Positions 1 to 64,000 of a stretch of 64,000 nt of DNA are shown here, in pieces. The DNA is taken from positions 1 to 64,000 of the IMG/VR virus record IMGVR_UViG_3300042691_032784. One strand, written 5' to 3'. The notes below the pieces were generated by a model that was not told where the DNA came from, did not search any database, and was given only the letters and a program-made list of their open reading frames with translations. A program made the position numbers and the translations under genes. The stretch is from a virus. The stretch's first letter is position 1. Every line of letters starts with the position of its first letter.

Positions 1-752
1 CATTAATTAATGTAGAACTTGAAGAATTAGATAAAGAAGTTAAAAAACTTAAAGTTACATTAAAAAGTATTAATGATTTTTTTGAAAATAATAGAGATAA
101 ATTAGTAGGTTGTGTAGACTACAACCTTCTTCTAAATGGGGAACATCAATATATTAAAACTCCATTAAATGCAACAGAAGAATATGCTAATATTAATTTA
201 ATAGCTTTAAGAGATACTACTAAATTAATTAATAATAAAGAAGCTAGACTTAAAGTTATTAAAGGTCAAAAATTACATATTAAAGTTTTCTTTTATATTA
301 TTAAAAGAATTAACGAATTAATAGTAGATGCATTAATATATAAAGGTTATCAATTAAGAGATGATTTTATAGGTACTATTAAAATTATTAATGCTAAAGA
401 TAAAAAGAAAAGACCTGATTGGAATAAAAGTCTTATTAATAAACAAAAATTAATAGAACAAGGTAAAATTCCTTATATGAAAGCTGATGCTGAAAAAGCA
501 TTAAAAGAAAATAAACCTTATAATGGAGTTCCTTGGCTTGTTTATCATAGTAGTGAAGATAGTCTTTGGTTTAATTGGAGTTATGGTTTAAGACCTGCTT
601 TAATTTTACCTAATATTAGAAATTATGTTTTTGTTCCTTTAAGAGGTACTACAGGAGCTGTTGCTAAATTACAAGAATTTAGAAAAAGTTTAAATAAAGA
701 TGCATTTAATGAAAGATTTAATAATCCTAATAAATTTAAAATATGCACGTAA
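1..752 (+). CDS. virion structural protein, 5' truncated by window edge
   Basis: The frame is open from base 3 to the TAA at 752, so the gene began upstream; an internal ATG at 477 is not the real start. The visible 249 residues have charged, helical N-terminal sequence and a C-terminal half rich in aromatic residues (for example WFNWSYGLRP). I do not recognise a family. It overlaps the next gene by 10 bp and heads a co-directional run of virion genes, so a head-tail or tail structural role is inferred from position. Copy 1 of the dispersed motif lies at 121-143 inside it. Confidence 0.75.
   Translation, partial: LINVELEELDKEVKKLKVTLKSINDFFENNRDKLVGCVDYNLLLNGEHQYIKTPLNATEEYANINLIALRDTTKLINNKEARLKVIKGQKLHIKVFFYIIKRINELIVDALIYKGYQLRDDFIGTIKIINAKDKKKRPDWNKSLINKQKLIEQGKIPYMKADAEKALKENKPYNGVPWLVYHSSEDSLWFNWSYGLRPALILPNIRNYVFVPLRGTTGAVAKLQEFRKSLNKDAFNERFNNPNKFKICT
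121..143 (+). repeat. dispersed paired motif, copy 1 (forward)
   Basis: Reads ACAACCTTCTTCTAAATGGGG then AA, a weaker match to the forward consensus. It is preceded by GGTTGT at 108-113, which can pair with ACAACC at 121-126. No partner copy is visible nearby; it may lie upstream of the window. Confidence 0.5.
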
Positions 753-1417
753 ATTATATAAGTACTAAACAATTAATTGGTAGAATTTTAAATGGTATTG
801 GATTAGAATCTACTAATTTTGTTGATAGTTTTCCTCAATGGATTGAAGATGCTATTAGTATTATAGGTATTCCTAAATATTATATACATAAACATTATGT
901 TATAAATATTAATCAACATAAAGGAAGTTTACCTTGTGATGTTGAAAGTATACATAGTTTATGGGTTGATACTAATTTAAATTCTTTTTCTAAAAGAAGT
1001 TGTTTAAAACATTTAACTATTAGAAATAACCCTCTTATAGGACATGAAATTAAATTACCTCAACATGAAAGTGTTTATGGTAATATAAATGGTAGATTTT
1101 TAGAAACATCATTTTATAACGGTAAGGTGTTATTAATATATAAAGGTATTCCATGTGATGATGAAGGATATCCTTTAGCTCCTAGTAATGCTGATTTTAT
1201 TCAAGCTTTTGAATATTATGTTATTATGAGATTAGCTTTAATAGGTTATAAACATCCTATATTAAATTATGAACAAGCATATCAATTATGGGAAAAACAT
1301 TATCCTAGAGCTGGAAATTCTATTAATTGGATGAGTTTACCTGAATATCAAGAATTTACTGAAATGTGGAATAATAGTATATTAGGAGACTTACAAAGTC
1401 TTAATTATATACATTAA
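743..1417 (+). CDS. ring/tail adaptor-like virion protein
   Basis: A 224-residue protein starting at an ATG inside the end of the upstream gene, ending 12 bp before the muzzle-like gene. It has no membrane segment or signal peptide. Size and position match the small ring protein encoded directly before the muzzle gene in PhicrAss001, whose rings form the tail barrel below the portal. The assignment rests on gene order, not on a motif I can point to; another head-completion or tail-adaptor role is possible. Confidence 0.6.
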   Translation: MHVNYISTKQLIGRILNGIGLESTNFVDSFPQWIEDAISIIGIPKYYIHKHYVININQHKGSLPCDVESIHSLWVDTNLNSFSKRSCLKHLTIRNNPLIGHEIKLPQHESVYGNINGRFLETSFYNGKVLLIYKGIPCDDEGYPLAPSNADFIQAFEYYVIMRLALIGYKHPILNYEQAYQLWEKHYPRAGNSINWMSLPEYQEFTEMWNNSILGDLQSLNYIH

Positions 1418-1429
1418 CATAATAATAAT

Positions 1430-4400
1430 ATGGAACAATTTAAAGGTTTAAGTAGAGATACTACTAGAAGTAAAACTCCTGCAGGAATGTGGGAGTTTGC
1501 TCGTAATATATTATTAACAAAAGGATTTACTTCTGTATCTAATGAATATGGATTTATAGAACAAGTTGATATTCCTGGAGAAGTTATTGGAGTTATAAGT
1601 ACAAATGAAGAAACTGTTATATTAAGTATAGATGGTGATTTTTCTTGTATTGGGTACTTTAATAATGAAGAATTAATATATATTCCTGTAATAAGAAGTA
1701 TTTATCTTGGTTTTAAAATTAATCATCCTATTGAAGGAGTATTTTTTTATAATTTTAAACAAGAATTAATAATAGCTTTTTGTGATGGTGTAGCATTAGA
1801 TAGTAATACTCCTAAATTAATTAATCTTAATAATTTAGGTTTTGAAGTAGATGTTAATTATGAATTAGTTAATCCAGATGATATAAATTTATTAAATTTA
1901 TTTATTAATACAATAGAAGGTAATATAAGAATATCATATGGTACAAATAGTACTATTCCTATAGATATAGTTTATATTACTTTTTGTTATGTATTACCGG
2001 ATAATATATCTACTACTCCTTATTATCCTGTTCATCATATAGCTTATCCTACTTTTCAATGGAATGAAAAAAATAGAAGACCTGTAATTATTAATTTAAC
2101 TGAATTAGATAATAAATATGATCAACTTAAAATTGGATTAATTATTAATACTGATAATGGTTTAGTAGGATATGAAAGTTTTCCTATTAATTATAATAAT
2201 AGTCAATTAAATTATACTATATCTTCTTTAACTGATTTTACTATTACAACTTTAGATAATTTAATAGTACCTACTATATTTTATAATAGAGTTAAAACTA
2301 TGACTACTCAAAATAATCAATTAGTTATAGGTAATATAGCAATAGAAGAAGAAATAAAAATACAAAAATATGTAAATAGATTAGAACTTAAATTACAATA
2401 TATAATTGATGAAGAAGAAAAATTTACTCATCCCACTCTTTGTCCTGATGAAGTTTATGCTATTTATATACAACCTCAATGGTTAACTGGTGAATTTGGT
2501 AAAGCTTATCCTCTTATTGGTCCTGAACCTAATAATAATACTGAAAGAAATATATTAACTCAAACAGATTTAAATAATTTAGGTTTAAATGAATTAGATG
2601 CTAATGAATATAAAAAATTTCATATTATTAATTCAGGAGATTGGGTATTACCTCCACCTTTTATATCTAATGGAGATAGTTCTCAAGTAGCTCTTAAATG
2701 GGGTTTTTGGGAAAATGAAGAAGTTTATCCTAATATAGAAGATTTTAATAGTACAATTGATTATAATAATAATCCTTTAGGAGGAACAGATTTAAGAAAT
2801 ACTCCTATTAAATATTTTAGAGTTCCCGGATTAGATAATATTATTAAAAAAATACCTTGTCCTTTAGGACATACTCATAAAAATGATTTAAATAATTCTG
2901 TAACTTTTCAAGGTTATATTCCTAAATTTGGTGTATATTTAAATAATTTTAATACTGTTTTTCCTGAAAAAGTTAGAGAAAAAATGCAAGGATATAGATT
3001 ATTAATAGTTAAAAGAAAACAAGGAAATAGATTAGTAGAAGATATACCTTTTATACATCATGGAGAAACAAGAACTATGGATATAGATGGTACTAATCGT
3101 GAATTTATTCATGCTAATTATGATAATCCTCAAGCAGATGGAGGACAATCTTTAAGACATATTTATATTCAACATGGTTTTTCAAAATTATGGAGTTCTA
3201 CATTATCTTATTATAAAAATACAATATCTGCTAAAATTATTAAAGCTAATTATGGAATAACTCATACAAGAGTAAGGAGTGGAAATGATATAGAAATAGA
3301 ATTAGATGATAAAGGTACTTTTGAAAGTGTAAATTCTATTTCTAATTTTACCGGTTATTGTAAAATAAAAGAAACACAAAAATATGGAATTATTAAAGAT
3401 TTAATTTATGTTCCTGGTAATAATATTGCTGCTAAAACTCAATTTCTTGAAGAAGGTATATTTTTAAAAGCTAAAAATTATCTACAAACAGATGATGGGG
3501 GTTACACAGATTTACCTGATGAAAAATGGAATCCTTTATTAATTTATAGTCCTAATGGTCTTAGTTCAAGAATTGATAATATAGAATTATATAATAGTAC
3601 TACTAGATTATATGAAGATTTTGATATAACTGAATCAGATGGTTGTTATAAAAAAACATTATCTGTTACTTTATTAAATTTACAAAAAAATTTGTATAGT
3701 GGATTTAATCCAAAAGAATTTATATCTTTAGGAAGAGTTAATATTAATGAATCTAATAAAATATTATCAGATAATGGAGATATTTTTACTAATAATATTA
3801 TTAGGGTTCCTACTGGTATACTTTTAGGTACTTCTATATTTGGAAGAATAATATATAATGATTTATATATAAAAGGTATTTGGAATATTAATAATAATTC
3901 TAGTGTTTTTATAGAAAAAGATAGACCTTATAATCGAATTTATGAATTAGATGGAGATGGTAGTGAAAGTGGTTTAGTTAATACATTTGAATTTAATTTA
4001 AGTTTTTTTAATGAAGATGTTTTTAGAAGTTTAAATGATTTAATTGTTGCAATAGCTAATAATAGTTTAAAACCTTTTATTAATTATTTTCCTTTTAGAG
4101 TAGCAAGAACTCCTAAAATTCCTAATGAAAATTTACAAACTAATGTATTAAGAACTTTTAGAGCTAATGATTATTATGAAATGCTTAATGATAGAGGAGA
4201 AATTATAGCAATAAGAGGTACTAATAAACAATTATTTATTCAACAAAAATATAGTTTATTTGTAGCTACTCTAAAAGATAAACTTAATACAGATGGTACT
4301 AGTACTTATTTAGGAGAAGGAGATATATTTGATAGAACACCTGATGAAATTAAATTTAATACTAATAAAGGTTATATAGGATGTACTAATCAATTTGCTT

Positions 4401-5824
4401 GTATTATTTGTCCTAGTGGTTATGTAGTTGTAGATCAAATTAAAGGTAAAATATTTTTAATAGGTGATGAATATACTGAAATTAGTAAAGCTAATATGAT
4501 TAATTGGTTTGAAGCTAATTGGGATACTAAATTTTATTATATTTTAGATAGATTTAGTAAAAAACAAAGAGTTGATAATCCTTTTAATAGTATTGGTCAT
4601 TTAGTAGGTTATGATGAAGATAATAATAGATTATTATTTACTAAAAAATATTATGAATTTAAATTTCCTGAATTAGTAGAAAATGATGAAGAAGTAGGAC
4701 CTTTTACTTATACATTTGATGGAGAGTTTTATTATAATAAAACAAGTTTAGTTAATGGTATTCAAGTAAATGTAAATAATCAACCTTCAAATGGTAATAC
4801 TACTTCTTTAAATTATAGAGATATTAATAATGTTCAATTATTTAATGTATCTTGTATATTTGTAAATACTGTAACAGACCCTAATCATGTTTTAATAGGT
4901 ATTAATCGTTTTGCTACATTTGTTAATTATATATCTTATATAAATTTAAAATTAAGTGAAGCTAATTTAATAGAAGGTAAAGATTATTATTTAACTATTA
5001 GTAATAATGGAGTAGATACTCCTTATTTTATATTAACTATTTTTAATAACACTGTATTAGTTTCTAATGATAATAATGTTACTGGTTTTACTTTTAATTA
5101 TCCTGTTATTGAAATACCTTTTCCAAAAAGACTAATATATAATGATGAACGTTATTTTATTAATAAAAGTAAAACTTTATCTTTTCAATTAGATGATAAA
5201 GTATGGGTATGTGAACATGATTATTATCCTAATGCTTATTATTTTAATCAATTAGGTTTATTTAGTATTTATAATAACCCTACTTTTGAATTAGATGAAG
5301 AAGGAGCTGTAATTAATATTAATTTTAATTTTAGTAATTATATACATAATCAAAAATCTGTTAATAGAGGATTATTTTATAATAAAAATTATCAATCTTA
5401 TATTGATTTAATATTTAATGGAAGATTAGATTTAAGTAAATTATATCAAGCTGTAACTTGGGAAAGTGTTGTTTATACAATAGAACAAGCTAGATTATAT
5501 AATAATACTATTGATGCTATAATGATTTATAGTGATTATCAATGTAGTGGAGTTATTAATTTAGAACAATTTGTAAATTGTAGAAATGTAGAAGGTGTTT
5601 GGAATTTTAATGAATTTAGAGATGTTGTAATTAATTCTAATTTCCCCATAGTTGATAGTGTTGGAGACTTAGTTGAAAATAATGTAAATTTTAACAAAAG
5701 TTTTTTTGATAAGTCAAAATTTATTGGTACATTTGTAGTTATACGCCTAATTATGTTTAATAATAATACTAATGATGTATATATTAATCAAGTTAATGTA
5801 AAAAGTAGAATTTCTAAAAGATAA
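1430..5824 (+). CDS. muzzle-like tail protein
   Basis: A 1464-residue protein, rich in Asn, Tyr and beta-prone segments, with no signal peptide or membrane helices. The N-terminus (MEQFKGLSRDTTRSKTPAGMW) leads into a region of repeated short hydrophobic strands, compatible with a beta-rich tail protein. Length and position, between the small ring-like gene and the cargo-like genes, match the muzzle protein that closes the tail barrel of PhicrAss001. This is an inference from synteny and size. Copy 2 of the dispersed motif, at 5641-5666, is encoded near its 3' end. The next gene begins 3 bp after its stop. Confidence 0.6.
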   Translation: MEQFKGLSRDTTRSKTPAGMWEFARNILLTKGFTSVSNEYGFIEQVDIPGEVIGVISTNEETVILSIDGDFSCIGYFNNEELIYIPVIRSIYLGFKINHPIEGVFFYNFKQELIIAFCDGVALDSNTPKLINLNNLGFEVDVNYELVNPDDINLLNLFINTIEGNIRISYGTNSTIPIDIVYITFCYVLPDNISTTPYYPVHHIAYPTFQWNEKNRRPVIINLTELDNKYDQLKIGLIINTDNGLVGYESFPINYNNSQLNYTISSLTDFTITTLDNLIVPTIFYNRVKTMTTQNNQLVIGNIAIEEEIKIQKYVNRLELKLQYIIDEEEKFTHPTLCPDEVYAIYIQPQWLTGEFGKAYPLIGPEPNNNTERNILTQTDLNNLGLNELDANEYKKFHIINSGDWVLPPPFISNGDSSQVALKWGFWENEEVYPNIEDFNSTIDYNNNPLGGTDLRNTPIKYFRVPGLDNIIKKIPCPLGHTHKNDLNNSVTFQGYIPKFGVYLNNFNTVFPEKVREKMQGYRLLIVKRKQGNRLVEDIPFIHHGETRTMDIDGTNREFIHANYDNPQADGGQSLRHIYIQHGFSKLWSSTLSYYKNTISAKIIKANYGITHTRVRSGNDIEIELDDKGTFESVNSISNFTGYCKIKETQKYGIIKDLIYVPGNNIAAKTQFLEEGIFLKAKNYLQTDDGGYTDLPDEKWNPLLIYSPNGLSSRIDNIELYNSTTRLYEDFDITESDGCYKKTLSVTLLNLQKNLYSGFNPKEFISLGRVNINESNKILSDNGDIFTNNIIRVPTGILLGTSIFGRIIYNDLYIKGIWNINNNSSVFIEKDRPYNRIYELDGDGSESGLVNTFEFNLSFFNEDVFRSLNDLIVAIANNSLKPFINYFPFRVARTPKIPNENLQTNVLRTFRANDYYEMLNDRGEIIAIRGTNKQLFIQQKYSLFVATLKDKLNTDGTSTYLGEGDIFDRTPDEIKFNTNKGYIGCTNQFACIICPSGYVVVDQIKGKIFLIGDEYTEISKANMINWFEANWDTKFYYILDRFSKKQRVDNPFNSIGHLVGYDEDNNRLLFTKKYYEFKFPELVENDEEVGPFTYTFDGEFYYNKTSLVNGIQVNVNNQPSNGNTTSLNYRDINNVQLFNVSCIFVNTVTDPNHVLIGINRFATFVNYISYINLKLSEANLIEGKDYYLTISNNGVDTPYFILTIFNNTVLVSNDNNVTGFTFNYPVIEIPFPKRLIYNDERYFINKSKTLSFQLDDKVWVCEHDYYPNAYYFNQLGLFSIYNNPTFELDEEGAVININFNFSNYIHNQKSVNRGLFYNKNYQSYIDLIFNGRLDLSKLYQAVTWESVVYTIEQARLYNNTIDAIMIYSDYQCSGVINLEQFVNCRNVEGVWNFNEFRDVVINSNFPIVDSVGDLVENNVNFNKSFFDKSKFIGTFVVIRLIMFNNNTNDVYINQVNVKSRISKR
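5641..5666 (-). repeat. dispersed paired motif, copy 2 (reverse)
   Basis: On the plus strand it reads TTTCCCCATAG followed by TTGATAGTGTTGG. Encoded as F-P-I-V-D-S-V-G in the muzzle-like protein. Its nearest oppositely oriented copy is 1.4 kb away at 7056, the widest pair in the window. Confidence 0.7.
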
Positions 5825-5827
5825 AAT

Positions 5828-8281
5828 ATGCAACAACCTGATAAAAATAAAAGTAAAATTAAACCAGTAACTAGAGGAGATAGTTTAGTTGTTTATAATA
5901 GTACAGTTAAATTTGAGAATAAACTTAAAGAATTAAAATATAAAAAAACTAGTTCTTTTAAATCAGATATTAATAATAATTCTCAATTATATGGTAATAT
6001 ATATTCTTTTAATAATAATGATATTAAAATAAATCCTAATTATGTTGATTTAGAAGAATTAAAAAAAAATATATATAAAGATAGTAAAGGAGATATTTAT
6101 TTAAAACCTACAGTACCTCGTAAAGGTACTACTAATTATGGTAATATTAATGTAAATAATAAACCTGTTTTAAAAAAAATAGATGATAATCGATATTTAA
6201 CTATTGAAGATTTAGCTTATATAGGTTATAATACTGATTTACCTAATATTATATTAGATAAAAGAATTAAGCCTCAAAAAATAGAAGGATATGATTTAAA
6301 TGATGGAAATAAAAGAGATGTTATAAGTTTTAGTAAATATGATAAACTAGCTGTTAAACCTTTTGATTTATTAACAGAAAAAGAAAAAGTTAAAAGAGTA
6401 GAAGAATATGGTACTGATGGAGTTCCTCAAAGTTATTTGAATAAAACTAAAAATAATACAAGTACAAATACAAATACTACTAATAAACCATATACTAATA
6501 AACCAACTGCTACATATAGTACTAAACCAACTGCTACATATAGTAAACCTAGAGAAAAAGTTGAAGCTATTAAACCTTTACCTAGTGCATCTATAAAGAC
6601 TGGTAGTAATACTTTATATTCTGATGTTAAGGTTATTCGTAAAGCTAGAACCCCTAAAGCTTATAAAGTAGAAACTAGTGGAGGTAGTAAATCTAACAAA
6701 TGGAGAACAACACAAACTGTTAGTACTCCTGATAATATAGGAGCTAATGATGGAGATACAAGAAAAATAGTTCCTCTTTTTGGTGATGGTGGTAAAATTA
6801 ATACAATAAATGTTATGAGAAAACCAAGATTAAATAGTAGAAAAAGATATATTTCTCCTGCTGTAATTGGTGCAGGAGTTAATGTAGGAATGGGATTAAT
6901 TCAAGGAGCATTACAAAGAGGTGCTCCTATTAAAGCTAGAAGTAATGCTTTAAATCAAATGTGGAAAGAAAAATCTGTTAGTGATGCTCAAAGTTTTGAT
7001 GATTATACTAAAAATATTGATGATGTTATTGATTATTATGCTGATGGTGGTAAACTTCCAACATTATCATCTATGGGGAAATATAACACAACAGGAGGTA
7101 AATTAAAACCTATTGCTGATGGAGTTGTTGAAGTACAAGGTAATAAACATGGAGAAAAAACTATTGATAATTCTTATGGAGTTACTTTACATAAAGGTAA
7201 TCAACCAATTGCTGAAGTAGAAGATAAAGAAGTTATGGTAGAACAACCTGATGGTGATATGGTTTTTAGTGCAAGATTAAAAGATGAAAAAGGTGTATCA
7301 TTTGCTAATAGAATGAAACAATTAGCTAAAAAACGTAATAAATTAGAAAAAGATTTAGATAAAAATTATGATACTAAATCTCGTAATAGTATTGAACGTA
7401 AATTAGCAGGTCTTAATATGGCTGAAGAAGTTCTTAAAATTAAACAAGAAGAAGTTAAATTTGAAGAAGGTCAAGCTGAATTAGATAAACTAGCTAATGG
7501 TGGTAAAATTCCTAAATATGCTAATGGTACTATGAATTTAGGAGATACAGATAATTATTTATCTAAAAATAATAAACAAATGTGGAAAGATATATTACCT
7601 ACTTTAGCTGATAATGCAGGTAATATGTTATTAACTCTTAATACTCCTAAATTAGCTAAACCTATTAGAAAAAGTGCAGTTAATTTAAATACTAACTATA
7701 ATATTAATCCTCAATTATCAGAAGTTAAAAATGAAATAAATGCTATTACAGATAATATTTATAAAAATACATCTAATAGTAATATAGCAAGAGCTAATAT
7801 ATCTTCTGCTAGATTAAGAGGTTTACAACAGACTAATAATATATTAGGACAAAAAGAAAATATTGAAAATCAATTAAAGAATCAAAATAAATTAAATAAA
7901 CAACAAGTAGAACATATTAATATTGATGCAGATAATAATAATAATATGTTAGAATTTACTAGAGCTAATGATATTCATAGTAGAATTTCTGCAAATTTAG
8001 CAGATATGAGTAGTGATTTTAAAGAAGGACAAACTAGAAGAGATTATAATGCATATTATGATGAATCTATGTTATTAGAATTACTTGATGACCCTACTGG
8101 TGTTAAAGCTAGACATCTTATGAATAATCCTTATTTAAAAGCTAAATATGGTAAATATTTTACAAAACCTAGTAATACTGTTAATCCTAGACGTAAAAGA
8201 ATAGATACTAATTTTAATAATAATAATACTGTTATTGGTACTACTTATTTACCTAGAAGAATTGATGCTAATTTTAATTAA
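5828..8281 (+). CDS. cargo-like virion protein
   Basis: An 817-residue, lysine- and asparagine-rich, mostly low-complexity protein. It carries a Thr/Lys/Pro linker around residues 210-250 with a tandem duplicated TATYS-containing unit. A glycine-rich phrase recurs three times (GDGGKI, ADGGKLP and ANGGKIP), followed in the central region by a probable folded segment with KHGEKTIDNSYGVTLHKG. The C-terminal third is helical and Asn-rich. Position after the muzzle-like gene suggests one of the internal tail/capsid cargo proteins of crAss-like virions that are ejected with the DNA. No enzyme motif is visible. Confidence 0.55.
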   Translation: MQQPDKNKSKIKPVTRGDSLVVYNSTVKFENKLKELKYKKTSSFKSDINNNSQLYGNIYSFNNNDIKINPNYVDLEELKKNIYKDSKGDIYLKPTVPRKGTTNYGNINVNNKPVLKKIDDNRYLTIEDLAYIGYNTDLPNIILDKRIKPQKIEGYDLNDGNKRDVISFSKYDKLAVKPFDLLTEKEKVKRVEEYGTDGVPQSYLNKTKNNTSTNTNTTNKPYTNKPTATYSTKPTATYSKPREKVEAIKPLPSASIKTGSNTLYSDVKVIRKARTPKAYKVETSGGSKSNKWRTTQTVSTPDNIGANDGDTRKIVPLFGDGGKINTINVMRKPRLNSRKRYISPAVIGAGVNVGMGLIQGALQRGAPIKARSNALNQMWKEKSVSDAQSFDDYTKNIDDVIDYYADGGKLPTLSSMGKYNTTGGKLKPIADGVVEVQGNKHGEKTIDNSYGVTLHKGNQPIAEVEDKEVMVEQPDGDMVFSARLKDEKGVSFANRMKQLAKKRNKLEKDLDKNYDTKSRNSIERKLAGLNMAEEVLKIKQEEVKFEEGQAELDKLANGGKIPKYANGTMNLGDTDNYLSKNNKQMWKDILPTLADNAGNMLLTLNTPKLAKPIRKSAVNLNTNYNINPQLSEVKNEINAITDNIYKNTSNSNIARANISSARLRGLQQTNNILGQKENIENQLKNQNKLNKQQVEHINIDADNNNNMLEFTRANDIHSRISANLADMSSDFKEGQTRRDYNAYYDESMLLELLDDPTGVKARHLMNNPYLKAKYGKYFTKPSNTVNPRRKRIDTNFNNNNTVIGTTYLPRRIDANFN
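6497..6544 (+). repeat. 24-bp in-frame tandem repeat, 2 copies
   Basis: Units at 6497-6520 and 6521-6544 differ only in the first three bases (AAT versus ACT). They duplicate T/N-K-P-T-A-T-Y-S in the linker of the 817-residue protein, which looks like a recent slippage duplication. Confidence 0.85.
7056..7081 (+). repeat. dispersed paired motif, copy 3 (forward)
   Basis: Reads TTCCAACATTATCATCTATG then GGGAAA. Encoded as T-L-S-S-M-G-K in the cargo-like protein. It is tentatively paired with the reverse copy at 5641. Confidence 0.75.
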
Positions 8282-8290
8282 TATATAATT

Positions 8291-11200
8291 ATGTTACAAC
8301 CTCAAAGAAGTAAATTATTAGGGGATTTATATTATGATAATACTCCTAGACCTTTTGTTCCTCCTCCAATAGAAGAACGTAAAGCATTTTTTAAACAAAA
8401 AGAAGATGATTATCTTTTTGCTAAAGATTCAAAAAATGAATTAGAAAATATATTAAAAACAATGCCATATTTAGAGTCCAATACGGACTCTAAATCTGTT
8501 TATGATGATATGATTAGAAAATCTAATAATGTATTATCTAAAATAAATGCAGATAATTATGAAGATAATGTATTAAATGTTAAACAGTTAGCTCATGATA
8601 TTTATAATAAATTTGGTGGTTATGAATTAGTAACAGAAGCACAACAAATGTCAGATTTAGATGCTCAAATAGATGAAGCTATTAAAGACCCTGAAAGAGC
8701 TAATTGGACTAAACAACAAAATAGATTAAATCATAAAGGAATAAGATTTAATGAAGATGGTACTATTACTAGACCTAAAGTAAGTGGAAGACCTATTATT
8801 AAAGATGTTAATGTACAAGAAAAATTGTTAAAATTAATGGATGATTGGAAAGCTGATGGTTATGTTGTTACAGACCCAACTACAGGTAAATTAATTGTTA
8901 ATAGAGAAATACCAGGATATTTAGGTTTTAAAAAAGGAGAAGTTGTTACAGAAGATGAATTAGCACAAGCAGGTATGGCTTATATGGAAGCTGATTTAGA
9001 AACTAAACAATATTTAGATGAATATGCTCAATTTAAAGCTTCTCAAATTCCTCCTACTGCTGAAAATCTTAATAGAATTTTAAGTCCTACTGTAAAAGAA
9101 GCAGTGTTTGGTAATAGTAATATTAGTGATGGAGAAATACAAGCTAAAATAGATAATGGTGAAATAAATCCTTCTGATTTTATTAATCAATATATTAAAC
9201 AAACTGAAAAAGTTAAAGCTTTAGAAGCTCCTGTTGCTAAATATGGTTATAGAAAAGAAGAACTTACTACATTAGAAGATAAGTTATTAATGGAAGCTTT
9301 AAAAACTAGTGCTTCTAATAATGCTGCTAAAACACAAGAAGAAAGTAATGTTGCAATTAGTGTTGAGCCTTTTAAAGTTAAACCTAATTATAATACTATT
9401 GATATTAATAATATTAATACTCAAAAGAAACAATTATCTGATGAAAGATTAAAAGTTCAAGCTGAAATAGCTTCTTATAATTTACAACTTAATGAAGGTA
9501 AAGGTATAAGTCCTCAACAGTTAGATTTAATGAATAAACAAGTAACTGAATTAGATAATAAAATTGCTGCTTTTGAAGAACAAGAAAGAATTATTAATAA
9601 ACAATTTGAAGATTTAGCTAAAAAATCTAATGTTGGATTAACTGAAACTTATAATAAATATTATAATGAATCTGTAAATGAAACTATTAAAACTAATAAA
9701 GAAATATTAAATAATGATAGAGATTCTTTAATAGATGTAACATCTTTATATAACAAAGAAAATAACACATTATTTAATAAAAAATTACCTGATGGAACTG
9801 GTAAAATGAGAAGTAGTTATGATAATGATATTATTATAAAAGATGGTAAATATTATTTAAGACCTTCTGAAATAGGTTATGATAAAGATTTATTAGATAT
9901 TTTAGAAGATTATGCTTTTAATTCTAGTGGTAATATTAATAATACTATAGTTAAAAGTTCTGCTAGTTTTTATGATACTCCTGAAGAAGAAGAATTTAAA
10001 TCTATGGCTGTACAAGCATATGCTAATAATGAATCTTCTACAAATTTTGGTGTTCCTAAATCTTTTTATAAAGATTATAAAAATAAATTATTATTTTCAG
10101 GTGCTTTATTAAATGCAGTAGATAAAGTTAAAAAACAACATGGTAGTATTGATGAAATAGGTGGTTTAAATGGTACTCAAGATATGAATTACTTTATGGT
10201 TGAAGGAGAAACTACTAAAAATACTTCTAAACAATATGTTAGTATGAGAAGTATACTTAACCAATCTTTTAAAAAGACACCTCAACAATATGAAGTTGAT
10301 GGTAGAAGTATAGCAGATATATTAGTTAATGATTATGGTTTACCTGATATTAGTGATAAATATATTGATTGGGATAAAACTTCTGCTGAATATTTAATTC
10401 AAAGAGATAGAGTTAATGGAACTCAATATGGATTAGATATTAAATTAACTAAAGAAGGTAAAGAAAAATTAGATAGTCTTTGGTTTACTAATGCTACAAT
10501 GGATAAAAATGCTAATAGTATTAAATTAATAGCAAATAATCCTACTAAAAATAAACCTGAAGAAGATGCTAAAATTAGAGATTTAATGTTTAGTTTATAT
10601 GCAGAAGTTGCCGATACTAGTACTTATTATAAAGAATCTCTTGCTAAAGATATGGGAGAACTTTATTTTAATACTAAACCTGAAGGAGAAAAATTAGATA
10701 ATTTAAATCTTTATGTATTACCTAATGGAGAAGAAGCTAAATTAAAAATTAATGAAGGTACTTCTAATGAAGAACAATTAAATATTAAAAGTATTGCTCG
10801 TTCTACTAGACAAAGTAATATTAGAAATGTTGATTATGAAGTTAGTAGATTTAGAAATAATACTAGGCAAATATTTGCAACTGATAATAAAGGTAATACT
10901 GGTTGGATTAGTGATACTGAAGTTGGTGTAGATAAAAATTATAATTCTGTTTATTTTAAAACTCCTTCTGATATTAAACAAGTATTAGGTGCTACATTAT
11001 TAGCTTCTGATTATAAAAAATATAAAACAGCAGATGCAGTTAATCCTTATGCTGATTATTTAGAATCTTTAAAAACTAATGGTTATACTCAAACTAGTAA
11101 TGCTAGTGTACAAAGAACTGATTATAATAGTTATTTAAATAATTTAAAAAATATTTACAATAATAATTCTTATAATATTAATATAACTAATACAACAGGT

Positions 11201-11596
11201 AATAAAGTTACTATAGAATCTAAAGTTCCGGCAGAAGATTTATATGATTTAAGAACTAAACATAAAAGTAAAGTTTCTAATTTTGTTTCTTATCCTTATG
11301 TACATAAAGATATTTCTACTTATGTAGATAAAATTCTTGAAGAAAATAATTTAATTGTAAGTGGTGGTTTTAGAGGAGAAGCTACTCATTTTGGTTTAAA
11401 AGAATCTGCTCAAAATAGTACACATAAATATGCACATGGAATTGATTTTAGAGCTGATAAAGAAGGAGAAGATTTTTATACTAGAGTGTCTACTAATCCT
11501 GATTTATTAAAACAATATGGCATTGCTAAAATTTATCGTCATGTTGTTGATGGAGTTCCTCATATACATACAGAATTTTATAATACCCAATTATAG
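8291..11596 (+). CDS. cargo-like virion protein with C-terminal M15 peptidase domain
   Basis: A 1101-residue protein. Most of it is charged, helical and coiled-coil-prone (roughly residues 90-480). The last 80 or so residues look like a zinc D-Ala-D-Ala/endopeptidase domain of the M15 (VanY-like) family. The segment STHKYAHGIDF supplies H1045 and D1052 with the family's seven-residue spacing, and PHIHTE supplies H1093. Such domains cut peptidoglycan peptides. As the gene sits between a cargo-like gene and the virion RNA polymerase, the protein is probably packaged and acts on the cell wall during DNA entry. The peptidase call is from motifs; the packaging is inference. The stop is TAG. Confidence 0.7.
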   Translation: MLQPQRSKLLGDLYYDNTPRPFVPPPIEERKAFFKQKEDDYLFAKDSKNELENILKTMPYLESNTDSKSVYDDMIRKSNNVLSKINADNYEDNVLNVKQLAHDIYNKFGGYELVTEAQQMSDLDAQIDEAIKDPERANWTKQQNRLNHKGIRFNEDGTITRPKVSGRPIIKDVNVQEKLLKLMDDWKADGYVVTDPTTGKLIVNREIPGYLGFKKGEVVTEDELAQAGMAYMEADLETKQYLDEYAQFKASQIPPTAENLNRILSPTVKEAVFGNSNISDGEIQAKIDNGEINPSDFINQYIKQTEKVKALEAPVAKYGYRKEELTTLEDKLLMEALKTSASNNAAKTQEESNVAISVEPFKVKPNYNTIDINNINTQKKQLSDERLKVQAEIASYNLQLNEGKGISPQQLDLMNKQVTELDNKIAAFEEQERIINKQFEDLAKKSNVGLTETYNKYYNESVNETIKTNKEILNNDRDSLIDVTSLYNKENNTLFNKKLPDGTGKMRSSYDNDIIIKDGKYYLRPSEIGYDKDLLDILEDYAFNSSGNINNTIVKSSASFYDTPEEEEFKSMAVQAYANNESSTNFGVPKSFYKDYKNKLLFSGALLNAVDKVKKQHGSIDEIGGLNGTQDMNYFMVEGETTKNTSKQYVSMRSILNQSFKKTPQQYEVDGRSIADILVNDYGLPDISDKYIDWDKTSAEYLIQRDRVNGTQYGLDIKLTKEGKEKLDSLWFTNATMDKNANSIKLIANNPTKNKPEEDAKIRDLMFSLYAEVADTSTYYKESLAKDMGELYFNTKPEGEKLDNLNLYVLPNGEEAKLKINEGTSNEEQLNIKSIARSTRQSNIRNVDYEVSRFRNNTRQIFATDNKGNTGWISDTEVGVDKNYNSVYFKTPSDIKQVLGATLLASDYKKYKTADAVNPYADYLESLKTNGYTQTSNASVQRTDYNSYLNNLKNIYNNNSYNINITNTTGNKVTIESKVPAEDLYDLRTKHKSKVSNFVSYPYVHKDISTYVDKILEENNLIVSGGFRGEATHFGLKESAQNSTHKYAHGIDFRADKEGEDFYTRVSTNPDLLKQYGIAKIYRHVVDGVPHIHTEFYNTQL
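8470..8494 (+). repeat. perfect 10-bp inverted repeat inside CDS
   Basis: TTTAGAGTCC at 8470-8479 and GGACTCTAAA at 8485-8494 are exact complements around a 5-nt AATAC loop. It lies near codon 60-68 of the 1101-residue gene, where GC-rich stems are otherwise rare. Confidence 0.7.
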
Positions 11597-11626
11597 ATTA
11601 TATATAAATTTTATAAATAATAAATT

Positions 11627-14600
11627 ATGGATAATTTAAAAGAATCTACACCAAATACTGGTACAGATTTAACAAGTGATTTATTAGCTGAAATAACCTC
11701 AAAGAATTCTTTGGGGTTTTCTGCTGATAATAATAATGATACTGACCCTAAAAAGAAAACTAGTAAAGTAGAAACACCTACTGATAGTAAAACATTAGGT
11801 ATGCCTACTACTTCTTCTATAAGTTTATTAGATGGTATGTCAAGATTTGCACATCAAAGAGTAGAAGCGGGAGCAGAAAGAGATACTAAAGTTAATTTAG
11901 ATGAATTAGCTGGTTATCTTAATACTGATTTTATTAGTTCTCGAGAAGCTGCTTTTGGTGAACGTGCTAGAAATCAAAGTAATTGGGAACAAGCACGTAA
12001 TATGTTTGGTAGAATTGGTGCTAATGTATTACCTGAAGTTTTAAGTAATATAGTTAGTGCTTTTGACATTAATAGTTATTATGAAAATGAAAGCCAAATT
12101 AATAATACTGTTGTAGAGTATTTAAAATCTATACAAGATAATGTTAATAAAACATTACCTATATATAGAGAAAATCCGGATAAACCATTAGATATTGGAG
12201 ATGCTGCTTATTGGTTTGAATCAGGAGGTAATTTAGTTACTTCTGCTGTAGGATTTGTAGGAGCAGGTTACGTTACAGGTGGTGGAGTAGGTACTATTTT
12301 TAGTAAAGCTGGACAAGCAGCTAAATGGATAAATACATTAGGTAAAGCTACTAGATTAGGAGATAAAGGTATTAATACTGTTAGAGGTGCTACTACTTTA
12401 ACTAATGCCTTAATGTTAAATCAAGCAGAAAGTTTTGGAATAGGAGTAGATACTTATAATCAAGTTTATAATAATAAACTTACTGAATTAAGAGCAAATC
12501 CTGAAAATTCTAAATTAAGTGATGTTGAAATTGATACTCTTGCTAAACAAAAAGCTTCTGAAGCTGCTGCAAGTGCTATTAATTTTAATAGAATTAATAT
12601 TTTATTAAATCTTAGTAGTGCTAATTTATTCCTTAAAACTCCAATAGGAACTAGAGCTTTAATTGAAGCTCCTAGTAGATTAAAAACTTTAAAAGGTATT
12701 GGATTAGAAGGTTTACAAGAAGCTGCTGAAGAAAATATTAATATGATTGCTCAAAATCAAGCAGTAGAAGAAAATTATACATTTAAAGATGCATTAAATG
12801 ATGTTGGTAGTAGAGAAGGTCTTGAAAGTACTATATTAGGATTTATTGGTGGTGCGGGGCAAACGGCATTAACAAAAGCCGGTAAAATGTTACCTATTTA
12901 TAAAAATACGGCTTTCAGGAATGAATATAATAACGCCTATTCAAAGTTAATACAAGAGGGGTACTCTAGTGAGGAAGCGGATGCAAAAAGTCAGGAAATC
13001 GCTTTAAATAAGGTCAAGTCTAGTAGTAATCGTGTATCTGATAACTTTATAAGACAACAAAGGTATATATTACAACAACAACAAATAGAGGAAAATAATA
13101 ATTTAGGTAAAGTATCTAAAATTAATGATGTTACTTCTGTATTTTATAATGCACAAGAAGAAACTGAATTATATAATAATTTAGCTGATGCAGTTAAAGA
13201 AAAAGATACTATTAAAATTGAAACTTTACAAAATAGATTATTATATCATCAAGCATATAAAAATTTTGAACTTGGTACTACTGATAGTTTAATTGAATTA
13301 TATAATAGTTTAGGTAATTTATCTAAAGAAGAAGCAGAAGAAAAAGGTTTATATAATAGACAAGATGAAGGAACTGAAGATGATTATAGAACTAAAGCTA
13401 AAAATGCAGTTAAAACTATTGAACAATTAGAACGTATATATTTAGAAAGTAAAAAATATATAAATAGTAATGAAGTTTATGGTACTCAAGTAGAAAAATT
13501 AGATTTAGATACTAAAATTGAAAAAAGACAAAAAGAAGCATTAGCTGTTATTGAACAAGCTAAAGTTGATTTAAAAAATAAACCAGAATTTCTTCCTGGA
13601 GATACTTATTTAGTAGATGGTATTATTACTAGAGATAGTTTAAATAAAGTAACTCCTAGATTTAGACAAACTGGTGCATATAGAAAATTTAAAGATAAAG
13701 TTCTTTCATTAGGAATTTTACAAGATACTCATGCTAACGTTCAACAACATTTAGATAATATTACTCGTAAAGAATATCAAGATTTTTTAGCTAAAGTTTT
13801 TAAAGATATGAAAGAAGCTGAAGTTAATAAAAGAAAACAAAAAGATATTGATAATAAAAAGAAAGAAAGTAAAGATAAAATAAATAAAATTGTTAAAAAT
13901 ATTGAAAATAAAATAGATGTTTCCCCCGTAGAAAATAGTGTTGAGGTTGAAACTGATATTATAGGTAATGAAGTTGTAGAAGAAACAAATATACAAAATA
14001 ATGTTCCTGTTGTAGATATTCCTACTGAACAACAATCTACTATTGTAGAACCTATTAATAATAATCAATTAATTAATGATTTAAATATAACTGCTAATTT
14101 TCCTGTATTTAATGAACCTGAATTAGATAATAATTTACAAGCTATTAAAAATGCAGTAGAAAATCCTAATGAAGATGTAGATAAATTACATACTAATTTA
14201 ATTAATTTTACTAATAGTTTTAGTAATGCTTCCTTTAATCTCAAACAACAATATCCTCTATGGGGAAAAGATATTGATAGTACTATATCTGAACTTAATA
14301 GATTAATTAATATATTTAAAGATAAGATTAATTCTATTAATAATATTTCTTCTAATTTAAAACAAGATATTACAGGTTTTGTAGATGAATTATTTGAAGA
14401 TAATAATACTGATATTGAATCTGATGATAATCCTGATACAGTTCCTAATTTTGCAAAAACTCTTAAACAAGCTAAAGATTTATTTAATTTATTACAAAAA
14501 TTAAGTTCTGCTGGAGTAGATATTTATAATTTTAGAGAAGTTATAATTACTATGGAAAATGTAGTAGGAAAAGAAAATATAATTTCTGTTTTTAATAAAA

Positions 14601-17600
14601 TTAAAAATGTATATAATCTTGCATTAGAAACTAATATTGAAGGTTCATATGAAGAATTAATATTAGAAAAATATCAAAATAGAGGTTTATTAAATAGAGT
14701 TAAAAGATTATCTATGTTTAATATTCCTAAAGGTTTGTATAATTTTACTTTAGATAAAATTACTCAAGATAATTTAGAATTATTTAATACATTAGGTAAA
14801 TTACAAGGAATTAATGCAGAAACTTCTGGTTTTGTATTTAAAACTTATAATGAAACTGGTTCTAATCTTTTAGCTTATTTAAGTAAATTATATCAATTTG
14901 GTTTTACACCTAAACAAACTAATAATGGTGATTCTTATATTGAAGTTACTGAACAAGATATTAATAATTTACTTAATGATAAATTTGATAAAAGAATTTT
15001 AAGTCCTAAATTTTTAAATGTAGGAACTGAAATTACTTTTGTTCCTTTAAGTGAAGTAACTTTAGAAGATGGTACTATTTTAAGTAGAGCTAATACAACT
15101 ATAGATGATGCTCCTATTGGTATTAAAATTAATGATGAATTAATTGAAGGTTTATATTTGCATGATGTTAGTTGGATAAATGCTACTAGATTAAATAATA
15201 CTATTAAAGGTATAGAAGAAGACCAAAATAAATTACGTGCTTTACGTAAATATATATTAGAATCTGAAACTCCTATTAAAACTAAAATTATTAGTAGAAG
15301 TCCTGGTGTTCCTATTTTAGATTCTACTGCTCAATTAAAACCTGTTAATATTAATATGCCTGGTGTAGGTATTGTTATTTCTAAAAATGGTAAATTTTAT
15401 GATAGTAATGATACAGTAATACAAGCAGTTAATACAAAAGTTTTTGATGAAGGTAAAACTGGAATAGTTATTCCATTTGGTAAAAGTAAATTAGTACTAC
15501 CTGTTAAAAGAAATAAATTACAAGATGTTTATATTGATAGTATTATTTCTGCTTTAGAAACTTTTATAAAAGGTAAAAAGAATAATATTTCATCTGAAAT
15601 TGAAAAATTATTAGGTATTAATATATTAACTCAAAATGGTTTTGAAGAATATATTACTCAATTTATTCAAAATACTTATAGTACTAGTAAAAATTTTGAA
15701 GAATTTAAAGAATCATTAGAAACTGTTCCTGAAAGAGTAAATTTAATTAATTTTAGAAATGGAAATTTATATTATGGTTATGGTTTAAATGATAAATCTA
15801 ATTATATTAGTAAAAATAAATATGCTAATGTTAATGATTTTAATCAAGATATATTACACTTTAGACAACATTTAAAAGATACTTATTTTAATGTTAATTT
15901 AGATAATTTAAAATCTAATAAAAAAATAATATTAATTGAAAATAATGTAGTAACTTCTTATCAAGGAAATTATAATGATTTTGTATCTGAAAATTTATTA
16001 ACTTCTTATTTATCTTTTGAATTAGATAATGGAGAGCGTATTTATACTATTCAAAGTAAATTAAATTTTGATATTGATTCTACGGGATTTAATAGTATAG
16101 AAACTAATAAAAAAGAAGAGCAAATTAAATATGAAGAAAGTCAAAATACTGAAGTTGTTAAAGATATAAACACAAATCCAGGTATTCAAAAACTTCCTGA
16201 TGGTTCTACTTTTAATATAGATGAAATTGATTTTGATGCTAATCCTGATATAACAAATCAAGAAGAAATTAATTTTGATTATTTATTAGAATCTTCTAAT
16301 TTAATAAAAGGTGTTCCTATTAATATATATAATAATCTTATAGAATCTATTAGTAGTAGATTTTATACTGATGCTTTAGAAGAAAATCAAGAAGATAATA
16401 TATCTATTAAAAGTATTGAAAAAGAAGTTAACTTATTTATTCAAAGTTTAGAATTATTAAAAGATTCTTATAAAACTGCTTTTGAATTAGGTAGGGCTAT
16501 TAATTTAGAAGAAATTAATAATCAATTAGATGCTTTAATAAATAATAAAGAAAAAATTATTAAAGCTGTTAGAAAAAGAATAGCTAAAAAAGGAATGAAT
16601 TTAGCTACTATTTCTGATTTATCTGAAAATGATATTATTTTAACTAGAGAAGAATCAGATAAAAATAATTGGTTAGATATTGATTTTTATAAAGTTGACC
16701 CTAGAACTACACTAACTAAAGAAGTTAAAAACTTTTTAGAAGGTATTAAAGATTATAAAATAGTAAGAACTGAAAAAGGTGAAACTTATGTTCCTAAAAA
16801 GAATATACTTAATAATAATATAATTATTCCATTTGATAATATTTATATAACTCTTACTAAAATATTAGTAAAATCTAATGATAATATTATTAATTTAAAT
16901 TATGATACTGTTATTAAATTATTAAAAGAAGAATTATCAGTTAAACCTTATTTATTTGATGTTATTAATAAATTAGAAGAATCAGATAATCATTTTAAAA
17001 ATGCTTTTGTAACTAGTTTTAATAAACATCATAGTAATCATTTATATTTATCTGTTAATTATGATAATGTTAATAAAGAATATACTTTTATTCCTACTCC
17101 TGCTAGTTCTAAAAATATTAGTAATTTAGTATTATCTGAATGGCAAAATAATTTAAAATACAAAAATGTTTTTATTCAAGATGGTAATACTGTAAAAATT
17201 AATAAAGAATTTATTAAACAATTTGAAAAACAATATGAAGCTATTTTAAATAATCCTCAGTTAATTAATAGAACTAAAGATTGGTTAGAATCTATAGGTA
17301 TTGTTATTCCTGATATTGTTCAAAATAATTTTATGCTTTATGGTATGTATAGAGATGGACAATTACTTACTATGCATCAACATTTTGACTTATCTAATGG
17401 TATTTTTAAAAATATTAAAAATAGAATAGTTCAATTTGCTAATGATAATAAAGAAGTAAATCCAGAAGTAGAATATGATATAAATACTTTAAATGTATTT
17501 TCAGATAGTTCTATTACTGATTTAGCTAAAACAGTAGCTAAATATAGAAATGATTTATTTCAAGATAATTTTAAAAATGGTAATGGTGATACTGTTCATA

Positions 17601-20600
17601 GTTATGTTAATAATAAATATGCTATTGATAGATTTTTTAAATTAAAAGATGATAATTTATCATTACAATATTTATTAGATATACCTTATAGTGCTGGTTC
17701 TATTTGGTTTAATAATTTAATTAAAACTAATGATGAGGGTATTAGATATTTAAATAAAGAAGGTATTATGTATAAATATTTTAAATATTATACAGCTGAT
17801 AGTATTAAATATCAAAATAATAAATTAGGTAAAGTTATTGATACTTTATCTGAATCTCAATTAGAAGATTTTAAATTAGGTTTATTTTTAAATAGAGGAC
17901 TTAAAGTAGGTAAAGGTAATAATAAAATTCCTATAATGAAAGTTTTATATCCTACTATGTCTGATAAAAGTAATATTTTTATTTTTCAAGTACCTAGAGT
18001 AGAATATAAATTTCCTAATGGTAAGTTATCAGATAATGATAGACTAGATTTAGTTAAAATATTATTTTATCCTGAAATAGATAGAATTAAACAATATCAA
18101 CTTAAAAAAGGTAATTTTAATAATAAAGAATATAATAAAGGGGGTGGAAGATTTATTAGTTTTCCTCTTTTAAATGATATAAAAGAATTATGGAATGAAG
18201 ATGGTACTTTAAAAGAAGAAGTAGGAACTTTAGCTGAATATGATGTTATATTAACTAAACAATTAAGTAGAATATTATCTAATATTATTCAAGAAAAAAG
18301 ACAAGTTTGGAAAGATGCAGGTATTATTAAAACTAATAAAAAAGGTGAAGAATATCTTAAAATAGATAAAGATTATAAAAATGAATTTGGTAATAATGTA
18401 GATAGTATATTAAAAAATTATGTTATTAATACTACTATAGCTAATCTTAATTTTCAACAATTATTTATAGGTGACCCTGCTTTATTTACTAAAGATGCTA
18501 ATATTAAATCTGATTCAAGTTTAATAAATGAAGTTGGTCAAAATATAGCTAATTCTATTATTACTTCTGATAATCAAGGTAAACGTTTAGCTATGGATAA
18601 TGCAGGTAAAGTTTCTATTATTGCTGAAGAAAATGAAACTTTAAATTGGTTAGTTATAGATGATGTTAAAATGAAAAGTACTGCTAGTACTTATATCGAA
18701 TCTTTATTTAAAGGAACTAATGTTGTAGATAAATATAATTCTATTGATGCTTCTGATGCTCAAGAATATACTACTTTAGAAGAACATTTAAAAGTTATGT
18801 TTAAAGCAGGTAAAATTACTGAAGATAATATGAATAGAATATTAGATATTTATAATAAAACTGGTAAAGTTGAATTATCTGATAAAAATATGATATTACA
18901 GCCTATGAAACCTGTATATGGTAATAATTTTTTATATAATGATATAGATACTAGACTTTATGTTAAATCATCTTCTATTCCTTTAATAGCTGAATTGACA
19001 AAAGATACTGCATTAGATGGATTACGTTTATTAATGGAAGGTAGTAGTGGAACTAAAATTGATAGAGTTGCATTTGCTTCTGCTGTTAAAGTAGGTCAAC
19101 CTGCTAATATTCCACAAGTATTTACTGATAATGGTAATACTTTTAAACTTCCTAAAGATTGGAGAAAAGGATTGTTATTAGGTATTCCTAGAGAAGGTCA
19201 TGGTATACAACAAGAAGTTCCTTATGATGAAGATAAAAATGAAGTAAATGATGGAACTCAACAAAGTAAGTTATTGTTTAATAATATATTAGATGTTGAA
19301 GGTTTTATACATCCTGAAACAGGAGAATCTGTAAATGGTAGAACTTTATTAGAAAGTTATAATAATAATTATAAACAATTATTTTTTAATAAATATGATA
19401 AATTATTAAAAGATTTAGATTTTAATACTGAATCTGGACAAATTGGTAATTTATCTAAATTAAAAAATATATTAGTTGAAGAAGGATTAGCTAGAAATTA
19501 TAATATTAATGATATTAATAGTTTTTCTTTAGATGAATTAGCTTTGAATTTTTCTGTTCCTATTTGGTTAAATAATTCTGAAAATAAAATTAGTGCTTTA
19601 TTAAATTCTATTGTAGATAATAGAATTAGAAAAAGAAAAGTTAGAGGTAAATCATTTGTATTAGCCTCACAAGTAGGATTAGGAACTATTGATAGTATTA
19701 ATGAAAATAATATTATTAAACATCCTAATTGGGATGGTACTTTAAAAGCTAGTATGGAAAAAGATGGAACTATTACTTATGCAGAAGTTTTAGTACCTTT
19801 TAAATTTTGGAATAGTGAAGGTAATAGTTTAAAAATTCAAGATTTTATTAAAGATGGTGTTATTGATATTAATAAAATACCTGAACAATTATTAACTTCT
19901 TTTGGTTATCGTATTCCTACACAAGGTTTAAATAGTATGAGTACTATAAAAATTGTTGGATTTTTACCTGATTCTTATGAAGATATTGTAATAGCTCCTG
20001 CAGATTTTGTAATTCAAATGGGTTCTGATTTTGACGTAGATAAATTATATACTCATATGTATAAATCTACTTATAATGAAGATACTAAATCTTTAGAAAT
20101 TATTAGTAAAAAACATTTAAATAAAAAGAATACTATTAAAAATAGTATTGAAATTATTAATAAAAGACTTAAAGATTTACGAAATGAATTAGGTAGTAAA
20201 ACTGCTATTTTAGATAAAAATAAAGCTTTAAGATTAAATACAGCTGAAAATATTCAAAAAGAAATTGATATTTTACAAGTTAAAATATATGCTTTTGTAT
20301 CTCAACGTAATATATTTTTATCTAATAATTTATTGAATATGGATATAGAAAATTCTATATTAGAAAATAATATTTTAGATATTCATTTTTCTGTATTAAA
20401 TAATCCTGCTAAAGAAGTACAAAAAGCTAGAATTAATCCATTAGGTTTTGGTAATTTACCATCTTTAGTTAATAAAGTATCTAAAAATATTAATAAAACT
20501 ACTTTTAGTCCTTTTAATGATAACTACCAAAGTTATAAATATACAAATGCTAGGGCTGGTAAAAATGCAGTAGGTTTATTTTCATTAGATAGTGTTTTTA

Positions 20601-23600
20601 ATGCAGTATTACAATATATTGAAGGTAATGTTAATTTTTATAAAACTACTAAAGAAGGTATTGAAATTGATTATAATTTAAATATAGCAGGATATAATAA
20701 TGTTAATTTAAATAATCCTAATAGTAGTGTACCAGGAAAATATAAATCTGATGTTATTTCTGCTTTTCAATCAGCCGCATTAGATAATGAAAAAGAACAA
20801 TTATTAGGTAAATTAAATATAAATAGTAATACTTTTGATACTATTAGAGCTATGTCTTTAATGGGATTTGATGAAAATATTATTATTGCTTTTATAAATC
20901 AACCTATAATTATAGAGTATTTTAATAAAGCTATTGAAATTCCTAGTTTTAATGAAAATTTTAAAATATTATTAAAGAAAACTTCATTAGAAAAAATGTT
21001 TAATAATATTAAAGATGGAAATATAGATACTGAATATCAAAAAGCTGTATTATATTATTTTAATGATTTAAGTAATAAAGGTGCTATATTAAAACAAATA
21101 CAAAGTACTATTAATTCAGATAGTAGCGGTATTGGTAAAAATTTCTTTTATTCATTAACTAAAGGAGACCAAATTTTAACATTACCTAAATATGATAGTG
21201 ATATTAGAAATATTAGTAAATTAATTGGAGATTATTCTACTTCCCCTTTAGAAGATAGTGTTGATTACAAAGGTACTTATATTAAACCTAATAGTATTAG
21301 TGGTTTTGCTTCTACTTTTGGAGTATTAACTAATAATAAATTATGGAATAATTTTTATCTTTATAATAAAGGTAAAATTAGAGCTATATTTACAGCAATA
21401 ATAGAAAGTCAAAATGAAACTTATAATACTATTCAGAAACAAGCTGATGCACTTAATAGAGTTACTAATTCTTTTAAATCTTTCTTAAGTTCCAACACAT
21501 TCCATCTATGGGGAAAAGACACACAAACTGTAAATGATTTAAGATATAATTTATTATATGATACTGAAACTAATATGAGTTTAGGTTCTATAATTAATAA
21601 TTTAACTCAAAAAGATAAACCTTTTACTAATCCATTATTAGATAGATTACAAATAGGTAGAAATAATGTTACTAATACCTTTTTAGGTAGAATACCTACT
21701 GTTATTAATTATTATAATGCAGGAAGTATTGAAATGAATGAAGAAATTATTATTAATAGTATTATTGATATGTTAGTTAATAATACTTATTTAGGTGTAT
21801 ATAATAATAAAAATTATACTACTCGTAATTTAGCAGAAGATTTAATAGCTTATCAAATGATTACTAGTGGTATACAACAATCTAATAATTTTATTAAATT
21901 TATACCTATTGAGTATTTAAAAAATATAGGATATTATAATAATATGATTGCTAATTATCAATTATTTACTAATGAAGATTTTGTAAATAGTGTATCAGAA
22001 GCATTTTATACTCAATATATTCAACATAATCCTGATGAATTTTATAATGAAGAGATAGCTAAAAATTATGAAGTAGTTGATGGAAAATTATTTAGTAATG
22101 GTACTATTAAAAGACCTTTAGTAGTTTTATCTGGTTTAATGCCTAATAGTTATAGAATTTTTAAATATAATAAAGATATTAAAGATTTTGTTGAATTAGA
22201 CACTTTAGGATATAAAGGATTACAAGAGTATGATATGTGGTCTAGTTTCGCTGGTAAAAGTACTGTTTATATTCAACAAGTAAATAATAATATTGATGTA
22301 TTAAATAAATCTAATTTACCTGTATTTATTAATAATAAATTTAAAGAACCTAATACAGAATATATTCCGGATGAAAAAAATATTAATGATTTTCTTTCAT
22401 TAGATAGAGATACTGAACAAGATAATTCTCCTTTAGTATATAATACTAATACTTCTGATTTAAGTAAAAAATATTATTTAACTGATACATCTTTACCTAT
22501 TGCAGAAAAATATAAACATATTTTACGTAAAATTAGAAAAAATTCTGATAATACTATTTTATCTTATTTTGCAGGTAAAGTTTCTGAAATAATACCAGTA
22601 TTAAATGATATACCTTTATATGTAGATACTAATTTACAAGCTAAGGGTAGATTATATAAAAGTAAAGTATTTGGTGAACCTTATCAAATTAGAATTAATC
22701 CTAATAAGATAAAAACAGAAGAAGAATTACAAAGAGTTTTATTAGAAGAAATAGTTCATGCTATTACTGCTATGGAAGTTGATAAAGGTAACTCTACTTT
22801 TATTAAAAATTTAGAATTATTAAGACAAGATGCTATTAAATTTGCTAAATCTAAATATGGAGAAGGTATAATTGATATAGTTAATGATAAAGTAAAAACT
22901 AAAAAACCTTTAATTACTGGTACTGAAAGTAATATTATTTATAATTTAAGTAATTTACAAGAATTTATAGCAGCTTCTATAAATAATGTAGAATTTCAGA
23001 AGTTTTTAAATAGTATTAATGTTTCTGATAAAACTAAATCATTATGGAAAAGATTAATAGATGCTATTACATCATTATTAGAAAGTTTAGGAGTTAAAAA
23101 AGATAGTAATTTATCAGTAGCTTTACATGAAATTATTAATTTATTTGATAATGTAATAAAACCTACTATATATAGTAATTTTAATAAACCTAAATTTGTA
23201 AGAACTGTAGAGTATCTTAATAATAAATTTAATTTAGTTAATAATGAAGGTATTTTAATTCAAAAAGCTAATGCTGAACAAATTGTTAATTTTATTAATA
23301 ATAATATCGTAAATGTAATAGCAAAAGAACAAAATGGTACTGTTATAATTGAACCTAATAGATTAATTGATTATTCTTTTGATTCTAATTATGAAACTGA
23401 ATATGAAATTATTGAATCTACTCCTGTTAATTTTCCTTCTTATAAACAAGCATTAGAATTAAGAGTTAAAAAATTAAGAACTGCTATTAAAAAAGCAAAA
23501 GATGAAGATAATTTTGTTAGAGTAAGTCAATTAGACGAAGTCTATAAAAAAGATAAAGATTTATTAAGTCGTATTGATGATATTAATTTTTTAGGAGATA

Positions 23601-26600
23601 TTGCAGATAAAGGTGAACAAGATTTACAAGTAGTTAATGATATGTTAAAAAGACCTTTAACTTCTGAAGATATTGTTTATGCTAGAAGTATTATTAATTT
23701 TTGGAAAAATTCTAAAGAGTTATTATTTAATGATATTGCTAAAAAATCTAAAATATTAGTAGAAGCTTTTACTGATTTAGAAGTAGAAGCAGGATTTTTA
23801 GCTGATGAATTATTAAGAATTGAGAAAGAATTTTTACAAGAATTTGTTAAAAAATATATAGGTAAAGAAACTGATATAGATAAAATATTTGAAGATTATA
23901 AAGATATTAATTTTTTACAATCTAATTTTAGAGATATTAGTACTTATGATAATGAAATTTTAACTTCTATTTGGAGTGCTGTTAAACAAGCTAATATTAA
24001 TGCTCAAGATGAATTTAATCAAAAATTAGAAGGTTTTGATAAATTATTAGATAAAGTACTACCTATATTAAAATCTTTTGGTAATAAAGAATTATTTGAA
24101 GTTTTTAGACAAAAGAAAACTAATGGTAAGTTAACTGGACATTTAGTTAATCCTTATTCTAATTTATTTTATAAAGATAAAAATAAAGTTATTAGTAATT
24201 TAATTAAAGATAATAAATTTGAAAATTATATTAATTTAACTAATTTTATTAAAACTGTTGGAGAAAATACTAATTTAAGTTTAATTTTTCCTGCTAATGG
24301 TGAAATAACTGATGAGGTTATTAAAGCAAGAGAAGAATTAAAAAATAAATTAGGTCAAGGTGCTTATAATCTTTATATTAAAAAACAAGAAAAAAGATTA
24401 AAATCTTATCAAGAACATAAAGATGGTTATATTGAAGTATTATTAGATAGATATAATTTAAAAGATAGAGAAGATATTTTAAATAATGAAGAAGCTAAAA
24501 GAAAATATGAAAATTGGCAACTAGCTAATAGTCCATATGAATTAGAAAAACATTCATTTAATAAAATTAATAATAGATTAAGTAATTTTACTGATTTTCA
24601 ATCTCATAAATTTTATGAAATTATACCTATTAAAGAAGATAAAACAATTAATTATTTTGATAGTAATTTTGATATTATTAGTAATAATAATGATTTATAT
24701 GAATTTTATTCTTTTATTGAAAGTACTTTTGATGACCTTAGAAAGTTTGTTCCTGATGAACAACAAAAAGCTTTAGCTTATGGTGGTTTACCTTATATTG
24801 AAAAGACTTTAATAGAGATGTTTAATGAAAGAGGTATGCATTTAGGTTATAAACCTATTTATGATGCTTTTATTGAATCTATGCAAAGTTCATTTTCTGA
24901 TAATACTAATGCTGTTCTTGACCCTGTTACCGGACAACCTGAACAAGATATGAGAATACCTATTATTAAAGATAATTATCAATTTGTTAAAGATTATATT
25001 AATAAAAGAACTATTGAATATGTATCTATTAATAAAAAACAACCTAGTGTTGAATATATACAAGAATTTGAAGAAGATGCAGTTCATGAATACTCTCAAA
25101 AGAAATCTTTTGATTTAGGTAAAGTAGTTAAATCTTATACTGCTTTAGTATTAGCTCATAAACATAAAGCTAAAATTGAAGATAGTATTAAAATTGCTAA
25201 TACTGTAATAGATTCTTATAAAGAATCTTATTATAGACCTGATGGTATACCAATTACTAATAAAAGTGGTATTATTATGAAAAAACAAGAATCTGAATCT
25301 TTTCTTAAATTAAAAGAAGCTTTAGATAATTATACTAAAGCTAATATTTATAATGATATTAGAGAAGAAGAAGGTAAAGGTAAAAAGATATTAACACCTA
25401 CTGAAAAAGAAGAGAAGAAAGATTTAGAAAATAAATTAGAGCAATTACAAGAAGATTTAGCTAATAATGTTATAACACAAGAAGATTATGATACTACATT
25501 TAATTTAATTGTAGAACAATTAGCTAATCAAGGTAAAACTTTTATATATTCTAAAGCAGGTGATAATATGCTTAAATATTTACAACTTAAATTAATGGGT
25601 TGGAATGTATTAGGAGGTATTAGTAATATGGGATTTGGTTGGATTGCTAATTATATTGAAGCTGCTGATGGTAGATTATATAGTAAACGTAATTTAAACT
25701 ATGGTTATAAATTAGTGTTAAATAGTATTGGTAAAAATGTAAGTTTTAATTATAATACAGGATTATATAATTCTGAAACAGCCAATAAAATTAGAAGTGC
25801 TATGGATAAATGGGATGTATTAAAAGATGCTTCTAATGAATTATATACTAATACTACATCTAATAGTTTTAATAAAAGATTAAAATGGTTAGCTCCTTAT
25901 AATATGCAACAACGTACTGAATATATAAATCAAGCACCTTTATTAATTGCTTTAGCTAAAGAAACTAAAGTTAATACAATTAAAGGAGAAGTTAGTATTT
26001 GGGATGCTATGGATAATGATTTTAATTGGAATACTGCTGAATATGGAGAAGCTCCAACTGAAGTTATTACTAAATTAAGACTTAAATTAGATCAAATAAT
26101 TAAACGTAATCATGGTAATTATGACCCTTTATCTACTATTAATGCTAAAAGAACTTTTTTAGGTAGAGCAGGATTACAATTTAGAACTTGGATGTTAGAA
26201 GCTATTGCAGTTAGAGCTGAAAAAGAAAGATTTGATGATATATTAGGAATTACTGTAAAAGGTAGATATAGAAGTGTGGGTACTGTTTATAGTAATACTA
26301 ATATAGGTAAATTTGCTTTAGAATTTTTTAAAGGTCTAATAAATAAATATAGTTTTGGTTTATATAAAAATGGTAATTTTGAAGGATTAGTAGATGGAGA
26401 AAATATTAAAGAAGTTGATGCTGCTAATATGAGAAAAGTTATTACTGAAGTTAGTATGGCTATTAATTTATATATTTTATTACTTCTTGCAGCAGGATTA
26501 AAAGATGATGATGATGAAAATAATGCAGCATTAAATGTATTAATGAATCAAGGTATTAGATTAAGAACAGATTTATTATTATATGTTAATCCTATGGAAG

Positions 26601-26824
26601 CAAGAAATTTAATTAGAGATATTATTCCTGCTACTGCAATTATTAAAGATATTTGGGAATGGATTGAATCTGTTGGTACTTTAGTAATTGGAGAAGATGA
26701 AATTAAAGCTGGTGTACATAGTGGTAATAGTAAATTTGTTAAAGAAACTTTACAAATGTTACCATTTGGAACTAAAGCATATTCATTATATAATTCAAGT
26801 ACACAAGTATTTGAAAAACGATAA
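11627..26824 (+). CDS. giant virion RNA polymerase polyprotein (5065 aa)
   Basis: A single 5065-residue reading frame. The catalytic signature DFDVD is at residues 2801-2805 (context GSDFDVDKLYTH). It matches the DxDxD metal-binding motif (DFDID type) of the crAss-like virion RNA polymerase typified by phi14:2 gp66, a YonO-like single-chain double-psi beta-barrel enzyme that is ejected to transcribe early genes. K2488 (ASAVKVGQ) is a candidate for the partner-barrel lysine. Other parts: a glycine-rich hydrophobic stretch near residues 198-230, a degenerate zincin (EEIVH, residues 3707-3711), long charged coiled-coil regions, and a hydrophobic segment (NLYILLLLAAGL) near the C-terminus. The flanking regions probably carry other ejection functions. 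It contains four motif copies and a codon-usage island near 12.85-13.07 kb. Confidence 0.85.
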   Translation: MDNLKESTPNTGTDLTSDLLAEITSKNSLGFSADNNNDTDPKKKTSKVETPTDSKTLGMPTTSSISLLDGMSRFAHQRVEAGAERDTKVNLDELAGYLNTDFISSREAAFGERARNQSNWEQARNMFGRIGANVLPEVLSNIVSAFDINSYYENESQINNTVVEYLKSIQDNVNKTLPIYRENPDKPLDIGDAAYWFESGGNLVTSAVGFVGAGYVTGGGVGTIFSKAGQAAKWINTLGKATRLGDKGINTVRGATTLTNALMLNQAESFGIGVDTYNQVYNNKLTELRANPENSKLSDVEIDTLAKQKASEAAASAINFNRINILLNLSSANLFLKTPIGTRALIEAPSRLKTLKGIGLEGLQEAAEENINMIAQNQAVEENYTFKDALNDVGSREGLESTILGFIGGAGQTALTKAGKMLPIYKNTAFRNEYNNAYSKLIQEGYSSEEADAKSQEIALNKVKSSSNRVSDNFIRQQRYILQQQQIEENNNLGKVSKINDVTSVFYNAQEETELYNNLADAVKEKDTIKIETLQNRLLYHQAYKNFELGTTDSLIELYNSLGNLSKEEAEEKGLYNRQDEGTEDDYRTKAKNAVKTIEQLERIYLESKKYINSNEVYGTQVEKLDLDTKIEKRQKEALAVIEQAKVDLKNKPEFLPGDTYLVDGIITRDSLNKVTPRFRQTGAYRKFKDKVLSLGILQDTHANVQQHLDNITRKEYQDFLAKVFKDMKEAEVNKRKQKDIDNKKKESKDKINKIVKNIENKIDVSPVENSVEVETDIIGNEVVEETNIQNNVPVVDIPTEQQSTIVEPINNNQLINDLNITANFPVFNEPELDNNLQAIKNAVENPNEDVDKLHTNLINFTNSFSNASFNLKQQYPLWGKDIDSTISELNRLINIFKDKINSINNISSNLKQDITGFVDELFEDNNTDIESDDNPDTVPNFAKTLKQAKDLFNLLQKLSSAGVDIYNFREVIITMENVVGKENIISVFNKIKNVYNLALETNIEGSYEELILEKYQNRGLLNRVKRLSMFNIPKGLYNFTLDKITQDNLELFNTLGKLQGINAETSGFVFKTYNETGSNLLAYLSKLYQFGFTPKQTNNGDSYIEVTEQDINNLLNDKFDKRILSPKFLNVGTEITFVPLSEVTLEDGTILSRANTTIDDAPIGIKINDELIEGLYLHDVSWINATRLNNTIKGIEEDQNKLRALRKYILESETPIKTKIISRSPGVPILDSTAQLKPVNINMPGVGIVISKNGKFYDSNDTVIQAVNTKVFDEGKTGIVIPFGKSKLVLPVKRNKLQDVYIDSIISALETFIKGKKNNISSEIEKLLGINILTQNGFEEYITQFIQNTYSTSKNFEEFKESLETVPERVNLINFRNGNLYYGYGLNDKSNYISKNKYANVNDFNQDILHFRQHLKDTYFNVNLDNLKSNKKIILIENNVVTSYQGNYNDFVSENLLTSYLSFELDNGERIYTIQSKLNFDIDSTGFNSIETNKKEEQIKYEESQNTEVVKDINTNPGIQKLPDGSTFNIDEIDFDANPDITNQEEINFDYLLESSNLIKGVPINIYNNLIESISSRFYTDALEENQEDNISIKSIEKEVNLFIQSLELLKDSYKTAFELGRAINLEEINNQLDALINNKEKIIKAVRKRIAKKGMNLATISDLSENDIILTREESDKNNWLDIDFYKVDPRTTLTKEVKNFLEGIKDYKIVRTEKGETYVPKKNILNNNIIIPFDNIYITLTKILVKSNDNIINLNYDTVIKLLKEELSVKPYLFDVINKLEESDNHFKNAFVTSFNKHHSNHLYLSVNYDNVNKEYTFIPTPASSKNISNLVLSEWQNNLKYKNVFIQDGNTVKINKEFIKQFEKQYEAILNNPQLINRTKDWLESIGIVIPDIVQNNFMLYGMYRDGQLLTMHQHFDLSNGIFKNIKNRIVQFANDNKEVNPEVEYDINTLNVFSDSSITDLAKTVAKYRNDLFQDNFKNGNGDTVHSYVNNKYAIDRFFKLKDDNLSLQYLLDIPYSAGSIWFNNLIKTNDEGIRYLNKEGIMYKYFKYYTADSIKYQNNKLGKVIDTLSESQLEDFKLGLFLNRGLKVGKGNNKIPIMKVLYPTMSDKSNIFIFQVPRVEYKFPNGKLSDNDRLDLVKILFYPEIDRIKQYQLKKGNFNNKEYNKGGGRFISFPLLNDIKELWNEDGTLKEEVGTLAEYDVILTKQLSRILSNIIQEKRQVWKDAGIIKTNKKGEEYLKIDKDYKNEFGNNVDSILKNYVINTTIANLNFQQLFIGDPALFTKDANIKSDSSLINEVGQNIANSIITSDNQGKRLAMDNAGKVSIIAEENETLNWLVIDDVKMKSTASTYIESLFKGTNVVDKYNSIDASDAQEYTTLEEHLKVMFKAGKITEDNMNRILDIYNKTGKVELSDKNMILQPMKPVYGNNFLYNDIDTRLYVKSSSIPLIAELTKDTALDGLRLLMEGSSGTKIDRVAFASAVKVGQPANIPQVFTDNGNTFKLPKDWRKGLLLGIPREGHGIQQEVPYDEDKNEVNDGTQQSKLLFNNILDVEGFIHPETGESVNGRTLLESYNNNYKQLFFNKYDKLLKDLDFNTESGQIGNLSKLKNILVEEGLARNYNINDINSFSLDELALNFSVPIWLNNSENKISALLNSIVDNRIRKRKVRGKSFVLASQVGLGTIDSINENNIIKHPNWDGTLKASMEKDGTITYAEVLVPFKFWNSEGNSLKIQDFIKDGVIDINKIPEQLLTSFGYRIPTQGLNSMSTIKIVGFLPDSYEDIVIAPADFVIQMGSDFDVDKLYTHMYKSTYNEDTKSLEIISKKHLNKKNTIKNSIEIINKRLKDLRNELGSKTAILDKNKALRLNTAENIQKEIDILQVKIYAFVSQRNIFLSNNLLNMDIENSILENNILDIHFSVLNNPAKEVQKARINPLGFGNLPSLVNKVSKNINKTTFSPFNDNYQSYKYTNARAGKNAVGLFSLDSVFNAVLQYIEGNVNFYKTTKEGIEIDYNLNIAGYNNVNLNNPNSSVPGKYKSDVISAFQSAALDNEKEQLLGKLNINSNTFDTIRAMSLMGFDENIIIAFINQPIIIEYFNKAIEIPSFNENFKILLKKTSLEKMFNNIKDGNIDTEYQKAVLYYFNDLSNKGAILKQIQSTINSDSSGIGKNFFYSLTKGDQILTLPKYDSDIRNISKLIGDYSTSPLEDSVDYKGTYIKPNSISGFASTFGVLTNNKLWNNFYLYNKGKIRAIFTAIIESQNETYNTIQKQADALNRVTNSFKSFLSSNTFHLWGKDTQTVNDLRYNLLYDTETNMSLGSIINNLTQKDKPFTNPLLDRLQIGRNNVTNTFLGRIPTVINYYNAGSIEMNEEIIINSIIDMLVNNTYLGVYNNKNYTTRNLAEDLIAYQMITSGIQQSNNFIKFIPIEYLKNIGYYNNMIANYQLFTNEDFVNSVSEAFYTQYIQHNPDEFYNEEIAKNYEVVDGKLFSNGTIKRPLVVLSGLMPNSYRIFKYNKDIKDFVELDTLGYKGLQEYDMWSSFAGKSTVYIQQVNNNIDVLNKSNLPVFINNKFKEPNTEYIPDEKNINDFLSLDRDTEQDNSPLVYNTNTSDLSKKYYLTDTSLPIAEKYKHILRKIRKNSDNTILSYFAGKVSEIIPVLNDIPLYVDTNLQAKGRLYKSKVFGEPYQIRINPNKIKTEEELQRVLLEEIVHAITAMEVDKGNSTFIKNLELLRQDAIKFAKSKYGEGIIDIVNDKVKTKKPLITGTESNIIYNLSNLQEFIAASINNVEFQKFLNSINVSDKTKSLWKRLIDAITSLLESLGVKKDSNLSVALHEIINLFDNVIKPTIYSNFNKPKFVRTVEYLNNKFNLVNNEGILIQKANAEQIVNFINNNIVNVIAKEQNGTVIIEPNRLIDYSFDSNYETEYEIIESTPVNFPSYKQALELRVKKLRTAIKKAKDEDNFVRVSQLDEVYKKDKDLLSRIDDINFLGDIADKGEQDLQVVNDMLKRPLTSEDIVYARSIINFWKNSKELLFNDIAKKSKILVEAFTDLEVEAGFLADELLRIEKEFLQEFVKKYIGKETDIDKIFEDYKDINFLQSNFRDISTYDNEILTSIWSAVKQANINAQDEFNQKLEGFDKLLDKVLPILKSFGNKELFEVFRQKKTNGKLTGHLVNPYSNLFYKDKNKVISNLIKDNKFENYINLTNFIKTVGENTNLSLIFPANGEITDEVIKAREELKNKLGQGAYNLYIKKQEKRLKSYQEHKDGYIEVLLDRYNLKDREDILNNEEAKRKYENWQLANSPYELEKHSFNKINNRLSNFTDFQSHKFYEIIPIKEDKTINYFDSNFDIISNNNDLYEFYSFIESTFDDLRKFVPDEQQKALAYGGLPYIEKTLIEMFNERGMHLGYKPIYDAFIESMQSSFSDNTNAVLDPVTGQPEQDMRIPIIKDNYQFVKDYINKRTIEYVSINKKQPSVEYIQEFEEDAVHEYSQKKSFDLGKVVKSYTALVLAHKHKAKIEDSIKIANTVIDSYKESYYRPDGIPITNKSGIIMKKQESESFLKLKEALDNYTKANIYNDIREEEGKGKKILTPTEKEEKKDLENKLEQLQEDLANNVITQEDYDTTFNLIVEQLANQGKTFIYSKAGDNMLKYLQLKLMGWNVLGGISNMGFGWIANYIEAADGRLYSKRNLNYGYKLVLNSIGKNVSFNYNTGLYNSETANKIRSAMDKWDVLKDASNELYTNTTSNSFNKRLKWLAPYNMQQRTEYINQAPLLIALAKETKVNTIKGEVSIWDAMDNDFNWNTAEYGEAPTEVITKLRLKLDQIIKRNHGNYDPLSTINAKRTFLGRAGLQFRTWMLEAIAVRAEKERFDDILGITVKGRYRSVGTVYSNTNIGKFALEFFKGLINKYSFGLYKNGNFEGLVDGENIKEVDAANMRKVITEVSMAINLYILLLLAAGLKDDDDENNAALNVLMNQGIRLRTDLLLYVNPMEARNLIRDIIPATAIIKDIWEWIESVGTLVIGEDEIKAGVHSGNSKFVKETLQMLPFGTKAYSLYNSSTQVFEKR
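11696..11719. repeat. 24-bp near-perfect palindrome inside CDS
   Basis: AACCTCAAAGAATTCTTTGG followed by GGTT is self-complementary except for one G-T position. It lies about 70 bp into the giant polymerase gene and could form a cruciform or an mRNA hairpin close to the start. Confidence 0.65.
12852..13065 (+). other. codon-usage island within the giant polymerase gene
   Basis: The frame stays open, but codons that are rare in the rest of the gene cluster here: GCG, ACG, GCC, AAG, GAG, CAG, AGG, GGG, GTC and ATC. On both sides nearly every residue uses an A- or T-ending codon. The encoded segment runs from about residue 410 to 480 and looks like ordinary helical sequence (for example AGKMLPIYKNTAFRNEY). 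The cause could be recombination with another genome or an overlapping DNA/RNA signal. Confidence 0.65.
13920..13945 (-). repeat. dispersed paired motif, copy 4 (reverse)
   Basis: Plus strand TTTCCCCCGTAGAAAATAG then TGTTGAGG. Encoded as S-P-V-E-N-S-V-E. Paired with the forward copy at 14245 (starts 325 bp apart). Confidence 0.85.
14245..14269 (+). repeat. dispersed paired motif, copy 5 (forward)
   Basis: Reads ACAACAATATCCTCTATGGG then GAAAA. Encoded as Y-P-L-W-G-K-D, a different frame from most forward copies. Partner of the copy at 13920. Confidence 0.85.
21241..21265 (-). repeat. dispersed paired motif, copy 6 (reverse)
   Basis: Plus strand TTCCCCTTTAGAAGATAGTG then TTGAT. Encoded as S-P-L-E-D-S-V-D. 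Paired with the forward copy at 21490 (starts 249 bp apart). Confidence 0.85.
21490..21517 (+). repeat. dispersed paired motif, copy 7 (forward)
   Basis: Reads TTCCAACACATTCCATCTAT then GGGGAAAA. Encoded as F-H-L-W-G-K-D, the same frame as copy 5. Partner of the copy at 21241. Confidence 0.85.
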
Positions 26825-26860
26825 GAAGTACTAACTAGGTTTGCAAATTTTTTACTAATA

Positions 26861-26886
26861 AAAGAGGCTCAATTAAGAGCCTCTTT
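26861..26886. terminator. bidirectional rho-independent terminator between converging blocks
   Basis: AAAGAGGCTC and GAGCCTCTTT form a 10-bp stem with an AATTAA loop. A run of seven T follows on the plus strand and several A precede it, giving a shorter U-run for minus transcripts. It separates the virion block ending at 26824 from the minus block; the TGA stop of the last minus gene lies inside the stem. Confidence 0.9.
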
Positions 26887-27246
26887 TTTTATTTCTTCTA
26901 ATGATTGTAAATTAGTATTATTAGGATTTTCTTTAAATTTATTTAAACTAATATATAAATTTTGATTTTTAACTTTTAAATATAATTTACCATAAAATTT
27001 TACTTTAGGAGATTTATATCCTTCTCTAATTCTAACATAAGCATTACCACTAGAATCTACTGAAAAAACTTTATAGAATTTATTTTTAACAAAAATATAA
27101 TAAGTAGTTTCATAATTTACTTTAGTATATTTTTTTAATAATTCTTTAGATTTTACATTATGTGATAAAGCTCTATTATTAAAATATAAAATTATTATTA
27201 ATAATAACATTATAGCTATTATAATTATTAATATGTTATTACTCAT
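26869..27246 (-). CDS. small membrane-anchored protein
   Basis: A 125-residue protein with one strongly hydrophobic N-terminal helix (about residues 4-23, ILIIIIAIMLLLIIILYF) followed by a basic soluble part containing YYIFVKNKFYKVF. It has the topology of a single-pass inner-membrane protein. It is the last gene of the long minus-strand block, 6 bp after another TM-anchored gene, and its TGA stop is embedded in the terminator stem. Family not recognised. A role in lysis or envelope modification is possible from the pairing of two such proteins, but unproven. Confidence 0.75.
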   Translation of the reverse strand: MSNNILIIIIAIMLLLIIILYFNNRALSHNVKSKELLKKYTKVNYETTYYIFVKNKFYKVFSVDSSGNAYVRIREGYKSPKVKFYGKLYLKVKNQNLYISLNKFKENPNNTNLQSLEEIKKEALN

Positions 27247-27252
27247 ATTAAA

Positions 27253-27810
27253 TTATTTAATAGATTTATAAATATTTTTTATTAATTCAAAATCTTCATT
27301 TGTTTTAGTTTTATCAATATTATAATTTTCTATAAAAAGTTTAGAATTAAAATAATCATTAATTATAGTTTTTAAAGATTTATCATCTAATTTAAAATCT
27401 ATTTTATGTTCAATACTTTCTGAACCAAATGCATCTTTAATTATATAAGATTTTGTTTCTTTATCGTATATTACCCAAAATGATTTAGGAGTTCCTTCAT
27501 TAAGATATTGAATAAATTTAGAAGGTTCTTGGTTAAAAGATTGTAATTTAACAATTAACCATTTAAATAATAAAGATTCATTAGAATTATTTTTTCTACA
27601 TTCATCTAAATTCTTATGATAAGTATTATAAGCATCATTAGCTTGCTTTTTTAAATTAGCATGAGTAATTCTTAATTCACTATATTCATTATGAAGAAAT
27701 TGGTACTCATCAGTTTTTTTATTTATCAAATTTTCTTTTTGATTATTTTTATAAGCTAATAATATAACTAATAAAGCTAATATTATTGTAACAATTATAA
27801 GTAAGTTCAT
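27253..27810 (-). CDS. TM-anchored coiled-coil protein, spanin-like topology
   Basis: 185 residues. An N-terminal membrane helix (about residues 3-20) is followed by a charged heptad-like stretch to about residue 75, then a globular C-terminus with KSFWVIYDKETKSYIIKD. One N-terminal helix plus a periplasmic coiled coil is the layout of an inner-membrane spanin, but no partner outer-membrane lipoprotein is adjacent (one lies far away at 51338), so this is only a suggestion. Family not recognised. Confidence 0.7.
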   Translation of the reverse strand: MNLLIIVTIILALLVILLAYKNNQKENLINKKTDEYQFLHNEYSELRITHANLKKQANDAYNTYHKNLDECRKNNSNESLLFKWLIVKLQSFNQEPSKFIQYLNEGTPKSFWVIYDKETKSYIIKDAFGSESIEHKIDFKLDDKSLKTIINDYFNSKLFIENYNIDKTKTNEDFELIKNIYKSIK

Positions 27811-27814
27811 AGTA

Positions 27815-28354
27815 TTAATGTATTAAATATGATATAAAATTTTCTTTAGTTTTTAATGTAGGTAATATAATAAAATCATCTATAACTCTAATATAATAAT
27901 TTCTTATATTTAAAGTATTAGCATTTATAGGATTATTATTAACTTCATCTACTAATTCATTAGTAGAAGTTATAATAAGTGATTCAAAATAACTTTGAAT
28001 TTCATCAAAATCTTTAGTAATACTAATATTATCTAATTTATATAATATACTTAAATAAGTTATTAATAAAATAAGTTTTTTATTATCTAATTTATTTTGT
28101 ATATAATATTTTAATAATGTATTAATATTATGTTTACAATGATTTTGTATAATTTCTTTATTCCATGAAACAAATAATCTTTCTGATATTTTAGTAATTT
28201 TTTCATCTAAAGTATCAGGTAAAATATTTACTAAATGGTTTGCAACATCAACTATTTCTAAGGGGGAAAATTCATCAAGTAATTTTCTACCTTCAAATGT
28301 ACTAGAATCTTCAAGACTTCTAATAATAATATTAAGTCTCTCTTGTCTTTCCAT
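27815..28354 (-). CDS. hypothetical protein
   Basis: 179 residues, predicted mostly helical and acidic at the N-terminus, with no TM helix or known motif. Its ATG overlaps the upstream stop by one base (TAATG), so it is probably translationally coupled to the DUF932-like gene. Copy 8 of the dispersed motif (28242-28270) is encoded within it as F-S-P-L-E-I-V-D-V. Function unknown. Confidence 0.75.
   Translation of the reverse strand: MERQERLNIIIRSLEDSSTFEGRKLLDEFSPLEIVDVANHLVNILPDTLDEKITKISERLFVSWNKEIIQNHCKHNINTLLKYYIQNKLDNKKLILLITYLSILYKLDNISITKDFDEIQSYFESLIITSTNELVDEVNNNPINANTLNIRNYYIRVIDDFIILPTLKTKENFISYLIH
28242..28270 (+). repeat. dispersed paired motif, copy 8 (forward)
   Basis: Reads CAACATCAACTATTTCTAAG then GGGGAAAA. 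It lies antisense inside a minus-strand gene. Paired with the reverse copy at 28562 (starts 320 bp apart). Confidence 0.8.
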
Positions 28355-29379
28355 TATAATTTTAATAATTGATTAAATACATCTTGTCTAATAGTAGCAT
28401 CTCCACTATTAAATGTATTTTTAAATTTAGCATCATTAGTACGATATTCTTTAACATTTTGAAAATAGCCAGTAATACCATTATACACTCCCCAAGCTGT
28501 ACCTACTATATTTTCTTGTCCTATACCTTCATGGTAATAAGTAAGTGCTTTATTTAATAGATTTTCCCCCTTAGAAGATAGTGTTTGTTTTGAATCTCTG
28601 ACTAAACCTAATGCAGTTTCAATAATATCATAAGCAGTATCATCATTAACTTGCTTTTTACCTAATATACCAAAAGCTTCTTGATAAGCTAATGTATTTT
28701 GGTCTACAATACCTAGTATTTTTTTACTAAGTTCTAATTTAGTTTTAGCATTTTTAGTATGCATAATACTAACTTTAGTTTTGTTACCTCTTGTAGCAGC
28801 AGTTAATGTATTATTACAAACTACTCTTATTGGAGTAAACATAACTTGAATACTACTAGTACCATCATGTGACATAGTTAATAATAAATATTTATCAATT
28901 AAATCTTTATTAATTACTAATTCTTCTGTTACTTTAGCAGTAATAAATATAATTTCTCCATTACCTAATGCTCCTACTGTTTCATAAGATGCAAATTTAC
29001 CAATAATACTATCCATAAAATCAAAAGCTTCATAATTTTGAATAATATTATATTTTGCTCCTACTATTCCTAAGTACTGATTAGTATCATTTCTAACAGT
29101 TATAAATTTATCAGGAACTATAAATTCTTGTTTATAAATATTAGAATCTTTAAGTTTAACTCTTGAAATAGTATTATACTTTTTAGCATCATCAAAAGAA
29201 ATATGTTTATTATCATGATAATAAATTTTTCTTTTTTCTACTTCAAAATCTAATCCTCCTAATTTAATAGCTTCTTCAGAAGTCATAGCATCTACAACTT
29301 TACCTAAGCCATGCCATGGTACTTCTTTTTTACTAGCAAAACTAGCTCTATTATTTATAATATTAAGATTGTGTGCCAT
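28354..29379 (-). CDS. DUF932 / TIGR03299-like phage-plasmid protein
   Basis: 341 residues. The N-terminus (PWHGLGKVVD near residue 20), the central ITVRNDTNQYLGIVG-type segment with a glycine turn (VGALGNGEIIF) and the TPIRVVCNNTL phrase near residue 185 are typical of the DUF932 phage/plasmid-like family. Members are widespread on phages and plasmids without a settled function. An AGGAG lies 4 bases before the ATG, unusual among these genes. It overlaps the upstream gene by 17 bp and the downstream gene by one. Motif copy 9 lies within it. Confidence 0.7.
   Translation of the reverse strand: MAHNLNIINNRASFASKKEVPWHGLGKVVDAMTSEEAIKLGGLDFEVEKRKIYYHDNKHISFDDAKKYNTISRVKLKDSNIYKQEFIVPDKFITVRNDTNQYLGIVGAKYNIIQNYEAFDFMDSIIGKFASYETVGALGNGEIIFITAKVTEELVINKDLIDKYLLLTMSHDGTSSIQVMFTPIRVVCNNTLTAATRGNKTKVSIMHTKNAKTKLELSKKILGIVDQNTLAYQEAFGILGKKQVNDDTAYDIIETALGLVRDSKQTLSSKGENLLNKALTYYHEGIGQENIVGTAWGVYNGITGYFQNVKEYRTNDAKFKNTFNSGDATIRQDVFNQLLKL
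28562..28591 (-). repeat. dispersed paired motif, copy 9 (reverse)
   Basis: Plus strand TTTTCCCCCTTAGAAGATAG then TGTTTGTTTT. Encoded on the minus strand as T-L-S-S-K-G-E-N. The core is an exact inverted match of copy 8. Confidence 0.85.
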
Positions 29380-29872
29380 TTTCTCCTATTTGTTTAATTA
29401 AAGTATCTATTTGACTATTAATATTTTCTTTTTTAGATTCTAATATAAGAAGTTCATCTTTTAATAATTTATTAAGTTCTTGTTTTAAATCATTAAAATC
29501 TATAGCAAAATCATAAAATTTATTTATAATAGTATTATTTCTTGAAATATAAATAATACAACCATTATATATTATAAAACTATCTGAATCAATATTAATT
29601 GAATCAATTTTATTTAAATTAATAATAGTTTTAAATTCTTCAGTATTATAAATAAGTTTATTAAAAAAATTAGTATATTTTTCATATACTTTTATATCTA
29701 TATTGCCTTGATTAATTAAATTAAAACCAAATAAAGTAAATTGTTTATATTTAAAAATAAAATGACATTCAAATATATTAAATCTAGATTCAATTAATCC
29801 ATCAATTCTATTATCTCTATTAATTTGATATAATCTAGTACCTATTTTACCTTCTATATAATTACTTTTCAT
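29363..29872 (-). CDS. hypothetical protein with C-terminal coiled coil
   Basis: 169 residues. The first 125 are beta-prone (FNIFECHFIFKYKQFTLFGF); the last 45 are a charged heptad-like helix (KQELNKLLKDELLILESKKE). No TM helix. It overlaps the neighbouring genes on both sides (11 and 17 bp), typical of a compact operon. Family not recognised. Confidence 0.7.
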   Translation of the reverse strand: MKSNYIEGKIGTRLYQINRDNRIDGLIESRFNIFECHFIFKYKQFTLFGFNLINQGNIDIKVYEKYTNFFNKLIYNTEEFKTIINLNKIDSINIDSDSFIIYNGCIIYISRNNTIINKFYDFAIDFNDLKQELNKLLKDELLILESKKENINSQIDTLIKQIGENGTQS

Positions 29873-30029
29873 TTTCTTTAATTTGTTTTAAAATAACTTT
29901 CCATCTAGTAATACAACTTTGAACATTATCACAATATTCTTCAAATTCTTCTTTACTAGTATAAGGTTCTGCTTTATCAATTGATGCTTCTAATTGACCA
30001 ATAACTTGTTTAACTTGTGTTTCTGTCAT
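29862..30029 (-). CDS. small hypothetical protein (55 aa)
   Basis: Begins MTETQVKQVIGQLEASIDKA and ends at a TAA that overlaps the start of the next gene by 11 bp. It is charged and helical, with two cysteines (CDNVQSCI). It fills an otherwise empty gap and shares the A-rich start context of its neighbours, so it is probably real. Function unknown. Confidence 0.65.
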   Translation of the reverse strand: MTETQVKQVIGQLEASIDKAEPYTSKEEFEEYCDNVQSCITRWKVILKQIKENEK

Positions 30030-30043
30030 ATTTACTTTATTTT

Positions 30044-30322
30044 TTACGTATCAATCTTTAACTTAATAACAACAATACTATCAATAATATAATGTCTTAA
30101 TTTAATCTTAGTACCAAATAAATGATTATACATAAATTCTAGTCTTTTATTAATCTTATGAAGTAAATGATGCATACCACTACTAGTATTACTATGGTCT
30201 ACTACAAGAATTTCATGACTTTGATGTAATAAATCAATAGCAGTATCTACTTGCCTAGTAGTATTACCTACTACTCTACCTTCTCTAATAAGATGTTTAG
30301 TTTCTTCTAATAAATTAAGCAT
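30044..30322 (-). CDS. small P-loop-like remnant protein
   Basis: 92 residues. The N-terminal phrase GRVVGNTTRQVDTAIDLLHQ followed by ILVVDHSN resembles the start of phage NTPase folds of the GNTTR type, but the length allows only the first strand-helix-strand units. It overlaps the dNMP kinase gene by 8 bp. It may be a truncated ATPase or a small stand-alone family; activity is doubtful. Confidence 0.6.
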   Translation of the reverse strand: MLNLLEETKHLIREGRVVGNTTRQVDTAIDLLHQSHEILVVDHSNTSSGMHHLLHKINKRLEFMYNHLFGTKIKLRHYIIDSIVVIKLKIDT

Positions 30323-31268
30323 TAATAATTTTCTCTTTAATTAATATTTTTTTTATTTTTTCAATTAAATCTTCAATATTACCATTATTATCAATAGTAT
30401 AATCAAATTCAGCATTATCTAATGCTGTTTCAGATTCGTGTTCTTTAATTAACCAATGTTCATCAGCATAAGTTTTTAAAGGATATTCTCCAGTATCTTT
30501 ATGTATTTGATGAAATAATTCTTTAAGTGTTAATTTATCTCCTAAATAATCATATAAAGGTTCTTTAAATCTATTAACTCTAATATTAATACCTCCTCTA
30601 CTTTTAACAGCTTCAAGTTCATTAGGAAATCTCATATCTGTAATAATCCAATTAGATTCTGATATTTCTGAAATTCTTTTTACAGAATTATTAGACATAT
30701 TCATTATATCTAAAGCTCTCCAAGTATTATTATATTCACTAAATAAACTATTAACCCAAATATTAGGATGTATAATATCTCTACCACAATTAGTACCTAA
30801 TAATTGTAGTAATAATCTAGGAGTTAATACTTTTGAAACAATCTGATAACCATTTAATTTAAGATTTTTAAAAAAATCAGAAGATTCATATCCTAATAAA
30901 GCTTCTTTTGATGAATATATTTTACCTATTCTACCTTCATTATTATTATTAGATAATTTATAATGAATTATATACCATATTCTCCATTGTTCTCCAAGTT
31001 CTTTATTCTTAAAATCATGGTCTTCTAATTGTTCTCTAGTACAACTTATAAGAATACATACCATATCTTTAAGAGTATCAGCAAACTTTTTAATTTCATA
31101 ATCAGATTCATTTAATATACTAGTTATAGCATTATTATTTTTATCAAAATGAAATTTCCACATATTACAATGCACTTTATCTGATTTATTAAGAATAGTA
31201 AGAAATTGTATAATCTTACCAACAGTATCTTTACCACTTCCTATTTTACCACTAATTCCTATTATCAT
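30315..31268 (-). CDS. deoxynucleoside monophosphate kinase
   Basis: 317 residues. The Walker A loop GKIGSGKDT is at residues 7-15; EIKKFADTLKDM and LLQLLGTNCGRDII match the substrate and lid regions of phage dNMP kinases (T4 gp1 type); WIITDMRFPNELEAVK supplies the Walker B strand and an Arg. The enzyme phosphorylates dNMPs to dNDPs and so supports phage DNA synthesis, consistent with ThyX and a pyrophosphohydrolase nearby. Its ATG overlaps the upstream TGA (ATGA), indicating coupling. A longer-than-usual insert lies around residues 40-120. Confidence 0.85.
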   Translation of the reverse strand: MIIGISGKIGSGKDTVGKIIQFLTILNKSDKVHCNMWKFHFDKNNNAITSILNESDYEIKKFADTLKDMVCILISCTREQLEDHDFKNKELGEQWRIWYIIHYKLSNNNNEGRIGKIYSSKEALLGYESSDFFKNLKLNGYQIVSKVLTPRLLLQLLGTNCGRDIIHPNIWVNSLFSEYNNTWRALDIMNMSNNSVKRISEISESNWIITDMRFPNELEAVKSRGGINIRVNRFKEPLYDYLGDKLTLKELFHQIHKDTGEYPLKTYADEHWLIKEHESETALDNAEFDYTIDNNGNIEDLIEKIKKILIKEKIINA

Positions 31269-31435
31269 ACTATTTCAGTTTTAGTTATTTTAAGTTCGTC
31301 AATATACATTTTTTCTACTTTAGTTCCTATTTTTTTTGTTATACTTTTTAGTATTAAACTATCAGTAACACTAGGTTCTTTATTATCTTCAGATGTAATT
31401 ACAACTTCTATTTCTAATTCTATTTTTATTTTCAT
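31265..31435 (-). CDS. small hypothetical protein (56 aa)
   Basis: Begins MKIKIELEIEVVITSEDNKE and ends with an ATGA overlap with the dNMP kinase start. Alternating charged and hydrophobic residues suggest a small beta-rich protein. The short overlap and lack of any other gene in this gap support it. Function unknown. Confidence 0.65.
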   Translation of the reverse strand: MKIKIELEIEVVITSEDNKEPSVTDSLILKSITKKIGTKVEKMYIDELKITKTEIV

Positions 31436-31440
31436 AATAA

Positions 31441-31785
31441 TTAATATTTTAAATTATTATAAATAATATTTCTATTAGTTTGATTATCAATATCAGTATA
31501 AGCTTCTTCTCTACTGTAAATATAAGCATATTCTATATTAAATTCTATAATTTCAATTAAATCTTTAATTTTAATTAGTATTCTATTAATAAATTTAGAA
31601 TGAGCATATTCTAATAAGAAATATATATTATTTTTATCAGATTCAATATCTAGTGGTTCAATTTTATATAATTCTTTATGTAGTGGTTCAATTTTATATA
31701 ATTCTTTATGTAGTTGTTGAGATAATAGTTGAAGTACTAATTCAAATTTATCCTCATCTTGAACTTGTATTTTAAGTTTTAACAT
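31441..31785 (-). CDS. hypothetical protein with duplicated decapeptide
   Basis: 114 residues. HKELYKIEPL occurs twice in a row (about residues 30-50), encoded by an exact 30-bp tandem duplication. The remainder is charged, with no TM helix or known motif. Tight spacing to both neighbours (5 and 4 bp) places it in the same operon. Function unknown. Confidence 0.7.
   Translation of the reverse strand: MLKLKIQVQDEDKFELVLQLLSQQLHKELYKIEPLHKELYKIEPLDIESDKNNIYFLLEYAHSKFINRILIKIKDLIEIIEFNIEYAYIYSREEAYTDIDNQTNRNIIYNNLKY
31651..31710. repeat. exact 30-bp tandem duplication
   Basis: The units 31651-31680 and 31681-31710 are identical (each begins TAGTGGTTCAATTTTATATA). The absence of any difference indicates a recent event; the frame is kept. 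Confidence 0.95.
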
Positions 31786-31789
31786 TTTT

Positions 31790-32044
31790 TTATTTTTTAC
31801 TATTATTTAATTTCTTTTTAAAATCTTGAATTATTTTAATTAATTCATCAGATGAACAAAATTCTATACTATATCCATCAGTTTCTTTATCTAAATCTTC
31901 ATCAATAACAGATATTTTAAATGTAGAAGTTTCTGTACTATCTTGTCTTAGTTCTAATAATCTACCATAAACAGAATAAAGAACAACAAGACCAACAGAA
32001 TAGATATGTATATTTTCATCTTTTGTATCTTGTTGTATCTTCAT
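31790..32044 (-). CDS. hypothetical protein
   Basis: 84 residues, beta-prone in the first half (IHIYSVGLVVLYSVYGRLLE), acidic in the middle and helical basic at the end. No motif recognised. It lies 16 bp after thyX in the same operon. Confidence 0.65.
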   Translation of the reverse strand: MKIQQDTKDENIHIYSVGLVVLYSVYGRLLELRQDSTETSTFKISVIDEDLDKETDGYSIEFCSSDELIKIIQDFKKKLNNSKK

Positions 32045-32060
32045 ATTTTTATTTAATTAA

Positions 32061-33101
32061 TTAATCAATTAAAGCACGTTGTTGAATAAATCCTTTAAAG
32101 TTTCTACACCAACCCCTTTCACTATATATACCTCCATTTAAAGGTCTTCCATGTAAATAACTATTATATTCATATTCAGTCATAACTCTAGCAACATGTT
32201 CAAAAGGACTCCAATGACCTGATTTACTTAAAACTTCATAAAGTTCTAAATCTTTTTCATAATTAATTTCAGGATTATCTCCTAATGTTTGATATGAAAG
32301 TCTAGCACATCTTGCTACAGAAATTTTACATACTATTTCTGTTATAGATATATCTAATTTTGTTGATATACTAGCTATTTTACCCATATCAAAATTATCT
32401 CCATAAGGAATATGCCATTCTCCTTCTTTAAGTTTTCTAGGAGTTGATTCTTGTATAGCATCATAAATTGCTTCTGCTAAAAACATCATATGAATATCAG
32501 CTTGTCCTTTATTATGTTTTAATCTAAAAAGAGTATTAGTTTGATTTACTTCATAAGCATTTTCTAATAAAGAATCTCGTTTTCTTTTAACTAACATATC
32601 TTCTAAACTTTTCCAACTTTTAGTAGTATATGTTTCTCCTTCAGCAATGTATTCATATTGAGGACATCTAAGATTAAAAAAGTTTTCCCATTCAGTTCCT
32701 GATACAAGTACTTTATGATACATAAAAGGTTCAAGTAATCTATTACATAATTGTTTAGTTACATTACCAACATGATTCATATTTTCTGCAACTTGTATTG
32801 CAATATTTCTAGCTTCTAACCACTGTAATCTATGTTCGGATATTTGTTCTTCATCAGTAAAATAATTACTACCTTGCATACCTTTATGATCAATTTGCCA
32901 AGCATAAGGAATGAAAGGATTTTCTTGTACATTCTTAACCATTTTATTAAATGGTATAGCTCTACTACTTGCACTATTTTTACTCAATATCCTATGAGTA
33001 TTAAATTCAGCAAGTATATATCTAGGCATTACAACTTCTAAAGTTGTTAATCTATGACCTTGTGGACTTAATGAATCTGCCACTATTTTTGCTTGTATCA
33101 T
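32061..33101 (-). CDS. thyX: flavin-dependent thymidylate synthase ThyX
   Basis: 346 residues. The ThyX signature RHRxxSxNxxSxR appears as THRILSKNSASSR at residues 35-47, with only the first Arg changed. GHWSPFEHVA near residue 295 matches the conserved C-terminal flavin/dUMP region. The enzyme makes dTMP from dUMP using methylene-tetrahydrofolate and FAD/NADPH, feeding the AT-rich genome. It is longer than typical bacterial ThyX (about 220-250 residues), with the extra sequence in the middle, as in some phage homologues. Confidence 0.9.
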   Translation of the reverse strand: MIQAKIVADSLSPQGHRLTTLEVVMPRYILAEFNTHRILSKNSASSRAIPFNKMVKNVQENPFIPYAWQIDHKGMQGSNYFTDEEQISEHRLQWLEARNIAIQVAENMNHVGNVTKQLCNRLLEPFMYHKVLVSGTEWENFFNLRCPQYEYIAEGETYTTKSWKSLEDMLVKRKRDSLLENAYEVNQTNTLFRLKHNKGQADIHMMFLAEAIYDAIQESTPRKLKEGEWHIPYGDNFDMGKIASISTKLDISITEIVCKISVARCARLSYQTLGDNPEINYEKDLELYEVLSKSGHWSPFEHVARVMTEYEYNSYLHGRPLNGGIYSERGWCRNFKGFIQQRALID

Positions 33102-33104
33102 TAT

Positions 33105-33776
33105 TTAATTAAAAGTTTTAATTTGTTTAATTTCTTCTGTTATATATTTATTATCTATATAACTTAATAATTCTTGTAAATCATTACTATAAAATCCTCC
33201 ACAAGAATCTATTACTTCTTCTTCAATAAATGTATCTTCAATAAATGTATCTTTAGATAATTCTTCTTTATTTTTAAATAAATATAATTTTTTATATTTT
33301 TTAAAATTAACTAATTCAAATCTATATACATTTCCAGCTAAATAATTATTCCAATTAGTAATTAAATTATTAGCATAATATTTAGCAATTTCTTCATCTG
33401 ATAAATCTTTTAATTCATCATTATGTTTTCGTTGTAAATCAAAATCAAAATCATTTTTATCAACTAATATAAATCCTGTTGAACTTACATCAAATTTATC
33501 ACCTTGATGAGATAATGATAATAAAATCCCACTATGTATATAAGCATATACAGTAAATATATAATAATTATTTAATTTATAATTTTCATAATTATTATAT
33601 AAATAATTATATATATCAATAGGTTTATAGCCTTCTATTTCTACATAAAAATTAGGATGGTCATAAACTAAAAATATATCACTATTTCCCCAATCTCTAG
33701 GACTTTCAGAATTATCATCAGTATAAATTCTTAATTCTTTATTAAATTTTAAAGAATATTTAGCTATTAGATTCAT
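33105..33776 (-). CDS. hypothetical protein
   Basis: 223 residues with many Tyr, Asn and Asp and no TM helix. Near the C-terminus DTFIEDTFIEE arises from a 15-bp tandem duplication. No family recognised. It overlaps the pyrophosphohydrolase gene by 17 bp and lies 3 bp before thyX. Confidence 0.7.
   Translation of the reverse strand: MNLIAKYSLKFNKELRIYTDDNSESPRDWGNSDIFLVYDHPNFYVEIEGYKPIDIYNYLYNNYENYKLNNYYIFTVYAYIHSGILLSLSHQGDKFDVSSTGFILVDKNDFDFDLQRKHNDELKDLSDEEIAKYYANNLITNWNNYLAGNVYRFELVNFKKYKKLYLFKNKEELSKDTFIEDTFIEEEVIDSCGGFYSNDLQELLSYIDNKYITEEIKQIKTFN
33222..33251. repeat. 15-bp in-frame tandem duplication
   Basis: TTCAATAAATGTATC at 33222-33236 is repeated exactly at 33237-33251, giving a doubled DTFIE in the encoded protein. 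Confidence 0.9.
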
Positions 33777-34296
33777 TAATGAATTGTTTTAAATTAGCCG
33801 GAGAATAATTAATTGATTTAAGAACTTTATTATCTTTATCTCTATAAGTAATAAATTTACCTTTTATTTCTTTAGCTGTACATTCTATACTTTCTTTTTG
33901 GTATTTTACACAAGTATCTAAAGCTTCTTCTTTACTATTAGATACTTTACTCATATTACTTCTATGTACTTCTTCAAAAGCATCATCAAAAATATTAGTA
34001 AAACCATGTTCAATAATAGCACCTGATAGTACATATTGTAAATCACATAAAGCATCAAGCTGTTCTACTACATTATATTGATTTTTATCAGGATTATAAG
34101 CTTTATGATAATCATAACATAAATCTGCAAAATGATCAGATAATCCACTAGCTTCAGCATATTCTTTTAATTCTTCAAATATTAATTCAATACGAAGTTT
34201 ATTTCTATCTTCAGGAATATTAATAATACTTTCATGTACAGGTTGTTCAAATAAAGTCATAAATTCTTTAACTTTATTAATATAACTAATAACCAT
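33760..34296 (-). CDS. MazG-like all-alpha NTP pyrophosphohydrolase
   Basis: 178 residues from the ATG at 34296, one base after the preceding stop; an upstream TTG start at 34365 would overlap that gene by 68 bp and is rejected. The metal-binding motif EELKE is at residues 41-45, DALCD at 81-85, and EVHRSNMSK at 109-117 is the hallmark of phage phosphoribosyl-ATP-pyrophosphatase/MazG-like enzymes. Such proteins hydrolyse (d)NTPs to monophosphates, adjusting nucleotide pools. A C-terminal extension (after residue 120) carries short beta segments. It sits with ThyX and the dNMP kinase. Confidence 0.85.
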   Translation of the reverse strand: MVISYINKVKEFMTLFEQPVHESIINIPEDRNKLRIELIFEELKEYAEASGLSDHFADLCYDYHKAYNPDKNQYNVVEQLDALCDLQYVLSGAIIEHGFTNIFDDAFEEVHRSNMSKVSNSKEEALDTCVKYQKESIECTAKEIKGKFITYRDKDNKVLKSINYSPANLKQFINESNS

Positions 34297-34297
34297 A

Positions 34298-34879
34298 TTA
34301 TTTATTTTTATCAAATGAAACTTTAACTCCTTCTTTTTGTTTTTTAATAGGAGCACTAACAACACAATCTTGTCCTAATTCAGTCCATTCTAAACTAGGC
34401 ATTCTATCAATAACTTTAGTAGCAGTAGGAATTCTTAAATCATTATTATTAGGAATTAATAATTTTAATTCATCTTCTCTATCTTTAATTAATTGTTTAA
34501 CTTTTTCTTGTATATCATACAATTCATTAAGATATATATCATTACATTCCCTAAAATCATAATAAGTATATGTAGCGGCTACAGATAAACTAGCTCCAAA
34601 CATTTTAACAGTTTTAACATTACCTGAAAGATTTTTTCTAACTTCAGATATTATAATATCTTTAGCATCATCATTCTTACTAACAACTTCTACTAATTTT
34701 TCCATTCTTTTCATTGCTAAATGAAATTGAATAGGATTTATATAACCTTCTCTTAATTTATCTACTAATGCATCTGCAACTGCTATATGGTCTGCATTAT
34801 AAACATTAAGAAATTTAGTAAGTCCTTGACTTACATTATCATCATCGATAATTTCTTCATTGTCAATATTTTCTGACAT
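34298..34879 (-). CDS. hypothetical protein conserved in style with crAss-like early genes
   Basis: 193 residues. An acidic N-terminus (EEIIDDDNVS) is followed by a long helical domain (residues 30-140, including DALVDKLREGYINPIQFHLA) and a basic tail. Not recognised; a scaffolding or DNA-associated helical protein would fit. It is first in its transcription unit after a 121-bp gap holding an inverted repeat. Confidence 0.7.
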   Translation of the reverse strand: MSENIDNEEIIDDDNVSQGLTKFLNVYNADHIAVADALVDKLREGYINPIQFHLAMKRMEKLVEVVSKNDDAKDIIISEVRKNLSGNVKTVKMFGASLSVAATYTYYDFRECNDIYLNELYDIQEKVKQLIKDREDELKLLIPNNNDLRIPTATKVIDRMPSLEWTELGQDCVVSAPIKKQKEGVKVSFDKNK

Positions 34880-34931
34880 AATTTTTGAATTTAAAATTGA
34901 TTTTAAGCGTGTGTATTAAATCAAAATATAA

Positions 34932-34953
34932 AAGTAATATATTTGTATTACTT
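34932..34953. repeat. 8-bp inverted repeat in intergenic gap
   Basis: AAGTAATA and TATTACTT surround TATTTG. It lies between two minus genes (34879 start, 35001 stop), so it could act as a weak terminator or an operator. No U-run follows on the minus strand. Confidence 0.5.
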
Positions 34954-35000
34954 ATGTTAGATAATTAAATCTTAATAAGCTGTATGCGTGTAGTGGCATT

Positions 35001-35861
35001 TTAAAAGATATATCTTATTGTATTCCAAGCAATTAAAGAATTATGAACTTTAATAAATTCATTAATAGCATCTCTTTTAATATTAACTTCATATCTTATA
35101 TTAGTACCACCATATTGTGAAACTTTAGTTTCTTGTAAATTAGGAACCCATAGCAAGTTTTCCCCTTTAATATTTTTTTCTAAATTATAATAATGTTTAG
35201 CTTCATTATGAGTAAGAAATATAACTTCACATTTAACTTTATGTTTATATTCTTCTTTAACATAAATATCTAATAACATAAATAATTCAGCATAATGTTT
35301 TATCCAATTATTAAATAAAATAACAGGACTAAAATTAACATGAACATCATATCCTGATTCAATAAAATCATTAATAGCTTTAATTCTATCAAGAATTTTA
35401 GCTGATTTAGGTTCAACTATATTAGCAATAAGTTGAGGCATTAAACTAAATCTAATTCTAATTTTATTATTAGGATTAAAAGTAAGAAGTTTTTTAGGAA
35501 CTATTTTAGTAGCAAGTGTAGCTTTAGCTCTAGGATGTTGTTTAAAAAAAGTAAAAATTTTATACCAATCATGATGAGGTAAATGTAATGCAAAATCTTC
35601 ATTACAACTTATATCATAAGTTATATATTTTTCATCAGTTTGATTAGGTTTAATAATTTTAGTTTTTTTAGAATGTTTATCTATTGCTAATAATATATCA
35701 TTAACATTATTATATAAAGTAACTCCTTTAGGAGTATTACGTTTCATATAACAATATGAACATTCTAATAAACAACCAGTGGCAAAAGAAGGACTAATAA
35801 AATCACTACTTCTACCACTAGGTTTAATAGTTAATATTTTAAGATTATTATAAATTATCAT
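35001..35861 (-). CDS. radical SAM protein, spore photoproduct lyase-like
   Basis: 286 residues. The CxxxCxxC iron-sulfur motif is GCLLECSYCYM (C30, C34, C37), in a setting (SPSFATGCLLECSYCYMKR) like the SplB branch. Further on, EDFALHLPHHDWYKIF and NPNNKIRIRFSLMPQ fit the radical SAM barrel. SplB repairs spore photoproduct in DNA; a phage copy may repair UV thymine lesions or modify a different substrate. It overlaps a 69-residue gene by 14 bp and is followed by a terminator-like gap. The family call is firm, the substrate uncertain. Confidence 0.8.
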   Translation of the reverse strand: MIIYNNLKILTIKPSGRSSDFISPSFATGCLLECSYCYMKRNTPKGVTLYNNVNDILLAIDKHSKKTKIIKPNQTDEKYITYDISCNEDFALHLPHHDWYKIFTFFKQHPRAKATLATKIVPKKLLTFNPNNKIRIRFSLMPQLIANIVEPKSAKILDRIKAINDFIESGYDVHVNFSPVILFNNWIKHYAELFMLLDIYVKEEYKHKVKCEVIFLTHNEAKHYYNLEKNIKGENLLWVPNLQETKVSQYGGTNIRYEVNIKRDAINEFIKVHNSLIAWNTIRYIF

Positions 35862-36057
35862 CTTTTATAATAGGAATATTAAAATCTATTTTAATATCAA
35901 TACTTAAATTATTATAACTAGGACTTTTAAGTTTATTTAATCCTTCATCAATTTTTTGTAATAATAAATTTCTAATAGAATCTAAATTTTCTATTGCTTT
36001 TTTTTTATTATTTTTATCAGTTATTATAAATCCTGAATCTAATTTTTGTATAAACAT
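35848..36057 (-). CDS. small hypothetical protein (69 aa)
   Basis: Helical and charged; begins MFIQKLDSGFIITDKNNKKK. It overlaps the radical SAM gene start by 14 bp and follows the GHKL gene by 15 bp, so it may be an accessory subunit to one of them. No motif recognised. Confidence 0.6.
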   Translation of the reverse strand: MFIQKLDSGFIITDKNNKKKAIENLDSIRNLLLQKIDEGLNKLKSPSYNNLSIDIKIDFNIPIIKDDNL

Positions 36058-36072
36058 ATTTATTTAATTAAT

Positions 36073-37155
36073 TTAAAAGATTAATTCATCTGAAGTATCA
36101 TTTAATGTAATACCTAATTTATTTAATATAATATCAAAATCTTTTTTAGCTTCTTCACTATAACAATGTTTATTTCTAAATTTAATTAGTAATTCTTTAA
36201 TACCAAATTTAGAAGCTATAAAGTTTTTAATACCATTAATTGCTTTTTGAAAAAAACTTTGTTGTTTAAAATGTTCTTTCATACTTTGATTAGTAATAAG
36301 AACTTCTTTAATTTCATTAGTTTCTTTATCTACTACTTTTGCAATAAACTCTATATTTTCTCCTACTGCTCTAGCTTTAATAGAAGGATAATAAGTACTA
36401 GGAATATGACTTACGTATCTATAATCATCATAATTTTGGTCTACAAAATTAATTTCAGCTTGTGCTTCATTAATTTTAGAACTATGATAACTAACTTCAA
36501 AACTTCCAGGTACTTTTCTATCTCTATCTAGTTTAAGTCTAGCAGGTGGAAAGTTATAAGATTTTTTAATATTTTTAAGATTACATACAAATAATTTACC
36601 TGAATAAATATTACCTACTGGTTTATCTACTATATCTCCATGATATTCATTTGAATATATAATATCTTTCTTTTTAATTAAGTTATTATTAAAATAATCA
36701 AAATCAGATTTAGGTATAGTAAAACCAAGATAAAAATTAGTATTTGATTCAAAAGGTTTAAATTCTAAAGCTAATGTAGTACCTAATATAGCTTGTTCTT
36801 GCCAAATAGGTTTTATTATATGATTATTAGCTTTAAGTTCAATAGGATAATTAAGACGTAAAAATATAAGAAAAGCCATTTTAAGTCCTTCTCCGTGTTG
36901 TCCTATTGAATTTTCTTTATCTTCTTTTTGTGATTCTCCTATTTTAAGAAAAGAAAAATTATCAGGTTTAAAATCATTTTTAAGAGTAATACTAATATAT
37001 TCAATATTATTGACAATAGCAGAAATACCTATTTGTTGAGTAAAATTACCATAATCAATAAAGTTTTGATATATTTCTCTAAGAGCTTCTTGAATACCCC
37101 AATCTTTAAGATAATTTTCTCCTATACCATAATTTATAGTAATATTATTATTCAT
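36073..37155 (-). CDS. GHKL-fold ATPase
   Basis: 360 residues. The N box EALREIYQNFIDYG (about residues 23-36) and the lid motif SIGQHGEGLKMA (about 87-98) identify a histidine-kinase/Hsp90/MORC-type ATP-binding domain, though no phosphoacceptor or sensor domain is present. Residues 150-260 form a beta-rich second domain with FPPARLKLDRDRKV. Stand-alone GHKL proteins of this kind occur in large phages with unknown roles, possibly DNA remodelling or counter-defence. It overlaps the ligase gene by 8 bp. Confidence 0.75.
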   Translation of the reverse strand: MNNNITINYGIGENYLKDWGIQEALREIYQNFIDYGNFTQQIGISAIVNNIEYISITLKNDFKPDNFSFLKIGESQKEDKENSIGQHGEGLKMAFLIFLRLNYPIELKANNHIIKPIWQEQAILGTTLALEFKPFESNTNFYLGFTIPKSDFDYFNNNLIKKKDIIYSNEYHGDIVDKPVGNIYSGKLFVCNLKNIKKSYNFPPARLKLDRDRKVPGSFEVSYHSSKINEAQAEINFVDQNYDDYRYVSHIPSTYYPSIKARAVGENIEFIAKVVDKETNEIKEVLITNQSMKEHFKQQSFFQKAINGIKNFIASKFGIKELLIKFRNKHCYSEEAKKDFDIILNKLGITLNDTSDELIF

Positions 37156-38476
37156 AGTCTCTTACAATATTATCAATTACATGAAAAGGTATCATATCTT
37201 CAGTATATTCATAAAATGTACAAGTAAGCATTTTATTAATAAATAAATGTTTTTGAAATAAAACTAAAGATTTAAAATTATTATCTCCTTTAGGATTTAC
37301 TTGAAATTCTTTACCTTGTTTAGTTCTACAAACAAATAAACCTAAATCAGGATTTTTATCTTGAGGAATAATATCAATAATTTTAAATTCTTCATCTATA
37401 ACTCTTTTAAGTTTTACCATATCCATAGGACGTTTACCAAATTGATAAAATCCTTCAGGATTTCTTAAAATAGAACCCTCATAACCATCTTTAATATAAT
37501 TATCAGTAAGTGTTTGAACTGTAGCATCACTTTTAATTTTATAAGTAGTTACAACATCTATTGAATTAGTAAAATCTTTTTCTTTAATTTGATTTATAAT
37601 ATCTTTAAGAATTGTAAATCTTGAAATATTATTAAGATTTTTAACACCTAAATCAAATGCAATAAATTGAACTCTATTTGTATCTAAATTAGGAGCTTTA
37701 ACAGCAGAAGATATAGTTTGTAATTTTTCTCCATGAATATATAATTCACCATCGAAAAATATATCATCTAATTCAAGTCCATAACCTTTAAGATTTTCAT
37801 CTATTAAAGTTTTGTTACCAACCAACACAACTTCTAAGTGGGGAAGATTATATCTCTTACCTTCTTTACTAAGTATTTGTACTTTATTATTAATAAAACT
37901 AATAGTACATCTAACTCCATTAATTTTAGGTTGTATTAAACAAGGAAATTTAATAATAATTGCTCCTTTTTCTTTAGGTTCATAAGGATTAAGTAAATAA
38001 AAATATTTTCTATCATCCCATAATTTACCATTAGGGTCAATCCAATCTTTTTTACTACGATAATATTGTTGAGCTTTCATAGGTTTAAGATTACCAAGAG
38101 CATCAGTATTATCAATAGGTAAATGTTTTTTTAAATATTCCCCCATAGAAATTGTGTTGGTTGTAGAAGATAATCCAAAATCCTCATTTTCTTTAAGATA
38201 ATTATTATATCCAATATCTTCTAAACTTTTATAACCTAAATCTTTTTTACGTCTATAAAGACTTTCTACTTCTAAAGTAGCTTGTGTTAAAGGAGATGTT
38301 TCATTAGATTTTCCAATGTTTTTTCCTTTAATATTATTTCTAGTAGTTTCTACTATTTTTCCTTCTAATTCTCCTGCTTTAAGTATAATTTGTATACCTT
38401 GTATATTTTTATTAACTTCTGCTGACCATTGAAGTACTTTACCTTTACTATCTTTTTTATATAAAATTTCTGTCAT
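37148..38476 (-). CDS. ATP-dependent DNA ligase with N-terminal WGR-like domain
   Basis: 442 residues. Residues 1-90 look like a WGR domain (a basic GKNIGKSN segment and an ATLEVESLYRRKKDLGY helix). The nucleotidyltransferase core has the adenylated lysine at K184 in QPKINGVR, a KxDG variant with Asn for Asp, then FFDGELYIHG (motif III), DGYEGSILRN (motif IV) and MVKLKR (motif V), followed by an OB-fold tail. It seals nicks during replication. It is transcribed just after a terminator at 38.5 kb, so expression probably relies on read-through or a local promoter. Motif copies 10 and 11 lie inside. Confidence 0.9.
   Translation of the reverse strand: MTEILYKKDSKGKVLQWSAEVNKNIQGIQIILKAGELEGKIVETTRNNIKGKNIGKSNETSPLTQATLEVESLYRRKKDLGYKSLEDIGYNNYLKENEDFGLSSTTNTISMGEYLKKHLPIDNTDALGNLKPMKAQQYYRSKKDWIDPNGKLWDDRKYFYLLNPYEPKEKGAIIIKFPCLIQPKINGVRCTISFINNKVQILSKEGKRYNLPHLEVVLVGNKTLIDENLKGYGLELDDIFFDGELYIHGEKLQTISSAVKAPNLDTNRVQFIAFDLGVKNLNNISRFTILKDIINQIKEKDFTNSIDVVTTYKIKSDATVQTLTDNYIKDGYEGSILRNPEGFYQFGKRPMDMVKLKRVIDEEFKIIDIIPQDKNPDLGLFVCRTKQGKEFQVNPKGDNNFKSLVLFQKHLFINKMLTCTFYEYTEDMIPFHVIDNIVRDYE
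37819..37846 (+). repeat. dispersed paired motif, copy 10 (forward)
   Basis: Reads CAACCAACACAACTTCTAAG then TGGGGAAG. It lies antisense in the ligase gene and is encoded as N-L-P-H-L-E-V-V. Paired with the reverse copy at 38137 (starts 318 bp apart). Confidence 0.85.
38137..38164 (-). repeat. dispersed paired motif, copy 11 (reverse)
   Basis: Plus strand ATTCCCCCATAGAAATTGTG then TTGGTTG. Encoded as N-T-I-S-M-G-E-Y in the ligase. Confidence 0.85.
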
Positions 38477-38486
38477 AATTAAGCAT

Positions 38487-38510
38487 AAAAAAGGGAGTAT
38501 AAAACTCCCT
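38487..38510 (-). terminator. rho-independent terminator, minus strand
   Basis: On the minus strand AGGGAG, TTTTATA loop, CTCCCT, then a run of T. The TAG stop of the 74-residue gene overlaps the stem, as with the terminator at 26.87 kb. It should limit read-through from the replication genes into the ligase. Confidence 0.85.
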
Positions 38511-38733
38511 ATATTAATATTTTAAAATGTCTTTTAAACCAACTATTATAATTAATAATATTATCTTTAATTAATACTTTACCACTATTAAATAAAATAG
38601 TTAAAGTATTATTTAATTCAATTCTATTAATTATATCAACTTCTTCAAATTGAAAACTAGTATCTTTGTTGGTTCCATTTACATTTTTTCTAAATTGAAC
38701 TACATTTCCTTCATAAAATACTGTATTTTTCAT
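38509..38733 (-). CDS. small hypothetical protein (74 aa)
   Basis: Beta-prone, basic, with no TM helix; begins MKNTVFYEGNVVQFRKNVNG. It ends with TAG inside a terminator stem. Its start context, AATACTATG, recurs at several genes here. Function unknown. Confidence 0.65.
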   Translation of the reverse strand: MKNTVFYEGNVVQFRKNVNGTNKDTSFQFEEVDIINRIELNNTLTILFNSGKVLIKDNIINYNSWFKRHFKILI

Positions 38734-38750
38734 AGTATTATAATTTATAT

Positions 38751-39278
38751 TTAATTTTCTGTTACTATTTTTAATAATAATCCAAAATTACTACCTACTT
38801 TTCTTATTGCAGTTTTCCAACTAATATCTGCTGTAGGAGCTGTGTTAACTAAAGACATAATATTCTTTTGTTGTTCTAATGTTTTACTATAATCTCTAAA
38901 TCTTTCAGGTCTATTATTTTTTATATCTACTCTTCTTTGAGGAAATTTATATACAATTTCATCAGTAGCAGTATAATTTCTTAAATCACCACAATAATAA
39001 ACAACTTTAACTTCTTCTCTTAATTGAATAATATTATTATCTTTAAGAAATTGAAGTACTTTTTCTGTTAATTTTTCTTGTTGTTTAATTTTTATAGTTT
39101 CTTCTTCATTAGATTTAACTAATACTATTTGTACTGTAGCTGGAATTTCAATAAGTCTTTCAGTAGTAGGTTTAAGTTTAGTTTTATATTTTCTTAAAAC
39201 TACTACATTAGTTTGTTGTATAAATTTATTTTGCTTTTCATTAAAAGCATTAATTTTATTTACTATTTCGTTAGCCAT
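38751..39278 (-). CDS. hypothetical replication-operon protein
   Basis: 175 residues: an N-terminal helix, a central charged segment with EEETIKIKQQEKLTEKVLQF, and a conserved-looking C-terminus (TADISWKTAIRKVGSNFGLL). It overlaps the primase gene by 16 bp, suggesting a replication accessory role. No fold recognised. Confidence 0.7.
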   Translation of the reverse strand: MANEIVNKINAFNEKQNKFIQQTNVVVLRKYKTKLKPTTERLIEIPATVQIVLVKSNEEETIKIKQQEKLTEKVLQFLKDNNIIQLREEVKVVYYCGDLRNYTATDEIVYKFPQRRVDIKNNRPERFRDYSKTLEQQKNIMSLVNTAPTADISWKTAIRKVGSNFGLLLKIVTEN

Positions 39279-40393
39279 GATAATAATCGTTTGTTTTCAT
39301 TAGTAATATAATCTAAAATATGTTCATGAGTATTATATATAGTTTTAATTAAATTTACAGTTTTTTCATGACCAAATGTTTCTCTAAATTCACTAAAATC
39401 TTTTACACCAAAATCAGGTTGATTAAATCTACCTCTAGTAAACATTAAAGGATAACAATTATGTATTCTTTTATATTTACGTGCTAATATAATTCCTGCT
39501 TTATCATAATCAAAATTAGTAATTACAATATCAGCAAGTGATTTTAATTTAAACATAAGGTCTTTAGAAATTACAAAAGTTTCTGAAGGTACACAAATAG
39601 CAGTTATTCCATACATTTTATAACATAATACATCTTTATAAGATTTAGTTATTATAATAATTCTACTTGCTTTAAGTAAATGTACTCCTTGAACAAAAGA
39701 ATAATTAGTTATAAATTTTTTAGTTTTATCTTTAGTTAATGGTATATATATTTTCCATAATATAATACCATTAATTTTACCACCATAATATGCAAATGCT
39801 GGATTATAAGAGTTATAAGTATAAATTTGAGTTAAATATCCTTCTTTATTTTCTATGTGTAATTCTAATACTGGAATTACTTTACCTAATTTTAAAGTTT
39901 CTAAATCAATTCCATATCTTTTTTGCCAATAATTAGCATCATATTTATTAAATACACGAGGTACTACTTTGAATACTTTTAATTCTCTAGTAGTTAAATG
40001 TTGTTGATAAAGGTTATTAAATTTTTTTCTTTCTTCATCAGTAGCATATTTATGTATCTTAAAATCATAAGCTATTTTATTAAGCAATAATTTAAATCCT
40101 TGAGAAGTTTTAATATTAATTTTAGTAAAATAACTAGCAACATCAAAACAATCTCCTTTAAAAGAACCATTCCAATCTCTTACTCTAAGTTTACCACTAT
40201 CTGAGTAATAATAATTGCAAGTAGGATTAACATCAGGATTAGATTCACTTCTAAATTTAGATAAAAAGGAACTGCCTTGTAAAGTTTTATCATTAACAGG
40301 AACATTAAGATAAAATTCCATTATTTCCTCTTGACTTACCCTATCTAATATATAAGGTTTTGTTAATTCAGGTAATACTTTTAAATTTAACAT
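39263..40393 (-). CDS. DNA primase-like protein (Toprim)
   Basis: 376 residues. The N-terminal 90 residues resemble a primase zinc-domain region (NYYYSDSGKLRVRDW and GDCFDVASYF) but lack a clear four-cysteine set. A Toprim fold follows at about residues 243-330: IIIITKSYKDVLCYKMYGI, with Lys where many family members have the catalytic Glu, and NFDYDKAG carrying the DxD pair (D295, D297). It should prime lagging-strand synthesis with the DnaB-type helicase encoded nearby. A terminator precedes it. Confidence 0.8.
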   Translation of the reverse strand: MLNLKVLPELTKPYILDRVSQEEIMEFYLNVPVNDKTLQGSSFLSKFRSESNPDVNPTCNYYYSDSGKLRVRDWNGSFKGDCFDVASYFTKINIKTSQGFKLLLNKIAYDFKIHKYATDEERKKFNNLYQQHLTTRELKVFKVVPRVFNKYDANYWQKRYGIDLETLKLGKVIPVLELHIENKEGYLTQIYTYNSYNPAFAYYGGKINGIILWKIYIPLTKDKTKKFITNYSFVQGVHLLKASRIIIITKSYKDVLCYKMYGITAICVPSETFVISKDLMFKLKSLADIVITNFDYDKAGIILARKYKRIHNCYPLMFTRGRFNQPDFGVKDFSEFRETFGHEKTVNLIKTIYNTHEHILDYITNENKRLLSWLTK

Positions 40394-40400
40394 AATTAAT

Positions 40401-40430
40401 AAAAAAAGCAGGTTATTTCTAACCTGCTTT
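40401..40430 (-). terminator. rho-independent terminator, minus strand
   Basis: Minus-strand stem AGCAGGTT with AACCTGCT around a 6-nt loop, followed by seven T. It lies between the SSB-like gene and the primase gene and would favour expression of the upstream genes. Confidence 0.9.
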
Positions 40431-40454
40431 ATTACTACTATTATTATTTAAATT

Positions 40455-41165
40455 TTATACATCAGGTAAATCATCTGCAAAATTAGAACTAAATGAACTT
40501 TCAGATGGATATCCAGCATCATGTGCACTTCCTGCTTGTCCTGCTTTAGGTTTAGATTTAGGTTCTAAAATATCATAAGTTGTATTAATTCTAAGTTCAC
40601 AAGGTCTATAATTTTCACCTTGTTTAGCTTGTTGAATAAAATTAGGATATTTAGGAAGTTGAACTCTAGTATTCCAAAAAGTAACTTTAAGATAAAGTTC
40701 TTTAGAAGCATAAGTTTTACGAGGTTTATCATCTTTAGTATAAACAATACTATTAAAAGCTTTACTTACATTATCATAAAATTCAGAAAAACTTTTACCG
40801 GACATAGCACCATCAGGTAATTTATCAGCTCCAATAGTTTCATCCCAAATATGTTTAATTCTTCCTATTAAAGCAGATTGAAGGTCTTGTGCACTATCAG
40901 AAGTCATATCAATAGGATATTCCCAATGTTGTAATTGTCTACCTTCTTTATCTTTAAATAAAAATCCAAGAGCAGGTACTTTTTCAGTTACATCATTTCT
41001 AGTAACTTCTTTTTCAGGTTCAAAAGATACTTTAACTAGAAAAGCAGTAGGAAACTCATATTTATAAGGAAAAATAGAAGTAGCAACTTGAAGTTGTCTA
41101 GCAGTTTGAATTGGAACAGCATTAGTTCCTTGAGTATCTTTATTAATACTTAAATTTAATTCCAT
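40455..41165 (-). CDS. probable single-stranded DNA-binding protein
   Basis: 236 residues. A beta-rich core (YEFPTAFLVKVSFEPEKEVT; ELYLKVTFWNTRVQLPKYPN) is followed by a flexible Ser/Gly/Pro-rich linker and an acidic C-terminal tip (NFADDLPDV), reminiscent of the SSB tail that recruits replication proteins. It is bounded by its own terminators on both sides, as expected for an abundant protein, and sits between primase and recombination genes. No sequence motif proves the OB fold, so the function is inferred from layout and tail. Confidence 0.55.
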   Translation of the reverse strand: MELNLSINKDTQGTNAVPIQTARQLQVATSIFPYKYEFPTAFLVKVSFEPEKEVTRNDVTEKVPALGFLFKDKEGRQLQHWEYPIDMTSDSAQDLQSALIGRIKHIWDETIGADKLPDGAMSGKSFSEFYDNVSKAFNSIVYTKDDKPRKTYASKELYLKVTFWNTRVQLPKYPNFIQQAKQGENYRPCELRINTTYDILEPKSKPKAGQAGSAHDAGYPSESSFSSNFADDLPDV

Positions 41166-41213
41166 TGTAATAATAATTAGGAAAGGTTTAATAAATAGCT
41201 ATTATATTAAATC

Positions 41214-41243
41214 AAAAAAAAGCGTCTACAATAGCAGACGCTT
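41214..41243 (-). terminator. rho-independent terminator, minus strand
   Basis: Minus-strand stem AGCGTCT with AGACGCT, 8-nt loop, then eight T. It lies after the AbrB-like gene and before the SSB-like gene. Confidence 0.9.
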
Positions 41244-41265
41244 TATTAGTATTATCTAGAAGATA

Positions 41266-41913
41266 TTATACTTCTTCTTCTTCTTCTAAATCTTCTAAAT
41301 CTTCTTCTTCAAAATCTTCTGCTTCTCCAACAGAATGAGATTGTGAATTATTTTCATTATTTTCTTCACCTTCTACTTTAGCTTTTACAGCTCTTTTTTT
41401 AGCAGGTTTAGATTCTTTGAAAATTAATTCATAAGCAACTGTTTCACACATAACAGTTTCTCCGGCTTCATTTTTTAATTCAGTTTCAAGAGATACAGGA
41501 ATACCTTCACCTAAAGTAAAATATTCAACAGAATCTGATTTTCCTGATAAAATATTCCATGCACCGGCAGCAGTAAGTTTAAATAAAGAACTTCCTTCAG
41601 AAGCAGGTCTAGTTAAAGCACCAAAACCTGTATTTTCTTTATAAACAACTCTTCCTCTACCATCACGAACTTCTTTACCATTTTCGTCTAATTGTGGTTC
41701 TCCTTTTAAACCTTTTGCAAGATATACAGATACTTTTCTTGTTTCTGGGTCTTCAGTAGTTAAAACTACAATAGAATCATTTTCACGAATATCTAATTTT
41801 TGTTGAACTTTAGGAGTTAAACGAAATTCTCCTTTAGTAGTTACCGCCATAACTACTTCATGATTAAAAGTTTTTGCTTCTTTTTTACCTGTAATGTTTT
41901 TAAATACTAACAT
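41266..41913 (-). CDS. AbrB-like, acidic-tailed DNA-associated protein
   Basis: 215 residues. VTTKGEFRLTPKVQQKLDI (about residues 24-42) followed by RENDSIVVL resembles a SpoVT/AbrB swapped-hairpin strand pattern. The middle is rich in Gly and Glu, and the last 25 residues are almost entirely acidic (EEEDLEDLEEEEEV). Its GC content and codon use are higher than neighbours, consistent with strong expression. Lying between RecT-like and SSB-like genes, it may handle ssDNA or regulate early genes. Family call tentative. Confidence 0.5.
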   Translation of the reverse strand: MLVFKNITGKKEAKTFNHEVVMAVTTKGEFRLTPKVQQKLDIRENDSIVVLTTEDPETRKVSVYLAKGLKGEPQLDENGKEVRDGRGRVVYKENTGFGALTRPASEGSSLFKLTAAGAWNILSGKSDSVEYFTLGEGIPVSLETELKNEAGETVMCETVAYELIFKESKPAKKRAVKAKVEGEENNENNSQSHSVGEAEDFEEEDLEDLEEEEEV

Positions 41914-41939
41914 AATACTTTATTTAATAAATTTTGTTG

Positions 41940-42875
41940 TTAATTTTTTACTCTTTCTTGTAGAGTAGCATCAATAGTATAAGGAGTATTATATTCATCG
42001 GCAAGTTCAGAAATAGACATCATACCTAATAGTATATCATCTGCTATTTCTCTTGCTCCAATATTAAATGCTCTAGCATCTAACATTCTAGCAGGATGAT
42101 TAATCCAATTATCTTTATCTAAAAATCCTGCTGTTCTAGCATCTGAAATTTTATATTCAGCATATATTACTAAATCTTCATAACTACCATCAATTTGTTT
42201 TACTTTTCTTTTAAATTGATATTTAGTTATTCTATCTATAGATACATCACCTTTTATATGTAATTCTTGTGGAGCATCTTTAGTAGTAAATGTGCCTAAA
42301 ATAACAGGTACTTGTTTATCTACATTATTAACTTTAATTGTTCTAGTAACTACTACTAATTTATCTTCTACTTTTTTAGCTTTAGCATACTCAAACATAG
42401 GTTCATAATCATAGATTTTAGTAAACATAATTTTATTCCTTAAAATAAGACCTCTAATAATATGAGTACCCATAGAAGGTCTACCATTAATAGGATATAT
42501 ATTAGCAATACTAGCCATAAAAGGTAAATTATATTGATTACCTGTAATAATTGCTAAAATAACATCATTTGCATTTTTTAAAGGACTAAGTTTACTTTTA
42601 ATTATAACATTAGCTATCTGAGTCATATCATTAATATGACGTGCAGTATCTCTAATAAGAGCAAAGTTTTGAGTTTTGTTAGAATCATTACTAAAAGAAA
42701 GAGTAGGTATATTATTAGATTTTGCTATTAATTCTTCTTCCATCCCTGAAAGTTCAGCTTCAATAACTTCATCATCATTAATAATATCACTACTCTCTAC
42801 TTTTTCAGTGATAACCTTTCCTTGATTATCTTGTGTTTCTACATTTTCAACTTTCTCGTTGTTTTCGTTTATCAT
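41940..42875 (-). CDS. RecT-like single-strand annealing protein
   Basis: 311 residues. After an acidic 75-residue N-terminus, NANDVILAIITGNQYNLPF followed by ASIANIYPINGRPSMGTHII matches the RecT/Bet-type core. The C-terminal phrase WINHPARMLDARAFNIGARE followed by DDILLGMMSISE is the family's closing helix pair. The protein anneals complementary ssDNA for recombination and replication restart, and would pair functionally with the PD-(D/E)XK nuclease at 61 kb. It is the first gene downstream of the clearest promoter in the window. Confidence 0.8.
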   Translation of the reverse strand: MINENNEKVENVETQDNQGKVITEKVESSDIINDDEVIEAELSGMEEELIAKSNNIPTLSFSNDSNKTQNFALIRDTARHINDMTQIANVIIKSKLSPLKNANDVILAIITGNQYNLPFMASIANIYPINGRPSMGTHIIRGLILRNKIMFTKIYDYEPMFEYAKAKKVEDKLVVVTRTIKVNNVDKQVPVILGTFTTKDAPQELHIKGDVSIDRITKYQFKRKVKQIDGSYEDLVIYAEYKISDARTAGFLDKDNWINHPARMLDARAFNIGAREIADDILLGMMSISELADEYNTPYTIDATLQERVKN

Positions 42876-42946
42876 AATCTCTATTAAGAGTTTTAGTACT
42901 TTCGATTAAATATACTCGAATTGCCTTGTACTTGTTAAATGTGATA

Positions 42947-42977
42947 CAAATATAAGTCAATTATACGAGTTTACAAA
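42947..42977 (-). promoter_or_regulatory. Bacteroidetes-type promoter, minus strand
   Basis: Minus-strand TTTG (42974-42977) is separated by 19 bp from TATATTTG (42947-42954), matching the Bacteroidetes -33 TTTG and -7 TAnnTTTG boxes. It lies about 70 bp upstream of the RecT-like gene in a 153-bp AT-rich gap, so host polymerase probably reads the recombination and SSB-like genes from here. Confidence 0.75.
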
Positions 42978-43028
42978 ATAAATAGTAATTTATTTTACTA
43001 AATTTTTATAATTTTTTTCATCAATTTT

Positions 43029-44054
43029 TTAAGTATTACTTTCCGGCTCAATTTCAAAGAATTTTCCTCTTTCAAGGGCATTTTCAAACCAAACACTACC
43101 TACATTACTAAATCTATTTTTTAATAAAAGAAGATGTACTAATTTACTTGTTTTAAATCTTTTTCTACCATATTCAAGAATACCTAATAATTCAGGTTGA
43201 TGAATAACAGTAACAATATCACAAGCATTATATAATTGAGCTTGTGCATATACATCTGATTTTATAGGAAAATGACCTTGAACATTTTTAATTCTTTCAA
43301 GTTTTTCTATTTCATTATTTAATTGACCTATAAATAATACTAAATATCCTTTCTTTTTAAGATGTATAGCAAGTGAAGCTAAACCAAACATAGTATCTAT
43401 AATAGAATTTCCTTCTTTTCCTACTACTAAAAGTGTATGGTCAAGAGCAACAACAACTTTAGGAAAAAGAGGTTTAGTTCCATTTTCAATTTCTAATGCA
43501 TATTTATCTTGATAAAATTTAATAGCTACTTTAATATTTTCAATAATACCTGATAATGTTGTAGGTTCATCAAAATAATAATGGTCATCTTTATCATCTT
43601 CTGTTAAAATATCTTTAATAGTTTGAAACTCAAAATCATTAACTCTATTATATTTTCCTGTTTCTTTATTAATTTCAGAACTAAGTAAATATAAATGTGA
43701 TTTTTCTACTTTAGAACTAATACCTCTAATTACTTCATCAGAAGGTATCATTTCCCAAGTATTATGAACTATTACAAGAGGTTCTTCAAAATTACCATTA
43801 ATTTTAGGATTTTTAAAATCTTCTAATAACATATTTAAAAATGAAGATTTTCCATGACCTGAAAGACCATTAATAGATACTACTTGTTTAAATCTAAAAT
43901 ATTTACCAATAGCTGTATTTAATTTACCAAAACGAGTTCTTAAACCAAGTTGTTTACCACTTCTTTCTAATTCTATAGTTTTAAGTGCTTCTTCATTAAT
44001 ATCTTTTTTAGTTTTTAATGTAGGTACATATAAATCTTTAGCTTTAGAAGTCAT
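43029..44054 (-). CDS. DnaB-type replicative helicase (SF4)
   Basis: 341 residues, equal to the RecA-like C-terminal domain of DnaB without the N-terminal primase-binding domain. Walker A is GLSGHGKSS (residues 63-71), Walker B is VVVALDH, IGQLNNEIE is the sensor region, and LLLLKNRFSNVG matches the end of the core. It unwinds DNA at the fork. It overlaps the next upstream gene by 11 bp, which may encode its loader. Confidence 0.85.
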   Translation of the reverse strand: MTSKAKDLYVPTLKTKKDINEEALKTIELERSGKQLGLRTRFGKLNTAIGKYFRFKQVVSINGLSGHGKSSFLNMLLEDFKNPKINGNFEEPLVIVHNTWEMIPSDEVIRGISSKVEKSHLYLLSSEINKETGKYNRVNDFEFQTIKDILTEDDKDDHYYFDEPTTLSGIIENIKVAIKFYQDKYALEIENGTKPLFPKVVVALDHTLLVVGKEGNSIIDTMFGLASLAIHLKKKGYLVLFIGQLNNEIEKLERIKNVQGHFPIKSDVYAQAQLYNACDIVTVIHQPELLGILEYGRKRFKTSKLVHLLLLKNRFSNVGSVWFENALERGKFFEIEPESNT

Positions 44055-44601
44055 GGTCTATTTTAAGTAATGTAGTTTCTTTAATTTTACCTTCTAATCT
44101 TTTTGGTCTAATTATTAACCAATATTTACTTTTAAGAAATTTTTCAATTCCTATATTAAGGATATTATTTTCTTTTGCATATTGTATATCTTTAATTACT
44201 TCTAAATGTTCTAATATAGAACTTTGAATATAAGTATCATATAAATTAGCAAAAATATTTCTATCCATAGCAGTAAGAGGTATATCCATTCCATCTTTAT
44301 TATAATGTGTAGGATATACACTAAAAATTTGCTCACAAGCTTCATGTTTATTAATAAATATAGAAAGAAATTTAGTACTTAAAGTAATTTTATCTTCTTT
44401 AGATTTAATTAATAAACCTTTTTTAATTAAATCATCTGTATAATATTGACCAATCATAGTACCATCATCACTAGGAAATTTTTCTTTATATTTTCTAATT
44501 AAATCAGGTCTATTTTTATATATAAGATAAAGTAATAAAAATTGAGCTTGAGTAATATCATGTTCTATTAAAAAAGATACATAAGAATCTTCTACTATCA
44601 T
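44044..44601 (-). CDS. hypothetical protein, possible winged-helix helicase partner
   Basis: 185 residues. The N-terminus (DITQAQFLLLYLIYKNRPDL and YYTDDLIKKGLLIKS) has the helix-turn-helix-wing pattern of winged-helix domains; the C-terminus is helical. It overlaps the helicase gene by 11 bp, so a loader or adaptor role is plausible. No defined family recognised. Confidence 0.55.
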   Translation of the reverse strand: MIVEDSYVSFLIEHDITQAQFLLLYLIYKNRPDLIRKYKEKFPSDDGTMIGQYYTDDLIKKGLLIKSKEDKITLSTKFLSIFINKHEACEQIFSVYPTHYNKDGMDIPLTAMDRNIFANLYDTYIQSSILEHLEVIKDIQYAKENNILNIGIEKFLKSKYWLIIRPKRLEGKIKETTLLKIDHDF

Positions 44602-44604
44602 CTT

Positions 44605-46014
44605 TTATAAGTCATTAGTTGTAAATTCTATATTAGCAGGTGGTATATATGAAATATCTTCAATAGAATTTACCCAAACAATTTCATGTTTAGAATTTTC
44701 TTGTCTTTTTCTTAACCACTTTTCATCTTGAGTTCCTACTACATATAAATTAACAAGTAATACTGGAACATCTCCAAAAATATTATGTTCTTTTCTTCCT
44801 GTTCTACCTCTACGTTGTTTATATTGAGTAGGATTTTGAGTACCACTAGTAGTTAATCCAAATCTTAAATCTTCAATATCTAAACCTCTATCAAGAGATT
44901 TAGCAGTACATAAAACTCTAGCAGTACCTTTTTTAATACTATTAATAGCTAGAGTTTTTAATCTTACTTTACCAAGTTTAATAAGTTTACCTGTTTTTTC
45001 AGATGTAACTACTTTAGTTTGTATTTTACTATGGTAAATAACAGTAGGATGATTATTAGTATTTAATATATCTCCTAACTTATCAGCAAATTCAGCTGAT
45101 TCAGAAAATACAATAGTTTTAACTTTATTAAATTTATTAATAAGTTCTAATGAAGCTGTATATTTACTTTCTACTTGATTAAGAAGTTCTTTTCTAAACC
45201 TAATAGCATTCATTACACTTCTTGCATAACCTATAATATGATTAGGATTCCAAAGATTATTAAGTTCTTCGTGTTGAGGTATAGATAGATTTAAATCTTG
45301 TTTCCAACCTTTTTTTAAAGCAAATGATAATGCCCAACTTGCACCTGCAAAATATCTTTTATTATTATCATAACCACCAGATATTATTTTTTGTGCTAAA
45401 TCAAGTTTATTTTCTAATCTAGGAAGATAATCATTTATTTTTGCTGTATATATATCATACTTCTCTTGTTCTTTTTCTGTTAGAGTTAATCCATAATTAT
45501 ATTCAACAAAATCTGCAATAAATCCTTTTTCTTTAGCTTCTTCAACATCTATAGTATCAATAATATTATAATAATTAAGAATAGGTTTAAAATTCTTATC
45601 ATCACAAGATGCGGTTAATCCTATAAACATTTTAGGTTTTACTAAAGTTTTATTAATAACTTTAATTCGTTCAGGAGAAGAAAATTCATGTAATTCATCA
45701 ATAATTAAAACATCTACTTCATATATTTGATTTTCAAGTAATAATTGTTGTACTGTTTTAACTAAGATTCTTTCATAAATATATTTAGGAAAAGTTTCTT
45801 TAAGTTTTTCTTCCCATTGTTTAACTAATGCACTTCCTGGAACTAATACTAAATAACTATGTTTTTTAATAGTTTCTAGTTGTTTAATACAAAGAGAAGC
45901 AGTAAATGTTTTACCAACACCTGTAGCATAATTAAATATACCATTACAGTTATTATTAAACCATTTATCTTTACCTTCTAGTTGTCTCTGTAATTTATCT
46001 TCATTTATTTGCAT
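44605..46014 (-). CDS. SF2 DEAD/DEAH-type helicase
   Basis: 469 residues. Walker A ATGVGKT (residues 30-36), motif Ia VLVPGSALVKQW, DELH box at 106-109, motif III LTAS, and motif VI QRRGRTGR near residue 405. This is the set found in UvsW/SSL2-like phage helicases that remodel branched recombination or stalled-fork DNA. It lies between the polymerase and DnaB-type helicase genes and overlaps the upstream gene by 10 bp. Confidence 0.88.
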   Translation of the reverse strand: MQINEDKLQRQLEGKDKWFNNNCNGIFNYATGVGKTFTASLCIKQLETIKKHSYLVLVPGSALVKQWEEKLKETFPKYIYERILVKTVQQLLLENQIYEVDVLIIDELHEFSSPERIKVINKTLVKPKMFIGLTASCDDKNFKPILNYYNIIDTIDVEEAKEKGFIADFVEYNYGLTLTEKEQEKYDIYTAKINDYLPRLENKLDLAQKIISGGYDNNKRYFAGASWALSFALKKGWKQDLNLSIPQHEELNNLWNPNHIIGYARSVMNAIRFRKELLNQVESKYTASLELINKFNKVKTIVFSESAEFADKLGDILNTNNHPTVIYHSKIQTKVVTSEKTGKLIKLGKVRLKTLAINSIKKGTARVLCTAKSLDRGLDIEDLRFGLTTSGTQNPTQYKQRRGRTGRKEHNIFGDVPVLLVNLYVVGTQDEKWLRKRQENSKHEIVWVNSIEDISYIPPANIEFTTNDL

Positions 46015-46481
46015 AATTGAAGTCTACTTGCAATTTCTAAATCACCGTCATTTAATTCTGCAATAATAGCAGTTCTATCATTTAAAGATTTTAAATATAA
46101 ATCTTTAACAGTTCTAGGAATATTAATATCTTTTGCATATTTAGGTTTTAATATAACAATATCACCTATATTTACATAAGTTTTTAATTCTCCTGTTCCT
46201 TTATTTACAAATTCTAAAAATAAAGGAGGGTCAAAACCATAAATTAGATTAGGATTTTTTTTATCTAATTCTACAATATCTTGTAAAGTTTTAAGATGAG
46301 AATAATCTTCTTCTATATTATTTACAAGTTTTACAGTAACACCTTTTTTAAGTTTTACATGAATTAAATCTTTATTAGGAATAGGATTATATTTAGTTCC
46401 AACACTATTATCTATGGGGGAAACTTTTTTACCTGTATTACCTGATAAAGGTTTAAATTTAAGTTCTTTATTATCTTCCAT
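46005..46481 (-). CDS. hypothetical protein next to DNA polymerase
   Basis: 158 residues from the ATG at 46481, which overlaps the polymerase stop by one base (TAATG); a TTG 12 bases upstream is less likely. A basic N-terminus is followed by a beta-rich part (VKLVNNIEEDYSHLKTLQDI; TYVNIGDIVILKPKYAKDI). It is translationally coupled to the polymerase. Function unknown. Motif copy 12 is encoded as S-P-I-D-N-S-V-G. Confidence 0.7.
   Translation of the reverse strand: MEDNKELKFKPLSGNTGKKVSPIDNSVGTKYNPIPNKDLIHVKLKKGVTVKLVNNIEEDYSHLKTLQDIVELDKKNPNLIYGFDPPLFLEFVNKGTGELKTYVNIGDIVILKPKYAKDINIPRTVKDLYLKSLNDRTAIIAELNDGDLEIASRLQLCK
46396..46423 (+). repeat. dispersed paired motif, copy 12 (forward)
   Basis: Reads GTTCCAACACTATTATCTAT then GGGGGAAA, one of the best consensus matches. 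It lies antisense in a minus gene. Paired with the reverse copy at 46595 (starts 199 bp apart). Confidence 0.9.
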
Positions 46482-48811
46482 TATTTTAGCCAATAAGGTT
46501 TTGTTTCTAATTCTACTTTAATTTTTACATTATTAAGGTATCTATTAGCTACTTCTTCAAGTACTATTTTAATTACTTGTGGTAAATTATCTAATTTTTC
46601 CCCCTTAGAAAAAGGATGATTGATTTGATTACCTAATGAATTAAATAATATATATTCATCTGAATATCCATCTAATTCTTTAGTTATCCTAATAACAAAT
46701 TCATCATGTACCCAAGCTAGTTGATTAGCATCTATTTTATTTTTAATAAAATATTTATTTAATACAACAGCAGCTTCTTTAAGAAATGTAGCTTGTGTTC
46801 CTTGAATACGTTTATTACGAGCGGCAGATAAAGCTTCAGATATTTCAATAAAATTATCTTTTTCATTAATTTCTTTTTTAAGAAGTTTAATTAATGAAGG
46901 AAACCAAGCTCTAGCATTAGTTCTTGAGTCAAATATTACAAAACCATTCTTTTTAGCAAAAGCAGATGCTTCTTTAACCATTTTAATAGTATTAGGAATT
47001 TCTGATTCAATAGTTTGTATTACAATTTTACCTTCTTCAGTTGGTATATTTAAAGTATTACCTGCTTTTTTAGGATACATACCATAAATAACTCCAAATG
47101 TCATTGGTTTAAAAGCATTACGAATATCTCCAAGACTTTTAGTAACTAAATATTCTTTAGTTAATCTTACATACTCACGATATTGGTCTTTTAATTTATC
47201 AGTAACTCCTTTACTATTAACTGTAAAAAATTCTAATAATTTTTTAGCTCTATAATAATAAATATTTCTCCAACAATTAGTAGCCATATGACTATGCATA
47301 TCTTGTTCAGATAATTCAATAAGTCTAAAATCTTGAGCATGAGAAGCCATAACAATTAATTCTGCTCCACTATAATCAGCAGTAACTAAACTATATTTTT
47401 CTGCATCAACAGTAAAACAATTTCTATATTCATTACTACGTGGAATATTTTGAGCATTATATTTATCAGGTTCATTATCTCCACCTCCGGATTGATATCT
47501 ACCAGTAACTGCTTCACATTGTCTAAAAATAGTATGAATTTTATTAGTAACAGGATTAATTTTATTTATAAAATTTTCTCCATAAGTACTTAAAGATTTT
47601 TCTAATTTACTATGTTTAATAAGTAATTTTATAAAGTCCTTCATTAAACAATCAGGTTTTAAAATTAAATATCTTTGTAATAAATCAGCTTTAATACTAT
47701 AAGCATCTACTTTACCAATAAGTTTACCTTTATTATCAAATTGTGGAATAGCAAAAGTTTCATCAGGTTTAATCATAGGTTCTTGTAAAGCAGCAAATAT
47801 ATGAACTATATCTTTTTTAGATTTATAATTTATATTTCCTGTTTCAACAGTAAGTTTCTTTTTAAGACCAGAAAAACTTTTAGAAGTCATTGGGTCACCA
47901 AATAAATCTTTTTGATTTACAGTACCATCAGAATTAATAAAAGAATCTAATTCAGAAGGTTTTCTTTCTTTATTAAATTTTTGACCTCCTAAAGATACTT
48001 TAATATCTATTTTAAAATCATTATTAAAATTAATTTTAAATTCTTTAAGTTTACGAACTTCATTATCTAGTTCTACTTTAATATTAAATAATTCTTGTTT
48101 TTCTTTTATTATTCTTTTTCTCCATAATTCAGTATCAAATACAAAACCTTCTAATTCTGCTTTTGCAATGATATTAATTAATGGAAATTCAATACCATAA
48201 ATTAAAAAAGGAACTTGATATTTTTTAATTAATTTTTGTTGTACTTTTCTAACATCAAATAAATCAACTAAATCTCCTTTAAGATAATATAAATGTGATG
48301 CAGTTATTTTAAATTTTGTAATATCAGCACCAATAAATTCATCTCTAGTAGTTTTTAATATAACTTTATTTAAATGTCTTTTAACAACTTCAGAATAACT
48401 AAAATTATAACCAAGTCCCATAAATAATCTTTGGTCTGCAATCATAGTATCATACAATTTTGTAAATAAAATATTATATTGTACTTTTACTATTTTAATA
48501 TCATATTTAAGATTATGACCTAGTAATATTGTATTGTATTTAATAAGATTATTAAATATATATTCAATATTAATAGTCCAATCAAACATAATTTGCTTTG
48601 ATTTAGTACCAAAACCATATAAGATAGGAGTTAATAAATATGCATCAAGACCATTAGCTTCAATATCAAAAGCTAAAATTTTTCTTTTACTAAAGTATTG
48701 ATAATATATATTTTTACCTTCATTTTCATCTAAAATTATAATATCGGGAAAAATAGATTTATTAATACTTTTAGTATAATATTCTTTATTATTAGTTACA
48801 AAGTATATCAT
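46481..48811 (-). CDS. family A DNA polymerase
   Basis: 776 residues. The N-terminal 3'-5' exonuclease opens with LAFDIEANGLDAY (DxE), followed by HNLKYD. The polymerase domain has motif A (VTADYSGAEL, about residue 475), motif B (FKPMTFGVIYGMYPKKAG, about 570) and motif C (AWVHDEFVI, about 702). It is the replicative polymerase of the phage. About 100 residues around 260-360 are an insertion-like charged region. It is encoded with helicases, primase and exonuclease in one minus-strand block. Motif copy 13 lies near its 3' end. Confidence 0.92.
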   Translation of the reverse strand: MIYFVTNNKEYYTKSINKSIFPDIIILDENEGKNIYYQYFSKRKILAFDIEANGLDAYLLTPILYGFGTKSKQIMFDWTINIEYIFNNLIKYNTILLGHNLKYDIKIVKVQYNILFTKLYDTMIADQRLFMGLGYNFSYSEVVKRHLNKVILKTTRDEFIGADITKFKITASHLYYLKGDLVDLFDVRKVQQKLIKKYQVPFLIYGIEFPLINIIAKAELEGFVFDTELWRKRIIKEKQELFNIKVELDNEVRKLKEFKINFNNDFKIDIKVSLGGQKFNKERKPSELDSFINSDGTVNQKDLFGDPMTSKSFSGLKKKLTVETGNINYKSKKDIVHIFAALQEPMIKPDETFAIPQFDNKGKLIGKVDAYSIKADLLQRYLILKPDCLMKDFIKLLIKHSKLEKSLSTYGENFINKINPVTNKIHTIFRQCEAVTGRYQSGGGDNEPDKYNAQNIPRSNEYRNCFTVDAEKYSLVTADYSGAELIVMASHAQDFRLIELSEQDMHSHMATNCWRNIYYYRAKKLLEFFTVNSKGVTDKLKDQYREYVRLTKEYLVTKSLGDIRNAFKPMTFGVIYGMYPKKAGNTLNIPTEEGKIVIQTIESEIPNTIKMVKEASAFAKKNGFVIFDSRTNARAWFPSLIKLLKKEINEKDNFIEISEALSAARNKRIQGTQATFLKEAAVVLNKYFIKNKIDANQLAWVHDEFVIRITKELDGYSDEYILFNSLGNQINHPFSKGEKLDNLPQVIKIVLEEVANRYLNNVKIKVELETKPYWLK
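46595..46625 (-). repeat. dispersed paired motif, copy 13 (reverse)
   Basis: Plus strand TTTTTCCCCCTTAGAAAAAG then GATGATTGAT. The G-run half is exact, the CAAC half degenerate. Encoded as H-P-F-S-K-G-E-K at the polymerase C-terminus. Confidence 0.7.
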
Positions 48812-48813
48812 AA

Positions 48814-49116
48814 TTAAAATACATCAAAGTTAGTATCTCCTTTTTCAAGTTTATTAAATGCTCCTATAACAGAAGTTTTTAATAAATCCCAATATTTTAA
48901 TGAAGGATGTTCATAATGGTAATAATTAATAATATTATTAATATTTAGATTTTTAGATTCTAAATAACTAATATAATATTTAATACAAGTTTCTATATTA
49001 GAACTTTCAATTTTAAGTAATAATTCTTTATTACCTAATGCTTGTAATAGATATAATCTACATTCTTTAAAAGTATTACTATTTTTTGCTATTGCTTGTA
49101 TTAAAGCATTATGCAT
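48814..49116 (-). CDS. small hypothetical protein (100 aa)
   Basis: Helical; begins MHNALIQAIAKNSNTFKECR. It sits between polymerase and Dda-like helicase genes (2-bp gap, 8-bp overlap). No motif recognised; a replication accessory protein by position. Confidence 0.65.
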   Translation of the reverse strand: MHNALIQAIAKNSNTFKECRLYLLQALGNKELLLKIESSNIETCIKYYISYLESKNLNINNIINYYHYEHPSLKYWDLLKTSVIGAFNKLEKGDTNFDVF

Positions 49117-50458
49117 AAATAATATTAAGTTTAGAAGTTCTAGAAAGAGCTACATAAATAAGTTTACGTCTTTCACTAGCAGTTCTATTTTTTAATAAAT
49201 CACTAAGTAATATAGATACATTTTCATAAGTACTTCCTTGAGATTTATGTACAGTTATTGCATAACCGTAGTCTAAATCTTTACTAGCAACTAAAGAACC
49301 ATGTTCATCAATAATATCTTCAAAAAGACAAATAGGGTCTTTAAAATCATAAAATTGTTTCCATCTTCTTTGAGTTTTACCAATATTAAGTCTAATATTA
49401 TATTCTTTAATAAAATCTTCATAACTATCTGGATGTAAAATAAATACAGGTAAAGAACAATCTTTAAATTCTACTGAATATCCTTTTAATTTTACTCCTA
49501 AAATAACATTATCGATAATTCTTACTTGAGATACAATATAATCTGCTGAATTTTCAATTATAGGAATATAATAAGGAGCTACTTTAATCTCTTTAGTAAT
49601 AGATTTATAACCCATTAAAATATCACCTACTTCAATTAATTCATTTGATTGAATAATTTTACCTCTAATATATCTGTTTAAAACTTTAACAGTTTTATTA
49701 GTCCAAGCAATAGTTTTAACAATATCAGGATTTTGATTATATTCTGCATCATAATATTTTTCTACAGTAGCATCATAAAATTCAGCTTTTTCTAATCTTT
49801 TAAATCCTTCATTTTCATTAATATCTATTTTAATATCTGTAAGATATTGCATAATATTATCTGTTTCATCTCGTACATCATTTCTAGCAATCTCAATTAA
49901 TTTTTGATTAGGATTACTATTAGATTGTCTAACAATAGTTTCTAAATTAACTATATTAGTTAATAAGAATACTTTACTTATTTTTTCGTTTACAGGAGGT
50001 AATTGATATTTATCTCCCATAAATATTACTTTTACTTTATGTTTAACAGCTTTTTCATATATTAAATCAATAATAGCACTATTAAGCATAGATGCTTCAT
50101 CTATTACTAATATTTGATAATATTGAATTGTTTCTTCAGCTAGTTGCATAAAGATTGGTTTATTAGGATTGAAATCTTCTATTTCAACATTAGGTCTTAA
50201 TCCTAATAATTTTTGAATCGTCTCAGCAGGACGATTAGTAGACTTAGCTATAACTTTTTTAGCTTTATGAGTAGGGGCAGAAACTACAACTTTTTTATGT
50301 TTAAGATTTTGTAATATAATATTCATTACAGTAGTTTTACCTGTTCCAGCATAACCACTTAATGTAATAAAATAATCATCTTCTCTTTTAAAAATTCTAT
50401 TTTCTGCCCAACTTTTAATAGTATTAGCCGCTACTTCTTGGTCTGGGGTTAATATCAT
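49109..50458 (-). CDS. SF1B helicase, Dda/RecD-like
   Basis: 449 residues. Walker A SGYAGTGKTT (about residues 34-43), SAPTHKAKKVI (motif Ia), VIDEASML (motif II), GDKYQLPPV (motif III) and YAITVHKSQGSTYENV (motif V/VI of the UvrD_C_2 type). Such 5'-3' helicases strip proteins and help start phage replication (T4 Dda). It is 1 bp from the exonuclease gene. Confidence 0.9.
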   Translation of the reverse strand: MILTPDQEVAANTIKSWAENRIFKREDDYFITLSGYAGTGKTTVMNIILQNLKHKKVVVSAPTHKAKKVIAKSTNRPAETIQKLLGLRPNVEIEDFNPNKPIFMQLAEETIQYYQILVIDEASMLNSAIIDLIYEKAVKHKVKVIFMGDKYQLPPVNEKISKVFLLTNIVNLETIVRQSNSNPNQKLIEIARNDVRDETDNIMQYLTDIKIDINENEGFKRLEKAEFYDATVEKYYDAEYNQNPDIVKTIAWTNKTVKVLNRYIRGKIIQSNELIEVGDILMGYKSITKEIKVAPYYIPIIENSADYIVSQVRIIDNVILGVKLKGYSVEFKDCSLPVFILHPDSYEDFIKEYNIRLNIGKTQRRWKQFYDFKDPICLFEDIIDEHGSLVASKDLDYGYAITVHKSQGSTYENVSILLSDLLKNRTASERRKLIYVALSRTSKLNIIYA

Positions 50459-50459
50459 A

Positions 50460-51128
50460 TTAATATATATCTTGAATTTCTCCTTTTATCCAAGATTGAA
50501 ATTTAACATCAGTTAATAACATAATTAAAACAACATCTGTTGTTGCTTCTACATCCTGCATAGCATCATGAGCATTATATTTATCACTTAATTTAGTTTT
50601 AAAGTAATATTCATATAATGCTTCTAGTTTAGGAAATTTATAAGTTCCTGGATAACTAGGATTAGGAAGTTTAACAATATTAGTATTATATTTCATAGTG
50701 CAAAAAGCTCTACAATTTTTTTTAGCAAGAGGTGTAATACCAAGTCTTAATAATTCAGATGCCATAACATTTCTATCAAATTGAATATTATGAGCAATAA
50801 TAAAATCTACAGAATTAGTATAACCTTGAAACATAAAAGCTACATCAATAATATTTTTACCTTCTTCAAAAGCTTTATCAAAAGATATATTATGTACTTT
50901 AAATGCTTCTTTATCTTGTTTTAATTCTTTATTTTCTCTAATAGGTAATATTAGATGATTAAAAGTATGAATTACTTTAGGATTAAAATCATTAACTGTT
51001 TCGTCAATTTCAATAATTTTACCTGCAAGTTGTAAAACATGAGGATAATTATTTAAATCATCTTCTGCTTTTGAATAATGTTTTGGTTTACCGTTTGTTT
51101 CAGTATCAAAAATAAGTATTTTTTTCAT
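50460..51128 (-). CDS. DEDDh 3'-5' exonuclease (Pol III epsilon-like)
   Basis: 222 residues. ExoI is IFDTETNG (D8, E10), ExoII is FIIAHNIQFDRNV, and ExoIII is NAHDAMQDVEATTDVV (His and Asp). This is the complete DEDDh set. Because the polymerase also has an exonuclease domain, this enzyme probably serves repair or recombination rather than being the only proofreader. Confidence 0.88.
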   Translation of the reverse strand: MKKILIFDTETNGKPKHYSKAEDDLNNYPHVLQLAGKIIEIDETVNDFNPKVIHTFNHLILPIRENKELKQDKEAFKVHNISFDKAFEEGKNIIDVAFMFQGYTNSVDFIIAHNIQFDRNVMASELLRLGITPLAKKNCRAFCTMKYNTNIVKLPNPSYPGTYKFPKLEALYEYYFKTKLSDKYNAHDAMQDVEATTDVVLIMLLTDVKFQSWIKGEIQDIY

Positions 51129-51132
51129 AGTA

Positions 51133-51300
51133 TTATTTGTTTTTTAATCGTTTAGTTAAATAACATACAACACAAATAATACCTGTTTTAGAATAAGTAG
51201 TATTAATAACTTTAACATAAGTTTCTTCGTTATTAAGACTATTTAATTCATTTTCTACTTCATTTGGAATGCCTGTAATTACTTTAAATTTACCTTCCAT
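51133..51300 (-). CDS. small hypothetical protein (55 aa)
   Basis: Begins MEGKFKVITGIPNEVENELN, contains GIICVVCYLTKR near the end and ends in TAA 4 bp before the exonuclease start. A compact mixed alpha/beta protein with a CxxC-type cysteine pair. No family recognised. Confidence 0.65.
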   Translation of the reverse strand: MEGKFKVITGIPNEVENELNSLNNEETYVKVINTTYSKTGIICVVCYLTKRLKNK

Positions 51301-51337
51301 TTGTTTTATTTTATTTTGGATTAAAATTAAGTTAGTT

Positions 51338-51592
51338 TTAATTAGATTTATAACAAGTAAATTCTTTAGGAATTTTATTAATATTAGTAGTAATATGAGT
51401 CATTGGTTCAGCAATGTCTTTACATTCATTTTTACCTACAAAATATGTAGTATGTACAATTTGTCCTTTATCATTAGTAGATTGCCAAGTTACTGGGTCT
51501 GTAACTAATATACAATCACAAGGATTATAATCAGGACAATCATGAGAACAACTTATAGTAATTAAACTTAATAATACAAATACTTTTTTCAT
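51338..51592 (-). CDS. small lipoprotein
   Basis: 84 residues. MKKVFVLLSLITISCSHD is a lipoprotein signal peptide with the acylated Cys at position 15. The mature part has seven further cysteines' worth of Cys-rich sequence near the front (CPDYNPCDC) and a short beta-rich body. It is probably anchored in the host outer membrane, where phage lipoproteins often block superinfection or serve as outer spanins; neither is proven. Confidence 0.75.
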   Translation of the reverse strand: MKKVFVLLSLITISCSHDCPDYNPCDCILVTDPVTWQSTNDKGQIVHTTYFVGKNECKDIAEPMTHITTNINKIPKEFTCYKSN

Positions 51593-51888
51593 CTTTTTTT
51601 CTTTTTTTTAATTACTCTTTTAATTGGTTTAGAACTTAATTTTTGTTGTTTTAATTTTTCAACTAATTTATTAAATTCCTCAACATATTTAACTTGTTTA
51701 AAAATTAATCTAGTTTTATAAGCATATTCTGCTTTTAAATCATTAAGATAATCTGAATTAATTTCTGTTCTAGTTATTTTTTCTATTTGAGTTTTTAAAT
51801 AACCAATAGACATATCTTTAATAGGATATTCTCTATTAAATACTTGAGGGTAATTTTCATGTTCTAATTTAATTTTATCTAAACTCAT
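51589..51888 (-). CDS. hypothetical basic protein
   Basis: 99 residues, helical, ending in a strongly basic tail (KRVIKKKKKR). It overlaps the lipoprotein start by 4 bp. The tail suggests nucleic-acid or membrane binding. Start context AGTACTATG-like. No family recognised. Confidence 0.65.
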   Translation of the reverse strand: MSLDKIKLEHENYPQVFNREYPIKDMSIGYLKTQIEKITRTEINSDYLNDLKAEYAYKTRLIFKQVKYVEEFNKLVEKLKQQKLSSKPIKRVIKKKKKR

Positions 51889-51900
51889 AGTACTATTATA

Positions 51901-52242
51901 TTAATTAGTTTCTTGTTCAATAAAAGTTAATAATACAAAATCTTCTTTTACAATAGTAAAAAGTATATTATATTTAACTTTTTCTTTAGGACGATTAAGA
52001 GAATCTTTTAATTGAAGAACTAATGGTATTTTATTTTCAATATCATTAGTATTTTTATAGAAATAAATTAATCTAGGATTTTCATGTTTACTAAAGTAAC
52101 CTTCTCTAATAGTAAAATTTTCAGATTCTTTATTTAATCTGTTTAATAATTTACTACGATGAGCATCTTTATAATAACTATGATTTTTAGCTAAAATTTC
52201 TCCTTGTTCTACTAAATATTTAATTATTAGAGGATTCTTCAT
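51901..52242 (-). CDS. hypothetical protein
   Basis: 113 residues. It contains SKHENPRLIYFYKNTNDIEN and a beta-rich end (KYNILFTIVKEDFVLLTFIE). It overlaps the GroES-like gene by 23 bp. Function unknown. Confidence 0.65.
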   Translation of the reverse strand: MKNPLIIKYLVEQGEILAKNHSYYKDAHRSKLLNRLNKESENFTIREGYFSKHENPRLIYFYKNTNDIENKIPLVLQLKDSLNRPKEKVKYNILFTIVKEDFVLLTFIEQETN

Positions 52243-52540
52243 AATTGATAATACCTATAATATAATCAGATTTAATAGTTTTAAGATTTTCATAACCTTC
52301 TACCGGTAAATCAAAACGGTCTACACTATTAAACTGATAAATAATAATAGTATCAACTGTATAAACAGAACTATGTGATTTAATAACTTTACCTATTCTA
52401 AGAAATTTTTCTTTTTTAAGTTTATCAATAGTTTCTTGTGGTAATCTAACACCTCCTTGTGTTTCTTGAACTTGTACAGGTTCTTCTTCTATTAATAAGA
52501 AGCTTGGTTTTAATGAAATTTGTTCTAATTTTAATGACAT
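52220..52540 (-). CDS. GroES-like co-chaperonin
   Basis: 106 residues. FLLIEEEPVQVQETQGGVRL (residues 14-33) then P matches the first strand and mobile loop of GroES (GGIVLP type). RIGKVIKS, VDTIIIYQF and YIIGII follow the order of the rest of the Cpn10 barrel. Phage GroES analogues (T4 gp31) replace the host co-chaperonin to fold large capsid proteins. No GroEL is in the window. It is the first gene after a 240-bp gap, so it probably has its own promoter. Recognition is by pattern, moderately sure. Confidence 0.6.
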   Translation of the reverse strand: MSLKLEQISLKPSFLLIEEEPVQVQETQGGVRLPQETIDKLKKEKFLRIGKVIKSHSSVYTVDTIIIYQFNSVDRFDLPVEGYENLKTIKSDYIIGIINYEESSNN

Positions 52541-52780
52541 AATTTATATTACTTTTTGATTTAACAATAACAGTTTTACACACTAGATTTTCTTTTAGTG
52601 TAACTTATAATCCTCTAATACATTTAGTTGTATTATCTATTTCTAGCATTATTATAAGAAATTGTTTCAACTTTTATTTATACACGTTTAAGTCACTATT
52701 AATTGGCATCACAATAGGCGTGAATTATAATAGTTAATCATCAGATTGTTTTCGTGTTTGATTATAAGAATCTTTTAAAT
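52541..52780. other. 240-bp non-coding gap with two hairpins
   Basis: No ORF of note. ACACTA/TAGTGT (52580-52601, 10-nt loop) and TAATACA/TGTATTA (52616-52635, 6-nt loop) are inverted repeats. ATACACG near 52680 partly resembles ATACACACGC in the gap at 34.9 kb. It is probably the leader of the GroES-like transcript and/or the terminator of the upstream gene. Confidence 0.5.
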
Positions 52781-53044
52781 TTATTTTACTTTTATACTTT
52801 CTAAATAAGTACCAATAGTATAAAATAATACTTCTAATGATTCATCTGTTAATCCAATACAAGTATTAATTATATCATCTTTTACAAAAGTATCTGCACA
52901 TTTTATATCTAAATTTTCATATTTAGTTAAAGGTCTTTTAATTATAATTAAATTACCTTTAGGTTTTTTAATTACAATAACTTCTCTTTTTCTCTTAAAT
53001 TTACTAATAACTCCATTAGGATGGGTAGTTGTATTTATTTTCAT
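52781..53044 (-). CDS. hypothetical protein
   Basis: 87 residues, with a basic beta-rich first half (KRKREVIVIKKPKGNLIIIK) and a helical acidic end. It lies at the end of a short run of three small genes. No family recognised. Confidence 0.6.
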   Translation of the reverse strand: MKINTTTHPNGVISKFKRKREVIVIKKPKGNLIIIKRPLTKYENLDIKCADTFVKDDIINTCIGLTDESLEVLFYTIGTYLESIKVK

Positions 53045-53066
53045 AAATTATGATTTATTAATTATA

Positions 53067-53354
53067 TTAAATTGCTATTTTTAAAGCTAATTCAAATTCT
53101 TCTTTAGATTGAATAAGTGTATTAGACAATGATTTTCTTGTATTCCAATTAGCAGTTATAGAAAGAAATATACCATATTTATCATCTCTATTAAATACTA
53201 ATTGTCTATAATCTTTACCTAATTTACCATAACTTCTTGATTCTACAACCCAATGTTTATTATTATAAACACCATATTGACCATCATCTTTTATTTTATA
53301 ATAACCTAAAGAATCTAAATATTCTTCAGTTAAATATGTATTATCTATATTCAT
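53067..53354 (-). CDS. hypothetical protein
   Basis: 95 residues. It contains GQYGVYNNKHWVVESR and YGIFLSITANWNTRKSL, suggesting a small beta-sheet domain. It sits 9 bp downstream of the next gene. No family recognised. Confidence 0.65.
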   Translation of the reverse strand: MNIDNTYLTEEYLDSLGYYKIKDDGQYGVYNNKHWVVESRSYGKLGKDYRQLVFNRDDKYGIFLSITANWNTRKSLSNTLIQSKEEFELALKIAI

Positions 53355-53363
53355 ATTTATTAA

Positions 53364-53762
53364 TTATAATTTATTAGTTATAATTAAAGCATCAGTTAAT
53401 ATCATAGAATTATTTGCACTATAATGCAAAGGAAGAATATTATATATTTTATATCCTTTATTTGTTAATTCAATAATTTTATCTTGAATTGTAATAAATC
53501 TAGGAATAGATATAGAATAATGATGTAATTCTTTTTCTTGATTGTTAATATTTACTGGATTATCTAAAAAATTAGATTGTAAAACTTCAATTAGTTTTAT
53601 AACTGATTCATTATCTAATTCAATATAAGATTCACTAGCTTGAATAAGTAGTGATTTACCTCGTATTTTTTCCCCGTAGAAGGAATGTAGTGTTATGTTT
53701 GAACCAACTGATATTTTTTCTTTATCAGTAATTCCATAAAATTTAGCTAATTGTGTACTCAT
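53364..53762 (-). CDS. hypothetical protein
   Basis: 132 residues. The N-terminus is MSTQLAKFYGITDKEKISVG; motif copy 14 is encoded near residue 25 as T-L-H-S-F-Y-G-E-K. Start context AATACTATG. It is first in its unit after a 514-bp non-coding region. Function unknown. Confidence 0.65.
   Translation of the reverse strand: MSTQLAKFYGITDKEKISVGSNITLHSFYGEKIRGKSLLIQASESYIELDNESVIKLIEVLQSNFLDNPVNINNQEKELHHYSISIPRFITIQDKIIELTNKGYKIYNILPLHYSANNSMILTDALIITNKL
53666..53705 (-). repeat. dispersed paired motif, copy 14 (reverse)
   Basis: Plus strand TTTTTCCCCGTAGAAGGAAT, then GTAGTGTTATGTTTGAACC, with a few extra bases between the two halves. Paired with copy 15 only 130 bp away, the tightest pair. 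Confidence 0.75.
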
Positions 53763-53795
53763 AGTATTATAATTATTAGTTAATATTTATTTTAA

Positions 53796-53822
53796 GTTCC
53801 AACACTATTTCTAAGTGGGAAA
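53796..53822 (+). repeat. dispersed paired motif, copy 15 (forward, intergenic)
   Basis: Reads GTTCCAACACTATTTCTAAG then TGGGAAA. It lies outside coding sequence, 34 bp upstream of a minus-gene start. Partner of copy 14. Confidence 0.85.
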
Positions 53823-53924
53823 TATTCATAATTTTATATTTTAGATAAAATTATAAGACTTTAAATTAAGCGATTTAAGACATTCATTTTTAAACTAATA
53901 TTATAATATTATATAGGTACTAAA

Positions 53925-53967
53925 ATGCAAAGCCGGTAAGCTATGTGGCTGTACCGGCAAATTGCAT
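53925..53967. ncRNA. candidate structured RNA hairpin
   Basis: Arms ATGCAA + GCCGGTA + AGC pair with GCT + TACCGGC + TTGCAT, giving up to 16 bp interrupted by an A bulge, a G bulge and an AAA internal loop, capped by TATGTG. No U-run follows directly on either strand, so it does not look like a simple terminator. Strand of function unknown. Confidence 0.5.
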
Positions 53968-54134
53968 CTTAAAAACAAACGAAATCAGACATAACCAAAA
54001 GTAATATATTGTATTATCATTAAAATCTTTAGCACCATCTCAATTTGTATCTCTCCCAATTTTAGATTTATTAATTCTAAAAGATACTCTTATTAATGGT
54101 CTAGCTGGTAACTCCTCACACGTCAACAGTTTAT

Positions 54135-54158
54135 ATAACTACGGGATCATGTAGTTAT
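54135..54158. repeat. 8-bp hairpin ATAACTAC/GTAGTTAT
   Basis: The loop is GGGATCAT. GTCTA at 54103 and TAGAC at 54160 can pair around it. Too irregular for a tRNA: no T-arm sequence or 5-bp anticodon stem. Confidence 0.45.
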
Positions 54159-54276
54159 TAGACTTATGTTCACTCTCAAATACCATATCAAGTGCTGTGT
54201 GGATAATCTTATACATAAATTAGTTTATATGCTTTCGAATTATCTTTATTAAGGTCATAGGTTTAACCTGTATTTA

Positions 54277-54477
54277 TTATTCTTTTATTTTAAATTGCCA
54301 ATTTTGAGAATCAGCTAATTTTGAAGCATTTTTAGCTTCATTAATAGCATTTTCTCTTTCTTTACTACTTAAATCACTTATTTTAGTATAAGTAATTGAT
54401 GTTGTAATTGCTGGTGCAGTATTACCTGTTTTACTACAAGTTGGAATTACTACTACGAATTTAAGTTTTTTCTTCAT
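54277..54477 (-). CDS. small hypothetical protein (66 aa)
   Basis: Begins MKKKLKFVVVIPTCSKTGNT: a basic start and short hydrophobic stretch ending in Cys looks like a weak lipoprotein signal but lacks a proper lipobox. The rest is helical (KERENAINEAKNASKLADSQ). No family recognised. Confidence 0.6.
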   Translation of the reverse strand: MKKKLKFVVVIPTCSKTGNTAPAITTSITYTKISDLSSKERENAINEAKNASKLADSQNWQFKIKE

Positions 54478-54543
54478 TTTGTTGTTTTAATTTATTAATA
54501 ATATGTTTTAAGAACAATATTTTTTATTTATTAGGTTTTTATA

Positions 54544-54693
54544 TTAATGTTTTACTACTCGTTTAATACGAGTATAATTATCAGGATTATAACAATGTAA
54601 AATACATAAACTTCTAATACAACTTTGTTGTATACTATTAGTAGAATATACTAATTGTCCTACTGCAATTCTAGGTCTTTTACTTTTAGACAT
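54544..54693 (-). CDS. small hypothetical protein (49 aa)
   Basis: Begins MSKSKRPRIAVGQLVYSTNS; basic, with three cysteines (one each in SCIRS, LCIL and HCYN). The ATG is 2 bp after the stop of the 124-residue gene upstream. A hairpin ACTCGT/ACGAGT lies in its last codons. Possible small regulator; no family recognised. Confidence 0.55.
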   Translation of the reverse strand: MSKSKRPRIAVGQLVYSTNSIQQSCIRSLCILHCYNPDNYTRIKRVVKH

Positions 54694-54694
54694 A

Positions 54695-55069
54695 TTATAT
54701 TTGTTTAGTTAAACAATTAATAATATATAAAGCAAATTGATTTTGAATAGATTTAGCTTTATCTGCTCTAAGATTGTGACCATCTGTACCAGTTAAATTA
54801 CCCCAACCACGTAAAATAATTAATACTTTACTACCTGATTTAATTAAACTACCTTCAACAGATAAATCAGGAAAATATTGTTGTACTTTAAGATTATTAT
54901 TAATAGCATGAAGTACTTCTTTTTTAGTTTCATTAGAAAGATATATACCATTAGTATCATCTTCTTCACTGAATTGAAATGCCATTTCATTATCTTTAGT
55001 TAGAACAGTATCATCTAATACTAAATCTTGTTTTAATGGGAATTTGTAATACATTTTAAATGCTTCCAT
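54695..55069 (-). CDS. hypothetical protein
   Basis: 124 residues. A beta-rich body with GSLIKSGSKVLIILRGWGNL and a helical end (KAKSIQNQFALYIINCL). Either the first ATG or the one at codon 6 could be used. No family recognised; a small nucleic-acid-binding domain would fit. Confidence 0.65.
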   Translation of the reverse strand: MEAFKMYYKFPLKQDLVLDDTVLTKDNEMAFQFSEEDDTNGIYLSNETKKEVLHAINNNLKVQQYFPDLSVEGSLIKSGSKVLIILRGWGNLTGTDGHNLRADKAKSIQNQFALYIINCLTKQI

Positions 55070-55290
55070 GATTATGTTAGTTTTCGTTATTAATTAGAAG
55101 GTCTATTTTACCTTCTCGCACAATGCTATAAAATTATAGCTACTTACATTAATATTAGCATTATGGTTTAGCTAATAAAGTATTGCTACTTGTAAGGCAA
55201 TTATCTACTTAACGACTTATAGTAAAATAATTGCTGCCACTTCTATTACTCGTTTCCGGCATAAAGTAATAGATTTATTAACTCCAGTAG
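55070..55290. other. 221-bp non-coding gap with four inverted repeats
   Basis: Contains AGAAGGT/ACCTTCT (55096-55116), GCTATAA/TTATAGC (55125-55140), GCAATTAT/ATAATTGC (55197-55234) and TCTATTACT/AGTAATAGA (55242-55273). Successive hairpins without U-runs suggest a structured leader of the downstream minus gene or a small RNA. Confidence 0.5.
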
Positions 55291-55665
55291 CTATGAGTCT
55301 ACTGTGTTTAATGTTTTAATATAATTCTTTAATATTTTATCAAATCTACTTAATGTTTTAGTACATTTTCGTAGACAATAATATTTAATAAGAGAATCAG
55401 TAATATGTTTATATGTTTTTTCTAAATCATCAAACATACTAGGAATGTTTTTAACTCTTTGAAGTTCTTCTTCAGGAACTTTAGAATATTTATTATAAAT
55501 AAAACTACTTTCACTAAGAAATAATTTTGCTTCATCAATACTAGAAGTAGCATAAACATTTCTAATTTTATCTGTAACTTTATAATAATTATCTTTAAGT
55601 TCTATAGTAAAATTATTAGATTCTAATAATTCTATTAATTTAAGACCTGATATATGAGTAATCAT
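55291..55665 (-). CDS. hypothetical protein
   Basis: 124 residues, helical and basic. FTIELKDNYYKVTDKIRNVY near residue 20 is the only beta part. Cysteines cluster at YYCLRKCTKTLSR. No family recognised. Confidence 0.6.
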   Translation of the reverse strand: MITHISGLKLIELLESNNFTIELKDNYYKVTDKIRNVYATSSIDEAKLFLSESSFIYNKYSKVPEEELQRVKNIPSMFDDLEKTYKHITDSLIKYYCLRKCTKTLSRFDKILKNYIKTLNTVDS

Positions 55666-55671
55666 AATAAT

Positions 55672-56094
55672 TTAATTTAGTGTTGGATAATTATCTATTA
55701 AAGTTAAAGGTTTAATGTATTTACCTGCATATACTATATTTATAGGATGAAGTTTATCTGTAGTATAAATATATTTATAATAAATACCTTTAGCTAAAAT
55801 AATATCATCTGGTACTATTGAAAATTCATCAGTAATACATTGAGGTATAATAGGTTTATTATTATCAATATATAAACTTGTATATTCATAATATAAATTC
55901 TTATAATTAGAATCAAATTTAGAAGAATTAGATAATTTAAAAATTATAATTTTAATAGTATCTGATTTAATAGTATCTGATTTAATACTATTAATATTTT
56001 TTTCTTCTAATATAGGAGCTTTTTTAATATTGTAATAAAATACAATAAATGATGTTATCATCAATACTATTAATATGATTATGATTGTTTGCAT
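55672..56094 (-). CDS. TM-anchored small protein
   Basis: 140 residues. An N-terminal membrane helix (about residues 3-22, TIIIILIVLMITSFIVFYY) is followed by a short linker with duplicated KSDTI from a 15-bp tandem repeat, and a globular part (FSIVPDDIILAKGIYYKYIY) that would face the periplasm. Family unknown; possibly superinfection or envelope related. Confidence 0.65.
   Translation of the reverse strand: MQTIIIILIVLMITSFIVFYYNIKKAPILEEKNINSIKSDTIKSDTIKIIIFKLSNSSKFDSNYKNLYYEYTSLYIDNNKPIIPQCITDEFSIVPDDIILAKGIYYKYIYTTDKLHPINIVYAGKYIKPLTLIDNYPTLN
55951..55980. repeat. 15-bp in-frame tandem duplication
   Basis: TTTAATAGTATCTGA occurs at 55951-55965 and 55966-55980, followed by a partial third copy. 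It doubles K-S-D-T-I in the linker of the TM-anchored protein. Confidence 0.9.
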
Positions 56095-56098
56095 TTGT

Positions 56099-56374
56099 TT
56101 AAGGATTAAAAGTTATAATTGATTCATATCTTATTATTCCATCTATTTCATATCTTTTTGATATTTTAAAAGGTATATTAAAATCTTTAGCATCAAATAA
56201 GTTATGTATTAATTCTTTAGCTTTATTATGTGGTAATATAATAGATTTAAAGTTTATATCATTACCTGCTATAAAATTAATAAGTGGAAGGTCTGATGTA
56301 ATGTCTACTTCATATACTTGGTCAGTAGATATTGATAGTTTTGTGTAAAGTTTGTCTGATTTATTTAAGTACAT
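56099..56374 (-). CDS. small hypothetical protein (91 aa)
   Basis: Begins MYLNKSDKLYTKLSISTDQV; alternating strands and one helix (HNKAKELIHNLFDA). It is directly downstream of the 231-nt tract that is G-free on the coding strand, which would form its leader. No family recognised. Confidence 0.6.
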   Translation of the reverse strand: MYLNKSDKLYTKLSISTDQVYEVDITSDLPLINFIAGNDINFKSIILPHNKAKELIHNLFDAKDFNIPFKISKRYEIDGIIRYESIITFNP

Positions 56375-56392
56375 GATTAAGTTAATTTGTAC

Positions 56393-56623
56393 TGTTAGTA
56401 TTATGTTTTGTGGTGTAGGTAAGTGGTTGATATTGAGTTAATAAGGGTTTAGGTGGTTTTTTGGGATTAATAGAATGAGTTAATGTATTATTAGAGTGAT
56501 TAATATGGTTATTATTGGGTTTATGAGTGTGTGTAGGATTAGAGTTATGGTTGTTAGGATTAGGGAGATTTTGGTGTGAATTAGTAGGTAGATGAGTAGA
56601 TGAATTATTATATGTTGTTATTA
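56393..56623 (-). other. 231-nt tract without any C on plus strand
   Basis: Contains G, T and A only (GTGGTGTAGGTAAGTGGTTG is typical). On the minus strand it is G-free and lies just upstream of the 91-residue gene. The chance of this in ordinary sequence is negligible even at this low GC. Confidence 0.9.
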
Positions 56624-56699
56624 CTATGAGTTATGGCAACTTAAGTAATTATATAAATAACGGTACATATAACTCAGGGTCTACGTGCTTATGCCTATG

Positions 56700-56798
56700 T
56701 CTTCTTTTACTCTTACAATCAACTCTAACACTACAACCCCATCTACTCCAACACCTAATCTCCCCTCTCCATTTTAACCAATAACTAATCAATCAACA
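56700..56798 (+). other. 99-nt tract without any G on plus strand
   Basis: C-rich (for example ACTACAACCCCATCTACTCC). It begins at the right edge of the core, mirroring the C-free tract on the other side. Confidence 0.85.
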
Positions 56799-56929
56799 GT
56801 ACTATGCCCATAATAAATCAAATTACCTAGTTAGTAATTTAATAATCAATCAATAGTAATATAACCACAATATTCTACTGCCCAAACAATAGAATTTAAT
56901 CAATCTTTAGTAATATATCAAACTTAATA

Positions 56930-57379
56930 TTATGTAGGCTTATTAGCCTTTAAATTATCAGGATAATTACTATTATCTTCTTTTTTAATAAACATATCAC
57001 CATGACCTTTAAAAGATTCTTCCTCAGTAACAGGTCTAGTTCTTAAATCACTTAATGGTCTATTCATATCATGATTACGTTTATCTTTTTTATCTTGTAA
57101 TATTTTATTCATAACATCAGCAAAATCTTTAATATCTTTTATTGCTTTATTTAGTTTAGTATAATACATAATAATATTATGTAAACATACTGCACCTAAT
57201 GTTAAATTAACAACATTAAGAATAATTAAAGCAATTAAAGCATAAAGTCTTGCTAAAGTGGTTCTAACATTAACATCATCAAGAGTGATAATATTAAATG
57301 TGTGTGTTAGAATTAATACTTCGAATAGTAATACTAATAATAGTATTGAATAGAATGGAATAAGTTTATGAATTTTCAT
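56930..57379 (-). CDS. two-TM membrane protein
   Basis: 149 residues. Helices at about 8-27 (FYSILLLVLLFEVLILTHTF) and 44-72 (YALIALIILNVVNLTLGAVC) are followed by a charged cytoplasmic tail (KAIKDIKDFADVMNKILQDK; DMNRPLSDLRTRPVTEEESF). No family recognised. Flanked by non-coding regions on both sides, so probably expressed alone. Confidence 0.7.
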   Translation of the reverse strand: MKIHKLIPFYSILLLVLLFEVLILTHTFNIITLDDVNVRTTLARLYALIALIILNVVNLTLGAVCLHNIIMYYTKLNKAIKDIKDFADVMNKILQDKKDKRNHDMNRPLSDLRTRPVTEEESFKGHGDMFIKKEDNSNYPDNLKANKPT

Positions 57380-57437
57380 TTTGATTATGTTTTAAATTAT
57401 TTGTTTTATTAATACTTCGTTTACTTTTACAACCAGA

Positions 57438-57469
57438 AGCATACTCGCCACATATGTAGCGAATATGCT
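57438..57469. repeat. hairpin between minus genes
   Basis: AGCATACTCGC and GCGAATATGCT pair over 11 positions with one mismatch, around CACATATGTA, which is itself nearly palindromic. It lies between the stop at 57502 and the start at 57379. It may be a terminator without a clear U-run. Confidence 0.5.
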
Positions 57470-57501
57470 TGATTGTTATAGCCCGTACCTATTGTATGAG
57501 C

Positions 57502-58134
57502 TTATTTTTTGTTACCTTTTCCGGCAGGTTTACCAAAAGCTTCTGTTTCTACTTCATCTTCTTCTTCAGCTTCAGAAGTATAACCTGCAAAAGGATTAGG
57601 TTGAGCAACAGGTTGAGCAACAGGTTGAGCAACGGCACCAAAAGAACTAATACCCATAGATGCTAAAAAGCCTTTACCAATGGTATTAGCAATAGCTAAA
57701 CGAGTTAGTTCCATATCAGTCAATGGAATATCCATAAAACCTTCAATACGTTGTCCGTCTTGTTGATAAGCAACTCTATCACCAATCTTTACTTTACCAC
57801 TCAATTCATGAGTAGTAGTAGTAATAGCAGGATGTTTTTCATCGATAATATAAGTATCGCCTGCTTTATGATAAGAGATTTCAGTAGTTGCAATAGCACC
57901 TCTACAAGCATGTAATTCAGCTGTAAATTGAGGGTCTTCAACACTCACAACACCAATAGCTCTACCGCTGTTTTGAAGAGAGATAAGAGCTTGTTGAGGA
58001 TTAACAACAATATCCGGATGTCTAGTAACCATACCATTAGTAACTTGGTCAACTGCAAAAATAACAACAGGACGTTTAACTTTAGTGTTCATAGGAATGA
58101 TACGAACTCCATTAATTCTAAATTGTGTTTTCAT
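57502..58134 (-). CDS. conserved-type abundant protein with PVAQ repeats
   Basis: 210 residues from the ATG at 58134; an upstream GTG at 58176 would add a hydrophobic, less likely N-terminus. A beta-rich body (KRPVVIFAVDQVTNGMVTRH; KVKIGDRVAYQQDGQRIEG) is followed by AVAQPVAQPVAQP and an acidic then basic tail (EEEDEVETEA, GKPAGKGNKK). Codons are more GC-rich than neighbours, as at 41.3 kb, suggesting high expression. It is the first minus-strand gene beside the divergent region. Function not recognised. Confidence 0.7.
   Translation of the reverse strand: MKTQFRINGVRIIPMNTKVKRPVVIFAVDQVTNGMVTRHPDIVVNPQQALISLQNSGRAIGVVSVEDPQFTAELHACRGAIATTEISYHKAGDTYIIDEKHPAITTTTHELSGKVKIGDRVAYQQDGQRIEGFMDIPLTDMELTRLAIANTIGKGFLASMGISSFGAVAQPVAQPVAQPNPFAGYTSEAEEEDEVETEAFGKPAGKGNKK
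57599..57634. repeat. 12-bp tandem repeat, 3 copies
   Basis: GGTTGAGCAACA at 57599-57610 and 57611-57622, with a third copy ending in G (57623-57634). Encodes the A-Q-P-V linker repeat. Confidence 0.9.
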
Positions 58135-58198
58135 AATAAAATATATAAATAAATAATAAAAGATTTTAGTAGCCACAAGGACTACTACAGAACGTGGT

Positions 58199-58270
58199 TA
58201 ATGCTTAAACAAACAAGCAAAGCTATGTGTTAACACAAAATCTAAGCGAGTATTATTAATTTAAGCATTA
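58199..58270. repeat. 11-bp inverted repeat with 50-nt spacer
   Basis: TAATGCTTAAA (58199-58209) and TTTAAGCATTA (58260-58270) are exact complements. AAGCATTATGCTT overlaps the right arm and TTTAAGCA recurs at 58283. It looks like operator or origin architecture. Confidence 0.6.
58218..58225 (-). promoter_or_regulatory. possible -7 box for the minus block
   Basis: Minus-strand TAGCTTTG fits TAnnTTTG, about 84 bp upstream of the ATG at 58134. The only TTTG upstream is at 10 bp, not 19-21, so it is weak. Confidence 0.3.
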
Positions 58271-58364
58271 TGCTTTGTAGAGATTTAAGCAAAGTAGTAC
58301 GGGTACTTCAAAACCTCCAAAACTTAGTAGGGGTCTTTATTAGGGTGGGTTCACGTATACGGGG

Positions 58365-58555
58365 TTAACTATATATTCCTATTAATCCACATACAACTCC
58401 TCCTCCAACAATCAACTCCATCAAACTAACCTCCTCCTAAACCAACATCACCAAATCTAACCAAACTAATCCTACCAAAACCTCATCAACTTAACCAAAT
58501 AAAACCTTTATCAACATTACAAACTTTTACAACTCTACCATCACTACTAAAAAAA
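58365..58555 (+). other. 191-nt tract without any G on plus strand
   Basis: Contains only A, C and T (for example ACTCCTCCTCCAACAATCAA). Preceded by a G-run-rich stretch (AGTAGGGG, TAGGGTGGG, ACGGGG), so GC skew reverses sharply near 58365. It points toward the plus-strand genes. Confidence 0.9.
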
Positions 58556-58781
58556 GTTATATTAGTGAGTTACTATACAGCATTAACATATTAACTACTA
58601 TTACCATTATCACCACTATTAAAAATTTTGTTAATATTATGTTAAAATATTATTAATTATTTGTATATTACATTTTATTTATTATATTAAGATTATATAA
58701 TACTAATTATTAATCAATAAAACAAATATATATATATAATTTAACAAAAATTTAACAATTAAATATAGTCGATTTAAGAGA

Positions 58782-58811
58782 TTTTTCCCCTTAAATGATA
58801 ATGTTGTTGTC
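58782..58811 (-). repeat. dispersed paired motif, copy 16 (reverse, intergenic)
   Basis: Plus strand TTTTTCCCCTTAAATGATAA then TGTTGTTGTC. It lies in the divergent control region. Paired with the forward copy at 59253. Confidence 0.75.
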
Positions 58812-58868
58812 GAGTAAAAAATTATTAAATAGACGGTCTGAAAATGCCTATATATCAATTATTATTCA

Positions 58869-58876
58869 TATATTTG
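58869..58876 (+). promoter_or_regulatory. possible -7 box for the plus block
   Basis: TATATTTG matches TAnnTTTG, 115 bp upstream of the first plus gene, but no TTTG is visible at the -33 spacing. Confidence 0.3.
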
Positions 58877-58991
58877 TAATTGAATATAAAGTATTTTTAT
58901 ATAAGGTATTAATAATACTGGTTATATTGTTAATATAACTTTTTTTAGTAAAGATACTATTAGTAATAATGAACAACAAAATAATAATGAT

Positions 58992-59510
58992 ATGAAAGAA
59001 ACAATTAATCCTATTAATGTTAAAGTTCCTCAAGAACTTATTAACTATCGTCTTCAAGCTAAATCTATATTAGCTTTTTGTACTAATCAAGCTTATGCTA
59101 ATAATCAAAAATTTTCATATAGTATTGAATTTAAAAAAGGAGAACAAGCTATCACTTATGATAATGTAAATTATATTAAACATTATTATACTTTTAGTTT
59201 AATACTTCTTAATAAAAATACAAGTATTATTGGTCAAAGAATTGAATTATATGTAACACACTACCCAATTTCTATGGGGGAAAATAGTATTACTTTAGAA
59301 AAATTAGCATATAAAGATTTCTTTACTAATGCTATTGCTTCTCTTATTAATAATACTTATGCTATGTATATAAATTCTTTACAAAAAGATTTAGTTAAAC
59401 CAGAAGATGTAACTTCTGAAGATGCTGAAAGAGAAGCTGCTATTATTAAAAATAGAATTGAATCAGGTATTACTGAAGAAGAAAAACCAAAACTTATTAT
59501 AACTAAATAA
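58992..59510 (+). CDS. hypothetical protein, first gene of plus block
   Basis: 172 residues; begins MKETINPINVKVPQELINYR. Mixed alpha/beta, acidic helical C-terminus (EDAEREAAIIKNRIESGITE). The frame is open upstream to 58905 but has no other ATG. It lies 6 bp before the IHF-like gene. Motif copy 17 is encoded as Y-P-I-S-M-G-E-N. Function unknown. Confidence 0.75.
   Translation: MKETINPINVKVPQELINYRLQAKSILAFCTNQAYANNQKFSYSIEFKKGEQAITYDNVNYIKHYYTFSLILLNKNTSIIGQRIELYVTHYPISMGENSITLEKLAYKDFFTNAIASLINNTYAMYINSLQKDLVKPEDVTSEDAEREAAIIKNRIESGITEEEKPKLIITK
59253..59284 (+). repeat. dispersed paired motif, copy 17 (forward)
   Basis: Reads GTAACACACTACCCAATTTC then TATGGGGGAAAA. Partner of copy 16 (starts 471 bp apart). 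Confidence 0.85.
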
Positions 59511-59516
59511 ATTATT

Positions 59517-59969
59517 ATGGCTTTAGATAATACTATGATAGAAATCTTTACTACTGTTAAGAAAGAAGTAGAAGAAAAATTTGGTATAGTTTTATCAGTA
59601 GAAGAAATTCATTCTGTTTGGCATACACAAGTTGAAGCTTTTAAATATGCTATTATTAAAGGTTTAACTATTAATTTTTTTAGATTTGGTAAATTTGTTG
59701 ATGTTAAACGTAAAGAAACTGCTAAAGAATCTACTAAATTTGTTTCTAGTTTATCTGTTTTTAAAGAATTATATCCTGAATTAGATGAAGTAACTCTTAG
59801 AAAACAATATGCTATTATTAAAGCTAAACAAAAAGCTGAATTTTTAAAAAGTAAAACTAGAGTACAAGGTATGAGTGTTAATGAAGTTTTAGATACTCCA
59901 AATAAAGGTACATATAATCCATTATTTTTTAAAGTTATTAATAAAAAAATAATTAAACCAAATGAATAG
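59517..59969 (+). CDS. HU/IHF-like DNA-bending protein
   Basis: 150 residues. EEIHSVWHTQVEAFKYAIIK (residues 27-46) fits the dimerisation helices, and GLTINFFRFGKFVDVKRKET follows the pattern of the HU/IHF saddle, with the conserved FGKF turn. It is longer than bacterial HU (about 90 residues), with a helical C-terminal extension. IHF-like genes near the terminase gene are typical of crAss-like phages. A role in DNA compaction or packaging is inferred. The TAG stop overlaps the next ATG. Confidence 0.6.
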   Translation: MALDNTMIEIFTTVKKEVEEKFGIVLSVEEIHSVWHTQVEAFKYAIIKGLTINFFRFGKFVDVKRKETAKESTKFVSSLSVFKELYPELDEVTLRKQYAIIKAKQKAEFLKSKTRVQGMSVNEVLDTPNKGTYNPLFFKVINKKIIKPNE

Positions 59970-60663
59970 AGATAATAGTAATAGTATATTTAGTATTAAT
60001 GAAAGAGGTTTATTAGAAATTAACAAACCTGAAGCTAGAGAAGTACCTGAATATAAAGCTCTTATTGCTAGAGATAAAGGTTCAGAAGGTGATGCTGATG
60101 GAAAAAAGAAGTTAAAAGCTTTTTTAGAGTTATTATATATTTATTTAATTTTAGACCCTAGAAGTATGTATTATAATTTTTCTATTCAAGAAAGAAGAGA
60201 AAAAGCTGTTAAACATTGTGGTCTTAAATCAGGAACTAAAGCTGAATGGAAAGAAGATGATTTAATTAGACAAGCAATGATTAGATATGAAATGGATTTA
60301 AAATTAGATTCTACTGCTAATGCTTATCTTGCTGCTGAAAAAAATCTACATAATACTGCTGAAAGTATTCATGATATTCAAAATAGTTTAGCTGATTTAA
60401 AAAGACAAACTAAAAATTTTATTAATAAATTATCTATTCAAGGAGAAGGAGGATTAGGAGATGTAGAAAGAATTAATAATATTACTCAAGTTAATGCTTT
60501 ATTGAATGAAATGATTAAAATTCAATTAGATACTAATAAAATTATTAAAGAACTTCCTAACATGGATGAAATCAAAAACAAATTATATGCTTCTTATGCA
60601 GAAACAGGAGGAAGTAAAAAATTAGTTATTGGTAATCGTGAATTAGGTAATAGAGAATTATAA
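59962..60663 (+). CDS. hypothetical helical protein upstream of terminase
   Basis: 233 residues. N-terminal segment EYKALIARDKGSEGDADGKK, then a helix-rich middle (ELLYIYLILDPRSMYYNFS) and a coiled coil (AEKNLHNTAESIHDIQNSLA) to the end. GNREL is repeated at the C-terminus. Position before TerL and the coiled coil would fit a terminase small subunit or assembly cofactor, but no DNA-binding motif is evident. Confidence 0.65.
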   Translation: MNRDNSNSIFSINERGLLEINKPEAREVPEYKALIARDKGSEGDADGKKKLKAFLELLYIYLILDPRSMYYNFSIQERREKAVKHCGLKSGTKAEWKEDDLIRQAMIRYEMDLKLDSTANAYLAAEKNLHNTAESIHDIQNSLADLKRQTKNFINKLSIQGEGGLGDVERINNITQVNALLNEMIKIQLDTNKIIKELPNMDEIKNKLYASYAETGGSKKLVIGNRELGNREL

Positions 60664-60666
60664 AAT

Positions 60667-61014
60667 ATGGTACCATTAATTTTAATGCCTGTTAAAGTTA
60701 TAAATAATATAACTAATAAGTTTAATGGAGATATAGTTATTAAAGCTATTTCATTAAATATTGCTGTTATTAAAAGTATTTCAGAAGATGAAGATAGTGG
60801 TCATGCTAATATTGAACTGTATAATAATATGTCTGACGTAGAAAATCCTAATATTAAAACTGCTATTCCTTTTATTACTTTTATTAATCATTTAAATAAT
60901 ATGCAATTAGTAGATTTTACTTTTTATAATTATTGTATGTCTTATAGTGATGCTGTAGATGATTATATTAAAAAAGGAATAGAACTTAGTAAACAACAAG
61001 ACCTTAATAAATAA
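60667..61014 (+). CDS. hypothetical protein
   Basis: 115 residues, beta-rich first part (VPLILMPVKVINNITNKFNG), helical end. It starts 3 bp after the previous stop and ends 4 bp before the nuclease gene. No family recognised. Confidence 0.65.
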   Translation: MVPLILMPVKVINNITNKFNGDIVIKAISLNIAVIKSISEDEDSGHANIELYNNMSDVENPNIKTAIPFITFINHLNNMQLVDFTFYNYCMSYSDAVDDYIKKGIELSKQQDLNK

Positions 61015-61018
61015 TAAA

Positions 61019-61954
61019 ATGGAAAATATATTATTTAATGAAGCAGAACATAAATATTATGATACAGAAGGAAAAATATATACTTCTGTAACTACTCTTA
61101 TAGGTCAATATACTAATACTTTTGATGAAGATTTTTGGGCTATTTATACTGCTTTAAAAGAAAAGAATTTTAAAGTTAAACCTCAACCTGAAGTTAGACA
61201 AATTTATGTAAATAATGTTTTATTTAAATCTGATGATTTAATTAGAGATGCTAGATTTAAAAATTGGTATGATGAAATTAAAGCTAGATGGAAAAGTATT
61301 AATTTTGAAGCTTGTGAAAGAGGAAATAATACTCATAATGAATTAGAATTAGGTATTAATCAAAGTAAAGGAGATTTGTTTGGTTTAACCAACAACAACA
61401 TATCTTCTAAGGGGGATAAAGTTTTAGCTACACAACATGATTTAGATAATACTATTATTAAATCTAAATATCCTGAAGTTTATATTAGACTTTCTGGATA
61501 TATTAATAATGGTTTTTCTATATTTGCTGAAAAGAAAGTTTTTCTTAAAGAATTTTTATTAGCAGGTATGATTGATGTTCCTTTAGTTAAAAATAAACAT
61601 TTTTGTATTCTTGATTGGAAAACTAATAAAGATGAACTTAAAACTAAAGCTGGATATTATAAAAAGTCTAAAATTGGAAATACTTGGGTTAAAACAGATA
61701 TATTTGTTGAAACAGGAGAATGTTTTAAGTTTCCTCTTAATCATCTTGAAGCTAGTAAATTTAATATTTATTCATTACAACTTAGTACTTATGCTTATAT
61801 TCTTGAACAATGGGGATATATATTAGTTAATAATGGACTTGAAATAATACATTTTCCTTTAGGTTCTTCACCTAAATTAATTAAAATTCCTTATTTAAAA
61901 AGAGAAGTAGAAATTATGTTAAATCACCATAAACAAAATATATTATGCAATTAG
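61019..61954 (+). CDS. PD-(D/E)XK nuclease, RecB/Cas4-like
   Basis: 311 residues. The N-terminal FNEAEHKYYDTEGKIYTSVT is typical of phage PD-(D/E)XK exonucleases; ERGNNTHNELE follows. The catalytic set is E171, D186 (LAGMIDVPLV) and D199/K201 (CILDWKTNK). Such nucleases process DNA ends for recombination with RecT-like annealing proteins, present here at 42 kb. It overlaps the HAD-like gene by 10 bp. Motif copy 18 is encoded as I-S-S-K-G-D-K. Confidence 0.85.
   Translation: MENILFNEAEHKYYDTEGKIYTSVTTLIGQYTNTFDEDFWAIYTALKEKNFKVKPQPEVRQIYVNNVLFKSDDLIRDARFKNWYDEIKARWKSINFEACERGNNTHNELELGINQSKGDLFGLTNNNISSKGDKVLATQHDLDNTIIKSKYPEVYIRLSGYINNGFSIFAEKKVFLKEFLLAGMIDVPLVKNKHFCILDWKTNKDELKTKAGYYKKSKIGNTWVKTDIFVETGECFKFPLNHLEASKFNIYSLQLSTYAYILEQWGYILVNNGLEIIHFPLGSSPKLIKIPYLKREVEIMLNHHKQNILCN
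61388..61420 (+). repeat. dispersed paired motif, copy 18 (forward)
   Basis: Reads CCAACAACAACATATCTTCT then AAGGGGGATAAA. No reverse partner was found between here and 64000. Confidence 0.75.
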
Positions 61955-62409
61955 GTTTATTTATAACACTAGATAATACATTAATTACTACTAGAAGTGG
62001 TAGAACTCATGCATTACATAGTGAAGATTGGAAATTTATTTCTGAAACTATTTATGCTATAAAAGATTATTATGATAAAGGTTATAAAATTTTTATTATT
62101 TGTAATCAATTTCAAATATCTCAAGGATTTACTCCTAAACTTGCTTTTGTTAAAAAATTAGAAGATATTATTGAAACTATTGAAAAAGATTTAAAACTTA
62201 AAAAAAATTCTATATCTTACGATTATAATATTGAAGAAGGTTTATATAGAACTTTACCTAATCCTGGTATTATTTATGAACTAGCAACTGATTTTGAAAT
62301 AGATGTAGTTAATTCTATTTTAATAGGAAGTTGTTATGCTGATAAACATACAGCTATTAATTCAGGAATAAAAAATTATATAACTGTTACTGATTTAGTT
62401 TATAATTAA
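61945..62409 (+). CDS. HAD-superfamily PNKP-like protein, probably inactive
   Basis: 154 residues. The layout is that of the polynucleotide kinase 3'-phosphatase domain: LFITLDNTLITT in the DxDGT position, a Trp after the loop (EDW), FIICNQFQISQG for motif II, and LIGSCYADKHTA for motif IV. The nucleophile Asp is Thr (T8), the motif III Lys in the KPxPG-like stretch is Leu, and the first motif IV acid is Ser. It is therefore probably not a working phosphatase and may act as a structural or regulatory protein. It lies between the nuclease and TerL genes. Confidence 0.75.
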   Translation: MQLGLFITLDNTLITTRSGRTHALHSEDWKFISETIYAIKDYYDKGYKIFIICNQFQISQGFTPKLAFVKKLEDIIETIEKDLKLKKNSISYDYNIEEGLYRTLPNPGIIYELATDFEIDVVNSILIGSCYADKHTAINSGIKNYITVTDLVYN

Positions 62410-62419
62410 ATAAAATTAT

Positions 62420-64000
62420 ATGAGAGCAATTACTTCACAAGCTTTTAATATTGTTAATTCTTTATCTGAGGAGACTATTAATAATTTAAGAACTCCTAAT
62501 AATATTCATGTATATAGAACTCCATATAAAGAAGTTCCTTTACAGGCTATTAATGTAGATACTGATAAGCTTACTATGTTTAATGCAGAAGATATTGCTT
62601 TTGTTAATACTTCTGGTTTTACAGAAACAGGTAGGAATTTTATTAAAACAGGTAAATATACTAATGCTCATCCTAAATTTGATAAAAGAGAATATAATGC
62701 ATTTTGGGATAGAGAAGAAGACCGTTGTAAAAATGGTATGAGTTTGCCTGGAAAATTAATGAAACGTGAAGATGGTACTCTATGTTTACAAAAAGTTCAT
62801 ATTACAGGTGAACATTATGGTTATCTTAATTTTGCTGAAATAAAACGTTCTAAAGAATTTGAAGTTAAAAAAGGAGCTCTTTATGGACCTGGTAGTGAAT
62901 TACTTAATTCTACACATAATGGTGGTCATACTAAATCTTTTAGTTTACCTTCTTTTTGGGATGGAGATTATTACTTTTTTAAAGCTATTGAACTATGCAG
63001 ACAAATTGGTAAACATTTAGTTGTTGGTAAAGCTCGTCGTAAAGGATATTCTTATAAAAATGGTTGGCTTGTTGCTAATTTAGCTAATTTTATTAGAAGA
63101 AGTACTTCTGTTGTAGGTGCTTATGATGCTGCATCTTTATTTGATGATGGTACTATGGTTAAAGTAATGAATTACCTTAACTTTATTAATAAACATACTG
63201 ATTGGAGTAAAGGTAGATTAGCTAATACATTAGAACATATAGAAATTGGATTTAGATATAAAGGAGATGAAGCTAAATATGGTTTCTTATCTAATATATA
63301 TACTGCTGTTCTTAAAACTAATCCAGGTGGAATGAGAGGTAAAGATGCTGATTTACTTCTATTAGAAGAAGCAGGTAAATGTCCTAATCTTTCTGCTGTA
63401 TTAGATGCAACTCTTAAAACTCTTACTGACGGTGCTTTTATTACAGGTCTTATGATTATATTTGGTACAGGTGGTGGTGAAGATAATTTATGGCAAGGTT
63501 TTGAAGATTTATTCTATGAATGTTATGCTAGAAATTTTGTAATGTTTAATAATGTTTGGGATGATGAAATGGAAGGAACAGGATGTGGATTTTTTCATGC
63601 TTCTTATATGAATAAACCTGGACTTATTGATAAACACGGTAATAGTGATATTGCTGGTAGTTTAGCTTTTGATGATTTTGAAAAAAGTTTATTAAAAAAT
63701 AGTCCTGCTAAACTTAATGCTCATGAAATGGAAGAACCTAGAAAACCTAGTGAAGCATTTAGTCGCTCTGTAAATAATATATTTCCTGCTAAAGAAATTA
63801 ATGAACAATTAAGAAGATGTTTACATGAACCTTCTTTACAAGGTATTGGAAGACAAGGTTTCTTTTTACAAAAAGAAGGAAATAAAATAGCATTTATAGA
63901 TAATAATAATGCTAATGCTTATGAAAAACAATTTATTTATCCTGAATTAAATAATTATCCTCTTAGACAAGAAGATAATGATTTAAGAGGTTGTTGGGTA
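62420..64000 (+). CDS. terL: terminase large subunit (TerL), 3' truncated by window edge
   Basis: 527 residues are visible, open to the last base. The Walker A region is VVGKARRKGYSYKNGW (G203 onward), in the form seen in crAss-like TerL; Walker B is DLLLLEEAGK near residue 312; the coupling motif is IIFGTGGG. The N-terminal ATPase motor and the start of the RNase H-like nuclease are present. It pumps DNA into the prohead. The start is the ATG 10 bp after the preceding stop. Portal and capsid genes should follow outside the window. Confidence 0.9.
   Translation, partial: MRAITSQAFNIVNSLSEETINNLRTPNNIHVYRTPYKEVPLQAINVDTDKLTMFNAEDIAFVNTSGFTETGRNFIKTGKYTNAHPKFDKREYNAFWDREEDRCKNGMSLPGKLMKREDGTLCLQKVHITGEHYGYLNFAEIKRSKEFEVKKGALYGPGSELLNSTHNGGHTKSFSLPSFWDGDYYFFKAIELCRQIGKHLVVGKARRKGYSYKNGWLVANLANFIRRSTSVVGAYDAASLFDDGTMVKVMNYLNFINKHTDWSKGRLANTLEHIEIGFRYKGDEAKYGFLSNIYTAVLKTNPGGMRGKDADLLLLEEAGKCPNLSAVLDATLKTLTDGAFITGLMIIFGTGGGEDNLWQGFEDLFYECYARNFVMFNNVWDDEMEGTGCGFFHASYMNKPGLIDKHGNSDIAGSLAFDDFEKSLLKNSPAKLNAHEMEEPRKPSEAFSRSVNNIFPAKEINEQLRRCLHEPSLQGIGRQGFFLQKEGNKIAFIDNNNANAYEKQFIYPELNNYPLRQEDNDLRGCWV

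Follow-up and report, generated by a model that had tools for sequence, protein, structure and literature searches.

The stretch of DNA examined here (the window) comprises 64,000 nucleotides, positions 1 to 64,000 of the 81,152-bp IMG/VR record IMGVR_UViG_3300042691_032784, and it derives from a crAss-like phage. Its terminase (TerL) matches Crassvirales at about 30% identity, its PolA matches those of crAss-like phages, and the gene order around the muzzle gene is the same as that of crAss001; a hit to the muzzle domain crAss_MUZ_C was weak and fell below the cutoff. In addition, a single 5,065-aa ORF occupies the place of the crAss virion RNA polymerase gene and contains a motif, MGSDFDVDKLY, that by eye resembles the metal-binding DxDxD motif of crAss-type RNA polymerases. 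The two main gene blocks of this genome diverge from a short region that carries a (-) strand cassette of two genes (Table 1). The leftward block contains PolA, helicases, ligase, and Thy1, while the rightward block contains the terminase followed by genes of portal and capsid size. Cassette gene 1 is SSB-like, although the structural evidence is weak: its predicted model (pLDDT 73) returned several OB-fold single-stranded DNA-binding proteins, but only among weak, nonsignificant Foldseek hits, and the gene at the same position in crAssphage is annotated as a putative SSB. Each exit of the cassette is marked by a long tract that, on the strand reading outward, contains no G.

Table 1. Features of the divergence region and other features of the window (window coordinates)
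Position	Strand	Feature	Remarks
11627-26824	+	5,065-aa ORF	In the place of the crAss virion RNA polymerase gene
56099-56374	-	First gene after the left tract	Start of the replication-side operon
56393-56623	-	Left outward tract, 231 nt, C-free on +	G-free and C-rich (30% C) in leftward RNA; directly upstream of the replication-side operon; A 0.26, G 0.30, T 0.44 on +
56624-56699		Core of the left site, 76 bp	Skew switch scored at 56636
56626-56784	+	52-aa ORF	Overlaps the core and the inner arm
56700-56798		Inner arm of the left site, 99 nt, G-free on +	C 0.36; C-free and G-rich in the leftward direction; partly complementary to the outer tract
56786-56926		Three imperfect 30-nt direct repeats (TAATCAATCAAYAGTAMTAT..)	Spacing 57 and 54; between the inner arm and the cassette
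56930-57379	-	Cassette gene 2, small membrane protein, 149 aa	N-terminal hydrophobic segment read from the sequence; a gene of similar kind lies at this place in relatives
57437-57470		90% palindrome (21-nt arms, overlapping)	Between the cassette genes; possible operator or terminator
57502-58134	-	Cassette gene 1, SSB-like protein, 210 aa	Weak structural evidence
58300-58375	+	Conserved late-side element, ACGGGg..CCAAAA..GGGGT-N8-GGGTG..TATATA	Promoter-like; ends at the start of the right tract
58365-58555	+	Right outward tract, 191 nt, G-free	C 0.33; upstream of the late (structural) operon
58740-58757		TTTAACA-N4-TTTAACA repeat	Between the right tract and the late genes
58992-59510	+	First gene after the right tract	Start of the late operon
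62420	+	Terminase	In the late operon

Composition of the tracts

To determine whether the tracts could arise by chance, we compared them with several null models. The original prediction described a C-free run and a G-free run around a 76-bp core, and we found that this observation is correct to the base, the runs being bounded by C/C and G/G. Under independent base composition, the expected number of C-free runs of at least 231 nt is 6e-9, and in 60 order-3 Markov simulations of the window the longest C-free run was 128 nt and the longest G-free run was 103 nt. The 99-nt run alone is only marginal (expectation, 0.019), but its C content is not explained by low GC. The original prediction missed an equal partner, the right outward tract, for which the corresponding expectation is 1e-7; 100 dinucleotide shuffles gave no G-free stretch of 177 nt, against 70 overlapping matches found. 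Because the base that remains is enriched in each tract, the tracts are richer in G+C than the 24 to 25% genome, and low GC is not the cause.

We next asked whether coding or known RNA could account for these tracts. The original claim that no ORF explains the asymmetry holds for the two long tracts; the 52-aa ORF has no counterpart in the relatives, and no conserved ORF covers the tracts. Searches for tRNAs and Rfam families found none in the window or in five relatives. The left tract is only 56% purine, which led us to reject a polypurine or triplex DNA explanation. As RNA, both outward tracts have a predicted minimum free energy (MFE) of 0 kcal/mol. The late-side element showed no supported RNA fold, with three or four predicted pairs and negligible covariation.

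Conservation in related phages

Searches of viral contigs with the cassette and HU/IHF-like proteins returned no close relatives; relatives were identified through PolA and TerL. Recurrence of the asymmetry in relatives had been proposed as the check on this feature, and we found the same asymmetry in the same place, without sequence identity, in relatives down to about 30% terminase identity. Every relative that covers the sites (11 genomes) carries both tracts, about 3.6 to 4.1 kb and 5.6 to 6.2 kb upstream of TerL, and the fragments that reach only part of the region (relatives L045 and L051) show the right one. Outward tracts measure 82 to 330 nt, allowing up to 4 G. All five Intestiviridae tested, including the human-gut crAssphage (ZA), have the feature. 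The Crevaviridae phage cr127_1 has a comparable cassette, with about 1 kb of 1 to 5 G per 100 nt on the late side and, on the other side, about 200 nt almost without C followed by about 400 nt almost without G. In contrast, four Suoliviridae, three Steigviridae, Fpv1, and three distant IMG/VR genomes show no such long tract. Apparent G-to-C switches in phi14:2 and cr50 are short ordinary hairpins; thus, we do not claim the feature there.

To rank these sites genome-wide, we scored every switch from G-rich (100 nt) to C-rich (150 nt) sequence. The two sites rank first and second in all complete window-lineage and Intestiviridae genomes, 1.4 to 2.5 kb apart, whereas in cr127_1 only the early (left) site leads. 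In the mean outward profile over 15 to 16 genomes, G falls from about 0.29 to 0.02 at the switch and C rises from 0.07-0.16 to 0.35-0.37, although the switch points were chosen to maximize this step. The two sites differ in anatomy: the early site has a long C-poor, G-rich inner arm, while the late site instead has the conserved element with G clusters and a TATATA-like box where the tract begins.

Phylogenetic footprinting in seven relatives revealed conserved blocks before and after the right tract but no alignable tract, and the left tract behaved alike in six. One of these blocks is the TTTAACA repeat, which is invariant in seven relatives as TTTAACAwAATTTTAACA with a conserved TGCCC-TA block just upstream in them, and which may be a promoter or initiator site. 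Among seven crAssphage strains, the C-rich arm has 74% mean identity with 46 of 85 columns variable, yet only 2 variable columns ever hold G, while 41 hold C; in the G-rich arm, 2 of 37 variable columns ever hold C. In the neighboring downstream control, 20 of 92 columns hold G and 65 of 92 hold C (Fisher P values of 0.007 and 2e-12). Thus, the composition is conserved while the sequence is not. We consider a mutational origin, in which deamination of the inward-exposed strand stripped C from one strand on each side, to be very unlikely. This process could produce the sign of the asymmetry, but G on the C-free side and C on the G-free side are raised two- to threefold over the genome average, which loss of C to T cannot do; the tracts are richer in G+C than their surroundings; and persistence across families argues for selection.

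The complementarity of the early-site arms raised the possibility that this site is a degenerate long inverted repeat that forms an RNA or DNA hairpin, such as a processing signal, terminator, or cruciform. With arms anchored at the switch, a genome's own arms paired better than cross-genome arms at the early site (mean residual, -7.4 kcal/mol; P = 0.009) but not at the late site. Arm shuffling gave a z score of -4.0 in the window and about -2 or below in seven more genomes, but several genomes showed no excess, including crAssphage ZA, cr127_1, and relatives L048 to L050 and L052. An earlier test with less well anchored arms was negative, and the C-rich arm turns over without compensating change in the other arm. 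Thus, the evidence for pairing is moderate, and the hairpin reading as a whole is unlikely. In one clade of relatives (L049, L050, L053, and L054), about 400 nt of serial strong hairpins precede the left G-free tract; in L050 (positions 4145 to 4640, - strand), the stretch folds better than all 100 shuffles (z = -2.8) and has no Rfam match, and it is possibly a structured phage ncRNA.

Possible functions of the tracts

Collectively, these data establish that at both exits of the cassette, between it and the outward operon, the strand reading outward 5' to 3' is C-rich, practically G-free, and structure-free for about 80 to 500 nt, with a sharp switch from G-rich to C-rich sequence at its start, and that this composition is kept while the letters turn over. 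That the tracts are transcribed outward, what loads on this strand, and any dependence on Rho are inferred. The interpretation in the original prediction was partly supported. Unstructured leaders for divergent transcripts, as it proposed, fit the larger picture, but the actual pair of outward leaders would be the left and right outward tracts, whereas its 99-nt tract is the cassette-side arm of the left site and is antisense to the cassette in the rightward direction. Its suggestion of an R-loop or origin is neither shown nor excluded: outward C-rich RNA on a G-rich template disfavors R-loops in the long tracts, but the G-rich inner arm and the position near the GC-skew minimum keep the origin reading alive.

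We favor, tentatively (probability of about one in three), a model in which the tracts are cis-acting leader elements selected for composition, serving as the landing strip of a ring-shaped 5'-to-3' translocase. In this view, they would be transcribed outward as 5' leaders and act as exceptionally strong Rho-utilization (rut) sites, so that host RNA polymerase entering the replication or late operon would be terminated by Rho unless a phage factor, a phage polymerase, or masking of the C-rich strand by pairing with the G-rich inner arm lets it pass, gating the two operons in time. Each tract sits at an operon entrance with outward polarity in every window-lineage genome covering the sites and in Intestiviridae and Crevaviridae, the late-side tracts start at a conserved promoter-like element, and turnover of sequence under constant composition is expected if recognition is by composition, as for Rho. 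Also, late genes in Crassvirales are thought to be transcribed by host RNA polymerase (PMC10136315). However, YC dinucleotides, which Rho favors without strictly requiring them, were near expectation in most tracts and thus not enriched beyond composition; zero G over 200 nt is more extreme than rut sites need; and the long G-rich inner arm at the early site is only loosely explained.

Alternatively, the pair may mark a bidirectional replication origin, a reading that we consider nearly as good and equally tentative. Each outward-reading strand would be the lagging-strand template of the outward fork, kept G-free and structure-free for loading a 5'-to-3' replicative helicase, and the G-rich inner arm and G clusters may favor transcription-primed (R-loop) initiation, helped by the SSB-like gene in between. 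In all eight genomes analyzed in this way, the minimum of the detrended cumulative GC skew lies within about 0.5 to 2.5 kb of the late site, which fits an origin at least as well as Rho gating, although skew follows gene strand here and the minimum is therefore confounded. A gene annotated as a putative RepL replication initiator lies beside, and partly overlaps, the late-side C-rich, G-poor tract in crAssphage ZA (MK238400, 96778 to 97632), and the leftward operon encodes replication proteins. Outward polarity suits helicase loading, and composition-only conservation and the strand-symmetric switch fit a DNA function. The 30-nt repeats lie beside the left site and the TTTAACA repeat lies between the right tract and the late genes, but either is at most a putative initiator-binding repeat. 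On the other hand, two sites 1.4 to 2.5 kb apart are odd for one origin, each sits at an operon entrance, and the late one adjoins a promoter-like element.

A plain 5' untranslated leader, kept free of structure to aid polymerase escape, RNA stability, or ribosome standby, or suited to the phage virion RNA polymerase as a G-less initially transcribed region, would account for the predicted lack of structure, the position at operon entrances, and the start at a promoter-like element without Rho. We consider this unlikely, since the tracts often end 100 to 400 nt before the first gene (436 nt on the right side of the window) and since enrichment of C to 30 to 40% is not needed for lack of structure; A/U-rich RNA would do.

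More broadly, it is possible, though less likely than not, that these sites form a composition-coded cis element in several Crassvirales lineages, which must keep the outward-reading strand C-rich and G-free while its letters drift freely. Such an element would be read by a phage or host ring translocase, either Rho on RNA or a replicative helicase on DNA, and would be the main switch point, perhaps the origin, of crAssphage-type genomes. Neither the origin of replication nor the control of early and late operons is known for crAssphage, one of the most abundant viruses of the human gut, and the pair lies exactly where an origin or transcription switch should be. A review of Crassvirales describes skew-defined replichores and calls the mode of replication unknown (PMC10136315). 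Literature searches on crAss origins, intergenic elements, C-rich G-poor leaders, and G-free leaders found no description of this feature among open-licence papers, so the absence of an earlier report is not proven. An element conserved by composition while its sequence changes is invisible to alignment-based searches; thus, others may have been missed.

We compared the sites with four known systems. Like rut sites of Rho-dependent terminators, the tracts would yield C-rich, G-poor, unstructured untranslated RNA of 80 nt or more, and rut sites are likewise recognized by composition rather than sequence; however, 0% G over 150 to 300 nt is far more extreme, and the tracts are paired at both exits of a phage cassette and often preceded by a G-rich, C-free arm. 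The lambda early control region, in which pL and pR leaders with nut and rut sites flank a central regulator, similarly has a central cassette with divergent operons, each entered through a leader able to carry a termination or antitermination signal, but we found no boxA/boxB-type or put-type RNA, as there was no Rfam match and no covarying fold in the late-side core. R-loop or transcription-primed origins (ColE1, mitochondrial CSBII, and T4 ori) would share with these sites a G-rich transcribed stretch that ends abruptly and a position near a GC-skew minimum, which is confounded here with gene strand, but here G-rich RNA on a C-rich template would arise only from the inner arm of the early site, the long conserved part has the reverse bias, and there are two sites. 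Finally, the TMV omega leader is a long, G-free, unstructured leader, as the tracts would be if transcribed outward, but it belongs to an unrelated system of eukaryotic translation, and the tracts described here usually do not abut the start codon.
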